Shown here one piece after another: positions 1 through 64,000 of a stretch of 64,000 bases of DNA. Numbering within the stretch: the stretch's first letter is position 1; every line of letters starts with the position of its first letter. Origin of the DNA: Pseudomonadota bacterium (GTDB taxonomy: Bacteria; Pseudomonadota; Alphaproteobacteria; Rhizobiales; Phreatobacteraceae); NCBI GenBank assembly GCA_020161695.1, contig JAIUOO010000001.1, forward strand, positions 62,001 to 126,000, given 5' to 3'. The notes under the pieces were generated by a model. The model saw only the letters and a program-made list of their open reading frames with translations. It had not been told where the DNA came from and made no database searches. The position numbers were made by a program, and so were the translations under genes.

Positions 1-28
1 CGGCGGTGGCGACGATGTCGGCACGCAT
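1..28 (-). CDS. 5' end of an unidentified gene running off the window
   Basis: A minus-strand ATG at 26-28 is preceded by an AGGA-containing ribosome binding site seven bases upstream and opens a frame to the window edge (MRADIVATA). Only nine codons are visible, so no function can be given. The gene would be divergent from the protease gene that follows, sharing the 169-base gap as promoter region. Confidence 0.35.
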
Positions 29-197
29 GGCGCTTTCCTACGGGGTTTGAAAAAGAGCGCGCACCCTAGTCACGAGGGGCGGCGTGTCAATGCGCCGGCT
101 GCGCTCCCATTCCGCAATTCCGGCGCGAGGGCGCAATTGACTTCCCTTTTAAGTTGTATTGAATCCCCCTTGCAACCACTCTTGGGGGGACCGGGAC

Positions 198-1076
198 ATG
201 AGACGCCTTCGAGCACTTCTGGCCGCATCCGCGTTTGCATCGATCATTGGCTGGTCCTTGCCGGCCGCGCAGGCCCAGCCTGCGACCCGTCCGGGTCCGG
301 CCGAGATCCAGACCAAGCAGAACGTCAAGGAACGGGCTGACCGCCTCAGGTCGCGACTGAGGATCATCGGCGGCGTGCCGGCAGCCGAGGGCGAGATTCC
401 CTGGCAGGCAGCCCTGCTCTGGACGTTTCCGGGCGACACGACGCCCGCCACCGAACGCTTCTTCTGCGGCGGCTCGTTCATCTCCCGGCGCTGGGTGCTT
501 ACCGCCGCTCACTGCGTCCACGGCATGATCGGCGCGGCGCAGTATCATCAGGTCGCCGGCGGCAGCATCGACCTGCTCGGCGGCGGCATGCGGTTCTACC
601 GCATCACCGATATCGTCATCCACCCGCGCTACAATTCGGAGACGATCGACTACGACTACGCGCTCATCCGCATCGATGCCGACTTTCCCGGCACCTTCAT
701 CGAGGTCGTCCGGTCTTCCGACAGTTCGTCGGTGACGCCCGGCACGATTTCGACTGTCTCCGGCTGGGGCGTCGATGCCAGCGGCAATGTTCAGCAGCGG
801 CTGCGCCGTGTCGACGTGCCGATCGTAGCCCGCACGACCTGCAATTCGGCGAACTGGTACAACGGCATGATCACCGACCGGATGTTCTGCGCCGGGGTCA
901 AGGACAAGGACAGCTGCCAGGGCGACAGCGGCGGCCCCTTGACCATCGTCTTCGCCGGCGTGCGGCGCCTTGTCGGCGAGGTGAGCTGGGGCGAGGGTTG
1001 CGCGCTCGAAAACCGTCCCGGTGTCTATTCACGCAATCTCGTCGTCCTCGACTGGATCAAGGCGAACGCGCGCTGA
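198..1076 (+). CDS. secreted trypsin-like serine protease (S1A family)
   Basis: Peptidase of 292 residues, probably exported. Residues 1-27 form a signal peptide ending AQAQ. The mature-type N-terminus IIGG (56-59) follows Arg55, as in zymogens activated by trypsin-like cleavage. The catalytic triad is visible as His105 (TAAHC), Asp153 (DYDYAL) and Ser244 (GDSGGP). Asp238, six residues before Ser244, matches the S1-pocket aspartate that gives specificity for Arg or Lys. Paired cysteines fit the usual chymotrypsin-fold disulfides. The start at 198 is chosen because GGGGGA lies seven bases upstream and the signal peptide begins there; the frame is open further upstream. Substrate unknown. It stands alone, divergent from the gene at the window edge and convergent with arginase. 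Confidence 0.9.
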   Translation: MRRLRALLAASAFASIIGWSLPAAQAQPATRPGPAEIQTKQNVKERADRLRSRLRIIGGVPAAEGEIPWQAALLWTFPGDTTPATERFFCGGSFISRRWVLTAAHCVHGMIGAAQYHQVAGGSIDLLGGGMRFYRITDIVIHPRYNSETIDYDYALIRIDADFPGTFIEVVRSSDSSSVTPGTISTVSGWGVDASGNVQQRLRRVDVPIVARTTCNSANWYNGMITDRMFCAGVKDKDSCQGDSGGPLTIVFAGVRRLVGEVSWGEGCALENRPGVYSRNLVVLDWIKANAR

Positions 1077-1123
1077 ATGTCTGCGGCACCGTCCGCGGGC
1101 GGCGCCACGGTTCGGCCAGCAGG

Positions 1124-1149
1124 CGCGCGGGGGTTACGGCCCCCGCGCG
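1124..1149. terminator. 10-bp perfect inverted repeat between convergent protease and arginase genes
   Basis: The arm CGCGCGGGGG (1124-1133) pairs perfectly with CCCCCGCGCG (1140-1149) around a six-base loop. It overlaps the stop codon of arginase and lies 47 bases after the protease stop. No T-run follows on either strand, so it may be a 3'-end stabilising hairpin rather than a classical terminator. Confidence 0.4.
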
Positions 1150-2072
1150 TAGACCTCCCGCCCGAACAGGCTGGCGACCAGATCGACCAGCAGCAGGGCG
1201 CTCTTTCCCCGCTCGTCGAGGAACGGGTTGAGCTCGACCACGTCGAGCGAGCCGACCAATCCGGAATCGTGGAGCAGCTCCATGATCAGGTGCGCCTCGC
1301 GCCAGGTCGCTCCCCCGGGGACCGTCGTGCCGACGCCCGGCGCGAGCGCGGGATCCAGGAAGTCGACGTCGAGGCTGACATGCAGGTGTCCGCCGGCCGC
1401 CGCGACACGCTCGATCACGCGACGGACCAGGACAGCGACGCCGAACTCGTCGACGAGGCGCATGTCGAAGACCTCGATGCCGCGCGCGCGCAGCAGATCG
1501 CGCTCGGCACGGTCGATGGAGCGGATGCCGAACAGGGTGAGGTTGCGCGGATCGACGGAGCCGTGAGGCTCGCTTCCCATCACCGCCTCCAGGCCCGGCT
1601 CGCGGGTCAGCATCGCCGCCGACATGCCGTGCATGTTGCCGGAAGGCGAAGTCGCCGGCGTGTTGAAGTCGGCATGGGCGTCGAGCCAGAGCACGAAGAG
1701 CGGCCGGTCCTCGTCGGTGCAATGGCGGGCGACACCTGAAACCGACCCCATGGACAGCGCATGGTCGCCGCCGATGACGATCGGCAGGCGGCCGCCCGCG
1801 AGGGCCGCGTGCGTCTCCCGCGCGATCAGCCGCGACCAGCCGGCGATCGCGGAGAAGTTGCGGGCATTGGCAAGCCCGGCCGGCGGTTCGGGCAGCGATG
1901 GCGGCAAGACCAGATCGCCCCGGTCCTCGACCTCGCAGCCGAGGTCGCGCAGCGCCGTGAGGAGGCCCGCGGTCCGCAGCATGCGCGGTCCCATGGCGGC
2001 GCCGGGCGTGCCCGCGCCCTCCTCCAACGGTACTCCGATGACTATAATCGGCGATTGTCTATACTGTTGCAT
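1134..2072 (-). CDS. rocF: arginase
   Basis: Ureohydrolase of 312 residues that splits L-arginine into ornithine and urea in the cytoplasm using two Mn ions. Metal-binding motifs are present: GGDH near residue 100, DAHAD near 124, and the C-terminal SLDVDFLDP. The stretch after DAHAD (NTP, then SPSGN and HGM) is typical of arginases rather than agmatinases. The start is the ATG at 2072; the frame also contains a TTG two codons earlier. No strong ribosome binding site is visible. It is divergent from the GGDEF-EAL gene. No ornithine-processing genes are adjacent. Confidence 0.9.
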   Translation of the reverse strand: MQQYRQSPIIVIGVPLEEGAGTPGAAMGPRMLRTAGLLTALRDLGCEVEDRGDLVLPPSLPEPPAGLANARNFSAIAGWSRLIARETHAALAGGRLPIVIGGDHALSMGSVSGVARHCTDEDRPLFVLWLDAHADFNTPATSPSGNMHGMSAAMLTREPGLEAVMGSEPHGSVDPRNLTLFGIRSIDRAERDLLRARGIEVFDMRLVDEFGVAVLVRRVIERVAAAGGHLHVSLDVDFLDPALAPGVGTTVPGGATWREAHLIMELLHDSGLVGSLDVVELNPFLDERGKSALLLVDLVASLFGREVYARGP

Positions 2073-2198
2073 TATCAAAACATGCCTTCTGCAACCGATT
2101 GTTTACTGCCTCAACCTGCGGAGTGGCGAACTGCCGCAACGTCACAAGAACCGTTAGGAAATGGCGCGATAGAACCAATCCAATTTGATGAGGTTTGC

Positions 2199-5021
2199 AT
2201 GTTTCGTGTCCTGACTTGCCTTGCCGTCGAGCATAACTGGTGGCTCGTGGCGCTCGCTGCCGCCGTTTGCATAACATCAAGCTATTCGGTCATCGACATC
2301 GGCCGCCACGCCCGGGCGGCGAAAGGACTCGCGCGTCTCTACTGGATCGCAGCGGCAGCCATGGCATCCGGGTTCGGCATCTGGGCGACCCATTTCGTCG
2401 CGATGCTCGCCTACGATCCCGGAGTGGTCATCGGCTATGATACGGGACTGACCCTTCTCTCGCTGGTGGTAGCGGTTCTGGTCACCGCTGCGGGCCTCGC
2501 CGTCGCCATCCTCGTCCGCCAGCGCTGGGCTGTCGCCGCCGGCGGCGGCATCGTCGGACTGGGCGTCGCGTCGATGCACTATCTCGGCATGGCTGCCGTC
2601 CAGATCCCCGGCCGGATCGAGTGGGCCGCCGACCTCGTCGTCGCCTCGATTGTCCTCGGCGCGGCCCTCGCCGCCGCCGCGCTGATGGCCGCACGCCGTC
2701 GGCAGGACCTGACCGGCGCGCTCCACGGCACCGTGCTGCTGACGCTCGCCATCTGCTCGCTTCACTTCACCGGCATGGGCGCGATCACCATCCTCCCCGA
2801 CCCGGCTACCCCGGTCGCGGATTCCATCCTCGCGCCGGAGCGGCTTGCGGTCGGCATCTCCATCGCCGCCGGCATTCTGCTCGGGCTCGGTCTCTTCTCG
2901 ATGGTGATGAGCCGGCGCGCCCGCGCCACGCAGTCGGCCCGCGCGCGACTGTTCCGCATCCTCGTCGAAGGCGTCACTGACTACGCGATCTATCTGCTCA
3001 ATCCGGATGGCACGGTCGCCAACTGGAACGAGGGCGCCCGCCGCGCCAAGGGCTATACGGCCGACGAGATCGTGGGAAAGCACTTCGCCTGCTTCCACAC
3101 CGAGAGAGACCGCGCCGCGGGAAAGCCCCAGAAGGCGCTGGAAACGGCGCTCGCGGAAGGGCGTTTCGAGGGCGAGGGCTGGCGGCTGCGCAAGGACGGC
3201 TCCCGCTTCTGGGCCCATGTGGTGATCGACCCCATTCGCGACGACATGGGAAAACTGATCGGCTTCGCCAAGATCACCCGCGACGTCACGACCCAGCGCG
3301 CCGATCGTCTCCGTATCGAGGAAACGGGCCGGCGGCTCGATCTCGCCCTGTCGAACATGTCGCAGGGGCTCTGCCTGTTCGACAGGAAACAGGAACTCGC
3401 GCTGTTCAACGGACGGCTCGCCGAAATATTCGGCCTGCCGGAAGGCCATTTCACGAATGGCATGAGTTTCGAGCAGTTCCTGACCGCGATCGCCGGCTCC
3501 AGGGACCGCGCCCGCGCCATGCAGGACCGGCACGGCGCGCTCGTCGAACAGGCCGAGCCGAGCATGGTCACCGAAGAATTCGGCGAGGGCCGCGTCGTCG
3601 CGTTCTCTCACCGCCCGATCGGCGACGGCTCCTGGGTCACCACCTGCGAGGACGTGACCGAGCGCCGCCGCTCCGAGGCCAGGATCGCCCATATGGCCCG
3701 GCATGACGCGCTGACCGGCCTGCCCAACCGCGTCGCCTTCAACGACCATCTCGGCGCGGCCATGGCCGACGCGAAACCCGGCGAGAAGGTTGCCGTGTTC
3801 GGCATCGATCTCAACCGCTTCAAGGAGATCAACGACCTCCGTGGCCACGCAGTCGGCGACACCGTGCTGAAGACCCTGTCGCAGCGCATGTCGGAGATGC
3901 TGCAGGCCGGCGAGTTCGTCGCGCGGTTCGGCGGCGATGAATTCTCTGCGGTGAAGGTCTTCTCCGATCGCGACGACCTGATGGACTTCGCCCAGCGGAT
4001 GGAAGCCTGCCTGTTCGGCCGCATGGTGGTCGACGATTTCGAGATCGCGCCGGGCGCCTCGATGGGCGTCGCGCTGTTCCCCGACGACGCCCTGGAGCAC
4101 GATCAACTGGTCAGCAACGCCGACCTCGCGATGTATCGCGCCAAGGCCAGCATCAGCCACACCGTGTGCTTCTACGAGGCGCGCATGGATGAAGCGGTGC
4201 GCACCCGCCGCTCGCTCGCCAAGGAACTGTGGGAAGGCATCGAGGCCGGCCAGTTCAGCCTCTATTACCAGGTGCAGAAGTCAGTCTCGACCGGCGAGAC
4301 GACCGGCTACGAGGTGCTGCTGCGCTGGCACCATCCGAAGCGCGGCCTGATCTCCCCGGCCGACTTCATCCCCATCGCCGAGGAATGCGGCGCGATCCTG
4401 CCGCTCGGCGAATGGGCGCTGCGGACGGCCTGCGAGGAAGCGGTGCGCTGGCCCCGCCCCTACAAGATCGCGGTCAATCTCTCGCCGGTGCAGATCAGTC
4501 ATGGCGACTTCATCGCCATCCTCACCAGCGCACTGGAGCGCAGCGGGCTCGATGCGACGCGGCTGGAGCTGGAGATCACCGAATCCACCATCATCGCCGA
4601 CAAGGAGCGGGCGCTGCACATGCTGCGCCGGATCAAGGCGCTGGGCGTCACCGTCGCGATCGACGATTTCGGCACCGGCTATTCGTCGCTGGAGACGCTG
4701 CGCGCCTTCCCGTTCGACAAGATCAAGCTTGACCGGACTTTCATGACCGAGGTCGAGACGAGCCAGCAGGCCAAGGCGATCATCCGCGCCATCCTGGCGC
4801 TCGGTCGAAGCCTGGAGGTGCCGGTGCTGGCGGAGGGCGTGGAGACCGCCGACCAGCTGGCCCTGCTCGCCCGGGAAGGCTGCGACGAGGCGCAGGGCTA
4901 CCTTCTCGGCCGGCCCCGGCCGCATTCCGCCATCAAGGAACTGAAGGAAGCGGCAGCCGCGCCGCCGCTGGTTCCGGCCATCGATGCGGCGCTCGAGGCC
5001 CGGCAGGCTGCCGCCGGCTGA
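2199..5021 (+). CDS. MHYT-PAS-PAS-GGDEF-EAL cyclic-di-GMP signalling protein
   Basis: Membrane sensor of 940 residues with both cyclic-di-GMP synthesis and hydrolysis domains. Residues 1-245 hold about seven membrane segments with the repeated MHYT signature (THFVAM, SMHYLGM, SLHFTGM), thought in this family to bind a metal and sense a gas. Two PAS domains follow (about 255-370 and 375-480). GGDEF is intact at 578-582. The EAL domain (about 675-930) has EVL at 705-707 in place of EAL, while DDFGTGYSS, the ELEITES glutamates and LAEGVE are kept, so hydrolysis is probably possible. Start chosen at 2199: GATGAGG lies just upstream and the first helix follows; the frame is open for 146 codons further upstream. 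Confidence 0.92.
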   Translation: MFRVLTCLAVEHNWWLVALAAAVCITSSYSVIDIGRHARAAKGLARLYWIAAAAMASGFGIWATHFVAMLAYDPGVVIGYDTGLTLLSLVVAVLVTAAGLAVAILVRQRWAVAAGGGIVGLGVASMHYLGMAAVQIPGRIEWAADLVVASIVLGAALAAAALMAARRRQDLTGALHGTVLLTLAICSLHFTGMGAITILPDPATPVADSILAPERLAVGISIAAGILLGLGLFSMVMSRRARATQSARARLFRILVEGVTDYAIYLLNPDGTVANWNEGARRAKGYTADEIVGKHFACFHTERDRAAGKPQKALETALAEGRFEGEGWRLRKDGSRFWAHVVIDPIRDDMGKLIGFAKITRDVTTQRADRLRIEETGRRLDLALSNMSQGLCLFDRKQELALFNGRLAEIFGLPEGHFTNGMSFEQFLTAIAGSRDRARAMQDRHGALVEQAEPSMVTEEFGEGRVVAFSHRPIGDGSWVTTCEDVTERRRSEARIAHMARHDALTGLPNRVAFNDHLGAAMADAKPGEKVAVFGIDLNRFKEINDLRGHAVGDTVLKTLSQRMSEMLQAGEFVARFGGDEFSAVKVFSDRDDLMDFAQRMEACLFGRMVVDDFEIAPGASMGVALFPDDALEHDQLVSNADLAMYRAKASISHTVCFYEARMDEAVRTRRSLAKELWEGIEAGQFSLYYQVQKSVSTGETTGYEVLLRWHHPKRGLISPADFIPIAEECGAILPLGEWALRTACEEAVRWPRPYKIAVNLSPVQISHGDFIAILTSALERSGLDATRLELEITESTIIADKERALHMLRRIKALGVTVAIDDFGTGYSSLETLRAFPFDKIKLDRTFMTEVETSQQAKAIIRAILALGRSLEVPVLAEGVETADQLALLAREGCDEAQGYLLGRPRPHSAIKELKEAAAAPPLVPAIDAALEARQAAAG

Positions 5022-5090
5022 GCGGTCCCGAGGTTGTGGCCATGCTTCGGTCTTTCGCGGGGTGATAGTGTCCCGCGAAGGGAGCAGCCC

Positions 5091-5582
5091 ATGATCAGCC
5101 TCAGCCGCCTTCTCGCCGTTCTCGGCCTGCTCTCGACGGGCGCCGTCGCGGGTCTGTTCTACGCCTACTGGTGCTCGGTGATGATCGCGCTCGACCGGCT
5201 CCGGCCGGAGGCGGCGATCAGGACGATGCAGACGATCAACGTCGCCATCATCAACCCGCTGTTCTTCGCGACCTTCATGGGAACGCTGGTGCTGCTGCCG
5301 CTCGCGGCGCTCACCGCCTGGTCATCGGGCGCCAGTGCCAGCGCCGGATGGCTCGCTGCCGCCTTCGTCGTCTATGCCGCCGGCACGTTCGGCGTGACCA
5401 TCGCCCTCAACGTGCCACTCAACGATGCGCTGGAACGGCTGAAGGATGCCTCGGGCGACCCCGCCGCCGACTGGCGCGCCTTCGTCGATCCCTGGAACCG
5501 CTGGAACGCGGTGCGCATGTGGGCCGGATTCGCCGCGACGGCGCTGGCGGCCGTGGCGCTGATCGCCGACGGGCGGCCCTAG
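5091..5582 (+). CDS. DUF1772-like membrane protein (paralogue of the gene at 8451)
   Basis: Small integral membrane protein of 163 residues with about four hydrophobic segments. The early motif FYAYWCSVMIALD and the later NVPLND are shared with the product at 8451-8933, showing that they are paralogues. The pattern fits the DUF1772 (anthrone oxygenase-like) group; most members have no assigned function. The start at 5091 follows a GGGAGC site; upstream codons in the frame do not look coding. The gene follows the GGDEF-EAL gene by about 70 bases. Confidence 0.75.
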   Translation: MISLSRLLAVLGLLSTGAVAGLFYAYWCSVMIALDRLRPEAAIRTMQTINVAIINPLFFATFMGTLVLLPLAALTAWSSGASASAGWLAAAFVVYAAGTFGVTIALNVPLNDALERLKDASGDPAADWRAFVDPWNRWNAVRMWAGFAATALAAVALIADGRP

Positions 5583-5652
5583 CGTAATCGTCCCAAGATT
5601 GCCTTCCCCACCGATGCGGCGTCAGCCTGACGGCGACAACGGGGAGGTGATC

Positions 5653-6111
5653 ATGCCGGGACATTCCCGCCGCGCCGCATTCGTGGTCGCCATGCTCGCC
5701 GCAAGCTGGTCGGCGCCGGCTTTGGCGCAAGCTGGCTCAGGCCTGACGCCCGATATTGCGCGAGCGGTCAATCTGCAGATGCGCGCAGGCCGGCCGGTCG
5801 ACAGCTGCGGCGCGCCCGTGACGCCGAGAATTCAGCGCGTGGACCTCAACGGCGACGGCACGGACGAGGTCTTCGTGCTCATCCCCGGCACCTGCGAAGG
5901 TGGGATTGCAGGCGGCTATCTGACGCTTCTCGTTCGCGCGCCCGGGGGCGGCTGGTCGAGCAATCTTGGCTTTCCCGCCGGCAGCTACCGCATCCTGCCG
6001 CGCCGCCGCGGCGGCTATCCCGACATCGAGATCGCCCTGCCCGGCCCCTGTGCGCCGGTCTGGGGCTGGAACGGACAGCGCTACCATCTCGTGCGCCGCT
6101 GCCCTTCCTAG
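5653..6111 (+). CDS. secreted protein of unknown function
   Basis: 152-residue product with a clear signal peptide (residues 1 to about 26, ending APALAQA). The mature part has two Cys-containing stretches and an EF-hand-like DLNGDGTDEV segment, common in secreted proteins of the FG-GAP or integrin-like type, but it is too short for a full domain of that kind. The start at 5653 is set by the strong GGGGAGGTGATC just upstream. No family was recognised with confidence. Confidence 0.65.
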   Translation: MPGHSRRAAFVVAMLAASWSAPALAQAGSGLTPDIARAVNLQMRAGRPVDSCGAPVTPRIQRVDLNGDGTDEVFVLIPGTCEGGIAGGYLTLLVRAPGGGWSSNLGFPAGSYRILPRRRGGYPDIEIALPGPCAPVWGWNGQRYHLVRRCPS

Positions 6112-6261
6112 ATCGCCATCGCGCGTTTTCCGGTGGATTGGGCCTCCGCTACCTGTTCGGCGGCCCTTTAGGCGGCATAGATTACCGCCCCGGCGCTGCC
6201 GCCGGCTCTCGACCCCCGTGAGTCGGACCGCGCCGCAACGGATGGGGCTGGGGAGCACATC

Positions 6262-7572
6262 ATGGCCGAAGGCTATTTCCCGAAATGGACTGAGAAGACG
6301 TCGGGCGTCGTGATGCCTGACGAGCGGCTGCCACTCGGCCAGACCGTGGTCATGGGCCTGCAGCACGTGGTCGCCATGTTCGGCGCGACGGTGCTGGCGC
6401 CGATCCTGATGGGCTTCGACCCGAACGTCGCGATCCTGTTCTCGGGCATCGCGACGCTGATCTTCTTCGTCATCACCGGCGGCCGGGTGCCGAGCTACCT
6501 CGGCTCGTCCTTCGCCTTCATCGGGCCGGTCCTTGCGGCCATCGGAGCCGGCGCCGCGGCCGGAGCGGCCCCGAATATTGGCGTCGCGCTCGGCGGCATC
6601 ATCGCGGCCGGCGCGCTCTACACGCTGATCGGCATTGTCGTGATGTCGGTCGGCCACGACTGGGTCGAGAAGGTCATGCCGCCGGTCGTCACCGGCGCGA
6701 TCGTCGCGGCCATCGGCCTCGTCCTCGCCCCGATCGCGATCTCCATGGCCTCGGGCACCGGCGCGAACAGCCCCGACGGCTCGGCCTTCTCGCGCTGGAT
6801 CGCGCTGATCACGGTCGTCGCGGTCGGCCTGTTCGCGGTCTATTCGCCGGGCCTCTGGCGCCGCCTGCCGATCCTGCTCGGCGCGATCGCCGGCTATGTC
6901 GTCTACCTGATCGCGGCAAACGGCCTCGGCTTCGGGCCGCCCATCGACTTCGCGAAGGTCGCCGCCGCGCCGCTGTTCGGCATGCCGAAATTCACCGCGC
7001 CGGTGTTCGACGCCAAGGCCATGGTGCTGATCGCGCCGGTCGCGATCATCCTCGTCGCGGAGAACCTCGGTCACCTCAAGGGCATCGCGGCCATGACCGG
7101 CCGCAACCTCGATCCCTATATCGGGCGCGCCTTCGTCGGCGACGGCGTCGCCACCATGCTGTCAGGTTCGGCCGGCGGCACGGGCGTCACCACCTATGCC
7201 GAGAACATGGGCGTCATGGCGGTCACCAAGATCTTCTCGACGCTGATGTTCGTGGCCGCAGCTCTGATCGCCATCCTGCTCGGCTTCTCGCCGAAATTCG
7301 GGGCGTTGATCCTGACCATCCCGGTGCCGGTGCTCGGCGGCCTTGCCATCGTGGTCTTCGGCCTGATCGCCGCCACCGCCGGACGCATATGGGTGGAGAA
7401 CAAGGTCGATTTCTCCAACCCGCGCAACCTGATCACGGTGGCGGTGGCGCTCGTGCTCGGCGCCGGCAATTTCAAGCTGACGCTCGCCGGCTTCACGCTG
7501 GACGGCATCGGCACCGCCACCTTCGGCGCGATCATCCTCTACCACCTGCTGCGAGACCCGCAGCCGGAGTGA
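6262..7572 (+). CDS. uraA: NCS2-family uracil/xanthine-type permease
   Basis: Nucleobase:proton or sodium symporter of 436 residues with about 12-14 membrane segments. [16 protein letters not shown] near the N-terminus is the family signature helix. [16 protein letters not shown] holds the transport-site glutamate, followed by [25 protein letters not shown], as in UraA and RutG. Uracil is the most likely substrate; thymine or xanthine cannot be excluded. The start at 6262 follows GGGGAG by seven bases. No rut or pyrimidine-degradation genes are adjacent, although a nitroreductase-fold gene follows by 97 bases. Confidence 0.88.
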
Positions 7573-7669
7573 TGGTGGCGCAGGCTTGACGAAACGGGCG
7601 GGTGGAACGAGAGATAGTTTCGCCCGCAACCATTTCGACGGGCCGCCAAGCAGCGCCCGAGGACACGTC

Positions 7670-8347
7670 ATGATCAAGGACTTCCAGCCGGTTCCCCTGC
7701 CCGACTACCGCGAGATCCCCGTCGAGGAGATGCGCGCCCGGGCGACGAGCTTCTACGAGGCGATCCGGCGGCGCCACACGGTGCGCGACTTCTCGGATCG
7801 GCCCGTGCCGCGCGACATCATCGAGACCTGCCTGAAGGCCGCTGGCACCGCGCCGAACGGCGCCAATCACCAGCCCTGGCACTTCTGCGTCATCGGCGAC
7901 CCGGCCGTGAAGCGGCGCATCCGCGAGGCGGCCGAGGTGGAGGAGAAGGAATTCTACGCGGGCAAGGCCGGCGAGGAATGGCTGAAGGCGCTGGCGCCGC
8001 TCGGCACAGATGCCGACAAGCCCTTCCTCGACACCGCGCCCTGGCTCATCGCCGTGTTCGGCGCGCGCAAGTCGGTAAGCGCCGACGGCGTGCTGCGGAA
8101 GAACTATTACGTGTCGGAATCCGTGAACATCGCGGTCGGCTTCCTGATCGCCGCGCTGCATCAGGCGGGGCTCGCGACACTGACCCATACGCCCGCGCCG
8201 ATGGGCTTCCTCAACGAGATCTGCGGCCGGCCGGATGAGGAAAAGCCCTATATCCTGATGGTCGTAGGATACCCCGCCGAGCACGCCACCATCCCCGCGC
8301 ACGCCATGGAAAAGAAGCCGCTCGGCGAGATCGTCTCGTTCCTCTGA
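7670..8347 (+). CDS. nitroreductase-fold flavoprotein resembling iodotyrosine deiodinase
   Basis: FMN-dependent oxidoreductase of 225 residues. [15 protein letters not shown] (34-48) and [13 protein letters not shown] (60-72) are FMN-binding segments. The closest pattern known to me is iodotyrosine deiodinase: [23 protein letters not shown] and [11 protein letters not shown] all align with it. The lid residues that clamp the substrate zwitterion in that enzyme (Glu, Tyr, Lys with spacing 4 and 21) appear here as Glu92, Tyr96 and Lys117. Reductive removal of halogen from halotyrosine is therefore plausible; a general nitroreductase role is the alternative. The start at 7670 lies close to a weak GAGGA site. 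The gene stands alone. Confidence 0.85.
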
Positions 8348-8450
8348 AGCAAGCGCCGCCCGGCAGCCGCATTACCGAAGTTTAAGCGGCGCGGCGCCAT
8401 CGGCCCGGCTAGCGTCGGCGCGTTGTTCCAACGCCCGACCGGAGCCTGCC

Positions 8451-8933
8451 ATGACCATCGCCCTTGCGCGCGGCCTCACCCTGTCCAGCCTCCTGCTGGT
8501 CGGCGCGATCGCAGGGTTTTTCTACGCCTACTGGTGCTCCGTGATGATCGGGCTCGATGCGGCAGGCGCCGCCGTGGCGGCACCCGCCATGCAGGGCATC
8601 AACGCCACGGTGCGCAACGCGATGTTTGCCCCGTCGTTCTTCGGGCCGCTGGTCGTGCTGCCTGCTGCGGCACTCGCCTCCGCCCTCGGCGGGGCGCGCA
8701 TGGCGGCGCTGTGGCTGACGGCTGCCTTCGTCACCTTCGCGATCGGCGCCTTCCTGGTCACGCTGTGGATCAACGTGCCGATGAACAATGCCTTTGCTGC
8801 TGCCAGCCCCGGCGAATGGCCGCGCTATCTTGCGGACTGGAGCTTCTGGAACGGCGTCAGGACGATTGCATCCTTTGCCGCGCTGGCACTGGTGGGGCTC
8901 GCCCTGATGGATCAGTCGCGGCACGGCGCCTGA
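8451..8933 (+). CDS. DUF1772-like membrane protein (paralogue of the gene at 5091)
   Basis: 160-residue integral membrane protein with four hydrophobic segments. It shares FYAYWCSVMIGLD near residue 24 and NVPMNNA near residue 107 with the product at 5091-5582, and the C-terminal W-N-V-R pattern (FWNGVRT). The two are separated by three unrelated genes. Function unknown; the DUF1772/anthrone-oxygenase-like assignment rests on the pattern only. Confidence 0.75.
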   Translation: MTIALARGLTLSSLLLVGAIAGFFYAYWCSVMIGLDAAGAAVAAPAMQGINATVRNAMFAPSFFGPLVVLPAAALASALGGARMAALWLTAAFVTFAIGAFLVTLWINVPMNNAFAAASPGEWPRYLADWSFWNGVRTIASFAALALVGLALMDQSRHGA

Positions 8934-8969
8934 TCCGGGCAAATGGTCGACGGAAGGCAGTGTCTCGCG

Positions 8970-9620
8970 ATGGCCATCACCATTACTGCCTTTCAAACCT
9001 CACCCGATGGCGGCAGGGGACTGGCGCGCGACATGCGCGTTCGCTGGGCGCTTGAAGAGGTCGGCCAGCCCTACGCGGTTCGCCTTGTTTCGTTTCGCGC
9101 GATGAAGGAGCCAGCGCATCTGGCGCTTCATCCTTTCGGCCAGATTCCAACCTACGAGGACGACGATCTCGCCTTGTTCGAGACGGGGTCGATCGTGCTC
9201 CATATCGCCGAGCAGCATGCGGGCCTGCTGCCGGGCGATGCCAATGCGCGGGCGCGCGCGATCACGTGGATGTTTGTCGCGGTCAGCACGATCGAGCCAC
9301 CGATCCTTGAACTTGCAAACGCCAAGCTTCTGGAGGGCGACAAGCCCTGGACCAGGGAGCGCCTGCCCGTGGTCGAGGCGCGCGTCCGCGACGGGTTGAA
9401 GCAACTCGCCGTTCGCCTTGGCAGCGCCGACTGGCTCGATGGCGCCTTCAGCGCGGGGGACCTGATGATGGTGCATGTGCTGCAGAGGCTGAAACCATCG
9501 GGCATCCTCGATGAATTTCAGAATCTGGCTGCCTATGTCGCCCGAGGCGAAGCGCGGCCCGCCTACATCCGCGCGTTCGCCGCGCAGCGGGCGGTTTTGA
9601 CCGCCGCATCGGCGGGCTGA
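8970..9620 (+). CDS. glutathione S-transferase family protein
   Basis: 216-residue cytosolic protein with an N-terminal thioredoxin-like domain (residues 1 to about 80; IPTYEDD is the cis-Pro motif and FETGSIVLHIAEQH is the glutathione gamma-glutamyl binding segment) and a helical C-terminal domain. SPDGGRGLARD near residue 10 replaces the usual S/C-P-x catalytic region of bacterial GSTs. Substrate unknown. The start at 8970 is preferred because GGAAGG lies upstream and the family begins here; an ATG at 8943 is also in frame. Confidence 0.85.
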   Translation: MAITITAFQTSPDGGRGLARDMRVRWALEEVGQPYAVRLVSFRAMKEPAHLALHPFGQIPTYEDDDLALFETGSIVLHIAEQHAGLLPGDANARARAITWMFVAVSTIEPPILELANAKLLEGDKPWTRERLPVVEARVRDGLKQLAVRLGSADWLDGAFSAGDLMMVHVLQRLKPSGILDEFQNLAAYVARGEARPAYIRAFAAQRAVLTAASAG

Positions 9621-9686
9621 TCGCGATACCCCGGCTCGAAGGCGTCACACCGGCCCCGTTCCTACGCCCTGAGCCAGCCCAAAACA

Positions 9687-9710
9687 AAGGGCGACCCGAA
9701 GGCCGCCCTT
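9687..9710 (-). terminator. rho-independent terminator of the PBP1A gene
   Basis: Read on the minus strand, AAGGGCG and CGCCCTT form a seven-bp stem around a ten-base loop, followed by TGTTTT. It lies 29 bases after the stop of the PBP1A gene and is positioned to end its transcript. It also separates that gene from the convergent GST gene. Confidence 0.75.
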
Positions 9711-9739
9711 GTCTGCATGCAATTCCCGTTCGGACCGGC

Positions 9740-12190
9740 TCAGTACAGGCCGCCCGTGCCGGTGCCGATGGCGCGGTTGCTTTCGCTGGAGGGGCCGCGG
9801 CTGCCGCCGGCGGCGGCCGAGTCGAACGGGTTGATCAGCTGGTAGCTGTCCGGCGGGGCGGTACCCGGCTTGAACGCCTCGAGGATGGCGCCGGTGGAGC
9901 CCGCGCCGGCGCGCAGGCCGGTGCGCGGATCGATGCGGATCAGCTTGATGCCGGTCGGCACGCGGAACGGCACGGCCGGACGGTCGGCGAGCGCCACGCG
10001 CATGAAGTCCTGGAAGATCGGCACCGCGAGGCTGCCGCCCGTGGCGCTGCCGCCGAGGCTGCGCGGCGTGTCGTAGCCGACATAGACGCCCACCGCGAGG
10101 TCCGGCGAGAAGCCGACGAACCAGGCGTCCTTGGCATCGTTGGTCGTGCCGGTCTTGCCGGCGATCGGCTTGTTGAGGGCGCGCAGCGAGGTAGCCGTGC
10201 CGCGCAGCACCACGCCTTCCATCATGGAGGTCATCTGGTAGGCGGTCATCGGGTCGAGCACCTGCTCGCGGCGATCGACCAGGATCGGCTCGTCCTGGTT
10301 CTGCCAGCGCGGCGCGGTGCAGCCCTGGCACTGCCGGTCGTCGTGGCGGAAGATGGTCGCGCCGGTGCGGTCCTGGATGCGGTCGATCAGCGTCGGGCGG
10401 ATGCGCCGGCCGCCATTGGCGAACATCGAATAGGCGGCGGTCATGCGCATCACCGTCGTCTCGCCCGAGCCGAGCGAATAGGACAGGAAGGACGGCATGT
10501 CGTCATAGACGCCGAAGCGCTTGGCATATTCGGCGATCAGCGGCATGCCGACATCGTTGGCGAGCCGCACGGTCATGACGTTGCGCGAACGCTCGATGCC
10601 GAAGCGCAGGGTCTGCGGGCCGTAGAACTGGCCCGAGTAGTTTTCAGGACGCCAGACCTCGCCATTGCCGACATTGAGCTCGAAGGGTGCGTCCATGACG
10701 ACGGTCGAGGGCGTGTAGCCGTTGTCGAGAGCCGCCGCATAGACGAAGGGCTTGAACGAGGAGCCCGGCTGGCGGCGCGCCTGCGTCGAGCGGTTGAACT
10801 GGCTCTGGTCGAAGGAGAAGCCGCCGACCATGGCCAGCACGCGGCCGGTATAGGGGTCCATGGCAACGAGGCCGCCGGAGACTTCCGGCACCTGGCGCAG
10901 GCGGAACTGGCCCTCGCGCCCGGAAATCGGCTCGACATAGATGACGTCGCCGGCATTCAGCGTGCGGTTCATCGGCCGGCGGGTCCAGCGGACGCCGTCC
11001 GCCGTGATCAGGCCGATCTGGCGCGCCGAGGAAATCTGCCCGGAGGCCTCACGCGGAGGCTGGAGGCCGATGCGCGCGGTCTCGCCCTGAACGTCGATCA
11101 CGACGGCGACGCGCCAGCCGACATCGTTGAGCGCGCGGATATCGCCGAGCTTGGTGCCCCAGTCGCCGCGCATGTCCTCGATGCGCGTCACCGGGCCGCG
11201 CCAGCCGCGCTGCTCGTCGAAGCGCATCAGGCCGGAGGCCAGCGCCTGACGCGCTGCGACCTGCAGCTTGGGGTCGAGCGTGGTGCGGATCGAGAGACCG
11301 CCTTCCATCAGCTTCTTGTCGCCGAAGCGGTCGATCATCTCGCGGCGAACTTCCTCGGCGAAGAAATCGGCGGCGAAGGTCTGCTGGCGTGGTGAGCGCG
11401 GATTGACGGTCAGCGGCGCGCGCCGGGCCGCCTCGCCCTGCTCGGCCGTGATATGGCCGTCCTCGACCATGCGGGAGATGACGTAGTTGCGGCGCTCGAG
11501 AGCGCGGTCGCGGTTACGGAAGGGATGCAACTGCGTCGGGCTCTTCGGCAGCGCCGCGAGATAGGCCGCCTCGGGAATGGTCAGTTCGTGGACCGACTTG
11601 TCGAAATAGACGAGCGCGGCCGCCGCGACGCCATAGGCGCCGTAGCCGGGAATGACGAAGCCGAGATAAATCTCGTTCAGATAGAGTTCGAGGATCTGGT
11701 CCTTCGTGAAGGCCGATTCCATACGCATCGCGATCAGCGCTTCGCGCACCTTGCGGTCGACCGTCTGCTCGCCGGACAGGAGGAAGTTCTTCGCCACCTG
11801 CTGGGTGATGGTCGAGGCACCCTGCGGGCGGCGGTTCGAGCCGCGATTCTGGAAGTTGGTGAGCGCGGCGCGGGCGATGCCCGTGAAGTCGATGCCGTTG
11901 TGTTGGTAGAAATTCTTGTCCTCGGCGGACAGGAAGGCCTGGACGACGAGCTTCGGCACGGCCTGGATCGGCAGGTAGAGGCGGCGCTCGCGCGCATATT
12001 CAGCCATGAGCTGGCCGTCCGAGGCATGGACGCGGCTCATGATCGGCGGCTCGTAATTGCGCAGCGTGTTGTAGTCCGGCAGTTCCTTGGTGACCGCCAC
12101 GACATAGACGGCGGCACCGGCGGCCGCGAGCAGGAAGGCCACCGTTCCAAGGCCGAATGCCCAGCCGAAGAATCGAAGAACAAGCTTCAT
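9740..12190 (-). CDS. mrcA: penicillin-binding protein 1A (bifunctional peptidoglycan synthase)
   Basis: 816-residue inner-membrane enzyme that polymerises lipid II and cross-links stem peptides in the periplasm. The order is an N-terminal membrane anchor (about 1-35), a GT51 glycosyltransferase domain with EDKNFYQHNGID (catalytic Glu) and GASTITQQ, a central linker/OB region, then a transpeptidase with SSFK (SxxK), SRN (SxN) and KTGTTN (KTG). The length is typical of alphaproteobacterial PBP1A. It lies 240 bases downstream of the amidase gene on the same strand, an arrangement often seen near rne in Rhizobiales. A short Gly/Ser-rich tail follows the transpeptidase. Confidence 0.95.
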   Translation of the reverse strand: MKLVLRFFGWAFGLGTVAFLLAAAGAAVYVVAVTKELPDYNTLRNYEPPIMSRVHASDGQLMAEYARERRLYLPIQAVPKLVVQAFLSAEDKNFYQHNGIDFTGIARAALTNFQNRGSNRRPQGASTITQQVAKNFLLSGEQTVDRKVREALIAMRMESAFTKDQILELYLNEIYLGFVIPGYGAYGVAAAALVYFDKSVHELTIPEAAYLAALPKSPTQLHPFRNRDRALERRNYVISRMVEDGHITAEQGEAARRAPLTVNPRSPRQQTFAADFFAEEVRREMIDRFGDKKLMEGGLSIRTTLDPKLQVAARQALASGLMRFDEQRGWRGPVTRIEDMRGDWGTKLGDIRALNDVGWRVAVVIDVQGETARIGLQPPREASGQISSARQIGLITADGVRWTRRPMNRTLNAGDVIYVEPISGREGQFRLRQVPEVSGGLVAMDPYTGRVLAMVGGFSFDQSQFNRSTQARRQPGSSFKPFVYAAALDNGYTPSTVVMDAPFELNVGNGEVWRPENYSGQFYGPQTLRFGIERSRNVMTVRLANDVGMPLIAEYAKRFGVYDDMPSFLSYSLGSGETTVMRMTAAYSMFANGGRRIRPTLIDRIQDRTGATIFRHDDRQCQGCTAPRWQNQDEPILVDRREQVLDPMTAYQMTSMMEGVVLRGTATSLRALNKPIAGKTGTTNDAKDAWFVGFSPDLAVGVYVGYDTPRSLGGSATGGSLAVPIFQDFMRVALADRPAVPFRVPTGIKLIRIDPRTGLRAGAGSTGAILEAFKPGTAPPDSYQLINPFDSAAAGGSRGPSSESNRAIGTGTGGLY

Positions 12191-12431
12191 CCGGTCAATC
12201 CGCGCCTCTCGGGCAGCGCCTCTAGGTCCCCGGGGCGTCGCTGGCTCAGGAGCGGGGCCGGGGATGCCCTGTCCTCATGAATGTCGTCAACCATATCACG
12301 GCCGCGCCGTTTCGCCCATGTCGCGCAGACTTGTGAAGGCTGCCGTGGCGTCGGGGAGCGCCGGTTCGCCGCACGCTTGACGTGTGACTGTGGCGCGGAT
12401 GTGTCGCGCGCGGGCGGGCGGGATGATTGTT

Positions 12432-13751
12432 CTAGCGCTGTGCTCCGGGGCGCACAGTGCCGATGCGCGGCGCGAAGAACTGATCGACCGCCTTGGTGAC
12501 TGAATCGGCCGTCCGGTCCCGCCAGATGGCCGAGGTGAGCATTTCGAGGTCCTGCCGCGAGGTGACGAAGCCGAGTTCGACCAGCACCGAGGGAATGTCG
12601 TGGGCGCGCAGCACCTGAAAGCCGGCGGAGCGCAGCGGCAGGCGGTGCATGCGGGTGACGTGGCGCATCTCGCCCGCGAGCGTGCGCGCGAAGTTGGCCG
12701 AATAGAGTCTCGTCTCCCGGCGCGTCAGGTCGATCAGGATGTCGGCGATCTCGGAGGGCTCTTCCGAGAGGTCGAGGCCGGCAATCGCGTCGGCCTTGTT
12801 CTCGCGCTCGGCGAGACGCTCGGAATCGGCATCCGATGCCCGGTCCGACAGCGTATAGACCGTGACGCCCCGGGCGTTCTCGCTGGCGCCGCCGATCGAG
12901 TCGGCATGGACCGAGATGAACAGCTGGGCGCGGGCGTCGCGGGCGATCTTCACCCGCTCGCCGAGCGGGATGAAGATGTCGCGGTCGCGGGTCATGACGA
13001 CGCGGTATCGCCCGGTCGCGACGAGCTTGTCGCGCAGCACCCTGGCGAAGTCGAGGACGATCATCTTCTCCTCGTCGCCGGTGGACGGCGCGGAGGCTCC
13101 GGGGTCGATGCCGCCATGGCCGGGATCGATGACGACCACCGGCGGACCCGCCTCCTCCGCCCCGGCATGGCGCCCGCCCGGGCTTTCGCGGTCGCCCCGG
13201 CGGGCGAGATTGCTCATCGAGCGGTCGGCGACGGCGCGCCGGAAGCCCTCGGCGTCGGTTCGGACAAGGTCCAGCCGCAGGCGCGGCGGCTCGCCGTCGT
13301 GAGCCTCGACGACCAGCGCGCGCTCGATCAGGGCGGGGCCCGCGAGGTCGATGACGATGCGTGACTTGCCGGGCGCGAAAAGCCCGTAGCGGAAGGTCTT
13401 GACCAGGCCGCGGCGATCGCCGCCGAGCTGGGGGCCGATATGGAAGTTCACCTCGTCGAGATCGACGATGATCCGGTAGGGGTCCGCGAGCGCGAAGGCG
13501 CGCATCTCGACGCCGCGCGTCAGGTCGAAGGTCAGCACCGTGCGGGCGGCATCGCCCGACAGACGCGCCGCCGAGACGACGGCGGGAAGCGACGAGCGGG
13601 TGCCATGCGCGCCCGCGCGCGCCTCGCTCCGGTCCCGGGAGGTCGCCGTGATAGCGCCGGTCGTCTGGCCTTGCGCAGCCGGCACGGCAGCGACGAGCGC
13701 CGCGGCCAGCAGGGCGACAGTCAGGCAGACGGTGCGGCGCGTTCCGGCCAT
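12432..13751 (-). CDS. amiC: N-acetylmuramoyl-L-alanine amidase, AmiC type (AMIN + Amidase_3)
   Basis: 439-residue exported zinc amidase that removes stem peptides from glycan strands, normally during septum splitting. A signal peptide (1 to about 28, ending AQGQ) is followed by an AMIN targeting domain (about 45-160) and an Amidase_3 domain. VIDPGHGGIDPG gives the first zinc His, SVHADS the second, and VLVELGFVTS the catalytic Glu. The start at 13751 is set by GGGGAG five bases upstream; an in-frame codon 14 residues earlier lacks such a site. Between it and PBP1A lie 240 bases that probably hold a promoter. Confidence 0.93.
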   Translation of the reverse strand: MAGTRRTVCLTVALLAAALVAAVPAAQGQTTGAITATSRDRSEARAGAHGTRSSLPAVVSAARLSGDAARTVLTFDLTRGVEMRAFALADPYRIIVDLDEVNFHIGPQLGGDRRGLVKTFRYGLFAPGKSRIVIDLAGPALIERALVVEAHDGEPPRLRLDLVRTDAEGFRRAVADRSMSNLARRGDRESPGGRHAGAEEAGPPVVVIDPGHGGIDPGASAPSTGDEEKMIVLDFARVLRDKLVATGRYRVVMTRDRDIFIPLGERVKIARDARAQLFISVHADSIGGASENARGVTVYTLSDRASDADSERLAERENKADAIAGLDLSEEPSEIADILIDLTRRETRLYSANFARTLAGEMRHVTRMHRLPLRSAGFQVLRAHDIPSVLVELGFVTSRQDLEMLTSAIWRDRTADSVTKAVDQFFAPRIGTVRPGAQR

Positions 13752-13911
13752 GGCTCCCCTTCTCGGCGCGCCGGCCGGCGAATCGCCGGACAACGGGCTC
13801 TTCGTCGAAGGGGATAGTCGATAGCGCCGGCCGGGTTAACCTATCGTTACCCATATGGACGCGCGGGCGCGCGAAATTCGCGCGGGCTGTGACCGGGGCG
13901 CCACCCCGGGC

Positions 13912-14310
13912 CTATCGCCAGAGGCCGTAATCGCCCCAGGCTTCTTCGGGAATGGCATCGCCGACCCGGTAGGTCAGTTCGAGCACGCGCATGTGGTCGG
14001 GCGTGGTGCGGCATTCGAAGGACAGCCGGTACCACAGGCCGCCGCTGCGCAGGGCCGCGCCCCTGCCGGTCAGCACCGCACCCTCGTGATGGGGTGGCTC
14101 CAGCGCTCCGCCGACCACGCGATCCGGCCGGAACGGGCTCGAATCGGCGCGGATGCGCGCCATCAGTTCGATGTCGCAGACCTGCTCGAACCGGGTTTCC
14201 GGCTCCAGCCGGCGCAGCATGGCGTCGAGGCGCCCGTTCGGAGCGGCGACGGTCGGAAAAGCGACAGCGACGAGGCTCGCTGCGAGAACGATACGCCTTG
14301 CAAGGATCAT
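13912..14310 (-). CDS. small secreted protein, DUF930-like
   Basis: 132-residue product with a signal peptide (1 to about 23, ending PTVAA). The mature part (RLEPETRFEQVCDIELM, then GGLWYRLSFEC, DHMRVLELTYRVG and IPEEAWGDYGLW) fits the pattern of DUF930, a family known mainly in Rhizobiales; the family name is from memory. Two cysteines may form a disulfide. The start at 14310 begins the signal peptide; the frame is open 20 codons upstream. It follows the gene at 14367-14846 by 56 bases and may be cotranscribed. Function unknown. Confidence 0.65.
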   Translation of the reverse strand: MILARRIVLAASLVAVAFPTVAAPNGRLDAMLRRLEPETRFEQVCDIELMARIRADSSPFRPDRVVGGALEPPHHEGAVLTGRGAALRSGGLWYRLSFECRTTPDHMRVLELTYRVGDAIPEEAWGDYGLWR

Positions 14311-14366
14311 GATGGACTTCGATATAGCCAATCCCGGCCGCGGCGGTACCTCCGCGAGAGCATTCC

Positions 14367-14846
14367 TCACGTATCGCGGGCGCGAATACGCTCTACGGTC
14401 GCGCGATAGGCTTCGGTGCCAACCCCGACCTGCCCCCAGATCAGCCGCGCGGCCTGGCCGGAACGCAACCGGTCGTTCTCCCGGTCGGCCGCCCAGAGCA
14501 GCAGGATCTGCTTCGGGAACAGATAGCCGTCGGCCTCGAAAGCGTGGGTGCCGCCCTCGGCCTCGGCGATCCGGCGGAACAGGTCGCCCGCCTCGGTGTC
14601 GCAGACATCGGCGCCTGAATAGGTCGCGCGATAGACGTCAGGCAAAGGCGAGACGCCGATGAACTGCGCCCTGCCCGCGGCATCATATTCGACCTGAACG
14701 GATTCCTCGGCGAAATAGTCGGATTCGGCATGCTGGCCGGAGGCGGGGAGCCGCAGGCCCGCGGCGGCGGCCCGGATCTCGGCGCGCGTCGCGTTGAGCC
14801 GAAGGGGGCCGATGCCGCCATGCGGCGTGATGGGAAGTTCGCTCAT
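14367..14846 (-). CDS. hypothetical protein, 159 residues
   Basis: Soluble, acidic product without signal peptide or membrane segments. It begins with a PHGGIGPLRLNATRAEI segment like the N-termini of small lipoprotein-like or SMI1/KNR4-like proteins, but no family was recognised. A single cysteine lies in DVCDTEAGDLF. The ATG at 14846 is the first in frame. It is upstream of and probably cotranscribed with the DUF930-like gene. Confidence 0.6.
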   Translation of the reverse strand: MSELPITPHGGIGPLRLNATRAEIRAAAAGLRLPASGQHAESDYFAEESVQVEYDAAGRAQFIGVSPLPDVYRATYSGADVCDTEAGDLFRRIAEAEGGTHAFEADGYLFPKQILLLWAADRENDRLRSGQAARLIWGQVGVGTEAYRATVERIRARDT

Positions 14847-15115
14847 GGGACGATGCGCCGGTTGTTCGCGCCTCTCCTGCGGAGGAACTGCGGCGGTCCT
14901 GTGACCTTCCGTATCAGGTCAGCAGCCCGGCTCAAGACGACAATCGTCTGGAGTTGCCCCGAACTGGTACGAAACTGTGGGAATTTCGCCACATGAAACC
15001 TTGGATCGACGCAGCGGAAGGCTGACATCGCAGCTTCGTGATTGCGGCTTTTCCGCGAAGCGGTCACCACTGAGGTCCGCAGCTTAACCATGATTCAGAG
15101 CAGGGCAGCGCCGAG
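14847..15115. promoter_or_regulatory. divergent intergenic region between the hypothetical gene and the L,D-transpeptidase gene
   Basis: 269 bases without a convincing gene. It must contain the divergent start signals for the genes at 14846 (minus) and 15116 (plus). It is richer in A/T runs than the flanking genes around 14930-15000. No repeat or known operator was recognised. Confidence 0.4.
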
Positions 15116-15781
15116 ATGCAGAGTGATTCCGAGAATATGTCCGGGTCCACGGCCCCCGCAGCGGATGGCCTGAAGCTCTCGCGACGCTTCTTCGTCCTTG
15201 CCGCCCCTGCCGTTCTGACCGCCTGCACCACCGCTGGCGGCGGCATGGGCTCCTACGGCACGGTGTCCGAGGGACGGGTCACGCTGCCGGCCATGGACAC
15301 GTCGGGCGTCAACCCGCGCTGGCTGCGCCAGACGGTGGCCTATTCCGGCGGCGAGGCTCCCGGTACGGTCGTCGTCCGCCCCTCCGAGCGGCACCTCTAT
15401 TTCGTCACCGGCCGCGGCACGGCGGTCCGCTACGGTGTCGGCGTCGGCCGCCAGGGCGCGCTCTGGCACGGCCGCGCCGTGATCGGCCGCAAGGGCTCGT
15501 GGCCGAACTGGACCCCGACGGCCAACATGATCCGCTACGACCCCCGCAATGCGCGCTATGCCGGCGGCATGCCCGGCGGCATCAACAATCCGCTCGGCGC
15601 GCGGGCGCTCTACCTGCATCGCGGCGGCCGGGACACGATGTACCGCCTGCACGGCACCAACGTGCCCTCGTCGATCGGCACCGCCGTCTCATCGGGCTGC
15701 ATCCGCCTGTTCAACCACGACATCATCGACCTGCATGATCGTGTCCGGATCGGCACGCCGGTCGTGGTGCTGGCGGGCTGA
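15116..15781 (+). CDS. L,D-transpeptidase lipoprotein (YkuD/ErfK family)
   Basis: 221-residue enzyme predicted to make 3-3 peptidoglycan cross-links or attach proteins to peptidoglycan. Residues 20-43 carry SRRFF, a hydrophobic stretch and the lipobox LTAC, consistent with a Tat-exported lipoprotein. The YkuD domain (about 80-221) has the catalytic motif HGTNVPSSIG followed by SSGCIRL, with the nucleophilic Cys. GGxPG-type segments (PGGINNPLGARALYLH) are typical of the ErfK group. A rho-independent terminator follows 36 bases after the stop. A second, longer L,D-transpeptidase lies at 42787. Confidence 0.9.
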   Translation: MQSDSENMSGSTAPAADGLKLSRRFFVLAAPAVLTACTTAGGGMGSYGTVSEGRVTLPAMDTSGVNPRWLRQTVAYSGGEAPGTVVVRPSERHLYFVTGRGTAVRYGVGVGRQGALWHGRAVIGRKGSWPNWTPTANMIRYDPRNARYAGGMPGGINNPLGARALYLHRGGRDTMYRLHGTNVPSSIGTAVSSGCIRLFNHDIIDLHDRVRIGTPVVVLAG

Positions 15782-15817
15782 GCCGCCTTCTACCTGACGC
15801 TACAGGGAATATGACAG

Positions 15818-15846
15818 GAGGGGCCCATTGTGGCCCCTCTTCCCTT
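15818..15846 (+). terminator. rho-independent terminator of the L,D-transpeptidase gene
   Basis: GAGGGGCC (15818-15825) pairs with GGCCCCTC (15832-15839) around a six-base loop and is followed by TTCCCTT. Eight GC-rich base pairs shortly after the stop codon give good support. Confidence 0.75.
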
Positions 15847-16290
15847 ATCCGGCTTGCCAATCGGCATATCGGGCCGTTACAACGACTTCCGCATGGTTCG
15901 CGGGCCCAAGGGCGGCGAGTCGCGATGCGGCCGGCTCTTGCATGGCCGGCCCCGCAGCTCCACCTCCCGGCAAGCGCCCCGTTCAAGCCGCCATTCGCCG
16001 GCTGCGACGACCATGCCTTCCCTGTCGCCGCACACTGTTCGCGGCGCTTAGTTCACGGGTGTGCGGCATGCCGGCATCGACGGTTCTTACGGGTTCGGGA
16101 CGAGGGGTTGGCTCCGCCGCCCTCGGCCGTGGCCCCGCCGTCGGCCATTCCGCCAGCGCCGCGCCCTCCCTTTCCACCGCATTGACGGCTGTGCGCCGGC
16201 GCCGTGTCGGCGCCGCCCCGGCTTTTTCCCCCGAGCGGGGCCCTGTCGGGCCGGCGCCATGGGCCGTCTCAACACACAAGAGTTCATCCG
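15847..16290 (+). promoter_or_regulatory. long leader/promoter region of rne
   Basis: 444 bases with no convincing gene precede the rne start. The part nearest the start contains short GC hairpins, for example GGCGCCG/CGGCGCC near 16195-16215 and GGCCC/GGGCC near 16240-16255. RNase E genes of other bacteria control their own mRNA through the 5' leader, so a structured leader would fit, but no known element was recognised here. Confidence 0.4.
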
Positions 16291-19152
16291 ATGGCCAACA
16301 AAATGCTCATCGATGCCGCCCACCCGGAAGAGACCCGGGTTGTGGTGGTCCGTGGTAATCGCGTCGAGGAATTCGATTTCGAGAGCCAGTCTCGCAAACA
16401 GCTGCGCGGCAATATCTATCTGGCGAAGGTGACGAGGGTCGAGCCCTCGCTGCAGGCCGCGTTCATCGAATATGGCGGCAACCGCCACGGCTTCCTCGCC
16501 TTCTCCGAAATCCATCCCGACTACTACCAGATCCCGGTCGCCGACCGCGAGGCGCTGCTCGCTGACGAGGCGCGCCAGCACCGCGAGGACGATGACGAGG
16601 AAGGCGGCCGTGGCCGGCGCAACGATCGCGGCGGCGACCGCAAGGGCAATGGCCGGCGGCGTCGCCGGGGCGAGCGCCGCCCGCGCAGCGAGGCCGCCGA
16701 GGCGAAGACCTCCGAGGCCGTGACCGGCGAGGCGCAGGTCGATGATGCCGGCACGGAGACCGTCGAGGTTGTCGAGACCGAGCGGACCGAGGGCGACGTC
16801 ACCGTCGTCGAGCATGCCGAGACGGTGACCGAGACGCCGGCCGCAGCGGACGACGTGGCGCCCGAAGCGGCCGTGACCGAGGATGCTCCGGTCGAAGCGT
16901 CGGACGGCACCACGGACGAGGGCGAGCCGAAGGGCGCGGAAGCCGCCGCCGAGGACGACGAGGACGAAGACGACGAGGATGAGGCCGGCGAGGCGCCGCG
17001 CGAGGAGGACCAGGTCGAGTCCGTCGGCGCGGGCGATGCCTACGAGGACATGCCGGACCGCAGCACGTTCCGGCCGCGCAAGCAGTACAAGATCCAGGAA
17101 GTGATCAAGCGCCGGCAGGTCATGCTGGTGCAGGTCGTCAAGGAGGAGCGCGGCAACAAGGGCGCGGCGCTCACCACCTATCTGTCGCTTGCCGGACGCT
17201 ATTCCGTGCTGATGCCCAACACGGCGCGCGGCGGCGGCATTTCCCGCAAGATCACCAACGCCACCGACCGCAAGAAGATGAAGGAGATCGCCGGCGACCT
17301 CGACGTGCCGCAGGGCATGGGCGTCATCCTGCGCACGGCAGGTGCCAACCGCACCAAGACCGAGGTGAAGCGCGACTTCGAATATCTCCTGCGCATGTGG
17401 GAGACCGTGCGCGAGACGACGCTGCGCTCGCATGCTCCCACCCTCACCTACGAGGAAGGCTCGCTGATCAAGCGCTCCATCCGCGACCTCTACAACAAGG
17501 ACATCGAGGAAGTGCTCGTCGCCGGCGACGAGGGCTACAAGGAGGCCAAGGACTTCATGCGCATGCTCATGCCGAGCCATGCCAAGAATGTCCGGCCCTA
17601 CCGCGAGCCGCAGCCGCTCTTCGCCCGTTCGGGCGTCGAGGCGCAGCTTGATGCGATGTTCTCCAACACCGTGCAGCTCAAGTCGGGCGGCTATATCGTC
17701 ATCAATCCGACGGAAGCGCTGGTCGCCATCGACGTGAACTCGGGCCGTTCGACCCGCGAGCACAATATCGAGGACACCGCGCTCAGGACCAATCTGGAGG
17801 CGGCCGACGAGGTCGCCCGCCAGCTTCGCCTGCGCGACCTTGCCGGCCTGATCGTCGTCGATTTCATCGACATGGACGAGAACCGCAACAACCGGGCGGT
17901 CGAGAAGCGCATGAAGGATGCGCTGAAGAACGACCGGGCGCGTATCCAGGTCGGCCGCATCTCGCATTTCGGCCTTCTGGAGATGAGCCGCCAGCGCATC
18001 CGTACCGGCGTGCTGGAGAGCTCCACCGAGGTCTGCCCGACCTGCGGCGGTCTCGGCCATGTCCGCTCGGTCTCGTCGGTCGCGCTGCATCTCCTGCGCT
18101 CGGTCGAGGAGCAGCTGCTGCGTTCGGCGACCCACGACATCATCGTGCGCACGCGCACGGCGGTCGCGCTCTACGTGCTCAACAACAAGCGCGCGCATCT
18201 GCATGAGCTGGAGAGCCGCTTCCGCGTCAGCGTCGACATCCATGCCGACGAGGCCGTGACCGGCCAGCACATGTTCGCCATCGAGAAGGGCGCGCAAGTC
18301 CACACCGCCGAGACGGCCTACCGTCCGCCGGCCGCCCTGCCCGTCCCGGTCGAACCCGAGGACATCGTCGAGGACGAGGCCGAGGACGAACTGGACGAGG
18401 AAGCCGCCGCCGAGACCGGCGACGAGCGCAAGGCCTCCCGCGATCGCGACCGCGACGATGGTGAAAACGGCGACCGCAAGCGCCGCCGGCGTCGTCGCAG
18501 GCGGCGTGGCCGCGACGGCGAGACGGGCGAGGATGGCCGCCAGGGCTCTGATGAAGCCGCCGCCGACGGCGATGCCGACGAGAGCGAGGATGACGAGGCC
18601 GAGGGCGACGAGGCGACTGCCGCCGAAGCCCAGGGCGAGGACGGCGACGAAGGCGATCGTCGCCGCCGCAGGCGCGGCCGCCGTGGCGGCCGCCGGAACC
18701 GGCGCGAGGATGGCGAGGCCGGGGCCGAGGGCTCCGAGGACGCACTCACCGCGCCGACCGGCGATGCCGAGGATGCTGCCGACGAGGCGGAGAAGACTGC
18801 CGGCGAGCAGCCGGCCGATGCGCCGCGCCATGCGGGACGGCGCGGCCGGTCGATCCCGATCGGCGACGGCGATGCCCCGAGCCCGGCGCCGGAGGAGTCC
18901 GCGGCCAAGGCTCCGGCCGAACCGCGCCGTCGTCGGACGCCGCCCGCCGAACCGCTGGACGAGGCTGCCGCAGCGCCTGTTGCCGCCGCTGCCGAACCGG
19001 TCGCCGCGCCCGAGCCGGCTCCTGCCGCAGCTCCGGTTGCGGAAGAGCCGGCGAAGCGCCGCCGCACGCCCGATCCGGAGCCGGTTGACGAGGCACCGGC
19101 GGCCCCGGCTGCGCGCCGGGCCGGCTGGTGGAACCGCAAGGCCGCCGAATAG
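16291..19152 (+). CDS. rne: ribonuclease E
   Basis: 953-residue endoribonuclease and degradosome scaffold that starts mRNA decay and processes rRNA and tRNA. The S1 domain (about 35-300) is split by an insertion of about 165 residues (95-262) made of basic and then highly acidic stretches. The catalytic core follows with the Mg ligands Asp481 (DVNSGR) and Asp524 (DFIDMD) and the Zn-link CPTC at 582-585. From about 610 the protein is low-complexity: acidic blocks, several Arg-rich RNA-binding clusters, then an Ala/Pro-rich tail ending WWNRKAAE. Start chosen at 16291 (MANKMLIDA), the family start; the frame is open 29 codons upstream. A strong terminator follows. Confidence 0.95.
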   Translation: MANKMLIDAAHPEETRVVVVRGNRVEEFDFESQSRKQLRGNIYLAKVTRVEPSLQAAFIEYGGNRHGFLAFSEIHPDYYQIPVADREALLADEARQHREDDDEEGGRGRRNDRGGDRKGNGRRRRRGERRPRSEAAEAKTSEAVTGEAQVDDAGTETVEVVETERTEGDVTVVEHAETVTETPAAADDVAPEAAVTEDAPVEASDGTTDEGEPKGAEAAAEDDEDEDDEDEAGEAPREEDQVESVGAGDAYEDMPDRSTFRPRKQYKIQEVIKRRQVMLVQVVKEERGNKGAALTTYLSLAGRYSVLMPNTARGGGISRKITNATDRKKMKEIAGDLDVPQGMGVILRTAGANRTKTEVKRDFEYLLRMWETVRETTLRSHAPTLTYEEGSLIKRSIRDLYNKDIEEVLVAGDEGYKEAKDFMRMLMPSHAKNVRPYREPQPLFARSGVEAQLDAMFSNTVQLKSGGYIVINPTEALVAIDVNSGRSTREHNIEDTALRTNLEAADEVARQLRLRDLAGLIVVDFIDMDENRNNRAVEKRMKDALKNDRARIQVGRISHFGLLEMSRQRIRTGVLESSTEVCPTCGGLGHVRSVSSVALHLLRSVEEQLLRSATHDIIVRTRTAVALYVLNNKRAHLHELESRFRVSVDIHADEAVTGQHMFAIEKGAQVHTAETAYRPPAALPVPVEPEDIVEDEAEDELDEEAAAETGDERKASRDRDRDDGENGDRKRRRRRRRRRGRDGETGEDGRQGSDEAAADGDADESEDDEAEGDEATAAEAQGEDGDEGDRRRRRRGRRGGRRNRREDGEAGAEGSEDALTAPTGDAEDAADEAEKTAGEQPADAPRHAGRRGRSIPIGDGDAPSPAPEESAAKAPAEPRRRRTPPAEPLDEAAAAPVAAAAEPVAAPEPAPAAAPVAEEPAKRRRTPDPEPVDEAPAAPAARRAGWWNRKAAE

Positions 19153-19188
19153 GCGAAGCGGGCAGCACGCCCTTCTGAACACGACAAG

Positions 19189-19212
19189 CGGCCGGGGCGA
19201 CCCGGCCGTTTT
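19189..19212 (+). terminator. rho-independent terminator of rne
   Basis: CGGCCGGG (19189-19196) and CCCGGCCG (19201-19208) form a perfect eight-bp stem with a GCGA tetraloop, followed by TTTT. It lies 36 bases after the rne stop. Confidence 0.85.
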
Positions 19213-19564
19213 CGTTGGTGCGGTGCAGGAGGCCGTTCGACTCGGGAGCACGAATCGGCGGGCAACCGGGTCGGTCGCGATTCGAACATGCAGCGATGGT
19301 TCACGCCGTCCCGACGAACCAGCCCTGCCCTTCCGTCAGCATGAACGGAGCCGGAACGGATTGCCGTGGTGCGCCATGGGTCGTGTCACGATTTTGCCAC
19401 ATCCCCACACGCGGCCCTGGGGATGACAGGCGAACTTCACGCTTGCATCGCGTGGAATCGGTCCGGGCCGTCTGAGCCCTCCAGAATCCACTTGCCGAAT
19501 CTCCCCGAGATTCCCGACACTTGGCTCGGCCGTTAACGCTTCCCCCTACATTTTTGAGCCGTCC
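19213..19564. other. intergenic stretch upstream of the nrdJ promoter, no gene seen
   Basis: About 350 bases between the rne terminator and the NrdR boxes. Open frames here are short and have no ribosome binding site or protein-like composition. A short hairpin CCCC-N12-GGGG is visible around 19404-19423. No tRNA, repeat or known operator was recognised. Confidence 0.4.
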
Positions 19565-19633
19565 ACACCATATTTAGGGTCTCGTTTACCCGCGCCTACT
19601 ACATCTTGACGCAATCAGTGCCTGTTGCATACG
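19565..19633 (+). promoter_or_regulatory. tandem NrdR boxes overlapping the probable nrdJ promoter
   Basis: Box 1 (19565-19580, ACACCATATTTAGGGT) matches the NrdR consensus acaCwAtATaTwGtgt at 13 of 16 positions. Box 2 (19596-19611, CTACTACATCTTGACG) matches at 9 of 16, including eight of the ten core positions. The two start 31 bp apart, three helical turns, the spacing usual for NrdR pairs. Box 2 overlaps a possible -35 (TTGACG, 19606-19611), with CATACG (19628-19633) as -10. NrdR itself is encoded at 40568-41050. Binding would be expected to repress nrdJ when dATP is plentiful. The consensus is from memory; the match is seen in the sequence. Confidence 0.65.
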
Positions 19634-19639
19634 GTTGCC

Positions 19640-19983
19640 TCCGGCTCGGCGGATCGTCTCAAGTCTCCGCGGAACCTTCCCCAGACGGTCTTGAAGGTTG
19701 CTGACGCGAGCACGCGCCGGCGCTGGAAAAGTGTCTCTGCAACCGCGAGATCGCGGCCGCCCCGGCGGCCGAGCATCTCCGGCGGCGGAGCGACGGCCGG
19801 GGTCCGCGTACAGGGCGCGGAGAATAAGAACATCGACGTGCCGGCGACCGCTCCTGTGGAGAGCGGTGACAAGCCGGCCGAGCGGCAAATGGGGCCCGGA
19901 TAACACCGGGTGGGGCAGGTCCACATCGCTGGACCCAATGGCGGCGCGGGAGCACAATCCCGGCCTGAGACGAGGATCGGACG
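19640..19983 (+). promoter_or_regulatory. long, hairpin-rich 5' leader of nrdJ
   Basis: If transcription starts downstream of the CATACG box, the leader is about 340 bases. It contains consecutive perfect stems: 19673-19678/19694-19699, 19754-19761/19764-19771, 19777-19781/19786-19790, 19803-19808/19816-19821, 19847-19853/19861-19867, 19895-19899/19906-19910, 19918-19923/19930-19935 and 19947-19951/19958-19962. No cobalamin B12-box (GCCACTG) was found, so it does not look like a standard cobalamin riboswitch. Some stems are expected by chance in GC-rich DNA, but the regular series is striking. Confidence 0.4.
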
Positions 19984-22900
19984 ATGCGCATCGACAGGCG
20001 TTACACCAAGGCCGGACAGTCGCCCTATGCGGGGATCGCCTTCCGCACGGCGACGTCGGAGATCCGCAACCCCGACGGCTCGATCGTCTTCCGCCTCGAG
20101 GGCATCGAGGTGCCGGAAACCTGGAGCCAGGTCGCCGCCGACATTCTCGCGCAGAAGTATTTCCGCAAGGCCGGCGTGCCCGCGCGCATGAAGAAGGTCG
20201 AGGAGAATTCGGTGCCGTCGTGGCTGTGGCGCTCGGCGCCTGACGACAAGGCGCTGAAGGAGCTCCCCGAGAAGGAGCGCTGGGTCGGCGAGACCACCTC
20301 GCAGCAGGTTTTCGACCGGCTCGCCGGCACCTGGACCTACTGGGGCTGGAAGGGCGGCTATTTCGACCAGGAGGCCGATGCGCAGACCTTTTTCGACGAG
20401 CTGCGCTTCATGCTGGCCAACCAGATGGTCGCGCCGAACTCGCCGCAATGGTTCAACACCGGCCTGCATTGGGCCTATGGCATCGACGGCCCCGGCCAGG
20501 GCCACTACTACGTCGATTTCGAGACCGGCAAGCTCACCAAGTCCAAGTCGGCCTACGAGCACCCGCAGCCGCATGCCTGCTTCATCCAGTCCGTGGCCGA
20601 TGACCTCGTCAACGAGGGCGGCATCATGGACCTCTGGGTGCGCGAGGCGCGCCTGTTCAAATACGGTTCCGGCACCGGCTCGAATTTCTCCTACCTGCGC
20701 GGCGAGGGCGAGAAGCTCGCTGGCGGTGGCCGCTCGTCCGGCCTGATGAGCTTCCTGAAGATCGGCGACCGCGCGGCGGGCGCCATCAAGTCGGGCGGCA
20801 CGACGCGCCGCGCGGCCAAGATGGTGGTGGTCGATGCCGACCACCCCGATATCGAGGCCTATATCGACTGGAAGGTGATCGAGGAGCAGAAGGTCGCCTC
20901 GCTCGTCACCGGCTCGAAGATCGTCGCCAAGCACCTCAAGGCGATCATGAAGGCCAGCGTCAACTGCGAGGGCGATGGCGATGCCTGTTTCGACCCGAAC
21001 CAGAACCCGGCGCTGAAGCGCGAGGTGAAGGCCGCGCGCAAGGCCATGGTGCCCGACAACTACATCAAGCGTGTCATCCAGTTCGCCAGGCAGGGTTACA
21101 AGGACATCGATTTCCCGACCTACGACACCGACTGGGATTCTGACGCCTATCTGACGGTGGCCGGCCAGAACTCCAACAATTCGGTGTCGCTGAAGGACGA
21201 CTTCCTTCAGGCCGTGGAGAAGGACGGCGACTGGAACCTCACCGCCCGCATCTCCGGCAAGGTGATGAAGACGCTGAAGGCGCGCGACCTCTGGGAGAAG
21301 ATCGGCCACGCGGCCTGGGCTTCGGCCGATCCGGGTCTGCACTTCAACACGACCATGAACGACTGGCACACGTGCCCCGCGGCCGGCCCGATCCGCGCGT
21401 CGAACCCGTGCTCGGAATACATGTTCCTGGACGACACGGCCTGCAACCTCGCCTCGGCCAACCTGCTGCAGTTCTACGACGCGAAGGCGAAGCACTTCGA
21501 CATCGAGGGCTATGAGCACCTGTGCCGGCTCTGGACGCTGGTTCTGGAAATCTCCGTGCTGATGGCGCAGTTCCCCTCGCGCCAGATCGCCGAGCTCTCC
21601 TACGAGTACCGCACCCTCGGCCTCGGCTACGCCAATATCGGCGGCCTGCTCATGACCATGGGCATTCCCTACGACAGCGACGAGGGCCGCTCGCTGGCCG
21701 GCGCGCTGACCGCCGTCATGACCGGCGTCTCCTACAAGACCTCCGCCGAGATGGCGGGCGAACTCGGCCCCTTCCCCGGCTACAAGCCGAACCGCGAGCA
21801 CATGCTGCGCGTCATCCGCAACCACCGCCGCGCCGCCCATGGCGAGGTGGCCGGCTACGAGACGCTGTCGGTCAACCCGGTCGCTCTCGACCACAAGAAC
21901 TGCCCGGTTCCGGGCCTGATCGCCCACGCCACCCGCGCCTGGGACGAAGCCCTCGCTCTCGGCGAGACGAACGGCTACCGCAACGCCCAGGTCTCGGTCA
22001 TCGCGCCCACCGGCACGATCGGCCTCGTCATGGACTGCGACACGACCGGCATCGAGCCCGACTTCGCGCTGGTGAAGTTCAAGAAGCTCGCCGGCGGCGG
22101 CTATTTCAAGATCATCAACCAGGCCGTGCCGGAGGCCCTGCGCACGCTCGGCTACCGCGAGGCGGACATCGCCGAAATCGAGGCCTATGCGGTCGGCCAC
22201 GGCTCGCTGAAGCAGGCGCCCGCCATCAACCCGGGCTCGCTGAAGGCCAAGGGCTTTACCGACGAGGCGGTAGCCAAGGTCGAAGGCCAGCTCAAGACCG
22301 CCTTCGATATCAAGTTCGTCTTCAACAAGTGGACGCTCGGCGAGGACTTCATCGTCAAGTCGCTGGGCATTCCGGCGGACGAGCTGAACGCACCCGGCTT
22401 CGAGCTGCTGCCGCGGCTCGGCTTCTCGAAGAAGGACATCGAGGCGGCCAACGAACATGTCTGCGGCGCCATGACGCTCGAAGGCGCGCCGCACCTGAAG
22501 ACCGAGCACTACGCCGTGTTCGACTGCGCCAATCCCTGCGGCCGCAAGGGCAAGCGCTACCTTTCGGTGGAGAGCCACATCCGCATGATGGCGGCCGCCC
22601 AGCCGTTCATCTCGGGCGCCATCTCCAAGACCATCAACATGCCGAACGAGGCGACCGTGGAGGACGCCAAGTCCGCCTACATGCTCTCGTGGAAGCTGGC
22701 GCTGAAGGCCAACGCCCTCTACCGCGACGGCTCCAAGCTCTCCCAGCCGCTCAACGCCCAGCTGATCGAGGACGAGGAGGACGACGAGGCGGTCGAGGAG
22801 TTCCTGGAGAAGCCGCAGGCCGCCCGCGCCGCAGCGCTCGCCGAGAAGATCGTCGAGAAGGTGGTCGAGCGCGTGCAGGTGATCCGCGAGCGCGAGAAGA

Positions 22901-23703
22901 TGCCGGACCGCCGCAAGGGTTACACCCAGAAGGCTGTCGTCGGCGGCCACAAGGTCTATCTGCGCACCGGCGAGTACGATGACGGCCGCATCGGCGAGAT
23001 CTTCATCGACATGCACAAGGAGGGCGCGGCGCTCCGCTCGCTCCTCAACAACTTCGCCATCGCCATCTCGCTGGGTCTCCAGTACGGCGTGCCGCTGGAC
23101 GAATATGTCGATGCCTTCACCTTCACCCGCTTCGAGCCGGCGGGCCCCGTGCAGGGCAACGACACGATCAAATACGCGACCTCGATCCTCGACTACGTGT
23201 TCCGCGAGCTGGCCGTGAGCTATCTCGGCCGCGCCGATCTCGGCCATGTCGATCCCGGCGAGAGCCGCTACGACGCGCTCGGCACCGGCGCGAACGAGGG
23301 CACCAAGAGCGTGCTCTCCAAGGGCCTGGTGCGCGGCAAGACCGACAAGTTCACGGTGGTTGCCGGCCAGAGCGGCCAGCCGACGCCGGGCTCGCTGTCA
23401 AGCGATGCGCGCACCGGCACGGTGGTCACCATGGCCTCGCGCGGGCCGCAGACGGTCGGCGCGACCGCGCTGAAGGAGGAGGTGGCGGCTGCCGTCTCCC
23501 CCGCCCTCACCGCCCTGTTCGACCAGGCGGCGGAGGCGGCTCCGGAAGTGAAGGCCGAGCGCTCGACGGCGGACCGCCGGGCCGAGGCGAAGCTGCGCGG
23601 CTATGTCGGCGATGCCTGCCCGGAGTGCTCGAACTTCACGCTGGTGCGAAACGGCACGTGCCTGAAGTGCGACACGTGTGGCAGCACGACGGGGTGCAGC
23701 TGA
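19984..23703 (+). CDS. nrdJ: vitamin B12-dependent (class II) ribonucleotide reductase
   Basis: 1239-residue enzyme that reduces ribonucleotides to deoxyribonucleotides using adenosylcobalamin, with no need for oxygen. The active-site motif NPCSE lies at about 474-478 (Asn474, Cys476, Glu478), followed by CNLASANL. The C-terminus [18 protein letters not shown]...CGSTTGCS carries the Cys pairs that re-reduce the active site. The length is typical of alphaproteobacterial NrdJ. The start is supported by AGGA seven bases upstream. Transcription is probably controlled by NrdR through the tandem boxes about 400 bases upstream. No class I nrdAB genes are in the window. Confidence 0.96.
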
Positions 23704-23741
23704 GCTTGGCGACCAAACGTACGCAGCTGTCTTAGGAACCG

Positions 23742-23768
23742 GATTTCGCCGTCAATGACGGCGGAATC
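23742..23768 (+). terminator. hairpin after nrdJ, probable terminator
   Basis: GATTTCGCCGTC (23742-23753) pairs with GACGGCGGAATC (23757-23768), twelve bp with one G-T pair and a three-base loop. It lies 38 bases after the nrdJ stop. No T-run follows, so it may act with Rho or stabilise the 3' end. It separates nrdJ from the accessory nuclease gene. Confidence 0.5.
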
Positions 23769-23845
23769 TGCATATGAGACCGCTGCGGCGGGGGTATGTC
23801 ACCGCCAGCGGCGCGGCCAATGCTTTGGCAGGAGCGCTGTAAGAG

Positions 23846-25183
23846 ATGCCCGCTGGAACGACCCGAACGCTCAATCCGCTTCCATTCGAGCATCTTGAGA
23901 CGAAGCGATTTGAAGACCTGGCTCGCCAACTCGCCTACGGGTTCAGGACTTGGCGGCAGCTGGAAGCGACCGGTCGTACGGGTTCTGATCAAGGCTTCGA
24001 TGCTCGAGGACTGGAAATCCCTCCCGGAGTTATGCCTGACGCTGACTTAGATATCGATGACGGTGCCGAGACACCGCCAGCGGCATCCCTTACCGACCGC
24101 GTTTGGCTCATCCAATGTAAGCGCGAAAAGTCAATCGGCCCCTCCCAGATGCGCGCGCATCTTGCGGCCATTCCCGCAGCGAGCGCCAGCGGCCTTCATG
24201 GCTTCTTATTCGTCGCCGCGTGCGACTTTTCATTGAAGACCCGAGAGGTTCTGAGGGAATGGTGCCGCCAGCATGGCGTCTCGGAGTGCATAGTTTGGGG
24301 CCGTGGCGAGCTTGAGGATCTACTATTTCAACCGCAGAATGATGGATTACTCTTCGCGTATTTTGGGATTTCAATTCGTCTGCAACGCCAGAGAGTATCG
24401 ACCGAGCTTCGCCGTACAGTGGCTCTCAAGCGCAAACTGAAACGGCTGTTCGGTGACGAAAGCCGCTACGGCAGAACCGTCCTACTGCGCGACCCTTCCG
24501 ATGACCGATATCCCTACGTCGACGGCGACAGCCTCAAAGAAACGAAATCGCTGTGGCTTCCCCGGAATGCCTTGGGAATCGGGGTCTTCGGCCTGCGCAT
24601 CGTCACGCGCGAGTTTTGGGCCTATTATGACTACGACACCCAACGATGGGACTTTGCATCAGGTGTCGATTTGTCGATCCCGAGCGCCCATGAGAACCCT
24701 TGGTACGAGTTACAACGTGCCAGCGAGGCGTCGACATCTGGCCAAGTCGTGGATTTTTGGAATTCTCTGCCGAAAGACAATCAGTTCTTTTTCCAAGCCA
24801 TCGCGGACGTACCCTATGAAGACATTATCGAGATCGATGATGTGGGGGACGACTTGCTGAAGGCGCCGGCCGTCTTCGTCAAATTTAGCAAGGATGCCTC
24901 GCCGTACGTCGAGCGAACGGAGGTCCGGATGCGTTCAGGAGATTCGTTTGCTCGTGAGGCCGAATTCTCGCTCGACAACCACGCGCTCGTGTTTCCGGAT
25001 GAGCTACGCAACCCGATCTGGGAGGAACGCTTTTTCCAAGCGTTTGGCGTGCCGCGGGGAAACGAGCGGCTCGCCGTCACTCTAACGGAACCAGAGTGGA
25101 AAAGGGTCCGGCCTGACGGGGAGCCGTCAGCCCACGGTACTCATTCCGACTCCGGCGCACGCGCTAAGCAGACCGCCGGATGA
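23846..25183 (+). CDS. PD-(D/E)XK restriction-endonuclease-like protein, probably acquired
   Basis: 445-residue protein not recognised as a named family. The N-terminal 180 residues look like an Mrr-type PD-(D/E)XK nuclease: Glu23 in an opening helix ([12 protein letters not shown]), [10 protein letters not shown] (46-55) with Asp52 as the metal ligand, and the core strand ending QCK (90-92). The other 260 residues (Tyr/Trp/Asp-rich, for example [14 protein letters not shown]) match nothing I know and may be a recognition or sensor domain. Base composition is visibly less GC-rich and codon use more mixed than in its neighbours nrdJ and ald, which suggests transfer. No methylase or partner gene is adjacent. 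A role in defence against foreign DNA is inferred. Confidence 0.6.
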
Positions 25184-25244
25184 ACCGCGCTGGACGGCCA
25201 CGACCGCATCGCCCCATCCACCAGCCGCCTTGCCATTGTGGCCC

Positions 25245-26348
<1,104 letters not shown>

Positions 26349-26477
26349 TGGCCCCTCCTCGCAAAGAATGGGCGAGGTTACGACGGGCGCCACGGCGCAT
26401 CCCGGCGAAAGCGACTGGACAGACGCCTCGCGCACAGGAATCCTGCGTCCATTCGCCAAGAGACGCCGGAAGCCGCC
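26349..26477. promoter_or_regulatory. divergent ald / Lrp-type regulator control region
   Basis: 129 bases carry start signals for both genes. A short palindrome CAGGAATCCTG (26435-26445) lies 32 bases before the regulator start and could be part of an Lrp-type operator. Lrp-family sites are degenerate, so this is only a candidate. Confidence 0.4.
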
Positions 26478-26963
26478 GTGGACATCGACCGCATCGACCT
26501 CGCCATCATCCGCGAACTGGAGCGTGACGGCCGCCTCAGCCATGTCGAGCTCGCCGAGCGCGTGGGATTGTCGTCCACCGCCTGCGCGCGGCGGCAGAAG
26601 ACGCTGGAGGAGGCCGGCTACATCACCGGCTATTCGGCGCGCCTGTCGCTCGACAAGTTCGACCTTGCGATCTCCGTCGTCATCCGCATCGCGCTGGAGA
26701 AGCAGAGCGAGGAGGCGCTCGTCGCCTTCGAGAAGGCGGTGCAGCGCTGCCCGTCCATCGTCCGCTGCCTGCTCATGTCCGGCACGGACGACTACCTGAT
26801 CACGGTGGTCGCGCGCGACATTGCCGACTACGAGCGCATCCACATGACCCAGTTGTCGCGCCTGCCGGGCGTCGCGCGGCTGCATTCGAGCTTCGCGCTG
26901 CGCTCCATCGTCGACAGGGCCGTGCCGCCCGAAGTCTTCATGCCGGGCGCTGGCGGCCGCTGA
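26478..26963 (+). CDS. Lrp/AsnC-family transcriptional regulator
   Basis: 161-residue DNA-binding regulator. DIDRIDLAIIRELERDGRLSHVELAERVGLSSTACARRQKTLEEAGYI is a complete Lrp-type helix-turn-helix (about 2-50). The second half is a RAM ligand-binding domain (GTDDYLITVVARDIADYERI). The start is taken as GTG at 26478; the frame is open far upstream, but those codons are antisense to ald. Divergence from ald makes L-alanine the likely effector and ald the likely target. Confidence 0.9.
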   Translation: MDIDRIDLAIIRELERDGRLSHVELAERVGLSSTACARRQKTLEEAGYITGYSARLSLDKFDLAISVVIRIALEKQSEEALVAFEKAVQRCPSIVRCLLMSGTDDYLITVVARDIADYERIHMTQLSRLPGVARLHSSFALRSIVDRAVPPEVFMPGAGGR

Positions 26964-26988
26964 CCGGCGGCCAGCGGGCACGGCCGAT

Positions 26989-27969
26989 TCAGAACCGGAT
27001 ATTGGCGCTGCGGACGATCGGGCCCCACTTCCGCAGCTCGCTGCCGATGAACAGGCGCAGTTCCTCCGGCGTGCCGCCGAGAGCCTCCAGCCCAAGCTTG
27101 CCGAACAGGTCCCTGGCGGCGGCCGTCGCGAGATAGGCGTTGGCGGCGGCATTGACCCTTGCGACGACATCGGCCGGCACGCCCGCCGGCGCCATGATCG
27201 CATACCAGACGGAGGCCTCGAAATTCGGCAGGCCGGCTTCGGAGACCGTCGGCACGTTGGGCAGCCCGCTCCAGCGGCGACGGCTGGCGATGGCGAGCGC
27301 CGGCAGCTTGCCCTCCTGGACATTGGTGACATAGGCGGCCATCGAATCCATGCCGACATCGATATGGCCGCCGAGCAGGTCGCCCGCGATCGGCCCGCTG
27401 CCGCGATACTGGACGGCGTTAATGTCGATGTCCGCCGAGCGCGCGAGCAGCAGGCCGGTGATGTGGCCGAGGGTGCCGTTGCCAGGAAAACCGATGGAGA
27501 GGCGGCCGGGATTGGCCTTGGCATGGGCGATGAGAGCCTGGAGGTCGCGCAGCGGCGAACCGGCCTTGGCAACGATGATGACCGGCAGGCTGGCGACCAG
27601 CGCGACGGGCGCGAGGTCGCGCTCGGGATCGTAGGGCATCTGCTCGTACATGAGCTTGTTCGTGGCGACCGGTCCCGTGGTGCCGAACAGCAGCGTGTAG
27701 CCATCGGCTGCCGCGCGCGCGACCGCCGCGCCGCCGAGATTGCCGCCGGCGCCACCGCGATTGTCGATCACAACGGGCTGGCCGATCTGCTGGCTGAGGA
27801 ACTCCGCGAAGGAGCGGGCGAGCACGTCGGAGGCGGTGCCGGCGGTGAACGGCACGACCAGCGTCACCGGCCGCGCCGGCCAGCTCTGCGCCTGCGCGGG
27901 GAGCGCGAGCCCGGCCGCCAGCGGCAATGACAGGAACACACGGCGGGTTGCGCGCCAGAAGCCATGCAT
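26989..27969 (-). CDS. tripartite tricarboxylate transporter substrate-binding protein (TctC/Bug)
   Basis: 326-residue periplasmic solute receptor. A signal peptide (about 1-27, ending PAQAQ) is followed by WPARPVTLVVPFTAGTASDVLAR, the Bug ligand-anion loop, then VIDNRGGAGGNLG and DGYTLLFG. Start at 27969, with GGAGG eight bases upstream; the frame is open 33 codons further up. No TctA or TctB membrane genes are adjacent, so it is an orphan receptor, common in organisms rich in Bug proteins. The ligand is probably a carboxylate. It lies beside the IclR regulator of the catabolic locus. Confidence 0.88.
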   Translation of the reverse strand: MHGFWRATRRVFLSLPLAAGLALPAQAQSWPARPVTLVVPFTAGTASDVLARSFAEFLSQQIGQPVVIDNRGGAGGNLGGAAVARAAADGYTLLFGTTGPVATNKLMYEQMPYDPERDLAPVALVASLPVIIVAKAGSPLRDLQALIAHAKANPGRLSIGFPGNGTLGHITGLLLARSADIDINAVQYRGSGPIAGDLLGGHIDVGMDSMAAYVTNVQEGKLPALAIASRRRWSGLPNVPTVSEAGLPNFEASVWYAIMAPAGVPADVVARVNAAANAYLATAAARDLFGKLGLEALGGTPEELRLFIGSELRKWGPIVRSANIRF

Positions 27970-28117
27970 GAGCGATCCTCCACGATGGCGCTGAAACGGC
28001 CATTCTTGATGGATCATCTCTAGAGCGACGCCCTGCCCCGCTCGCGGCAATCGGCTCGCATTCCGCATCGCGAAATCTTCGGCCGGCAGGCGCTACCGAT
28101 GCGCGACTGGCCGGCGA

Positions 28118-28885
28118 TCAACGGGCGCGCAGTTCGGCCTCGATGCCGGCAGCGGCCTCCTTCAGCGGATAGTAGATCCGCGAACGGGCCTCCGGCGTCG
28201 CCACGGCCGAGCGGAAGAAGGTCACGCCGAAGGTTCCCAGAACCCGCTCTGCGAGCATCAGCGGCACCGCGATGGTCGAGGACGAGCGCGGCTCGACTTC
28301 GGCGTCGCGCTCGGCGAAGCCCCGCCGCCGGACGGTCGCGATCATGGCGTCAAGGTCGGCCTCGGTGCAGGCGCGGTTCTCGGCATCGGGCGACACCTTC
28401 ATCAGCTCAACGAGGATCCGGCGTTCGTCGTCCGGGCAGAAGGCCAGATACGCGCGCCCGAGCGCGCGCGCGGCAAGGCTCAGCCGCTGCCCGATCGTCG
28501 CGTGGAAGGGCGAGATGGGGCTGTCGGGAATGGTACTCAGCTTCACGGTGACCGCGTCGCGGTCCAGCACGCAGACCGCCGTCGGCCACTTGATCTCGCG
28601 CGTCAGGGCCTTGGCCCAGGGCCGGGCGATCTCGATCAGGACTGGCGCTCCATGGAATCCGGCACTGAGCGAGGCCGTCTGCGCCGTCACCTGATAGCGC
28701 CGCAGCCGGTCGTCATAGTGGACGTAGCCGGCGCCGATCAGCGTCTCCAGCAGCCGCACGATGGTCGGCTTCGGCAGGCCGGTGGCCGCATGCAGGTCGC
28801 CGACCGTGGTGAAATCGGACCGGTTGATCTCCGCGAGCAGCGACAGTGCCCGGACGACGGACTGGACCGGAGGGTAGGACGGCAA
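28118..28885 (-). CDS. IclR-family transcriptional regulator
   Basis: 255-residue regulator. The N-terminal winged helix (about 5-70: VVRALSLLAEIN, GLPKPTIVRLLETLIGAGYV) is followed by the IclR effector domain (SLAARALGRAYLAFCPDDERR, RRRGFAERDAEVEPRSSSTIAVPL). The pattern resembles the MhpR group of aromatic-acid regulators. The start codon is TTG at 28885; no better ATG is available in frame. It is the only regulator in the 27-35 kb catabolic locus and probably controls it. Confidence 0.88.
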   Translation of the reverse strand: MPSYPPVQSVVRALSLLAEINRSDFTTVGDLHAATGLPKPTIVRLLETLIGAGYVHYDDRLRRYQVTAQTASLSAGFHGAPVLIEIARPWAKALTREIKWPTAVCVLDRDAVTVKLSTIPDSPISPFHATIGQRLSLAARALGRAYLAFCPDDERRILVELMKVSPDAENRACTEADLDAMIATVRRRGFAERDAEVEPRSSSTIAVPLMLAERVLGTFGVTFFRSAVATPEARSRIYYPLKEAAAGIEAELRAR

Positions 28886-28970
28886 GGCAACACCCGCGCG
28901 GCGACACCGATCCGCTCATTTGATCAGGCCGCGGCCATATTGAACAGCGCCCGCGCCCCTGCCGCCGCCG

Positions 28971-29900
28971 TCACGCCGGCGGCAGGTTCAGCATGCGCGC
29001 GGCATTGTCGCCGACCAACGCGCGGATCTCGGCCTCGGAAAACTGGAGATCGAGCAACTGCCCGACGACATGGCGGAAGCCATCGACCGGGCGCGGCCCG
29101 CCGGTGATGCCGAGATCGGAGGACAGGATCGTGTTCTCCACCCCCGCCAGCCGGATGAGATGGGCGAGGTTCTCCGAATCGAACCGGTAGGATCGGCCAG
29201 GCACGAACATGCAGATGGAATGTTCCATCACGGCGCCCAGGGCGACCAGTCCGCGAATGTCCTCGTCGGAACAGTTGACGATATAGGTCGGGTGATTGAC
29301 CAGCAGCTTGGCGACGCCCCGTGCGCGTGCTTCCGCGAAGACCAGCGCCAGTTCATGAGCGGAGAGATGTCCGCCGGCCAGAATGATGTCGGCCTCGGCG
29401 ACGAGATCGAGAACCTGCTTCACCTCGTCGGTGACGCGGCCATTGCCGTCCAGCGCCGTCAGCGGGACCGGATCGAGCATCTTCTGCGCGGTCTTCGGGA
29501 ACGTCTTCGCCTGGCCGCTCGCCTGCACCGCGATATGGTTCGCGGCGGAGAGTGTCGGCAGCCAGATGATCTTCGCCCCCAGCTTGATTGCATGGTCGGC
29601 GGCGTGCGGATTGATGCCGCCGGAGGCATTGTTCAGCACCAGGCCGGAATAGAGCTTCACCCCCGTCTCCGGAAACAGCTTCTCCAGCAGCGTGGCGTGG
29701 GCCGAGCCGAGATAGAAATGGTCCTTGTAGAGGAGCGCGCGGAACTTCGCGTCCGCGCAATCCATCAGCGCATCGTGGTGGTCGAGGATGCGCGGCATCG
29801 CCGCCGGGCCGCTGTGGCAATGCAGGTCGATGGCTCCGACCAGCAGCGCGGCGATCTCGGCCGCGCGCGGGTGGGCGTCGATGGAAGCGGTGTCGGACAT
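28971..29900 (-). CDS. amidohydrolase-like metal-dependent hydrolase (DUF6282-like)
   Basis: 309-residue cytoplasmic protein. DLHCHSGP near residue 24 is the HxH metal motif of the amidohydrolase TIM-barrel fold. Further candidate ligands are YKDHFY, GGHLSAHE, NHPTYI and SSDLGITGG. It is shorter than dihydroorotase-type enzymes and matches the DUF6282 group, whose reaction is not known to me. Start at 29900, after AGGGAGCC. It follows the bicupin gene by 26 bases and is probably in the same operon. Confidence 0.75.
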   Translation of the reverse strand: MSDTASIDAHPRAAEIAALLVGAIDLHCHSGPAAMPRILDHHDALMDCADAKFRALLYKDHFYLGSAHATLLEKLFPETGVKLYSGLVLNNASGGINPHAADHAIKLGAKIIWLPTLSAANHIAVQASGQAKTFPKTAQKMLDPVPLTALDGNGRVTDEVKQVLDLVAEADIILAGGHLSAHELALVFAEARARGVAKLLVNHPTYIVNCSDEDIRGLVALGAVMEHSICMFVPGRSYRFDSENLAHLIRLAGVENTILSSDLGITGGPRPVDGFRHVVGQLLDLQFSEAEIRALVGDNAARMLNLPPA

Positions 29901-29926
29901 GGTGGCTCCCTGAAGCAGCGCCTTCG

Positions 29927-30835
29927 TCACGCGGTCTTGCCGGGTATCGGATAGTCGTCGGCGTTCAGCACCCAGCCGGGCTTCTCCGAGAAGTCGCGGC
30001 GGGGCGGCGAGAAGATGTCGATCATCTGGTTGAAGCCGGGCAGGACCGAGCGCGAGGTGTGCACGGCCGGCGGTGGGATGACGGTGAGCGAGGGCGCCGC
30101 CAGCAATTCGTGCTCGTCCTCGCGCCAGACGGTCATGTCAGGCGTCCAGGGCCAGCGGATGTCGTGGACGAAAGCGCCGTCGATGACGAGCGAACCCTGC
30201 TCGAAATCGTCGTGGTGATGGGGCGACAGCTTGGTGACGTCGCGCAGGCCGATGCGCGGCTCGAGGAAGTTCACCATCAGGTTGGTGGAGCGGAAGATGC
30301 GGCCGAAGCGCCCTTCCTCGCCCGTCACGTCGAGGCTGTAGGAGCGCACGCGCCAGCCGCCGACCGGATCGGGCCATGCCTCCAGCGGCGCGACATTGGG
30401 ATGGGCCGTCGCATAGGAGGCGGCGTTGGAGCACTTGCCGTTGAGATCCGGCGAGAGGGTCGAGAAGATGCGGATGATCCGCCCCTTGGCCGAAGCGGTG
30501 AGGCTCGATGCGCCCGGCGGCACGAAAGCGATGGAGCGCCCCGGCAGGTCGACGGTCTCGGCGCCGGCGACGATGCGCGCGCCGGCAGCCGCCTCGGGAA
30601 GGATGACGCAATATTCGTCAGCCTGCGCCGTGCGTGCGAGAACGCCGCCGGCCTCGACCTCGGAATAGGCGACGAGGAAATTCTGGCCGCGCGCGTACCA
30701 GGTCTTGAAGCCCTGCCCCTCCTCCTGAGGCGGCGTCGCGTAGAACCGGGCGTAGTCGGCCGCGGCGAACGCAGTCGCGGACTTGGCCGGCCGGGACGCC
30801 GCCAGCGTCGCGCGGGGATCAGAAGCATGGAACAT
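29927..30835 (-). CDS. bicupin-domain protein of unknown function
   Basis: 302-residue soluble protein with two cupin-like halves. The N-terminal half carries EYCVILPEAAAG and GRSIAFVPPGAS; the C-terminal half has SPHHHDDFEQGSLVIDG, a His-rich cupin metal site, and PPPAVHTS. Such proteins act as metal-dependent dioxygenases, isomerases or sensors. Start at 30835, with a perfect AGGAGG eight bases upstream. It sits between the HpaI-type aldolase and the DUF6282-like gene on the same strand. Confidence 0.72.
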   Translation of the reverse strand: MFHASDPRATLAASRPAKSATAFAAADYARFYATPPQEEGQGFKTWYARGQNFLVAYSEVEAGGVLARTAQADEYCVILPEAAAGARIVAGAETVDLPGRSIAFVPPGASSLTASAKGRIIRIFSTLSPDLNGKCSNAASYATAHPNVAPLEAWPDPVGGWRVRSYSLDVTGEEGRFGRIFRSTNLMVNFLEPRIGLRDVTKLSPHHHDDFEQGSLVIDGAFVHDIRWPWTPDMTVWREDEHELLAAPSLTVIPPPAVHTSRSVLPGFNQMIDIFSPPRRDFSEKPGWVLNADDYPIPGKTA

Positions 30836-30894
30836 GGTGGGCCTCCTGTTTCGGTGCGCCAGCGGCGGCGCGCGGTGCCGGGTTCGCGAGGGCG

Positions 30895-31680
30895 TCAGGA
30901 CTTGATGGTTTCGAAATCCGCGCGGGCCTGGGCCGCCGCCTTGCGCATCAGCCCCTGATCCGACGATACGATGAAGGCGGTTGCGCCACGCTCGTGGAAC
31001 GCCTTGGCCTCGGCGATGCCGTCGACCATGACGCAGATCGGCTTTCCTGCCGCCGATGCCGCGCGGATGATCGTGTCGACCGCCTCCTGGATCACCGGCG
31101 CGTCGCGGTTCGGCGCACCGAACGCGACCGTCAGGTCGCCGCGGCCAATGAACACGCCGTCGATACCCTCGACCCCGACAATGGCCTCGATCTCGGGAAG
31201 CGCATGCGGGTCCTCGATCATGGCGATGACCGTCGTCTCGGCGTCTGAGGCGGAGACATGGTCCCACATCTTGCGCGCGCCATAGCCGCCCGCACGAGAG
31301 GTGGCCGAGAAGCCGCGCGAGCCCGACCGGTAGCGGCAGGCGGAAGCGAGAGCCCGTGCCTGCGCGACAGTCGCCACATGGGGGACGAGCACGCCGGTGG
31401 CGCCACCGTCGAGGACGGAGAGGATGTCGGTCGGCGAGGCGGAAGGCACGCGCACGATGGCGGCGGTTCCGGTGGCGCGCGCCGCGAGCAGCGCCAGATC
31501 GGTTGTGTTGCGGTCGAACGGCGCGTGCTCCTGATCGACGACGACGAAATCGAAGCCGAGATCGCCGATGATCTCGACGGGGTGGACGGCCGGCGTCTTG
31601 ATGAACGTGCCGAGCAGCGGCTGGCGCGCTGCGAAGCGCTGCCGGAACGTGTCAGTTGTGGGACGCTGATCGCTGGTCAT
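30895..31680 (-). CDS. HpcH/HpaI-type class II aldolase
   Basis: 261-residue Mg/Mn-dependent aldolase that cleaves 4-hydroxy-2-oxo acids to pyruvate plus an aldehyde (or the reverse). FDFVVVDQEHAPFD holds the catalytic His, MIEDPHALPEIEAI the metal Glu, and GVFIGRGDLTVAFG the metal Asp. VMVDG near the C-terminus is also typical. The natural substrate is not predictable from the sequence. The start is the ATG at 31680. It is the second gene of the minus-strand run that begins with the BKACE gene. Confidence 0.9.
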   Translation of the reverse strand: MTSDQRPTTDTFRQRFAARQPLLGTFIKTPAVHPVEIIGDLGFDFVVVDQEHAPFDRNTTDLALLAARATGTAAIVRVPSASPTDILSVLDGGATGVLVPHVATVAQARALASACRYRSGSRGFSATSRAGGYGARKMWDHVSASDAETTVIAMIEDPHALPEIEAIVGVEGIDGVFIGRGDLTVAFGAPNRDAPVIQEAVDTIIRAASAAGKPICVMVDGIAEAKAFHERGATAFIVSSDQGLMRKAAAQARADFETIKS

Positions 31681-31729
31681 CGGGTGCCTGTCCGGGGATG
31701 AACGGGATGGGTCATGGATCGGGCGGCAG

Positions 31730-32548
31730 TCACGACGCCCGGAACATCGCGCGCGCCTCGTCGGGCGTCGCGGGGCGCAGGCCCAGGGCGGCAGCGCCGG
31801 CCGCGACCTGGCGGACCAGCGCGGCATTGTCCTCGGCGACCGTGCGGTCGGGCAGATGCAGATTGTTCTCGAACCCGACCCGGACATGGCCGCCGAGCGC
31901 GGCCGCCGTCACGACGCAGGCCGTCTCGCGCAGCCCGAAGGCGCAGACGGCCCAGGGCAGCGGCAGCGACCATGCGTCGAGAAAGGGCAGAAGGTCGGCC
32001 GGCGCCGACTGCTGGCCGGCCGTGTAGCGGCCGAGAACGAACAGAACGCTGGCGCAGGCGGTCGGAATGACGCCCTTGCCGACGAGGCCAACGAAGCGCT
32101 GCACATCGACCGCGTCGTAGAGGATGTGCTGGACGAGGCAGCCGGACTGCGCATGGCGGGCGAGGAAAGCCGCTGCTGCCGTTTCGTAAGAGGCGTCTGG
32201 AATCAGTTCCCGCAAGGCGATGGAGAAAGCCTCCGGCGCCACGGCGTCGGCCACCGCCATCTGCTGCTCCGGCGTGTAGAGCCCGACCGCCTCCGTGGTG
32301 ATCTGGATGATCGGCGTGGGGCCGGCCTCGGCACGGATCGCCTTGGTGACATCCCGATAGAGCTCGGCATCGAGGATATGAGTGCCATCGGCGGCGCGGA
32401 CATGGGCATGGATCATCGCCGCGCCGGCCTCGACGCTGCGGACGGCGTCGATGCCGATCTCGGCAACCGTCAGGGGAATACGCGGGTGATCCGCTTTCGT
32501 CCGCCGCGCCCCGTTGGGTGCGACCGCGATGATGGTGGGAGCGATCAT
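31730..32548 (-). CDS. BKACE-family beta-keto acid cleavage enzyme (DUF849)
   Basis: 272-residue Zn enzyme of the family that condenses a beta-keto acid with acetyl-CoA and splits it to acetoacetate and a new CoA ester. MIHAHVRAADG gives the HxH metal motif, and GGHVRVGFENNLHLPDRTVAEDN the C-terminal metal and CoA-facing Glu. Specificity in this family varies widely (3-keto-5-aminohexanoate, dehydrocarnitine and others), so the substrate is open. It is first in the minus-strand run and divergent from the transketolase pair. Confidence 0.88.
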   Translation of the reverse strand: MIAPTIIAVAPNGARRTKADHPRIPLTVAEIGIDAVRSVEAGAAMIHAHVRAADGTHILDAELYRDVTKAIRAEAGPTPIIQITTEAVGLYTPEQQMAVADAVAPEAFSIALRELIPDASYETAAAAFLARHAQSGCLVQHILYDAVDVQRFVGLVGKGVIPTACASVLFVLGRYTAGQQSAPADLLPFLDAWSLPLPWAVCAFGLRETACVVTAAALGGHVRVGFENNLHLPDRTVAEDNAALVRQVAAGAAALGLRPATPDEARAMFRAS

Positions 32549-32807
32549 GGTCGATGCAATCCGATCCTGCGGCTCGGCTGAGCCAGACCCGTCTTCCTTA
32601 TGCCGGCGCGCGGCATTCGGGGAGATCGGGCGGCGGGCTCAGGTCAACCATCAACCACGCCGGGCCGTGCGGCTATCTTCATCGATTTCGCGATCCGAAA
32701 CGGCGTCGGCACGACACACCCGCATACAAATCGTTTGAAATCCCGCCACGCCGGCCGCACCCTGCGCCGCAAGGCTGGCACATGACCGGCCACGGGGAGG
32801 CTTCGAC
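32549..32807. promoter_or_regulatory. divergent promoter region with a 15-bp palindrome
   Basis: 259 bases separate the BKACE gene (minus) from the transketolase pair (plus). At 32686-32700 the sequence TTTCG-N5-CGAAA forms a 15-bp palindrome, the size of many IclR-type operators. The stretch 32670-32750 is richer in A/T than its surroundings. The IclR regulator of the locus is the natural candidate to bind it. Confidence 0.4.
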
Positions 32808-33671
32808 ATGCAGGACGGGCGGCCAGCGCCACCGACCACGGCCGGGCACAATGTTTCGCTACCCGAACGCGCCTTCCGCATCCGGCGCAATGCGCTGCGG
32901 ATGGCCGAGGTTCAGGGCCAGGGCTATATCGCGCAGGCGCTCGGCGTCGCCGACGTGCTGGCGGTGTCCTATTTCCACGCGCTGCGCTACCGCCCCGGTG
33001 AGCCCCGCTGGGAGGGCCGGGACCGGTTCCTGCTCTCCATCGGTCATTACGCCATCGCGCTCTATGCCGCGCTGATCGAGGCCGGCATCGTTCCCGAACA
33101 GGAACTGGAGACCTACGGCTCGGACAACAGCCGCCTGCCGATGTCTGGCATGGCGAGCTACACGCCCGGCATGGAAATGAGCGGCGGCTCGCTCGGCCTC
33201 GGGCTCGGTATCGCTGTCGGCATGGGCCTCGCGCTGAAGCGCAAGGGTTCCGATGCGCGCGTCTACAACCTGATGTCGGACGGCGAGCTGAACGAGGGGC
33301 CGACCTGGGAGGCGGCGATGTCCGCCGGCCACTGGAAGCTCGACAACATCACCTGCCTCGTCGACGTGAACCGCATGCAGGCGGACGGCGTCTCCACCGG
33401 CGTGCTGAACTTCGAGCCGCTGGAGGACAAGTGGCGCGCCTTCGGCTGGCATGTGCAGCGCGTGGACGGCAACAGCATCGCGACTCTGGTCGAAGCCTTC
33501 GACGCGGCGCGCGCCTTCGCCGAGCCCAAGCCGCGCGTGATCATCTGCGACACGAAGATGGCCAGAGGCGTGCCCTTCCTCGAAACGCGGGAGAAATCGC
33601 ATTTCCTGCGCGTCGAGCCGCATGAGTGGGCCGAGGCGATCGCGGCGCTGGAAGCCGGGAGAATGGCATGA
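32808..33671 (+). CDS. transketolase, N-terminal (TPP-binding) subunit
   Basis: 287-residue half of a split transketolase. GHYAIALYAALIEAG and MSDGELNEGPTWEAAM (the GDGE...N-type TPP/Mg motif) mark the pyrophosphate-binding domain, and ETREKSHFLR ends it. The partner subunit starts four bases before this stop (ATGA overlap), so the pair is translationally coupled. Start at 32808, after GGGGAGG. Split transketolases of this kind are common in sugar and polyol catabolic loci, including the apulose-phosphate type. Confidence 0.92.
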   Translation: MQDGRPAPPTTAGHNVSLPERAFRIRRNALRMAEVQGQGYIAQALGVADVLAVSYFHALRYRPGEPRWEGRDRFLLSIGHYAIALYAALIEAGIVPEQELETYGSDNSRLPMSGMASYTPGMEMSGGSLGLGLGIAVGMGLALKRKGSDARVYNLMSDGELNEGPTWEAAMSAGHWKLDNITCLVDVNRMQADGVSTGVLNFEPLEDKWRAFGWHVQRVDGNSIATLVEAFDAARAFAEPKPRVIICDTKMARGVPFLETREKSHFLRVEPHEWAEAIAALEAGRMA

Positions 33672-34732
33672 GCAGCAGCGGCTCCCGATCCGATTCCTGG
33701 CGCGGCGACGCAGCCCTCGCTCTGCGGCGGCAGGAGGCGGCCGATCCCTCGCGGCCGACGTTGACGACCTCGGCGATGATCGCATCGCTCGCGGCCGAGG
33801 GGCAGGCGACGCGCCCTGCCCCCTTCGGGCATGCGCTTGCCGAGATCGCGGCGACACGGCCCGAGATCATCGGCATGACGGCGGACCTGTCGAAATATAC
33901 CGACCTGCACGTCTTCGCCGCCGCCCATCCCGACCGCTTCTACCAGATGGGCATGGCCGAGCAGCTCCTGATGCTCGCCGCCGCGGGCATGGCGCACGAG
34001 GGCTTCGTGCCTTTCGTGACGACCTATGCGGTCTTCGCCTCGCGCCGCACCTACGATTTCGTTAGCCAGGCGATCGTGGAGGAAGGGCTGAACGTCAAGA
34101 TCTGCTGCGCCCTGCCCGGCCTCACGACGGGTTATGGGCCGAGCCATCAGGCGACCGACGACCTCGCCATCTTCCGCGCCATGCCGGACCTGACCGTGGT
34201 CGATCCCTGCGATGCGCTCGATACCGAGCAGGCGACCCGCGCCATCGCCGCCCATGACGGCCCGGTCTATATGCGCCTCTTGCGCGGCAACGTGCCCCTG
34301 GTGCTCGACGCCTACGATTACAGTTTCGAGCTCGGCCGCGCGAAACTGCTGCGCGGCGGCGGAGATGTGCTGATCATCGCTTCCGGTTTCATGACCATGC
34401 GCGCGCTGGAGGCGGCCGAGGCGCTCGCCGCCGATGGCGTCGACGTCGCGGTGCTGCATTCGCCGACGATCAAGCCGCTGGATGCCGAAACCATCCTGCG
34501 CGAGGCGGGACGCGGCGGCCGGCTCGTGGTGGTCGCCGAGAACCACTCGGTCATCGGAGGGCTCGGCGAGGCTGTCGCGGCGCTGCTGATGAGCTCCGGC
34601 GTCCATCCAACCTTCCGGCAGATCGCGCTGCCCGACGCCTTCCTCGACGCCGGCGCGCTGCCGACGCTCCACGACCGCTACGGCATTTCGGCCAAGGCTG
34701 TCGCGGCGCGTATCAGGGCCTGGCTCGGCTGA
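33668..34732 (+). CDS. transketolase, C-terminal (pyrimidine-binding) subunit
   Basis: 354-residue partner of the preceding gene. FYQMGMAEQLLMLAAAGMA carries the catalytic Glu that activates TPP. The transketolase C-terminal domain begins near residue 220 (GGDVLIIASG). The N-terminal 55 residues are low-complexity, unusual for the family, so a later start cannot be ruled out. The chosen ATG overlaps the upstream stop as ATGA. The aldehyde and ketose substrates are unknown; the locus context suggests catabolism rather than the pentose phosphate pathway. Confidence 0.9.
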   Translation: MSSSGSRSDSWRGDAALALRRQEAADPSRPTLTTSAMIASLAAEGQATRPAPFGHALAEIAATRPEIIGMTADLSKYTDLHVFAAAHPDRFYQMGMAEQLLMLAAAGMAHEGFVPFVTTYAVFASRRTYDFVSQAIVEEGLNVKICCALPGLTTGYGPSHQATDDLAIFRAMPDLTVVDPCDALDTEQATRAIAAHDGPVYMRLLRGNVPLVLDAYDYSFELGRAKLLRGGGDVLIIASGFMTMRALEAAEALAADGVDVAVLHSPTIKPLDAETILREAGRGGRLVVVAENHSVIGGLGEAVAALLMSSGVHPTFRQIALPDAFLDAGALPTLHDRYGISAKAVAARIRAWLG

Positions 34733-34842
34733 CGTCGACGGAAGCAGGCTGCGCTCATCGAATGTCGCCGCCCGCGCCACAAAGCGGAAATGCCGTGTCG
34801 CGACAACTGATGGTGGCCCAGTCGCCTGCCGGAGAGGTTTCG

Positions 34843-35301
34843 ATGTCGCTGAAATCGCTGTTTTTTGCCGCCGTTATGGCGCTTACCCTGCCCGCCGCCA
34901 TCGCGCCGACCGTGCATGCCCAGCAGGGCCGCTCCTTCCCGCTCATCGCCGATCCCCGCGCCTATGCCGATGAAGTCGCCCGGATGATCGATGACGACGA
35001 TCTCGGCAGCGCCGCCCGCTCGGTCATCGGCAACCTGCGCTCCACCAACGATCCCGCCACCTTCGCCCAGCAGATGACGGCGATGACCAACCGCGGGCCG
35101 GTGCGCTATGGCGCGGTCGCCTCCGACCGGACGCAGGAGGGCGTCGGCCGGATGATATGCCTCTACCGCATGCGCGAGAGCGCGGAAGCCGCCGGCTTCT
35201 TCTTCTACGTCTTCGTGTTCCGCCGCTCGGATCGCGGCTGGCACCTCGCCAATTTCCACTACAACGAGGTCGGCAACGTGCTGGTCGCGCCCGGCTGCTG
35301 A
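34843..35301 (+). CDS. small secreted protein of unknown function
   Basis: 152-residue product with a signal peptide (1 to about 27, ending TVHAQ). The mature part ends GWHLANFHYNEVGNVLVAPGC, a layout seen in small periplasmic proteins of the NTF2-like or DUF4019 type, but no family is certain. The start at 34843 is set by GGAGAGG seven bases upstream. It is convergent with the YegP-like gene. Confidence 0.65.
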   Translation: MSLKSLFFAAVMALTLPAAIAPTVHAQQGRSFPLIADPRAYADEVARMIDDDDLGSAARSVIGNLRSTNDPATFAQQMTAMTNRGPVRYGAVASDRTQEGVGRMICLYRMRESAEAAGFFFYVFVFRRSDRGWHLANFHYNEVGNVLVAPGC

Positions 35302-35340
35302 ACGGCCGGGCGGCGGAGCGTTGCGCTGACTGAGGGGGTG

Positions 35341-35676
35341 TCAGGCGGCGGTCGTGTCGTCGAGCTTGGCGTCGGGCGCGTTCTTCTTGACGCTCTCGAT
35401 GCCGTTGTCGCGCGCCTTTTCGGACGAATAGACCTCGCTGGTGCCGATCACCTGGCCGTTGGTCGCCTTGAGGTTGAACATCGGGCCATTCTTGGCGGCC
35501 TTGCGCTCGTAGCGGGCATCCTCGGGCGCGTTCTTGCGAACGCTGGCAATGCCGTTCTCGCAGGCTGCCTTGGTCGTATAGAGTTCACTGGTCAGGATCG
35601 TCTCGCCGTTGCCGGCTTTCAGCGCGAAGCGGAACTGCCCATTCGATGCCTTGCTCAACACGAATTTGCCTGCCAT
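35341..35676 (-). CDS. YegP-family protein with two DUF1508 repeats
   Basis: 111-residue protein made of two tandem copies of the same unit of about 50 residues: FVLSKASNGQFRFALKAGNGETILTSELY...IASVRKNAPE, then FNLKATNGQVIGTSEVY...IESVKKNAPD. This is the DUF1508/YegP beta-alpha fold; the function is unknown. A GGGGAGGG site precedes the ATG. It is monocistronic. Confidence 0.88.
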   Translation of the reverse strand: MAGKFVLSKASNGQFRFALKAGNGETILTSELYTTKAACENGIASVRKNAPEDARYERKAAKNGPMFNLKATNGQVIGTSEVYSSEKARDNGIESVKKNAPDAKLDDTTAA

Positions 35677-35786
35677 TCGGCCCTCCCCTGAGCACGGTCA
35701 GTCGTGCCCGCACGTTCCAGTTGAGCCGGATTCCGTCTTTCGAGGCAAGTGACCGGGCACGGCCACGGTCGCGGGCCGGCCGCCTG

Positions 35787-36287
35787 TCACCTCCGGCCTG
35801 ACGCCTTCCGGTATCTCTTGACCGCCCGCTCGCGCTTGAGCCGGGACAGGCGCTCCAGCCAGAACAGGCCGTCGAGCTGGTCGATCTCATGCTGCAATAC
35901 GACGGCGAGAAAGCCGTCGGCCTCGCCCTCCTCCACGGCGCCCGTCAGCGTGCGCCAGCGCAGGCCGATACGCGCCGGGCGCTCGATCTCCTCGGAAATG
36001 CCTGGCATCGATACGGAACCCTCGTGCTCCACCTTCGTCTCGGGCGAGGTCCAGGTGATTTCCGGATTGACGTAAAGCCGCATCAGGGCGTCGTCCGCGA
36101 GGCGTATGGCCACCAGCCGCGCCGGCACGGCGATATGCGGCGCAGCGAGGCCGATGGCGGGCGCGGCGACGAGCGTGTCCATCAGATCCTGCGCCAGCGC
36201 CTGCAAGCCCTCGTCGAAAACCTCGACGGCAAGGGCCTTCCGGCGCAGCAGTGGATCGGGAAACATGACGAGCGGACGGACAGCCAC
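35787..36287 (-). CDS. peptide deformylase-like protein with altered metal ligands
   Basis: 166-residue protein of the deformylase fold. All three family motifs are recognisable but changed: motif I AIGLAAPH has His51 where active enzymes have Gln; motif II is EGSVSMP with Ser91 in place of the metal-ligand Cys; motif III is HEIDQ (133-137) with Gln137 in place of the second His ligand. Only His133 and the general base Glu134 remain. Deformylase activity is therefore doubtful. Similar deformylase-like proteins are known in rhizobia. The start is GTG at 36287, after GAGGGC; it follows thiL by nine bases and is probably cotranscribed. Confidence 0.85.
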   Translation of the reverse strand: MAVRPLVMFPDPLLRRKALAVEVFDEGLQALAQDLMDTLVAAPAIGLAAPHIAVPARLVAIRLADDALMRLYVNPEITWTSPETKVEHEGSVSMPGISEEIERPARIGLRWRTLTGAVEEGEADGFLAVVLQHEIDQLDGLFWLERLSRLKRERAVKRYRKASGRR

Positions 36288-36296
36288 GATGCGCCC

Positions 36297-37292
36297 TCAG
36301 AAATGCTCGAAGCGGCCGGGGCCGAGATCAAGGGTGTTGCCCTGCCCGTCGCGTACGACGAAACCGGCCGATGCGGTGACTTCACCGATACGGGTGCACG
36401 GCACACCGACGGTCTCGGCGGCCTCTGCCAGCGGTGCGAAAGCACCTGGCCGACAGGTCATCAGAATCTCGTAGTCGTCGCCGCCGGTGAACACGGTACG
36501 TCGCAGCAGCGGATCGAGGCGGAGAGCAGACCGCGCGGCGGCCGAAAGCGGCACGGCATCGGCTGCGACAGTCGCGCCGACGCCGGAGACCTTCAGGAGC
36601 TTGGCGAGATCGCCGGCAAGGCCGTCAGAGACGTCCATGGCTGCGGAGGCATGGGCGGCGACCGCTTCGGCAAGCGCCGTGCGGGGCTGCGGCAGCAGAT
36701 AGCGCCCGCGCAACTGCCCCCGTTCGGTCGCCGTCAACCCGCCGATCCATGATGCCGCCGCAGTCGGATCGCGTTCGGCCGCACGCACGGCAAGGCCCAG
36801 CGCCCCGTCGCCAATGGTCCCGGTCACGCAGACGAGGTCGCCGGCCTTCGCGCCGCGCCGCCGGACCCAGCGCTTCGCGCGACCGAAGGCGGTGATGGAG
36901 ATCGTCAGCGGTCCCGGCACCTTGACCGTGTCGCCGCCATAGAGCGGGCAGGCATAAGCGGCGATATCGACCGCCAGTCCCTCGCAGAAACCTGCAAGGA
37001 AATCCTCCGTCCAGTCCGGCGGCAGGCCCAGGCCGAGCAGGAAGCCGGCGGGAACCGCGCCCTTGGCAGCGAGGTCGGAGAGATTGGTGCGCAACGCCTT
37101 GGCGGCGATCGTGGCAGGCGGATCGTCGGGGAAGAAGTGCACCCCGGCAATCGCCATGTCCTTGGTGACGACCAGTTCGCCGGGCCCCTCCGGCAGCACG
37201 GCGGCATCATCGGTCAGCCCGTCCGCCCCCGCCACGACGGCGAGGGGGGCAAGGTAGCGGGCGATCAGATCGTCTTCGGTGGGGCGGGACAT
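36297..37292 (-). CDS. thiL: thiamine-monophosphate kinase
   Basis: 331-residue enzyme making thiamine pyrophosphate from thiamine monophosphate and ATP. LTDDAAVL, TKDMAIAGVHF, LRTNLSDLAAKGA and DVSDGLAGDL, with GGDDYEILMTC, are the ThiL/PurM-fold signatures, including the Asp residues that hold Mg. The ATG at 37292 is preferred; a TTG lies two codons upstream. In many alphaproteobacteria thiL follows nusB directly; here a DUF1428 gene lies between. Confidence 0.93.
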   Translation of the reverse strand: MSRPTEDDLIARYLAPLAVVAGADGLTDDAAVLPEGPGELVVTKDMAIAGVHFFPDDPPATIAAKALRTNLSDLAAKGAVPAGFLLGLGLPPDWTEDFLAGFCEGLAVDIAAYACPLYGGDTVKVPGPLTISITAFGRAKRWVRRRGAKAGDLVCVTGTIGDGALGLAVRAAERDPTAAASWIGGLTATERGQLRGRYLLPQPRTALAEAVAAHASAAMDVSDGLAGDLAKLLKVSGVGATVAADAVPLSAAARSALRLDPLLRRTVFTGGDDYEILMTCRPGAFAPLAEAAETVGVPCTRIGEVTASAGFVVRDGQGNTLDLGPGRFEHF

Positions 37293-37370
37293 CGGCAAGG
37301 CAGGACTTCAGGGGAAGGCACCATCCCCGCACCGCCCCCGAGGCGCAAGCCTCGTTGCGACGGGCACCGG

Positions 37371-37724
37371 TCAGAGATCGATGAACGACTTGAAGCCGCC
37401 ATAGATCATGCGCTTCCCGTCGAATGGCATGTCGGCCGGCTCGCACTTCACCCGCGGGTCGGCCATGACCCTGGCGTTGATCTCGTCGCGCTTCTCGCGC
37501 GATTCGTAGACGATCCACGAAAACACCACGACCTCGTCGTCCCTGGTCTGCACGGCACGCGGGAAGGATGTCAGCTCGCCAAAGGGCACGTCGTCACCCC
37601 AGCACTCGACATAGGCGAGCGCGCCATATTCCTTCCACACGGCACCCGCCGTCTGAGCCATGGCCTTGTAGGCGTCCATGCTCTGCTTCGGCACGGCCAG
37701 AACGAAACCATCGACATAGCTCAT
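37371..37724 (-). CDS. DUF1428 family protein
   Basis: 117-residue protein. MSYVDGFVLAVP at the start, YVECWGDDVPFGELTSFPRAV in the middle and MPFDGKRMIYGGFK near the end are the DUF1428 (dimeric alpha-beta barrel-like) signature. Function unknown. Start at 37724, with GGGAGGAAA upstream. It is inserted between nusB and thiL, two genes usually adjacent in this group, and has its own ribosome binding site. Confidence 0.88.
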   Translation of the reverse strand: MSYVDGFVLAVPKQSMDAYKAMAQTAGAVWKEYGALAYVECWGDDVPFGELTSFPRAVQTRDDEVVVFSWIVYESREKRDEINARVMADPRVKCEPADMPFDGKRMIYGGFKSFIDL

Positions 37725-37847
37725 CGCATTTCCTCCCAGGCGACCCAAACAACTCCCGCACCTTGCCGGCGCGCGGTCCGACAGGCGGCAGCAGCGATGG
37801 GATTAGGGAAGAACGCGGAGCGGCGGACGGGGTTTCGCCGGGTGGGA

Positions 37848-38336
37848 TCAGGCCTTGGGGGCTTCGCCCATCTCGGCGCCGCGGACGCGCTTGGCGATCT
37901 TGTCGAGCACGGCATTGGCCATGCCGACCTCCTCGCGGTCGACGAAGGCATCCGCCACGTCGACATATTCGGTGATGATCACCTTGGCCGGCACATCGGG
38001 GCGCTCGAACAGCTCGTAGGCGCCGGCGCGCAAAACCGCGCGCAGGACCGCCTCGATGCGGCGTAGCGGCCATTCATCGGCGAGGATGCGGTCCACGGCG
38101 ACGTCGATGCGCTGCTGCTCGCGCATCACGCCCTGGATGATGTCGCGGAAAAACTGATGATCGGCCGGCAAATAGGTCTCGCCCTCGACCTCGCGGCCCA
38201 TCCAGAAGGTCTGGAACGAGCCGATCACGTCGTTGATGTCGGACCCGGCGACGTCCATCTGGTAGAGCGCCTGCACGGCCGCGAGACGGGCCGTCCCGCG
38301 CTTGTTCGCTTGTTTCGGGGTGGGAGCCAGAGCCAT
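37848..38336 (-). CDS. nusB: transcription antitermination factor NusB
   Basis: 162-residue RNA-binding protein that pairs with NusE (S10) on the boxA of rRNA operons. ARLAAVQALYQMDVAG, DVAVDRILADEWPLRRIEAVLRAVLRAGAYEL and DVADAFVDREEVGMANAVLDKIAK are the NusB helical bundle. The ATG at 38336 overlaps the ribH stop by one base (TGATG), so translation is coupled. Last gene of the glyA-nrdR-ribD-ribE-ribH-nusB run. Confidence 0.95.
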   Translation of the reverse strand: MALAPTPKQANKRGTARLAAVQALYQMDVAGSDINDVIGSFQTFWMGREVEGETYLPADHQFFRDIIQGVMREQQRIDVAVDRILADEWPLRRIEAVLRAVLRAGAYELFERPDVPAKVIITEYVDVADAFVDREEVGMANAVLDKIAKRVRGAEMGEAPKA

Positions 38337-38821
38337 CACGAACGCTCCGCCGCGCGTTTGAGGCGGATCATGGCAAGGCACGCCTTGGCCGCGCCGCCGC
38401 CCTTGTCGAGCTCGCTCCTGCGCGCGCGCGCCCACGCCTGAGCGTCGTTCTCGACGGTGAGGATGCCGTTGCCGAGGGGCATCTTGCGCGCGACGGAAAG
38501 CTCCATCAGGGCGCGCGAGGAATCTCCCGAGACGATCTCGTAGTGAGTGGTCTCGCCGCGGATCACCGTGCCGAGGGCCACTGCGCCGTCGAAGGGCTCG
38601 CCGCGCGCGGCCGCACCGTCCATCAGGATCGCGATGGCAGCCGGAATCTCCAGCGCGCCGGGCACCGTATGCAGCTCGTAGGTCGCGCCGACTTCGGCGA
38701 TCGCGGCGGTGGCGCCATCGAGCAGCGCGTCCGCGATGTCCTCGTAGAAGCGCGCCTCGACGATCAACACGCGGGCGTGGGTCGGAATCACCTGCTCAGG
38801 CGCGGAACGCGGGGCGGCCAT
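38336..38821 (-). CDS. ribH: 6,7-dimethyl-8-ribityllumazine synthase
   Basis: 161-residue enzyme that condenses 5-amino-6-ribitylaminouracil with dihydroxybutanone phosphate. [28 protein letters not shown] (catalytic His) and [18 protein letters not shown] are the RibH signature. The start at 38821 is the first ATG. Encoded between ribE and nusB. No ribBA (dihydroxybutanone phosphate/GTP cyclohydrolase) is in this operon. Confidence 0.96.
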
Positions 38822-38848
38822 GGACTGTCCTTCGGAGAATGGAGCGGC

Positions 38849-39463
38849 TTAGTAGCCCTCGGCCTTCGCCTCCGCAAGGCGCGCGGAGTAGCGCGCCATC
38901 ATGTCGACCTCGAGATTGACCCGGTCGCCCGCCTTCGCCTCGCCCCAGGTGGTGACCGCCAGCGTGTGCGGGATCATGGTGACCGTGAACGTGTCGTCCT
39001 TGACGCCGTTGACGGTGAGCGAGGTTCCGTCGAGGGCAACCGAGCCCTTTTCCGCGATGTATTTGGCGAGTTCGCGCGGCGCGCGGAACACGAACCATGC
39101 GGTCCCGTCGCGATCATCACGCGAGACGATCTCGGCGACGCCGTCGACATGGCCGGTGACGATGTGGCCGCCAAGTTCGTCGCCGATGCGCAGCGCCCGC
39201 TCCAGATTGACCTTCCGGCCGGCACGCCAGTCGCCGAGCGTGGTGCGCGCCAGCGTCTCGCCGGAGGCGTCGATGGTGATCAGGGTATGGTTCGAGCCGG
39301 GCTGCAGGCTGGTGACGGTCAGGCAGACGCCCATGTGGCAGACCGAGGCGCCGAGTGGCAGGGAGTCGGCCGGATAGGAACAGGCGACGGTCAGATGCCG
39401 CGCGCTGCCCTTCTCCTCCACGGCGACGATCTCGCCGACGTCGGTGATGATGCCGGTGAACAT
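38849..39463 (-). CDS. ribE: riboflavin synthase, alpha chain
   Basis: 204-residue enzyme that dismutates two lumazine molecules to riboflavin. It has two lumazine-binding repeats: MFTGIITDVGEI with GVCLTVTS in the first, and GHIVTGHVDGVAEI with DGTSLTVNGV in the second. Length and N-terminus are exactly those of the family. It starts three bases after the ribD stop, so the genes are cotranscribed. Confidence 0.96.
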   Translation of the reverse strand: MFTGIITDVGEIVAVEEKGSARHLTVACSYPADSLPLGASVCHMGVCLTVTSLQPGSNHTLITIDASGETLARTTLGDWRAGRKVNLERALRIGDELGGHIVTGHVDGVAEIVSRDDRDGTAWFVFRAPRELAKYIAEKGSVALDGTSLTVNGVKDDTFTVTMIPHTLAVTTWGEAKAGDRVNLEVDMMARYSARLAEAKAEGY

Positions 39464-39466
39464 GGG

Positions 39467-40564
39467 TCAGGGCTCCCTGAGGAAGATTTCAACGTGGTCC
39501 CGTCCGGCGTGACGGCTTTCGACGGGACGATAGCGGGCGGGAAGCGGGCCGGCGAGCGCCGGAACTCCGTCGCCGAGCGGGTCGGGCGAGCGGGTGAGCC
39601 AGATCTCGTCCGCGAGATCGGCATCGATCAGCGTCCGCGCAAGGGTCGGACCACCTTCGGTCATGACACGGGTGATGCCGCGCACGGCGAGGAGGCGCAG
39701 GGCAGCAGCGACGTCCACCGAGCCGTCCTCCATACGCCGGACCAGCATGACCTCGCAGCCGGCGGCGCGCAGGGCGCGCTCGGCTTCCGGCGCGGCGCCG
39801 ACCGTGCCGAGCACCCAGGTCGGTATGTCGCCCGCGGTGCGCACGAGCCGCGAGGCCAGCGGCAGGCGCAAGCGGGAATCGATCACCACGCGGATCGGCG
39901 AGCGGCGTTCCATGCCCGGAAGACGGCAGTTGAGCATCGGGTCGTCCGATAGCACCGTGCCGACGCCGACCATGATCGCATCCGCCATGGCACGCATCAG
40001 ATGGACCTGGTCGTGGGCACGCGGCCCTGAAATCTGCGTGCGCGCGCCGCCCTTCACCGCGACGAAACCGTCCGAGGACATGGCCATCTTGAGTTGGACG
40101 AAGGGGCGGCCGAGGCGGATGCGGCTGAAATGGCCGCGATGGTCGAGGGCCGCCTCGTGCTCGCGCAGGCCGACGTCGACCGCGATCCCATAGGCGCGCA
40201 GCATGGTGAAGCCGCGCCCGCGCACGCGCGGATCGGGATCGCCCACCGCGCAGACCACCCGCGACACCCCCGCCCGCGCCAGCGCGTCAGAACAAGGCGC
40301 GGTCTTGCCGTAGTGCGAGCAGGGCTCCAGCGTCACATAGGCCGTCGCGCCTTTCGCGGAACCACCGGCATGGGCAATGGCCGTAGTCTCGCCATGCGGC
40401 CTGCCGCCCGGCTGGGTCAGGCCCCGGCCGACGATCACATCGTCTTTGACAAGGACGCAGCCGACCGATGGGTTGGGCCAGGTAAGCCCGAGGCCGCGGC
40501 GGCCGAGCCGCAGCGCGTGGTCCATGAACTGCCGGTCGGCGGCCGAGAAGACCCGATCGGCCAT
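39467..40564 (-). CDS. ribD: bifunctional riboflavin biosynthesis deaminase/reductase
   Basis: 365-residue enzyme with an N-terminal deaminase domain (PHGETTAIAHAG and LEPCSHYGKTAPCSDA, the zinc motif HxE...PCxxxxxxxxC) and a C-terminal NADPH reductase domain (about 150-365; VVIDSRLRLPLASRLV, VMTEGGPTLARTLIDADLADEI). Starts three bases after the nrdR stop. Catalyses the second and third steps of the pathway. Confidence 0.96.
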   Translation of the reverse strand: MADRVFSAADRQFMDHALRLGRRGLGLTWPNPSVGCVLVKDDVIVGRGLTQPGGRPHGETTAIAHAGGSAKGATAYVTLEPCSHYGKTAPCSDALARAGVSRVVCAVGDPDPRVRGRGFTMLRAYGIAVDVGLREHEAALDHRGHFSRIRLGRPFVQLKMAMSSDGFVAVKGGARTQISGPRAHDQVHLMRAMADAIMVGVGTVLSDDPMLNCRLPGMERRSPIRVVIDSRLRLPLASRLVRTAGDIPTWVLGTVGAAPEAERALRAAGCEVMLVRRMEDGSVDVAAALRLLAVRGITRVMTEGGPTLARTLIDADLADEIWLTRSPDPLGDGVPALAGPLPARYRPVESRHAGRDHVEIFLREP

Positions 40565-40567
40565 GGC

Positions 40568-41050
40568 CTATCCGGCCTTCGGGTCCGCCGTCGCCTCGCC
40601 GTCCTCGGACATCTCGCCGATGAGCTGCTGGAACTCGCGGGGGTCACGGAAATTGCGATAGACCGAGGCGAAACGGACATAGGCGACGTCGTCGAGCGCC
40701 TTGAGCGCCTCCATGACGATGCGGCCGATATTCTCGGCGGGAATGTCGGATTCGCCGGAGGCTTCGAGCTGGCGGACGATCCCTGAGACGAGGCGCTCCA
40801 CCCGCTCCGGGTCCACCGGACGCTTGCGGAGCGCGACCTGGATCGAGCGCATCAGCTTGTCGCGGTCGAACGGCACGCGCTTGCCGGAACGCTTCACCAC
40901 CACGAGTTCGCGCAGCTGCACGCGCTCGAACGTGGTGAAACGGCCGTTGCATTCCGGGCAGACCCGGCGGCGGCGGATGGCGGAGCCGTCCTCGGTGGGA
41001 CGACTATCCTTCACCTGCGTGTCGCCGAAGCCGCAGAAGGGACAGCGCAC
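40568..41050 (-). CDS. nrdR: NrdR transcriptional repressor of ribonucleotide reductase genes
   Basis: 160-residue repressor. An N-terminal zinc ribbon (CPFC at 3-6 and CPEC at 31-34) is followed by an ATP-cone domain (about 49-139: [25 protein letters not shown]) that senses dATP/ATP. The start codon is GTG at 41050. It lies 15 bases after glyA in the same operon. Its probable target within the window is nrdJ, which has two matching boxes 31 bp apart at 19565-19611. Confidence 0.96.
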
Positions 41051-41065
41051 CGTCTGCCCCGCGCG

Positions 41066-42373
41066 TCAGGAATAGATCGGGAAGCGGTCGGTGAGATCCT
41101 TCACCTTCTCGCGCACGGCCGCCTCGACCTGGGCGTTTCCTTCCTCGGAATTGGCCCGGGACAGACCGTCCAGCGTCTCGGCGATCAGTTCGCCGATGCG
41201 CTTGAATTCGGCAATGCCGAAGCCGCGGGTCGTGCCGGCCGGCGTGCCGAGGCGGACGCCCGAGGTGACGAAGGGCTTCTGCGGGTCGAAGGGGATGCCG
41301 TTCTTGTTGCAGGTGATGTAGGCGCGCCCGAGCGAAGCCTCGGAGGCCTTGCCGGTGAGGTTCTTCGGCCGCAGATCGACCAGCATCAGATGATTGTCGG
41401 TGCCGCCAGTGACGAGGTCGAAGCCAGCCGATTTCAGCGTCTCGGCCAGCGCCTTGGCATTGGCCACGACGGCATGAGCATAAGTCTTGAACTCCGGCCG
41501 CAGCGCCTCGCCGAAGGACACCGCCTTGGCGGCGATGACATGCATCAGCGGACCGCCCTGGATGCCCGGGAAGATCGCCGAATTGAACTTCTTGGCGAGA
41601 TCCTCGTCATTGGTGAGGATCATGCCGCCACGGGGGCCGCGCAGCGTCTTGTGCGTGGTGGTGGTCACGACATGCGCGTGCGGGAACGGCGAGGGATGCG
41701 CGCCGCCCGCAACCAGACCGGCGAAATGCGCCATGTCCACGAACAGGTAGGCGCCGACCTCGTCGGCAATCTCGCGGAAGCGGGCGAAGTCCCAGAAGCG
41801 GGCATAGGCAGAGCCGCCGGCGACGATCACCTTCGGTTTCGTCTCGCGGGCGATGCGGGCGACCTCGTCCATGTCGATGACCTGGTCGTCCTGGCGCACC
41901 GTGTAGGGAGCGACCTTGAACCACTTGCCGGAGACGTTGACCGGCGAGCCGTGGGTCAGGTGACCGCCGGCCGCGAGGTCGAGGCCCATGAACGTGTCGC
42001 CGGGCTGCATCAGCGCCATGAACACGCCCTGGTTGGCCTGGCTGCCCGAGTTCGGCTGGACATTGGCGAACTTGCAGCCGAACAGCTTCGTGGCGCGTTC
42101 GATGGCCACCGTTTCGGCGATGTCGACGAACTGGCAGCCGCCATAGTAGCGCTTGCCCGGATAGCCCTCGGCATATTTGTTGGTCATCACCGAGCCCTGC
42201 GCCTCCATCACGGCGCGCGAGACGATGTTCTCCGAGGCGATCAGCTCGATCTCGTGCTGCTGGCGACCGAGCTCCTTCTGGATCGCGTCAAAGATGACGG
42301 GATCTGCATCGGCGAGGGAGGCGGAGAAAAAGCCGTCGAAGGGCTGGCTGGACGCGGCGGAAGACGAGGACAT
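41066..42373 (-). CDS. glyA: serine hydroxymethyltransferase
   Basis: 435-residue PLP enzyme interconverting serine and glycine with transfer of a one-carbon unit to tetrahydrofolate. [14 protein letters not shown] and [17 protein letters not shown] near the N-terminus, [12 protein letters not shown], and [14 protein letters not shown] with the PLP Lys are present. The ATG at 42373 is chosen: GGAG lies upstream and the family starts with a short Ser-rich tail here. First gene of the nrdR-rib-nusB operon, linking one-carbon, deoxynucleotide and flavin supply. Confidence 0.97.
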
Positions 42374-42432
42374 CCGGATCACTCCGTGGGCAGCGGCGAC
42401 GGGCGCCGGCAGTGTCGGGGCATGGGTGATGG

Positions 42433-42461
42433 CCGTAGCACAGCGCCCCCGCCGAGTCCAA
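42433..42461 (-). promoter_or_regulatory. candidate promoter of the glyA operon
   Basis: On the minus strand TTGGAC (42456-42461) and CTACGG (42433-42438) are spaced by 17 bases, close to the alphaproteobacterial pattern CTTGAC-N17-CTA. It lies about 60 bases before the glyA ATG. The -10 match is weak. No FMN riboswitch-like sequence was seen between it and glyA. Confidence 0.4.
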
Positions 42462-42500
42462 GCTTTGCCAACCGCCAAACCACCAGACCTTGTGGCGAGG

Positions 42501-42701
42501 TCAGGCCCCCTCGCCCGTATCCTGCGCCAGCCGCCGCTCCAGCTTGCGCCGGGCAAGTCGCTCAAGGTCGTGCAGGGCAGCATTGACCGGCCCCATCACG
42601 ACCACTTCCGTGCCGGTCTCGGCGCAGATCGCGGCGACGCGCACATAGGCGCCAAGGGGCCGGTGCTCGAAATAGACGGTACGGCCGGGCGAGTCGGGCA
42701 T
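42501..42701 (-). CDS. small protein of unknown function upstream of glyA
   Basis: 66-residue basic protein: an N-terminal beta-rich part ([33 protein letters not shown]) and a C-terminal Arg-rich helix ([15 protein letters not shown]). It looks like a small conserved alphaproteobacterial protein, but no named family is certain. Start at the ATG at 42701; an upstream in-frame codon would add ten residues. It lies 127 bases upstream of glyA on the same strand and downstream of a terminator. Confidence 0.55.
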
Positions 42702-42732
42702 CGAGCGAATGTGCCACAACCCACGCGCCAAC

Positions 42733-42761
42733 GAAAAAGCCCGGCGCGATGGCCGGGCTTT
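42733..42761 (-). terminator. rho-independent terminator of the L,D-transpeptidase gene
   Basis: On the minus strand AAAGCCCGGC and GCCGGGCTTT (42736-42745/42752-42761) form a perfect ten-bp stem with a six-base loop, running into TTTTT. It lies 26 bases after the transpeptidase stop. Confidence 0.88.
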
Positions 42762-42786
42762 CGTCGCAATCCGCAGGTCGCGGCGA

Positions 42787-44070
42787 TCAGCGCAGCGCCA
42801 CCGGCTGGGCGGTGTTGGTGGCCGCCTGCGCGCCGATGCCGTCGCGCTGGTAGATATCGTCGCGGAACTGGACGAGGCCGTCCGGATTGGCCCAGGCGGT
42901 GATGTAGACCCAGTAGACCGGCACCGGCTGGATCGGCTTTGCGTCCACGCGGTCCGTGGTGCGGAAGATGCGGTCGATCTCCGAACGCGACCACTGCGTG
43001 CCCTGCAGGATCCAGGCGATCAGCTCGCGGATGTTCTGGATGCGCGCGCAGCCCGAGGAATGGAAGCGCTGGTCCTCGCCGAACAGGCCCTTGGAGGGCG
43101 TGTCGTGCATGTAGACCGCGTGCTGGTTCGGGATGTTGATGCGGACATTGCCCATCGAGTTGCCCTCGAAGGGGTCCTGCCGGAAGCGGAAGTTCATCGC
43201 ATCCATCGAGTTCCAGTTGATGGACTCGGGCGCCACTTCCTGGCCCTGGCCGTTGAACACGCGAATGCGGTTCTTGGCGAGATAGTCCGGCTCCGCCTGC
43301 ATCTTCGGGATCAGATCCTTGCGGATGATCGAGGCCGGGACAGTCCAGAACGGGTTGAAGTTGATGTCCTGCACGCGGGTCGAGATGACCGGCGACTGGC
43401 GGTCGATCTTGCCGACCACGGTCACGTGGCGCGAGACGACGGTGCCGTTCTCGACCGCTTCCAGCTGGGCGGCCGGAATGTTCATGACGATGAAGCGGTT
43501 GCCGAGGAAGCCGGACTGGGCGCGGACGCGGACGAGATTGGTCTCGAGCTGGCGCAGACGCAGTTCGGCCGGGACGTTGAGCGCGGCGTAGGTGGAATCG
43601 CGGACCTGACCGTCCGGCGAGATGCCGTGGCGGGTCTGGAAACGCTTCACGGCCGTATCGACGAACGAATCGAAGATGTCGGAGCGGCCGGCGGAGGCGT
43701 CGAGGTCGCCGGAAGCGACAAGGCGCTCGCGCAGCGCGATCACCGCCGGGCGGCGCGAACCGATGCGCAGGCGCTCGTTGGCTGGCACCGGGCGCCAGCC
43801 CCCGCGGCCGACGATCTGCTGATACTGGGCGATGGCCTGTTCGAGGCCCTGCACCGTGTGCGGCCCGAGCACCGGATAGGGATTGCGGGTCGAGCGGGCG
43901 CGCGAGCCGGCGTCGAAACTGTCGGACCATTCCGCCGTCGCGCCGCCGCGCACGCCCTGCGCGAGCGCCGAGGGGGCGGCAGCCGCGAGGGCCGCCAGCG
44001 AGGTCAGGCCGCCGAGAACGGCGCGCCGGGGCAGCAGGCCCAGGGTCGAGGCAGGCGAACGATCCGTCAC
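42787..44070 (-). CDS. L,D-transpeptidase with peptidoglycan-binding domain (YcbB-like)
   Basis: 427-residue exported enzyme making 3-3 cross-links. An N-terminal Tat-like signal (PRRAVLGGLTSLAALAAAAPSALAQ) is followed by a peptidoglycan-binding domain (about 110-180; LRERLVASGDLD, FDSFVDTAVKRFQTRHGISPDGQV) and a YkuD domain whose catalytic motif is HSSGCARIQN. The layout matches E. coli YcbB/LdtD. The start is taken as GTG at 44070 with GGAG eight bases upstream; the frame is open further up. The MarR-type regulator LdtR is encoded upstream, matching the known ldtR-ldtP pairing in Rhizobiales. Confidence 0.9.
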   Translation of the reverse strand: MTDRSPASTLGLLPRRAVLGGLTSLAALAAAAPSALAQGVRGGATAEWSDSFDAGSRARSTRNPYPVLGPHTVQGLEQAIAQYQQIVGRGGWRPVPANERLRIGSRRPAVIALRERLVASGDLDASAGRSDIFDSFVDTAVKRFQTRHGISPDGQVRDSTYAALNVPAELRLRQLETNLVRVRAQSGFLGNRFIVMNIPAAQLEAVENGTVVSRHVTVVGKIDRQSPVISTRVQDINFNPFWTVPASIIRKDLIPKMQAEPDYLAKNRIRVFNGQGQEVAPESINWNSMDAMNFRFRQDPFEGNSMGNVRINIPNQHAVYMHDTPSKGLFGEDQRFHSSGCARIQNIRELIAWILQGTQWSRSEIDRIFRTTDRVDAKPIQPVPVYWVYITAWANPDGLVQFRDDIYQRDGIGAQAATNTAQPVALR

Positions 44071-44170
44071 GTCACAGGCTCCGGCTGATCGGCGGGACCC
44101 ATGAGGTCGCGGCCGCCCGAGGGGAGGAAACACCAACATCCTTAAGGAATGCCCACCGGCACTGATGGCC

Positions 44171-44199
44171 ACCTATGGCAATCAATGTGACCAACTCAA
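44171..44199 (-). promoter_or_regulatory. candidate promoter of the L,D-transpeptidase gene
   Basis: On the minus strand TTGAGT (44194-44199) and ATAGGT (44171-44176) are spaced by exactly 17 bases, about 100 bases before the GTG start. The terminator at 44277-44305 lies just upstream, so the transpeptidase would need its own promoter. The match is moderate. Confidence 0.4.
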
Positions 44200-44276
44200 G
44201 GCATATGACGCAGGGGAGCCCCGCGAAAGTGCGGTGTTCGGCGGCTTCAGCTGAGCGATGAAGCCTGAAAGACACG

Positions 44277-44305
44277 AAAAAGCCCGGTGCGAAGACGCAC
44301 CGGGC
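44277..44305 (-). terminator. rho-independent terminator downstream of ldtR and the 47-residue ORF
   Basis: GCACCGGGC and GCCCGGTGC (44297-44305/44282-44290) form a nine-bp perfect stem with a six-base loop, followed on the minus strand by TTTTT. It ends the ldtR transcript 37 bases after the stop of the small ORF, which supports that ORF as part of the ldtR transcript. Confidence 0.88.
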
Positions 44306-44341
44306 GCAATCAGGTTCAGGGTGATCGGCGCGACCGGAGGC

Positions 44342-44485
44342 TCAGTCGCCGTCGGCACCCGTATCGTCGGCACCGGCGGCGAACAGGCCGAGACCCGTGA
44401 CGCCGAGCGCGTTTTCCGCGAGGACCAGAAGGAGCGCCGCCGTGGCGATCCAGGCCGGCCAGTTGGCAAGCATCGAGACCGTCAT
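44342..44485 (-). CDS. small membrane protein ORF (47 residues) after ldtR
   Basis: An ORF not usually predicted because of its size. It encodes one hydrophobic helix (about 10-30: AWIATAALLLVLAENAL) followed by a Gly-rich stretch and an acidic tail (DDTGADGD). The start lies nine bases after the ldtR stop and has GAGG six bases upstream; a terminator follows 37 bases after the stop. Position, ribosome binding site and composition all support a real cotranscribed gene. Function unknown; a single-pass partner of the envelope-stress or transpeptidase system is possible. Confidence 0.55.
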   Translation of the reverse strand: MTVSMLANWPAWIATAALLLVLAENALGVTGLGLFAAGADDTGADGD

Positions 44486-44493
44486 GGCAGGCC

Positions 44494-45024
44494 TCAGAGG
44501 CGATAGAGGATCTGGTCGGTCCAGAAGCGCTCGAGCCGCAGCAGCGACTTGTTCAGCGCCTTGAAGTCGTCGTGCGAGATGCCGCCGACCTGCTCCACCG
44601 TGCGGACATGCTTGGCGTAGAGCGCCTTCACGATCTCCGCGATCTCGTGGCCCTGCGGCGTCAGGCTGATGCGGACCGAACGGCGGTCGATGCGCGAGCG
44701 CTGATGGGAGAGATAACCCATCTCGACCAGCTTCTTGAGGTTGTAGGAGACGTTGGAGCCGAGATAGTAGCCCTTGGTCCGAAGTTCGCCGGCGGTCAGT
44801 TCGCGGTCGCCGATGTTGAACAGCAGGAGCGCCTGAACGGCATTGATATCCGAACGGTTGCGCCGGTCGAACTCGTCCTTGATCACATCCAGGAGGCGGC
44901 GGTGAAGCCGCTCGATGAGGGTCAGCGCCTCCATATAGGTGGGGCTGATGGCCTCGAAGCGCTCCTGGCGCTCGGGAGAGATCGGGGGCGACGCGATATC
45001 GCGCTGCTTGCTCATCGTGCTCAT
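44494..45024 (-). CDS. ldtR: MarR/winged-helix regulator LdtR
   Basis: 176-residue DNA-binding regulator. The helix-turn-helix is TAGELRTKGYYLGSNVSYNLKKLVEMGYLSHQRSRIDRRSVRISLTPQGHEI. In Rhizobiales and Liberibacter, LdtR controls an adjacent L,D-transpeptidase gene and osmotic tolerance; here the transpeptidase lies downstream at 42787. Start at 45024, with AAGAGGCG upstream; the frame is open 42 codons further. Two copies of a CGTTGT-containing repeat 22 bp apart lie 160-200 bases upstream and could be its own operator. Confidence 0.9.
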   Translation of the reverse strand: MSTMSKQRDIASPPISPERQERFEAISPTYMEALTLIERLHRRLLDVIKDEFDRRNRSDINAVQALLLFNIGDRELTAGELRTKGYYLGSNVSYNLKKLVEMGYLSHQRSRIDRRSVRISLTPQGHEIAEIVKALYAKHVRTVEQVGGISHDDFKALNKSLLRLERFWTDQILYRL

Positions 45025-45185
45025 GGGACGCCTCTTGTCCTCGTTGCGGGGCGCCGGGGCGTTTTTTGTGCCCTCGGCTGAGCGGCCCTGTTCACCGCTC
45101 TTGTGACCCGAACGTAAGGCCGCGAATTTTAAGAGTGGCCGAACAAACACGATGAAGGCGGCTTAACCACTACTGAGTGAACAAG

Positions 45186-45231
45186 AACTTGCGTTGTTCT
45201 TTCGATAAACTCTCGTTGTCTTTTCATAAAC
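45186..45231. repeat. tandem 21-22 bp repeats upstream of ldtR, candidate operator
   Basis: AACTTGCGTTGTTCTTT (45186-45202) is repeated as AACTCTCGTTGTCTTTT (45208-45224), 22 bp apart, with identical CGTTGT cores at 45192 and 45214. ATAAAC also recurs 21 bp apart (45205 and 45226). The region is A/T-rich in a GC-rich genome. Spacing of two helical turns suggests a dimeric regulator binding one face of the DNA; autoregulation by LdtR is the simplest idea. Confidence 0.5.
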
Positions 45232-45322
45232 CTGACGGAAAAACCGCAAGATTCGATTCAGGATCGGAATCCCGTTGTTTCCTGCACTTGCGCCCCGGCA
45301 TTTACAAAGCGTTTGAAAACGC

Positions 45323-45359
45323 GAAAGCGGGCGTCAACCATCAGCCGACGCCCGCTTTC
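45323..45359 (-). terminator. terminator of the valine-catabolic operon
   Basis: GAAAGCGGGCGTC (45323-45335) and GACGCCCGCTTTC (45347-45359) form a 13-bp perfect stem with an 11-base loop. On the minus strand it is followed by GCGTTTTC. It lies 72 bases after the mmsB stop and insulates ldtR from the operon upstream. Confidence 0.85.
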
Positions 45360-45430
45360 TCAAATGCTCGTCCCGGTCTTCAGAAAGCGTTCAGCACGCC
45401 TCCGAGTGACGTTGGGGAAGTGATTTCCCG

Positions 45431-46318
45431 TCACCTTCCGCGGAGGAAATTTACGATGCCGGAGAAGTCGGTCCCCGCCTCGCCCTGCGCCGCGTAGAGA
45501 CCGTAGAGGGACGCCGCCTCCGCGCCCATCGGCGTCACCGCTCCCGCCGAGCGGGCTGCATCCTGCGCGAGCTTCAGGTCCTTCAGCATCATGGCCGCGG
45601 TGAAGCCGGGTTGATAGCCGCGGTTGGCCGGCGAGGTCGGTACCGGGCCGGGAACCGGGCAGTAGGTGGTCAGCGACCAGGACTGTCCCGACGACTTCGA
45701 GGCGATGTCGAACAGCTGCTGCGCGTCGAGGCCAAGCTTCTCGGCGAGCACGAAGGCCTCCGAGGTCGCGATCATGGTGATGCCGAGAATCATGTTGTTG
45801 CAGATCTTGGCGGCCTGGCCGTTGCCGGGTCCGCCGGCATGGACGATCGTCTTGCCCATGGCGTCGAGATAGGGCTTGGCGCGCGCGAAGGTCGCATCCT
45901 CGCCGCCGCACATGAAGGTGAGCGTCCCGGCCGTCGCGCCGCCCGTGCCGCCGGAGACCGGAGCGTCGAGCATGGCAAGGCCCTTGCCTGCGGCGACCTT
46001 GGCCACCGCGCGAGCAGTGTCGACGTCGATCGTCGAGGAATCGATCAGCAGCGCCCCGGCCTTCACCTTCGGCACGATGCCGTTCTCGCCGAGATAGAGC
46101 GCATTCACCTCCCGCCCGGAGGGCAGCATGGTGACGACGACATCGGCCTCGGCGACCGCTTCCGCGATGGAGCCGCCGGCGACGCCGCCGGCAGCGACGT
46201 GGCGCTCGATGGCGGCCTGCGTGACGTCCACGCCGACGACCTTGTGGCCGGCCTTGACGAGATTGGCGGCCATCGGCCCGCCCATATTGCCAAGCCCGAT
46301 GAAGGCAATAGTGCTCAT
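45431..46318 (-). CDS. mmsB: 3-hydroxyisobutyrate dehydrogenase
   Basis: 295-residue NAD enzyme oxidising 3-hydroxyisobutyrate to methylmalonate semialdehyde in valine breakdown. IAFIGLGNMGGPMAANLVKAGH is the Rossmann and signature motif, APVSGGTGGATAGTLTFM the substrate site, and GNGQAAKICNNMILG holds the catalytic Lys. Start at 46318, with a strong GGGAGGAG. Last gene of the run acyl-CoA dehydrogenase, HIBCH, DUF6163-like, mmsB. Confidence 0.95.
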   Translation of the reverse strand: MSTIAFIGLGNMGGPMAANLVKAGHKVVGVDVTQAAIERHVAAGGVAGGSIAEAVAEADVVVTMLPSGREVNALYLGENGIVPKVKAGALLIDSSTIDVDTARAVAKVAAGKGLAMLDAPVSGGTGGATAGTLTFMCGGEDATFARAKPYLDAMGKTIVHAGGPGNGQAAKICNNMILGITMIATSEAFVLAEKLGLDAQQLFDIASKSSGQSWSLTTYCPVPGPVPTSPANRGYQPGFTAAMMLKDLKLAQDAARSAGAVTPMGAEAASLYGLYAAQGEAGTDFSGIVNFLRGR

Positions 46319-46384
46319 GTCGCTCCTCCCGTTTCGTGGCCGGTCGGCGCCGGCTGGTCGTTGCGGGCCACGCGGCCCGTGAGA

Positions 46385-46855
46385 TCAGTCGCCGAGCCCC
46401 TCGTCAGCCTGGCGTGCGGCCGCGATGGTGACGACAAGGAAAAAGGCCAGCAGCGCGATGTCGCCGGCGGTTGCCGCCAGCGGCCGCGCCGCCATCTGCA
46501 CCCAGCCCTGGACACCGTAGAGCGCCGCGGCATCGATGCCGAGCGCGACGCCGGTCGCCAACACCCACACGACCCCGCCCCAGGCGGAAGTGAGCCAAAG
46601 GCCCACACCGGCAACGAGTTCGATCACCGCGAAGAACACGGTCGAGGTCTGGAGCGCGGGCGAGTAGTGCTCGAAGCCGATGCCGTCGGCATCGACCATG
46701 CCGCAGATCACCGCCCACTGGCCGAGGCCGCGCGCGATCGTCAGCACGGCCAGCGCGCGCATGAAGATGCGGAAGATGCGGCTCCAGTCGATGCCGCCAT
46801 CGCCGACCTCGGCGAGGATGGCGTCACCCGTCACGCGCTGACGGGTGGTGCTCAT
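46385..46855 (-). CDS. membrane protein of unknown function in the valine operon (DUF6163-like)
   Basis: 156-residue protein with about four membrane segments (FMRALAVLTIARGLGQWAVICGM, FFAVIELVAGVGLWLTSAWGGVVWVLATGV, LAATAGDIALLAFFLVVTIAAA). The pattern fits a small alphaproteobacterial family I recall as DUF6163. Its ATG overlaps the HIBCH stop (ATGA), so it is translationally coupled to a soluble valine-catabolic enzyme, an arrangement not explained by any known role. Confidence 0.7.
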   Translation of the reverse strand: MSTTRQRVTGDAILAEVGDGGIDWSRIFRIFMRALAVLTIARGLGQWAVICGMVDADGIGFEHYSPALQTSTVFFAVIELVAGVGLWLTSAWGGVVWVLATGVALGIDAAALYGVQGWVQMAARPLAATAGDIALLAFFLVVTIAAARQADEGLGD

Positions 46856-47925
46856 GCGCGCGCGCGAGCGGGCGCGACCAGCTCCCCGTCCGGCAAGGGC
46901 GCGAAATGGGCGGCGACGGCGTCGGGCGTCACCTCGGCGAGCGTCGCCGGGTTCCAGCGCGGGACGTTGTCCTTGTCGATGATCACGGCACGGACGCCCT
47001 CGTAGAAGTCGTGGCCGCGGCAGATGCGCGAGACGATGCGGAACTCCGTCCGCATCGCATCCTCGAAATCGAGGCTCTTGCCCGCGCGCACCTGCGCGAG
47101 CGCGATCTTCAGCGATGTCGGCGATTTCGTGCGGATGGTCTTTGCGACATCCGCGCACCAGGGATCGGCGCTGGCATCGAGGGCCGCGATGATTTCCTCG
47201 ACCGCGTCGAAGCGGAAGCAGGCATCGACGGTGGCGCGATGGCCGGTGACGGTCGCCGGCACCATCGACACGTCGGCGAAGGCCTCCAGCGTGTGGTCGA
47301 CGGTCTCGCGGCCGGTCAGGGCCTCCAGCACCTCGGCGAAGCGCGCGGAGGCCATGGCGTGTGTCGCAAGGCCGGTGGAGAGGGCGTCGCCCTGCTTCAT
47401 CCGGTCGCCGGTCAGGGCGAAATAGGCGCCGATCTCGCCGGGAATGCGCGGCAGGAAATAGGTGCCACCGACATCGGGGAAGAAGCCGATGCCGACCTCC
47501 GGCATGGCGAAGGTGAAGCGCTCGCCGGCCACGACGTGGCTGCCGTTGATCGAGACGCCGACGCCGCCGCCCATGACGATGCCGTCGACCAGCGCGACAT
47601 AGGGCTTCGGGTAGCGCTTGATCAGCACGTTGAGCTCGTATTCCTCGCGCCAGAACTGCAGCGCCTCGTCCTGCCGGCCGGCCTTGCCGAGATCATGCAG
47701 CACGCGGATGTCGCCGCCGGCGCAGAAGGCCTTTCCGCCGGCGCCGGCCACGACCACACGCGTAACGGCCGGATCGGTCGCCCAGGCGTCGAGCGCCCGG
47801 CGCATGCCGCGCACCATGGTCAGCGTCAGGGCGTTCAGCGCCTGCGGCCGGTTGAGGGTGATCAGCCCGGCCGAGCCGCGCCGCTCGATCAGGACTTCGT
47901 TGTCCGGGATGGTCTGGTCGTTCAT
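46852..47925 (-). CDS. 3-hydroxyisobutyryl-CoA hydrolase (HIBCH-type crotonase)
   Basis: 357-residue crotonase-fold hydrolase that releases 3-hydroxyisobutyrate from its CoA ester in valine catabolism. AFCAGGDIRVLHDL forms the first oxyanion loop; EEYELNVLIKRYPKPYVALVDGIVMGGGVGVS and FAMPEVGIGFFPDVGGTYFLPR carry the HIBCH-specific Glu and Asp pattern that separates it from enoyl-CoA hydratases. Length is right for HIBCH. It starts 13 bases after the acyl-CoA dehydrogenase stop. Confidence 0.92.
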   Translation of the reverse strand: MNDQTIPDNEVLIERRGSAGLITLNRPQALNALTLTMVRGMRRALDAWATDPAVTRVVVAGAGGKAFCAGGDIRVLHDLGKAGRQDEALQFWREEYELNVLIKRYPKPYVALVDGIVMGGGVGVSINGSHVVAGERFTFAMPEVGIGFFPDVGGTYFLPRIPGEIGAYFALTGDRMKQGDALSTGLATHAMASARFAEVLEALTGRETVDHTLEAFADVSMVPATVTGHRATVDACFRFDAVEEIIAALDASADPWCADVAKTIRTKSPTSLKIALAQVRAGKSLDFEDAMRTEFRIVSRICRGHDFYEGVRAVIIDKDNVPRWNPATLAEVTPDAVAAHFAPLPDGELVAPARARA

Positions 47926-47938
47926 GTCCGGCCTGATA

Positions 47939-49078
47939 TCACGCGCCGAGCACGTCGCGCGAGACGATCACGCGCATGATTTCGTTGGTGCCCTCGAGAA
48001 TCTGGTGCACGCGGACATCGCGCAGCACGCGCTCGATCGGGTGGTCGTTGAGATAGCCGTAGCCGCCGTGGAGCTGGAGGCAGCCATTGACCACCTCGAA
48101 GCCGACATCGGTGGCGAAGCGCTTGGCCATGGCGGCGAGCGTGGTCGCCTTCGGCTCCCTGGCGCCGACGGCAACCGCCGCCCGGCGCACCATCAGGCGC
48201 GCAGCCTCCAGTTCGGTCGCATAGTCAGCGATACGGAAGCGCAGCGCCTGGAAATCCTTCAGCGGCGAGCCGAACTGCTTGCGGTCCTTCATGTAGTCGA
48301 CGGTGCGGTCGAGGCAGAACTGCGCGCCGCCGAGCGAACAGGCGGCGATGTTGAGCCGGCCACCGTCGAGGCCGGCCATGGCAATGCGGAAGCCCTGCCC
48401 CTCCTCGCCGACGAGATTCTCCGCCGGCACGCGGACATTGTCGAAATCCACCACGGAGGTCGGCTGGCTCTTCCAACCGAGTTTCTTCTCCTGCGCGCCG
48501 AAGGAGAGGCCCGGCGTGTCCTTCTCGACCACGAAGCAGGAGACGCCCCTGGCGCCCTCCCCGCCCGTGCGGGCCATGACGACATAGATGTCGGAGCGGC
48601 CACCGCCGGAAATGAAGGCCTTGGCGCCGTTGATCACGTAGGAATTGCCGTCCTTCACCGCGCGCGTGCGCAGCGAGGCGGCGTCCGACCCTGCCCCCGC
48701 CTCGGTCAGGCAGTAGCTGGCGAAAGTCGTCATGGTGCAGAGGTCGGGCACGTAGCGCCTGCGCAGATCGTCGTGCCCATAGGCGTCGATCATCCAGGCG
48801 GCCATGTTGTGGATCGAGATATAGGCCGTGGTCGAGACGCAGCCCTGCGCCAGTTCCTCGAAGATCACCGCCGCATCGAGACGGGTGAGGCCGGAACCGC
48901 CGACATCATCCTTCACGTAGATGCCGCCAAAGCCGAGGGCGGCGGCGGCGCGCAGCGTCTCTTCGGGAAAGACGGAACCTGCGTCCCAGTCGCGCGCATG
49001 GGGCGCCATCTCCGCCGCGGCAAAGTCGCGCGCGACCTGACGGAAGGCGTCCTGTTCCTCGGTGAGCGCGAAGTCCAT
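47939..49078 (-). CDS. acyl-CoA dehydrogenase, probably isobutyryl-CoA specific
   Basis: 379-residue FAD enzyme. [15 protein letters not shown] is the FAD/substrate motif, [15 protein letters not shown] and [17 protein letters not shown] the second, and [20 protein letters not shown] carries the catalytic Glu at the position used by short/branched-chain enzymes. Operon context (HIBCH, MmsB) points to isobutyryl-CoA, the valine intermediate. The ATG at 49078 follows directly on a 12-bp inverted repeat whose right arm contains the only AAGG ribosome-binding-like sequence. Confidence 0.92.
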
Positions 49079-49084
49079 ATGGAA

Positions 49085-49127
49085 AAGCCTTGGGGGAACG
49101 GTGGGGAATCCCGATCCCCCAAGGCTT
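49085..49127 (-). promoter_or_regulatory. strong hairpin covering the ribosome binding site of the acyl-CoA dehydrogenase gene
   Basis: AAGCCTTGGGGG (49116-49127 on the minus strand) pairs perfectly over 12 bp with CCCCCAAGGCTT (49085-49096), followed by TTTTCC and, a few bases on, the ATG. As a hairpin plus T-run it could terminate the transcript of the upstream 96-residue gene. The AAGG of the right arm is the best ribosome binding site for the dehydrogenase, so the hairpin would also block translation. An inner GGGGATCGGGATTCCCC can form an alternative stem. Confidence 0.6.
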
Positions 49128-49226
49128 AGGTGGCCAGCGCCGGGGCGGTCAATTCCGCCGGGCGGCGGAGGCCGTTTGAGCGACTGGCGTCAGACCTCCC
49201 CGGTAAGTCCGGGCGAGGCATCTGCA

Positions 49227-49517
49227 TCAGTGATGGACCATCTTGTCCTTGATCAGGCCGAGAATGGCGAGGAGCAGGCCGCCGCCGACGAAGCCGGCGA
49301 CGATACCGGTCACCACGCTGGTCATGGCCATGGCGCCGCCGGCCATCAGTCCGGGCAGCAGAGCCACCACAATCTGGCCACTGAAGCCGCCACCGACGAA
49401 GCCCACGATGGTGTTGATCAGCCAGCCCTGGTCGAGATGAGGTCCGGCTTTGCCGGCGGCGTTGCCACCGACGGCACCAGCCACGGCCTGGATGAGGATG
49501 GGAAGAAAGCCTTCCAT
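49227..49517 (-). CDS. 96-residue Gly-rich membrane protein (paralogue of the gene at 49984)
   Basis: Small hydrophobic protein with two or three glycine-zipper-like membrane segments ([75 protein letters not shown]) and a basic-His tail (KDKMVHH). Exactly as long as its paralogue 460 bases away. It resembles an uncharacterised family with the GGNAAGK...LDQG...LIN motif, widespread in Rhizobiales. The start at 49517 has a perfect AGGAGGT. Confidence 0.75.
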   Translation of the reverse strand: MEGFLPILIQAVAGAVGGNAAGKAGPHLDQGWLINTIVGFVGGGFSGQIVVALLPGLMAGGAMAMTSVVTGIVAGFVGGGLLLAILGLIKDKMVHH

Positions 49518-52873
<3,356 letters not shown>

Positions 52874-52877
<4 letters not shown>

Positions 52878-54100
52878 ACGTGACCATGGCGGCCATCGAG
52901 GCCGCGCGTAAGACCATTGCCGGGCAGGTCATGCGGACGCCGATGCTGCCGGCGCCGCCGCTCTCCGCCATCACCGGCGCAGAGGTCTACGTCAAATACG
53001 AAAACCTGCAGGTCACCAACTCGTTCAAGGAGCGTGGCGCGCTGGTGAAGCTCGTCTCGCTGAGCGATTCCGAGAAGGCGCGCGGCGTCATCGCCATGTC
53101 CGCCGGCAACCATGCCCAGGCCGTGGCGCTGCACGCCAGCCGGCTCGGCGTGCCCGCAACCATCGTCATGCCGGAGACGACGCCCTTCGTGAAGGTCGCC
53201 GCTACCCGCTCGCACGGCGCGCGCGTCGTCCTCGACGGCGAGACGCTGTCGGACGCACAGGCACGCGCCGAGGCGATCCAGTCGGCCGAGGGCCTGACCT
53301 GGGTCCACCCCTACGACGACCCGCACGTGATGGCGGGACAGGGCACCATCGCCTGCGAGATGCTGGAGGATGTGCCGGACCTCGACATGATCGTGATCCC
53401 GATCGGCGGCGGCGGCCTCATCGGCGGCAATGCCGTGGCTGCGAAGACGCTGCGTCCGGGCATCGAGATCGTCGGCGTCGAAGCCGCCCTCTACCCCTCG
53501 ATGTGGAACGCCATTCATGGCGGCTCGCGCCCGGTCGGCGGGCCGACCCTTGCCGAGGGCATCGCGGTGAAGATCGTCGGCAAGAGCACGCTGCCGGTGG
53601 TGCGGGAGCATGTCCGCGACATCGTTCTGGTCGGCGAAAGCGAGCTCGAACGCGCCGTGAACCTCTACCTCACCCGCCAGAAGACCATCGCGGAAGGCGC
53701 CGGCGCGGCGGGCCTCGCGGCGCTCATCGCCGAACCGGAGCGGTTCCGCGGCCGCAAGGTCGGGCTGATCCTGTGCGGCGGCAATATCGATCCACGCATC
53801 CTCGCCTCGATCATGATGCGCGAGCTCGAGCGCGACGACCGGATCGTGTCGTTCCGGCTGACGATTCCCGACCGGCCGGGCGTGCTCGGCCTCGTCGCGA
53901 CGCTGCTCGGACGCATGGGCGCCAACATCCTGGAGGTCGAACACCGCCGCATGTTCCTCGACACGCCCGCCAAGGGCACGAAGCTCGACATCACCATCGA
54001 GACGCGCGACCGGGAGCACCTGCGCGAGATATTCGCGGCGCTGGAGGCAGAGGGATTGCCGGCGACGCGGATCGAGGCGGGCGACGCCGACGTGCTGTGA
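52874..54100 (+). CDS. ilvA: threonine ammonia-lyase
   Basis: 408-residue PLP enzyme turning threonine into 2-oxobutyrate and ammonia. NSFKERGA holds the PLP Lys, SAGNHAQAVA and GGGGLIGG the cofactor loops, and from about 325 there is an ACT domain (IVSFRLTIPDRPGVLGLVATLLGRMGANILEVEH). Start taken as GTG at 52874, overlapping the permease stop as GTGA, with GGAAG upstream; an ATG lies four codons later. With cimA at 62955 the cell has two routes to 2-oxobutyrate. Confidence 0.93.
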
Positions 54101-54304
54101 TCAGCGGCCGAGCTTGCGGCGCACGCAGGCCTCGATCTGCGGCTGGAGCGTCGCGGGGAACGCGCCACGATTGTTCCGGCTCGCGCGCGGATCGAAGCCG
54201 GCCTCGCGCCAGCATTGCGCTCGCGCCTGCTGCGGCGTCGGCCGACGGGCCTGCATCTCGACGGGCGCGAGCGTGGTCATAAGGGCAAATGCGATCTCGA
54301 TCAT
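54101..54304 (-). CDS. small secreted protein, 67 residues
   Basis: A hydrophobic N-terminus (MIEIAFALMTTLAPVEMQA) resembles a short signal peptide. The mature part is basic with two Cys (ARAQCWREAGFD and IEACVRRKLGR), probably one disulfide. AGGGAGGTC precedes the ATG. Its stop codon directly abuts the ilvA stop from the other strand. No family recognised. Confidence 0.6.
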   Translation of the reverse strand: MIEIAFALMTTLAPVEMQARRPTPQQARAQCWREAGFDPRASRNNRGAFPATLQPQIEACVRRKLGR

Positions 54305-54513
54305 GGCGACCTCCCTGACGTTAGGTCACCCGAGTATTCCTGCCGGGAGGACCGCTCACCATCCGTTCGACTCCCTCCTCCGATCAGAGAGGTTCACATG
54401 CCGTTGACCCGGCCCTGCCGGCCCCTTGCTGCGCCGCGATCCATGACTATCGTTGATGGAATGCGGGACTGCTTCGGCCGGCCCGCCCGACGTCCCCAGA
54501 GCCCCAAGGCGCC

Positions 54514-55263
54514 TTGACCCAGCAGCCGCGCGACACGCCCCAGTTCTACCTGACCGCGCCGACGCCGTGCCCCTATCTGGCCGGCCAGTTCGAGCGGAAG
54601 GTGTTCACGCATCTGGTCGGCCAGCGCGCGCCGCAACTCAACGACATCCTGACCCAGGGTGGCTTCCGCCGGTCGCAGTCGATTGCCTACCGGCCGGCCT
54701 GCGAGACCTGCCGGGCCTGCATCTCCGTCCGCGTGCCGGTCGCGGATTTCCGCCCGAACCGCTCGTTCAGGCGGGTGATGATGAAGAACGCCGATCTCGT
54801 CGGCGAGATGCGCCCGGCCGTGCCCACATCCGAGCAGTATTCGACCTTCCGCGCCTATCTCGACTCGCGGCATCGCGCCGGCGGCATGGCCGACATGACC
54901 GTGCTCGACTACGCCATGATGGTCGAGGACAGCCACGTGAAGACGCGCGTCGTGGAATATCGCAAGCGCGACATCGACACGGCGATCACCGGCCGCAGCA
55001 AGGGCGATCTCGTGGCGGCCGTGCTGACCGACATTCTCGGCGACGGCCTGTCGCTGGTCTATTCGTTTTTCGAGCCGGACCAGGCTGCCCGGTCGCTCGG
55101 CACGCTGGTCATTCTCGACCATATCGCGCGCGCCAAGACGATGGGCCTGCCCTACGTCTATCTCGGCTACTGGGTCCAGGGTTCGCCGAAGATGGACTAC
55201 AAGGCGCGCTTCCTGCCGCAGGAGCGCCTGATGCCGGAAGGGTGGTTCAGGGTCGAGGCCTGA
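54514..55263 (+). CDS. bpt: aspartate/glutamate leucyltransferase
   Basis: 249-residue aminoacyl-tRNA-protein transferase of the N-end rule. [16 protein letters not shown], the cysteine-rich [27 protein letters not shown], and the C-terminal [25 protein letters not shown] are the Bpt/Ate signature. It adds Leu from Leu-tRNA to N-terminal Asp or Glu, marking proteins for ClpS/ClpAP. The start is TTG at 54514, with AAGG five bases upstream; no ATG fits better. Confidence 0.93.
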
Positions 55264-55269
55264 GCCGCC

Positions 55270-56301
55270 TCACCTGAACGGCGGCGAATATTGCAGCCCG
55301 CCGCGGGTCCACAGCTGGTTCGCGCCGCGCGGCAGGCCGATGCGGCTACCCGCGCCGAGATTGCGGTCGAAGCTCTCGCCGTAATTGCCGACGTGGCGGA
55401 CAATCCGCACCACCCAGTCCCTGGTCAGGCCGAGCTGTTCGCCGAAGGCGGCATCGACACCGAGCAGGCGCTTGATCTCCGGGTTCTGGCTGCGGGTCAT
55501 TTCCATGACATTGGCCTGGGTGACGCCCAGTTCCTCCGCCGCGATCAGGGCGAACAGGGTCCAGCGGACAATGTCGAACCATTGCGGGTCGCCCTTGCGC
55601 ACCCATGGGCCGAGCGGTTCCTTGGAGATGATCTCCGGAAGGACCATGTGCTCGTCCGGGTTCTTCAGCAGAAGCCGGTTGGTGGCGAGCTGCGACATGT
55701 CGGTGGTGTAGGCATCGCACCGGCCATTGTCATAGGCCTTGGCGACCTCGTCGAGGCTGCCGAAGGTGACGACCTGATAGGTCAGGCCATGGGTGCGGAA
55801 ATAGTCGGCGAGGTTCAGCTCGTTGGTCGTGCCCTGCGACACGCAGATGGTGGCGCCGCTCAGGTCGCGCACCGACTTCAGATTGGCGGCCTTGCGGACG
55901 AGGAAGCCCTGGCCGTCGTAGTAATTGATCGCGGTGAAGGCGAGGCCCTGATTCAGTTCGCGGCTGATCGACCAGGTGGTCGTGCGCGACAGCACGTCGA
56001 TATTGCCGCCCTGAAGCGCGATCAGCCGGTCCTTGGAGGCGAGCGGCGAATAGCGGGCCTTGTCGGGGTCGTCGAAGATCGCGGCGGCCAGGGCCCGGCA
56101 GAAATCGGTGTCGAAGCCGCGCCAGACGCCGGCATTGTCGGGCTGCGAGAAGCCGGGCACGCCCTGGCTCGCGCCGCACATGATGTGGCCGCGCTCCTTG
56201 ATGCGCTGGAGCGTCGCGCTGCCGGGCGCCTGCGCCAGCGCCGACGCGCAGCCGAGCGCGATCGTGGCCGTCGCGGCCATCATCGTCCTGAAAACATTCA
56301 T
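55270..56301 (-). CDS. aapJ: general L-amino-acid ABC transporter substrate-binding protein (AapJ type)
   Basis: 343-residue periplasmic receptor. A signal peptide (1-24, ending ASALAQ) is followed by LQRIKERGHIMCGASQGVPGFS and GFDTDFCRALAAAIF, typical of AapJ, then ISRELNQGLAFTAINYYDGQGF, CVSQGTTNELNLADYF and DVLSRTTTWSISRE. AapJ binds many L-amino acids. The partner permease and ATPase genes (aapQMP) are not adjacent, so this copy may be an orphan. Start at 56301, with GGGGATGA upstream. Confidence 0.9.
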   Translation of the reverse strand: MNVFRTMMAATATIALGCASALAQAPGSATLQRIKERGHIMCGASQGVPGFSQPDNAGVWRGFDTDFCRALAAAIFDDPDKARYSPLASKDRLIALQGGNIDVLSRTTTWSISRELNQGLAFTAINYYDGQGFLVRKAANLKSVRDLSGATICVSQGTTNELNLADYFRTHGLTYQVVTFGSLDEVAKAYDNGRCDAYTTDMSQLATNRLLLKNPDEHMVLPEIISKEPLGPWVRKGDPQWFDIVRWTLFALIAAEELGVTQANVMEMTRSQNPEIKRLLGVDAAFGEQLGLTRDWVVRIVRHVGNYGESFDRNLGAGSRIGLPRGANQLWTRGGLQYSPPFR

Positions 56302-56351
56302 CCGGTCATCCCCGCTGGTCGTGCGGCGCTTGCGACCGCATCGACCGGCAT

Positions 56352-58604
56352 TCAACCGAACTTGTTGTTCTTCGGGAAGCCCTTGGGTGGCAAACGACCG
56401 GCATCGGCGCGGTTGCCCAGCCATTCCGCGAGGTCGGCCTGCGCCACCGTCCAGGTCCGGTCGGAGGAATCCTTCCAGGTCAGGCCATCGGCGAGATTGA
56501 AGGTCTTGGCGTCGGACAGGCCGCCGCCCTTGTATTTCTGCAGCCTGACGCCCTTGCCGCGCGCCATTTCCGGCACCTGGCTCAGCGGGAAGACCACCAG
56601 CTTGCGGTTCTCGCCGACGACGGCGGCGTGATCGCCCTCGACGAAGCGGACCACCGCCAGCTCGTCCGGCGCATCGACGCCCATGACGCCCTTGCCCTTG
56701 CGGGTATTGGCGACGAGATCGTCCTCCGCGACGACGAAGCCGCGCCCTTCCTTGGAAGCGAACAGCGCCTTGCGGCCGCCCCTGAACGGGGTGACGTCGA
56801 CGATGTCGTGCTCCTGTTCGAGATCGATCATCAGGCGGACCGGCTCGCCGGCGCCGCGGCCGCCGGGCAGCTTGGAGCCCTCCAGCGTGAAGACCTTGCC
56901 GTTGGTGGCGAAGACAAGGAGCTTCGAGGTCGTCTCGGCGAAGAAGGCGATCTTCAACCGGTCATCGGTCTTGAAGGTCAGGCTGGAGAGATCCTGCACA
57001 TGGCCTTTGAGGGCGCGGATCCAGCCCTTCTCGGAGACGACGACGGTGATCGGCTCGCGCTCCACCAGCGCTTCGGCGAAGGCTTCGACATCCACCTCGG
57101 TCGCCTCGGCAAAGGTGGTGCGGCGCTTGCCGAGCGGCGTCTCCTTGGAGAACTGCTTCTTCACATTGCCGATCTCCCAGGAGACCGTCTTCCACTGCAG
57201 CGCCTCGGAGCCGAGCAGCTTCTCGATGCCGGCCTTCTCCTTGGTCAGCTCATCATGCTCCTTGCGGAGCTCGATCTCCTCGAGCTTGGCGAGGGAGCGC
57301 AGGCGCATGTTGAGGATGGCCTCGACCTGCACCTCGGTCAGATCGAACCGCGCGACAAGGGCCTTCTTCGGCTCGTCGGCGGTGCGGATGATGCGGATCA
57401 CCTCGTCGATATTGAGGTAGGCGATGATCAGGCCGGCCAGCACTTCGAGGCGCTTGTCGATGGCGGCGAGGCGGTGCTGCGAGCGGCGGATCAGCACTTC
57501 GCGGCGATGGTCGAGCCATTCGCGCAGCACTTCCTTGAGGCCGACGACCTTCGGCACCTTCCCCTTCATGAGCACGTTCATGTTGAGGGGGATGCGGCTT
57601 TCCAGCTCGGTCAGCTTGAACAGGCTCTCCATGAGGATGCCGGCATCGACGTTGCGCGACTTCGGCTCAAAGATGAGGCGGATGTCCTCGGCGCTCTCGT
57701 CGCGCATGTCGTTGACGAGCGGCAGCTTCTTGTCGGTGATCAGCTCGGCGATCTTCTCGATCAGCCGGCCCTTGCTGACGCCGTAGGGAATCTCGGTGAC
57801 GACGACGAGATAGGTACCGCGGCCGGTGTCCTCCGCATGCCAGCGCGCGCGGGTGCGGAAGGCGCCGCGGCCGGTCTCGTAGGCCTCCTCGATGGAGGCC
57901 CGGCCCTCGATGATGATGCCGCCGGTCGGGAAATCCGGGCCGGGCACGTGGGCGACGAGGTCGCGCGTGGTGCAGTCGGGATGGGCGATGATGTGGAGCG
58001 CCGCATCGCAGATCTCGGCGGCGTTGTGCGGGGGAATCGAGGTCGCCATGCCGACCGCGATGCCCTGCGACCCGTTGGCCAGGAGGTTCGGGAAGGCGCC
58101 GGGGAGGACGACGGGCTCCTCGTCCTCCTCGTTGTAGGTCTTGCGGAAATCGACCGAGTCCTCGTCGATGCCGTCGAGCAGCAGGCGCGCGACCTCGGTC
58201 ATGCGCGCTTCGGTATAGCGGTAGGCGGCGGCGTTATCGCCGTCGATATTGCCGAAATTGCCCTGCCCGTCGACCAGCGGATAGCGCTGGGAAAAGTCCT
58301 GCGCGAGGCGCACCAGCGCGTCGTAGACGGACTGGTCGCCATGCGGGTGGAACTTGCCGATGACGTCGCCGACGATGCGGGCGCATTTCTTGAAGGCGGT
58401 GCCCGGATCGAGCTTCAGGAGCCGCATGGCGTGCAGGATGCGGCGGTGGACCGGCTTCAGGCCATCGCGGGCATCGGGCAGCGCCCGGCCCATGATCGTG
58501 GACAGGGCATAGGCGAGATAGCGCTCTTCCAGCGCCTCCCGCAGGTTGATGCTCTCGATGCCGTCCGTGCCGTCGCCGCCGGGCGGTGTCACGCGCTCGC
58601 CCAT
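56352..58604 (-). CDS. parC: DNA topoisomerase IV subunit A
   Basis: 750-residue subunit that cuts and rejoins DNA to unlink daughter chromosomes. The order is a winged-helix/breakage domain with [29 protein letters not shown] and the active Tyr in [10 protein letters not shown], a coiled-coil tower (about 330-480, [24 protein letters not shown]), and a C-terminal beta-pinwheel. [20 protein letters not shown] (quinolone-determining region) carries Asp rather than Ser after HPHG. Length and the short C-terminal domain favour ParC over GyrA. Confidence 0.95.
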
Positions 58605-58747
58605 GGGTCAGGCCTCGCGAATCGGGAAAAGGGTCATCCCGCCTGAATAGGCGGGCAGGCACGAGGGAACAAGCGGGGAACGGGACGGCTGCACCGCCTA
58701 TCCACCGCAAGACCGTTACATTTGCCGGTTTGCCCAAGCCCTTCCGT

Positions 58748-58864
58748 TCAGAACGTCACCGTCACCGACGGCGCGCTGCGCCTGTGCTCGCCGTGATAGG
58801 CCGCCTCGATATTGTTGCCGTCCGGGTCGATCAGGCGGCCGCGATGCAGTTCGGTCGTTTCCAT
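58748..58864 (-). pseudogene. remnant of a VOC/glyoxalase-family gene (C-terminal 38 residues)
   Basis: A 38-residue ORF with its own GGGAG ribosome binding site. LIDPDGNNIEAAYHGEHRRSAPSVTVTF matches the C-terminal end of VOC (glyoxalase/bleomycin-resistance) proteins, where DPDGN(N/H)IE carries the last metal-ligand Glu. No other VOC motif is found upstream in any frame, so the first two-thirds of the gene are missing. Probably a decaying fragment, less likely a functional micropeptide. Confidence 0.55.
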
Positions 58865-58999
58865 GGTGGTCTCCCTGTGACTTCACGCGGGGAACGGCCG
58901 GCGGGCGCGCCCGTTCCTTGGCTTCGGCCCAACAACGACACCCCATTGCCAACGGATGGCGGTAGGGTTGCAATCGACGCACCATCCGGAGCCCGCCCC

Positions 59000-59509
59000 A
59001 TGCGCCGCCTTCTCGCCCTCGCTCTTGCTGCCGCCATCGCCATGCCTGCCCTGCCCGCCTTCTCCCAGTCGCCCGACCTGATCTTCCGCCGCTCCACCGT
59101 GTTCCGGCTGCTGTCCCCCAACGACAAGCTCGCCACCTATGGCCTCGACGATCCGGATGTGGAGGGCGTCGCCTGCCATTTCACCGTGCCGGAAAAGGGT
59201 GGATGGGCAGGCGCCTTCGGTTTTGCCGAGCAACTCTCGGATGTGTCGCTCGCCTGCCGGCAGATCGGGCCGATCCGGTTCCGCAACCGCACGGCACAGG
59301 GCGACGTGGTGTTCCGCGAGGGCCGGTCGTTCTTCTTCAAGCGCGTGCAGATCGTTCGCGGCTGCGACGCCCGGCGCAACGTGCTGGTCTATATGATCTA
59401 TTCCGACAAGCTGATCGACGGCTCGCCGCAGAACTCGACCTCCACCGTGCCGATCATGCCATGGGGCCAGCAGGGCGACATCCAGCGCTGCGGCGAGTTC
59501 ATCAGTTAG
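59000..59509 (+). CDS. creA: CreA family secreted protein
   Basis: 169-residue product with a signal peptide (1 to about 22, ending PAFSQ). VEGVACHFTVPEKGGWAGAFGFAEQLSDVSLACRQIGPIRF is the CreA signature; four Cys are conserved in the family. CreA is periplasmic and of unknown function. The start at 59000 begins the signal peptide; the frame is open upstream without coding character. The stop overlaps the convergent gene at 59502 by eight bases. Confidence 0.9.
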   Translation: MRRLLALALAAAIAMPALPAFSQSPDLIFRRSTVFRLLSPNDKLATYGLDDPDVEGVACHFTVPEKGGWAGAFGFAEQLSDVSLACRQIGPIRFRNRTAQGDVVFREGRSFFFKRVQIVRGCDARRNVLVYMIYSDKLIDGSPQNSTSTVPIMPWGQQGDIQRCGEFIS

Positions 59510-60110
59510 AGGCGGTGGGTCGCGGCTGGCGGGTCAGCAGGTCCAGCCATTCCCGGGCCGTCTGCGGCCGGTCGCGCTCGCGCCGTTCCTGGCGGGTGAG
59601 CCCGTTTGGATCGCAATAAGCCAGGGTCGCCTCGACAATGGCCATCGGCCGGCGCATGTCCATGCCCTCGAAGGTCGTCTCACGGCGACGCTCCATGCGT
59701 CGCATCAACCGCTCGTGCCAAAGGTCGTCATGGGCGACGAGCTTTGCGTCGTAGTAGCAGCGCGGGCGAAGCTGGCCGCGGATCGTCTCGCGGCTGTCGC
59801 CGAACGGCGTGCGCAGGCCCATGGCGACGCGGCGGTCCTCGTGATTGACGGTGAAGGTCACCCCGCCGGCCGTGTTCTGGTAGATTGGCGGCTGCTGCGG
59901 CTCCGGAATGCCATCGACGGTCGCCTGCCCGGCTTCTGGGTGGACATATTCGACGAGAATGCGATGCCGCTCGGTGTGGGCGGCGTAGTCGAGCCAGAGC
60001 AGCGGCACCGCGACGAGGACGGCGACAATGCTCCACAGCGCCAGCCGCAACAGGATCGCCGCAGGCGCCAGAACGACCATCGGTGTCGAGGTGCGCGTTT
60101 CCGGTCTCAT
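59502..60110 (-). CDS. single-pass membrane protein of unknown function
   Basis: 202-residue protein with one N-terminal membrane helix (about 12-42: VVLAPAAILLRLALWSIVAVLVAVPLLWL) and a hydrophilic, probably periplasmic remainder rich in Arg (MRRMERRRETTF, TRQERRERDRPQTAREWL). No family recognised. Its end overlaps the end of creA. Confidence 0.65.
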   Translation of the reverse strand: MRPETRTSTPMVVLAPAAILLRLALWSIVAVLVAVPLLWLDYAAHTERHRILVEYVHPEAGQATVDGIPEPQQPPIYQNTAGGVTFTVNHEDRRVAMGLRTPFGDSRETIRGQLRPRCYYDAKLVAHDDLWHERLMRRMERRRETTFEGMDMRRPMAIVEATLAYCDPNGLTRQERRERDRPQTAREWLDLLTRQPRPTASN

Positions 60111-60199
60111 GCCGGCTTGCTAGCGGCGAGGCGCTTCCGCCTGATGCCGAAGGAACGAAGCTTGCATTTCACCAGCGCCCCCACGCGAGGAAAACACGC

Positions 60200-60946
60200 T
60201 TGAGCCTCACCTATGCCATTGCCGACCTGCATGGCCGCGACGACCTCGCCGCCGCAGCCTTCGAGGCCATCGTGGCGCATGCCGGGGCAAACTCCGCGAC
60301 CATCGTGGCGCTGGGCGATTATGTCGACCGGGGCCCGCATAGCCGGCAGCTGATCGAGCGGCTGATGCGCGGGGCGCCGCGCGCTGGCGACCGCCTCATC
60401 TGCCTCAAGGGCAACCACGAGGAGATGATGGAGCAGACGCTGGCCGGCATGCACCGGCCCGACTGGTGGATCGGCAATGGCGGCGACGCGACCCTCGCCT
60501 CCTACGGCCGGCACCCCGAGCTCGGCTACCTGCCCGGCATCGTACCTCAGGAACACCGCGACTGGATCGCGGGATTGCCGCTGATCCATGTCGATGTCCA
60601 CCGCATCTTCGTCCATGCGGGTGTCGACCCAGACCGACCGCTCGGTGAACAGCGCTCCGACGTCCTGCTCTGGAAGCGCTACGATCATCGCGACGAACGC
60701 GGGCACGGCCGCCGCCACGTCGTCCATGGCCACACCCCGAACGAGACCGGCCCGCTGCTGCTGGCTGCGCGCACGGCGCTCGACACGCTGGCGGTCGCGA
60801 CGGGACGTCTCGTCATCGCCGCGTTCGACGACGCGCGCGCCGGCGCGCCCGTGGCGCGTCTGGAGGTGCGGGCCGCGCCCTCCCCCGACTGGCTGAACCG
60901 GGTTCAGCGGCTTCCGCCGTTCCGCGCCTTGACGGAAGACCGCTGA
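60200..60946 (+). CDS. PPP-type metallophosphoesterase (serine/threonine phosphatase-like)
   Basis: 248-residue calcineurin-fold phosphatase with all metal motifs in order: ADLHGRDD, GDYVDRGPHS, KGNHEEMM, VHAGVDP and VHGHTPNE. The closest pattern is bacterial PPP phosphatases such as PrpA/PrpB; substrate unknown. The start codon is TTG at 60200 with GAGG ten bases upstream; the frame runs further upstream but is antisense to the neighbour there. Confidence 0.88.
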   Translation: MSLTYAIADLHGRDDLAAAAFEAIVAHAGANSATIVALGDYVDRGPHSRQLIERLMRGAPRAGDRLICLKGNHEEMMEQTLAGMHRPDWWIGNGGDATLASYGRHPELGYLPGIVPQEHRDWIAGLPLIHVDVHRIFVHAGVDPDRPLGEQRSDVLLWKRYDHRDERGHGRRHVVHGHTPNETGPLLLAARTALDTLAVATGRLVIAAFDDARAGAPVARLEVRAAPSPDWLNRVQRLPPFRALTEDR

Positions 60947-60965
60947 TCTGCGCTATCTCTCGCCC

Positions 60966-61007
60966 ATGAACGGTTTTTCGATCCTCATCGGGATTATTTG
61001 CGGCTAA
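60966..61007 (+). CDS. possible 13-residue leader peptide upstream of cysS
   Basis: ATG to TAA encodes MNGFSILIGIICG, with a single Cys codon two codons before the stop. It lies 95 bases upstream of cysS and just before a long-range ten-bp helix. No clear ribosome binding site precedes it, so translation is uncertain. If real, stalling at the Cys codon could couple cysteinyl-tRNA levels to cysS expression. Confidence 0.3.
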   Translation: MNGFSILIGIICG

Positions 61008-61013
61008 GCGTTT

Positions 61014-61076
61014 CGCTGGCCGGTCGCCGTTCTTTGCCAAACTGACACGCGCAAAAGATCACGCACCCGGCCAGCG
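61014..61076 (+). promoter_or_regulatory. long-range helix in the cysS leader
   Basis: CGCTGGCCGG (61014-61023) pairs perfectly with CCGGCCAGCG (61067-61076), enclosing 43 bases. A competing small hairpin AGCG-TTT-CGCT (61007-61017) uses the same left arm and overlaps the stop of the 13-residue ORF. The right arm ends 16 bases before the cysS ribosome binding site. The arrangement resembles a leader with alternative folds, but no known T-box or riboswitch was recognised. Confidence 0.4.
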
Positions 61077-61102
61077 GCGCGCGACGCTTTGCGGAGACGG
61101 TT

Positions 61103-62484
<1,382 letters not shown>

Positions 62485-62488
<4 letters not shown>

Positions 62489-62958
62489 CCCGCATCACCG
62501 GCGGCTGCCAGTGCGGGGCGGTGCGCTATGCGTGCCAAGGCCTCGGTCGCGCCGTCGTCTGCCATTGCCGCATGTGCCAGAAGGCGCTCGGCAACGTTTT
62601 AGGCGTCTTCGTCATGGCGCAGGGGCTGACCTGGACGCGCGGCAAGCCGAAATATTTCGCGAGTTCCAACAAGGCCATGCGCGGCTTCTGCGCTGCCTGC
62701 GGCACGCCGCTCTGCGTCATGGATGCGCCCGGCCACTACGAACTGGCCGTCGGCACCCTCGACCATCCGCAAGCCGTTCAGCCGGAGGCCCAGGTCTGCG
62801 TTGGCGGCCGCGCATCCTGGCTTGCCGAACTCGCAGGGCTTCCGACACCGGCCGGCGATGCCAAAGCCGAATGGGACGGCCATTTCGCCAGCGTCATCTC
62901 CAAACAGCATCCCGACCACGACACGGAGGTCTGGCCGCCGGCCGACCGCACGCCATGA
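62485..62958 (+). CDS. GFA (glutathione-dependent formaldehyde-activating enzyme)-like protein
   Basis: 157-residue zinc protein of the CENP-V/GFA fold. Cys ligands are visible as [23 protein letters not shown], and [11 protein letters not shown]. Most relatives have no proven activity; formaldehyde-glutathione chemistry is a family label only. The ATG overlaps the cysS stop and its stop overlaps the cimA start, both as ATGA. Confidence 0.88.
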
Positions 62959-64000
62959 CCCTTGAGACCACGACCGAGCCCGAGCGCCTCTACCTGTTCG
63001 ACACGACGCTGCGCGACGGCGCGCAGACGACCGGCGTCGACTTCTCGCTGGACGACAAGCGCAAGATCGCCGCGCTGCTGGACGATCTCGGCCTCGACTA
63101 TATCGAGGGCGGCTATCCCGGCGCGAATCCTACCGATACCGCCCTGTTCGCCGAAAAGCGCAAGCTCAATGCCCGCTTCACCGCCTTCGGCATGACCAAG
63201 CGGGCGGGACGCTCGGCGGCCAACGATCCCGGCGTCGCGGCGCTGCTCGACGCCAAGGCCGACGCCATCTGCTTCGTCGCCAAGGCCTGGGACTATCACG
63301 TCCATGTCGCGCTCGGCGCGACGCTGGATGAGAACATCGACGGCATCCGGGATTCGGTCGCGACCGCCAAGGCGCGCGGTTTCGAGGTGCTGCTCGACTG
63401 CGAGCACTTCTTCGACGGCTTCAAGGCCAATCCGGACTATGCGCTGACCTGCGCGAAGACGGCCTACGAGGCCGGCGCCCGCTGGGTCGTGCTCTGCGAC
63501 ACCAATGGCGGCACGCTGCCGGAGGAGGTCGCGGAGATCGTCGGCAAGGTCACCGCGGTCGTGCCGGGCGCGCATCTCGGCATCCACGCCCATAACGACA
63601 CCGAGCAGGCAGTAGCGAATTCGCTTGCCGCCGTGCGCGCGGGCGCGCGCCAGATCCAGGGCACTCTCAACGGTCTCGGCGAGCGTTGCGGCAACGCAAA
63701 CCTCACTTCGCTGATCCCGACGCTGCTGATGAAACCCGGCTATGCCGGGCGGTTCCAGATCGGCGTGACCACGGAGAAGCTCGCCCATCTGACGAAAGCC
63801 TCGCGCAAGCTGGACGAGCTGCTCAACCGCTCGCCGAACCGGCACGCGCCCTATGTCGGCGCCTCGGCCTTCGCCACCAAGGCGGGCATCCATGCCTCCG
63901 CGGTGCTGAAGGAGCCCGAGACCTACGAGCATGTTCCGCCGGAGACGGTCGGCAACCGCCGCCACGTCCTCGTCTCCGAACAGGCCGGCAAATCCAATGT
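62955..64000 (+). CDS. cimA: citramalate synthase, 3' end outside the window
   Basis: 348 residues visible of a protein usually near 530. FDTTLRDGAQTTGVDFSLDDKRKIAALLDDLGLDYIEGGYPGANPTD is the CimA/LeuA TIM-barrel start with the metal Asp, HAHNDTEQAVANSLAAVRAG gives the HxH metal motif, and NGLGERCGNANL is the signature that separates CimA from LeuA and homocitrate synthase. It condenses pyruvate and acetyl-CoA to citramalate, giving a threonine-independent route to isoleucine. The C-terminal regulatory domain is cut off. Confidence 0.93.
   Translation, partial: MTLETTTEPERLYLFDTTLRDGAQTTGVDFSLDDKRKIAALLDDLGLDYIEGGYPGANPTDTALFAEKRKLNARFTAFGMTKRAGRSAANDPGVAALLDAKADAICFVAKAWDYHVHVALGATLDENIDGIRDSVATAKARGFEVLLDCEHFFDGFKANPDYALTCAKTAYEAGARWVVLCDTNGGTLPEEVAEIVGKVTAVVPGAHLGIHAHNDTEQAVANSLAAVRAGARQIQGTLNGLGERCGNANLTSLIPTLLMKPGYAGRFQIGVTTEKLAHLTKASRKLDELLNRSPNRHAPYVGASAFATKAGIHASAVLKEPETYEHVPPETVGNRRHVLVSEQAGKSN

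Follow-up and report, generated by a model that had tools for sequence, protein, structure and literature searches.

Avs4 is a STAND ATPase of more than 1500 amino acids with a sensor for the phage portal protein, and it carries an Mrr-like PD-(D/E)XK nuclease at its N-terminus. The single-gene enzymes MspJI and AspBHI, which lack a methyltransferase, carry an N-terminal SRA-type reader, and Mrr has an N-terminal winged helix. In type II restriction-modification systems, a cognate methyltransferase gene lies adjacent. PADLOC also lists the phage-defence candidates PDC-M58A and PDC-S02, to which no function is assigned there.

Here, we describe a nuclease gene in a 64,000-nucleotide stretch of a Rhizobiales genome (hereafter, the window). 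Its product resembles Avs4 in having an N-terminal Mrr-like nuclease, and Avs4 is its best structural match (8dgf, Z 11.7 over 134 residues, rmsd 2.9). Unlike Avs4, however, the window protein is only 445 amino acids long, has no NTPase (none was found in Pfam or NCBIfam), and has one small beta-rich domain (residues 177–418) rather than a repeat sensor. It shares its nuclease fold and its single gene without methyltransferase with MspJI (4f0p) and AspBHI (4oc8), but its second domain comes after the nuclease and retrieved no known fold in searches. The order of the core motifs and the fold are common to the family, Mrr/Mrr_cat and AF1548 (1y88); unlike Mrr, the window protein bears an additional domain at its C-terminus and stays under the Pfam cut-off. 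The two PADLOC candidates match other members of the family, whereas the window protein reaches E 0.05 only, with PDC-M58A, its sole weak PADLOC match, in the nuclease part. A Hymenobacter SMEK protein (NF033859), encoded beside qatABC, has a homologous C-terminal domain but SMEK_N instead of the nuclease. Where a type II system would have its methyltransferase, the neighbours here are nrdJ and ald. We think it probable that this horizontally acquired gene encodes a self-contained nuclease with which the cell fends off phages or other invading DNA.

The nuclease domain and its family

The gene and its parts are as follows.

23846–25183, + strand: single-gene nuclease, 445 amino acids; open reading frame with an ATG start; about 80 relatives elsewhere (genomes and viral contigs), mostly full length
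23846–24370, + strand: residues 1–175, Mrr-like PD-(D/E)XK nuclease domain with E23, G46-x-D48-x-G50-x-D52 and Q90-C-K92; motif conservation 97–100%, fold matches
24374–24451, + strand: residues 177–202, basic linker helix, possible DNA contact; helix in the model, K195 97% conserved
24458–25045, + strand: residues 205–400, unclassified beta-rich C-terminal domain with R215, Y222-P223, W237, W268-D269, D331-xx-G334-D335 and P341; predicted fold, homology to stand-alone proteins
25046–25180, + strand: residues 401–445, poorly conserved tail; pLDDT 38–65, absent in most relatives

A preliminary description of the locus had named Glu23, Asp52 and Gln90-Cys-Lys92 as the nuclease core, and all five residues are found at the positions claimed. 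In a 74-sequence alignment, D52, Q90 and K92 are 100% conserved and E23 and C91 are 99% conserved. The other invariant positions are L25, W36, G43, G46, D48, W87, R93, E157, D166, L169, P223 and G334, while D269 and D331 reach 99%; conservation in a second alignment agreed with the first.

The window protein had no match over cut-off in Pfam, NCBIfam, PHROGs or PADLOC (Mrr_cat, PF04471, scored 16.4 bits under a gathering cut-off of 21), and nothing meaningful emerged from the PDB by sequence, with either the single protein or profiles. Among 72 family members, Mrr_cat matched 69 at E ≤ 0.1 (best 8.5e-8), PDC-M58A matched 48 at E ≤ 0.01, and PDC-S02 matched eight. An AlphaFold2 model of the 445-residue protein (72 sequences, mean pLDDT 86.6) contained the nuclease core, the lack of which would have refuted the preliminary description. 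Matches in a fold search with the whole model were confined to residues ~9–174. This part, compared with the PDB, retrieved Avs4 (Z 11.7), AF1548 (Z 11.2), MspJI (Z 10.7) and AspBHI (Z 10.4), and Foldseek concurred on MspJI, Avs4 and AspBHI. With D52 and Q90-x-K92 invariant, E23 at 99% and the core fold predicted, the model places the protein among the PD-(D/E)XK nucleases, in the Mrr-like branch. Since the catalytic residues are kept in 99–100% of 74 sequences and the fold is that of a nuclease, selection is predicted to maintain an active enzyme. The nuclease part is an ordinary Mrr-like effector.

A profile was started from relatives on an Agrobacterium plasmid and in another alphaproteobacterium, and from N-terminal fragments encoded by Deinococcus plasmids. 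It returned 74 loci from 84,980 species genomes, and viral contigs added six more; the genome-wide scan went through short conserved peptides, hence these counts are a lower bound. The ~80 relatives come from about 11 phyla and from chromosomes, plasmids and prophages alike, and are mostly full length at 370–510 amino acids; the closest, from Methylobacterium indicum, is 52% identical. No relative of the full-length protein was found in annotated phage genomes, and a literature search met no published description of the family, a weak negative. A maximum-likelihood tree mixes the phyla: eight changes are required for Pseudomonadota, at least seven of them forced by supported branches, and one protein from the alphaproteobacterial Xanthobacteraceae (L028) is nested in a supported clade otherwise made up of beta-proteobacterial families. 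The tree fits repeated transfer, with the caveat that more than one change alone is no proof.

A C-terminal domain shared with other proteins

The interest of the locus centres on its unclassified C-terminal module, which is well defined, conserved, and not named in any library used. The preliminary description had counted about 260 residues of no recognised family after the nuclease. The lack of a family match stands, and the stretch now resolves into a basic helix, one folded domain and a disordered-looking tail (pLDDT below 50 for residues 425–445). Besides K195, the linker helix has several other basic positions, and it may contact DNA. Folded alone (70 sequences), the C-terminal domain gave a beta-rich model with pLDDT 91.2 and pTM 0.86, in which residues 177–418 form a single small domain. 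This domain matched nothing in Pfam, NCBIfam or the PDB sequences, and no PDB fold either (best Foldseek E 0.39, best VIA-align Z 2.6). The model is compatible with a new fold, although this is not proof. Modified-base readers (SRA, winged helix, ASCH/EVE/PUA) likewise gave no sequence match and no fold better than Z 2.6, a search that a remote relative could escape. CARF, the domain through which Card1/Can2 nucleases bind cyclic oligoadenylate, was not matched by the C-terminal domain in sequence or fold, and Card1/Can2 chains were matched by the nuclease part only.

A profile of the C-terminal domain found a 198-residue stand-alone protein and a 260-residue protein with an N-terminal hydrophobic stretch. 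The carriers that lack the Mrr-like nuclease, among them some with a hydrophobic stretch at the N-terminus, one SMEK fusion and several next to defence genes, are:

L110:1117-1713
L111:964-1746
L113:5929-6579
L114:5899-6609
L112:5503-6591
L115:4896-5438

Nuclease-linked and stand-alone forms of the domain aligned over 141 columns in hhalign (probability 98.3, E 1.9e-14). A viral contig encodes, next to genes for an integrase and a DUF262-like protein, a 332-residue protein (L116) in which this nuclease is fused to a C-terminal domain of the stand-alone kind. The domain is thus a module that is found solo, SMEK-fused and with a hydrophobic segment, with the viral protein bridging both groups. 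Translated searches (tblastn) located carriers on three plasmids: in Paracoccus immediately behind a type ISP restriction gene, in Rhizobium adjoining genes for GIY-YIG, Shedu, AbiGi-antitoxin and zeta-toxin proteins, and in Pseudarthrobacter sharing a stretch with TIR and caspase-family genes. They also located the Hymenobacter SMEK fusion, which adjoins qatABC and two DUF262 genes. No relative of the solo domain was found in annotated phage genomes.

This distribution is as would be expected of a modular sensor or adaptor. More tentatively, the domain may be a sensor module new to defence, its fold absent from solved structures, that is common to nuclease-fused, SMEK-fused, membrane-linked and stand-alone proteins and through which a common infection trigger might switch on different effectors; we consider this less likely than not. 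The conserved Asp residues could instead mark an enzyme. Since the domain turns up with various partners where defence genes abound, working out its structure and trigger could make sense of a group of so far anonymous genes.

We also noted a sub-group of proteins of ~500 amino acids (L041, L045–L047, L049, L063 and others) whose C-terminus is longer by about 100 residues and finishes in a shared 'YDWQIE'-like stretch; the window protein does not have this extension, which is possibly a third domain.

The site between nrdJ and ald

The surroundings of the gene are as follows.

19984–23703, + strand: nrdJ, adenosylcobalamin-dependent ribonucleotide reductase, upstream flank; open reading frame, last 500 residues 89–99% identical in 10 of 11 congeners
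25245–26348, − strand: ald, alanine dehydrogenase, downstream flank; open reading frame, 97% identical in congener G011, same order
23697–25241, no strand: variable slot between nrdJ and ald; DNA homology with G011 ends at 23696 and restarts at 25242, and G011 has other genes here

The lower-GC patch noticed at the outset was borne out. Within the 64-kb window, to which the comparison is confined, the gene is the lowest of 43 long genes, with a GC content of 57.6% (0.576) against 0.679 ± 0.023 for the other 42 (z −4.4) and a GC3 of 63.1% (0.631) against 0.859 ± 0.044 (z −5.2). A 150-amino-acid open reading frame elsewhere in the window (49227–49679, − strand) has the second lowest GC (0.598) and GC3 (0.70) among the long genes.

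Among congeners that keep this gene order, the closest is G011, whose nrdJ and ald are 99% and 97% identical to those of the window. The G011 slot, of ~1 kb and 55.7% GC, holds an ImmA/IrrE-type Peptidase_M78 gene (31.6 bits, L089:3017-3646) and a 68-residue open reading frame (L089:3650-3856). In the other congeners examined, unrelated genes follow nrdJ. Given this different, low-GC cargo in G011 and the unrelated genes in the others, the nrdJ–ald interval looks like a small slot that takes in foreign cargo. The nuclease gene was missing from all 11 further genomes sampled in the genus and from 49 others of the order (1 of 61 with the window's own), and any match was present in three of 385 genomes of the class, again counting the window's own. 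Neither a tRNA (window positions 15000–35000) nor a direct repeat flanking the slot was found.

Conservation of the gene at this site with normal composition, the other outcome that would have refuted the preliminary description, was thus not observed; the gene is missing there from congeners. Its foreign composition, its absence from 11 congeners, the other cargo in the nearest congener's slot and the patchy tree give good support to the earlier proposal that it was acquired by transfer. The same description had called it a lone gene without methyltransferase or partner, and so it is: its neighbours are nrdJ and ald, and no recurrent partner gene lies beside the nuclease in 81 homologous loci.

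Proposed function and competing explanations

In other loci of the family, the nearest neighbours match families of defence type: DRT reverse transcriptases, UvrD/GajB-type helicases, patatin phospholipases, SIR2, KAP NTPases, AlbA and MmeI, each a few times. The preliminary description had suggested counting the genomes in which the gene lies near known defence systems; enrichment directly beside it did not emerge, the PADLOC matches next door (324 families, 134 proteins) being about as diverse as those at least 5.5 kb away (192 families, 104 proteins). Other relatives lie near integrases and resolvases, with an integrase link in six loci, hence not invariably. One adjoins a tape-measure-like gene (L010), another an endolysin gene (L087), and a third (L084, 9406–11714) lies within the baseplate block of a Mu-like element, flanked by a gp45-like and a gp46-like gene. 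The placement of the last inside a tail operon is unusual for cargo.

From these data we infer a defence role, the cutting of DNA, and a C-terminal domain that acts as sensor. In our proposal, the N-terminal domain would cut DNA through its E23/D52/Q90-x-K92 site, and the C-terminal domain, joined by the basic helix, would keep the nuclease inactive or aim it until a trigger is met. The candidate triggers are a ligand, a phage protein or a DNA state; the domain would sense something made or exposed in invasion, then release or direct the nuclease. A lone nuclease must be gated, since its active site is intact and there is neither a methyltransferase nor a partner to spare host DNA, and a gated enzyme is the simplest design that fits. 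A defence function is plausible, as relatives are prophage and plasmid cargo and some lie beside known defence genes. Against it, nrdJ and ald are housekeeping genes, so the link to defence rests on the relatives. If the protein does serve in defence, it would be a compact one-gene system, easily moved between bacteria.

A type IV-like enzyme had also been proposed, in which case the C-terminal domain would recognise base modifications in phage DNA, with cleavage by the nuclease nearby, as in MspJI or Mrr. This would suit the single gene without a methyltransferase, the basic linker helix, and a nuclease fold near those of MspJI, AspBHI and also Avs4. The nuclease-first order, however, is unlike that of MspJI and Mrr, and the fold searches with the C-terminal domain retrieved no solved domain, although a missing match is no proof. 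Some stand-alone forms, moreover, have a hydrophobic, possibly membrane-spanning segment, which fits a base reader poorly. With no known modified-base reader matched by sequence or fold, the type IV label was not upheld; a restriction enzyme of this kind is possible but rather unlikely, and we favour it less than the gated sensor design. Alternatively, the nuclease might serve the mobile element that carries it, through integration, exclusion of rival elements or post-segregational maintenance, and not be aimed at phages. Prophage- and plasmid-borne relatives, and those that neighbour integrases and resolvases, are consistent with this, but others, the window's included, are solitary on chromosomes without adjacent element genes, no antitoxin-like partner accompanies them, and the link to integrases is inconstant; we hold such a role to be improbable.

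A repair or recombination nuclease of the Holliday-junction or mismatch type would share the PD-(D/E)XK fold, which is common to such enzymes (EndoMS, 5gkj, Z 6.8). That role is very unlikely for a gene as rare and patchy as this one (one of 61 genomes among relatives, three of 385 of the class), of foreign composition and carried by phages and plasmids. Lastly, the sub-threshold Pfam match of the window copy might hint at a chance open reading frame or a decayed gene. Full-length alignable relatives in many phyla, invariant catalytic residues and a confident predicted fold speak against this, and conservation effectively rules it out.

Returning to the loci of the relatives, three of them (L010:11453-12508, L005:14562-15641 and L017:14612-15691) also encode a second, different Mrr-like nuclease family near the family gene. 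In three Chryseobacterium species (L066, L069 and L072:8854-9858), a DUF262-resembling gene lies 140 bp upstream of the family gene on the same strand, and before it these loci share a further gene of 201 amino acids.

Follow-up and report, generated by a model that had tools for sequence, protein, structure and literature searches.

A conserved small gene behind ldtR in Phreatobacter and its predicted single-pass membrane product

MgrB, AcrZ and CydX are enteric inner-membrane proteins of fewer than 50 residues, each of which crosses the membrane once with its only helix and contacts a larger membrane protein. CydX has a conserved glutamate. For the transcriptional regulator LdtR, the available part of one paper describes binding of the Liberibacter asiaticus protein to two promoter regions, its own and the one of ldtP, as well as short rods and reduced osmotic tolerance in Sinorhizobium meliloti upon mutation of ldtR (PMC3999280). 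The LdtR regulon is wide according to the accessible portion of PMC5481520. Small proteins have been surveyed in S. meliloti by Ribo-seq, and 7 of the 48 novel small proteins were predicted to reside in the cytoplasmic membrane (PMC10117765, in the part available).

Here we analysed a locus within a 64,000-nucleotide stretch of Phreatobacteraceae DNA (order Hyphomicrobiales), the whole of which is referred to as the window. A minus-strand open reading frame at 44485–44342 lies directly behind ldtR, and its translation from the window is the 47-residue product MTVSMLANWPAWIATAALLLVLAENALGVTGLGLFAAGADDTGADGD (Table 1). This product is like MgrB, AcrZ and CydX in size and in having one helix, a likeness drawn from the general description of these proteins only, and it differs from them in that its gene sits behind a MarR-family regulator and not beside a known membrane target. 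With the LdtR-LdtP regulon of Liberibacter and Sinorhizobium the locus shares the regulator family and an L,D-transpeptidase, but the available part of PMC3999280 mentions no small protein gene behind ldtR. The S. meliloti small proteome shows that annotation has missed small proteins in this order; the main text of PMC10117765, in its available part, names neither ldtR nor MarR, and the species lies outside the range in which we found the small gene. In our preferred reading, to which we assign a probability of roughly 0.55, the gene encodes a Phreatobacter-specific small membrane protein that is made from the ldtR mRNA and would probably act as an envelope accessory or feedback subunit.

Table 1. 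Features of the ldtR locus, in window coordinates.
Feature	Position	Strand	Details
ldtR, MarR-family regulator gene	44494..45024	-	scores 282 bits with NCBIfam NF047395 (cut-off 250); ATG start (MSTMSKQ...) common to 12/12 genomes
GAGG, Shine-Dalgarno-like site	44492..44495	-	overlaps the ldtR stop codon; 6 bases upstream of the small-gene ATG
Small membrane protein gene (predicted)	44342..44485	-	47 residues; ATG 44485-44483, TGA 44344-44342; long helix predicted at residues 9-43; LAEN is residues 22-25
Terminator-like hairpin followed by TTTTT	44282..44305	-	stem of 10 pairs (9 G-C), separated by 36 bases from the small-gene stop
ldt, L,D-transpeptidase (YkuD) gene	42787..44070	-	beyond the hairpin, same strand as ldtR; putative start at the GTG of VTDRS

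The stop codon of ldtR occupies 44496–44494 and is followed, after 8 intervening bases, by the ATG of the small gene, the A of which is the ninth base. TGAGG thereby combines the ldtR stop and the GAGG site in one string. These positions agree with the initial annotation, which had placed the start nine bases past the ldtR stop, with GAGG six bases ahead of it. Across the 12 genomes compared below, GAGG occurs within the final 14 bases before the ATG in eight and is absent in four. Since the Shine-Dalgarno site overlaps the ldtR stop in the window, translation of the small gene is probably coupled to that of ldtR. The two genes would form one unit with the small gene in second place. The initial annotation had assigned the small gene to the ldtR transcript; strand and gap bear this out as far as gene order is concerned, and a single mRNA shared by both genes is what the arrangement suggests. 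The statement that the frame is too short for standard gene callers was not quite right, as 47 residues exceed the default minimum of common programs. Prodigal, for example, has a default minimum gene length of 90 nt.

The 12 genomes of the family that we analysed belong to a single genus, which we infer to be Phreatobacter. In all 12, an ATG-started homologue of 41–47 residues was found directly behind ldtR, on the same strand and with 7–18 bases between the ldtR stop and the ATG, and both the ATG start and the TGA stop were conserved throughout. The initial annotation had pointed to a broken or missing frame in syntenic close relatives as the observation that would speak against the gene; we looked for it and found the frame kept in every genome. 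When 397 genomes of the order were searched with a profile built from the twelve members, 12 of 12 were recovered, with E-values between 1.3e-23 and 1.4e-17.

The substitution pattern within the genus is that of a protein-coding frame. We pooled five genome pairs, which together take in 10 of the 12 genomes and omit G010, which is near G007 and G008, and G001, which is without a close partner. The pooled pN/pS of the small gene was 0.38, and none of 2,000 shuffles was as low (shuffled mean 0.97, sd 0.22, lowest 0.49). When the pairs were realigned as DNA, pN/pS was 0.42 in the small-gene frame versus 0.93 and 1.60 in the other two frames, and a control stretch, the 90 bases after the small-gene stop, gave 0.91 to 1.21. 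Differences at the three codon positions numbered 26/15/36 in the small-gene frame versus 30/34/30 in the control stretch, and alignment gaps between paired copies measured 0, 6 or 9 bases in the gene versus 0, 2 or 4 behind it. Eight closer pairs yielded values of 0.06 to 0.43 for the small gene. For the distant pairs G000-G004 and G000-G003 dN/dS was 0.52 and 0.86, which are weaker evidence as synonymous sites are near saturation. The small protein evolves much faster than its neighbour: between G000 and G005 it is 80% identical, LdtR 97%. Judged from these comparisons, the small gene is almost certainly a real protein-coding gene.

The majority sequence of the twelve members reads MTTMLxDWxxLxAGLAMVLxLAENMLGVTGAxLLAxDxxxRRx. 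Five residues are invariant (L22, A23, E24, G31 and L34), whereas the N of LAEN is replaced by T in two genomes. Hydropathy predicts one hydrophobic stretch in the window protein and in each of the 12 members, in line with the membrane helix noted initially; the best 19-residue Kyte-Doolittle mean is 1.81 for the window protein and ranges from 1.81 to 2.32 across the members. AlphaFold2, run on the twelve-row alignment, placed helices at residues 3–7 and 9–43 (mean pLDDT 82.8, pTM 0.48), with a mean pLDDT of 62 for the last block, residues 41–47. On these predictions the product is very probably a single-pass membrane protein, and we would place it in the inner membrane. The invariant glutamate sits within the hydrophobic stretch, where it could serve as a contact for another membrane helix.

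An acidic tail had also been proposed. The tail is indeed acidic in the window protein, but this feature is not conserved: it is acidic in 4, neutral in 1 and basic in 7 of the 12 members. Because the net charge of the tail swings from -4 to +3, the positive-inside rule yields no consistent topology across the 12 members. The window protein itself is devoid of K and R. No residue pattern pointing to peptidoglycan was seen in the small protein.

Database searches revealed no homologue of known function in Pfam, NCBIfam, PHROGs or PDB. None of the twelve members matched NCBIfam or PHROGs at E 0.1, and the profile was without a match among PDB sequences at E 10. In Pfam there were two weak matches, one at E 0.065 that involved a single member and one at E 0.15 that involved two, and none better. 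As an RNA element the region was considered and rejected, as neither strand of 44050–45300 matched any Rfam family at its gathering score; six weak sRNA or snoRNA matches lie below their respective scores (E 0.0062 to 0.5), four of them over the end of the small gene and the hairpin. In the literature on LdtR and on small proteins of Phreatobacter we found no description of the small gene, within a coverage that excludes most subscription journals. The product appears as a new family among the lineage-specific small membrane proteins, an already known kind. It makes a clean case of such a protein, with selection that can be measured and a gene placed next to a cell-wall regulator that has been studied.

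LdtR itself is widespread in the order. We compared the best 80 of at least 579 LdtR loci, namely 3 from Phreatobacter, all with the small gene, and 77 named non-Phreatobacter loci. Run against all reading frames, the small-protein profile found the small gene in the 3 Phreatobacter loci and in the twelve loci of the genus, but gave no match better than E 1.1 at the 77 others. The small protein had been proposed as a partner in the LdtR/L,D-transpeptidase system at large, and this proposal does not agree with its absence from 77 of 77 loci. A look for the peptide at ldtR-ldt loci beyond the genus, as initially suggested, had the same outcome: within the ldtR-flanking DNA examined, an L,D-transpeptidase gene lies on the same strand behind ldtR at 57 of the 77 loci, yet the profile finds the peptide at none. 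Short membrane-like frames do occur behind ldtR at the non-Phreatobacter loci (6 of the 77 have one within 250 bases, and 1 has one within 40), and none of them resembles the small protein by eye. Loci that passed a loose text filter (AE plus one residue) were unrelated by eye and were dropped; the profile search replaces this filter.

Searches of whole genomes gave a corresponding picture. At a limit of E 1, matches appeared in at least 190 of the 397 genomes of the order, at least 178 of these outside the genus. Among the matches listed, only two outside the genus were better than E 0.001 (G153, 8.1e-5; G034, 3.3e-4), and we rejected both as homologues, since they are partial and lie within larger frames of 797 and 289 residues. 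Four weak matches from one other family (f6), again among those listed, have E-values of 0.03 to 0.1 and cover almost all of the profile. Two of the four were inspected (L130 and L135) and set aside: they lie inside larger frames that look by eye like a multi-helix membrane protein, and there is no LdtR match in the surrounding 3 kb. In a sample of 385 genomes of the class, the one match at E 0.001 came from the genome to which the window belongs. With no more than 18 candidates scored in each genome, the order and class searches could have missed a distant homologue. A tblastn search against plasmids gave no match to the small protein. As far as these searches reach, the small gene appears specific to Phreatobacter, and its gain in the ancestor of the genus would be the simplest reading, although losses in other lineages are conceivable. 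Because LdtR occurs in many genera without the small gene, the protein is not needed for LdtR action in general.

Within the genus, the order of genes behind ldtR separates the small gene from ldt. In 9 of the 12 genomes ldt follows ldtR on the same strand, and its aligned part begins 306–398 bases after ldtR. In the remaining three it is farther away, at about 1.0 kb in G006, about 1.2 kb in G001 and about 2.8 kb in G011, with the gene identities confirmed. The small gene is still directly behind ldtR in these three genomes, where the DNA beyond differs.

We would expect the small protein to serve an envelope protein as an accessory or feedback subunit, in amounts that follow LdtR. A functional link with LdtR or with the envelope is an evenly balanced matter in our judgement. 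Should the link to LdtR prove functional, the small gene would open a way to study how L,D-crosslinking in Hyphomicrobiales responds to feedback from the osmotic and envelope state; without such a link it would remain a good illustration of a small gene fixed within a single genus. A bolder form, in which the LdtR of Phreatobacter gained a dedicated single-helix membrane partner that reports the envelope state to LdtR or to the L,D-transpeptidase, is speculative, and we hold it to be doubtful. Were it true, a MarR-family regulator known for its response to soluble small molecules would also be controlled from the membrane.

The strongest alternative is that the product is a real membrane protein with no relation to LdtR or peptidoglycan, a genus-specific gene for which the ldtR transcript is merely a convenient site of expression. 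The finding of the small gene in one genus only, against a wide occurrence of LdtR in the order, fits such a passenger, as do the missing peptidoglycan pattern and the missing family matches. However, a passenger would be expected to move sometimes, and the gene lies directly behind ldtR in 12 of 12 genomes, including the three in which the DNA beyond differs. We regard this explanation as possible but rather unlikely, and retain the reading in which the ldtR mRNA also yields a small accessory or feedback subunit for the envelope.

The hairpin behind the small gene gives rise to another alternative. A strong terminator after the small-gene stop had been noted initially, and we recovered a terminator-like hairpin there, with 36 bases between stop and stem. 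The number of terminator-like sites in 43500–45200 is no more than chance (1 found versus 1.2 expected), but the score of the window hairpin exceeded that of 100 of 100 shuffles of its own stretch. For a hairpin with a T-rich tail behind the small gene, no more than 1 of 100 shuffles scored as high in 8 of the 12 genomes, and 4 of 100 did so in G001; in the other three (G002, G004 and G010) it was not better than shuffled sequence. The frame could be imagined as a leader peptide or attenuator frame that controls the downstream ldt through the position of the ribosome at the terminator, since a strong hairpin with a T run begins 36 bases past its stop and ldt is next on the same strand. Yet the small gene keeps to ldtR and is retained where ldt is 1–2.8 kb away, which makes a leader-peptide role for ldt unlikely. 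Moreover, in the nine genomes with ldt near, ldt has its own conserved upstream blocks past the hairpin, and a hydrophobic core with an invariant glutamate at a pN/pS of 0.38 is not expected of a leader peptide. Taken together, we consider such a role improbable.

Type I toxins are small and have a single hydrophobic helix. The size and helix of the product would fit a hydrophobic toxin of this type restrained by an antisense RNA. Against this, the small gene lies at one and the same place in 12 of 12 genomes, the next match in the window's own genome is at E 0.146, no Rfam family reaches gathering score on either strand and PHROGs is silent at E 0.1, so that we think a toxin very improbable. 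That the frame is open merely by chance, within the 3' untranslated region of ldtR, is hardly credible: G+C-rich DNA does keep frames open, and the +2 frame over the same stretch is open in 9 of the 12 genomes, but the small-gene frame is kept with its ATG and TGA in all 12 and is the only one with the signal of purifying selection, and we rejected this explanation on the shuffles of pN/pS together with the frame and downstream controls. The envelope-protein reading given above remains the one we prefer.

The starts of the two flanking genes and the DNA ahead of them also deserve mention. The longest ldtR frame begins with a GTG at 45150; in 6 of 8 genomes compared there is an in-frame stop no more than about 30 residues before the ATG at 45024, while in G011 the longer frame is open too. 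The longer start is probably wrong. The DNA ahead of ldtR (45037–45284, minus strand) is well conserved in the 12 genomes; GGTTAAGCCGCCTTCA and CTCTTAAAATTCG, given in window letters, are examples of its blocks, which probably represent the ldtR promoter and control sites. For ldt, the longest frame starts at 44172, a position between two conserved upstream blocks and immediately past the first of them. The likely start at the GTG at 44070 gives an N-terminus with an RRAVLGG stretch, which we take to be a twin-arginine-like motif. The two upstream blocks, at 44173–44202 and 44124–44151 on the minus strand, comprise GCCTTGAGTTGGTCACATTG(A/G)TTGCC(A/C)TAG and a block holding CATTCCTTAAGGAT, and both are conserved in 9 of the 12 genomes, those that have ldt near ldtR. 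In the whole genome, CTTGAGTTGGTCACATTG and CATTCCTTAAGGATG each match exactly at a single place, the ldt upstream region. The blocks are candidates for the ldt promoter and for an LdtR site; ATTCCTT is shared with the footprinted L. asiaticus site ATATTCCTTGTATTTTAA given in the available part of PMC3999280.
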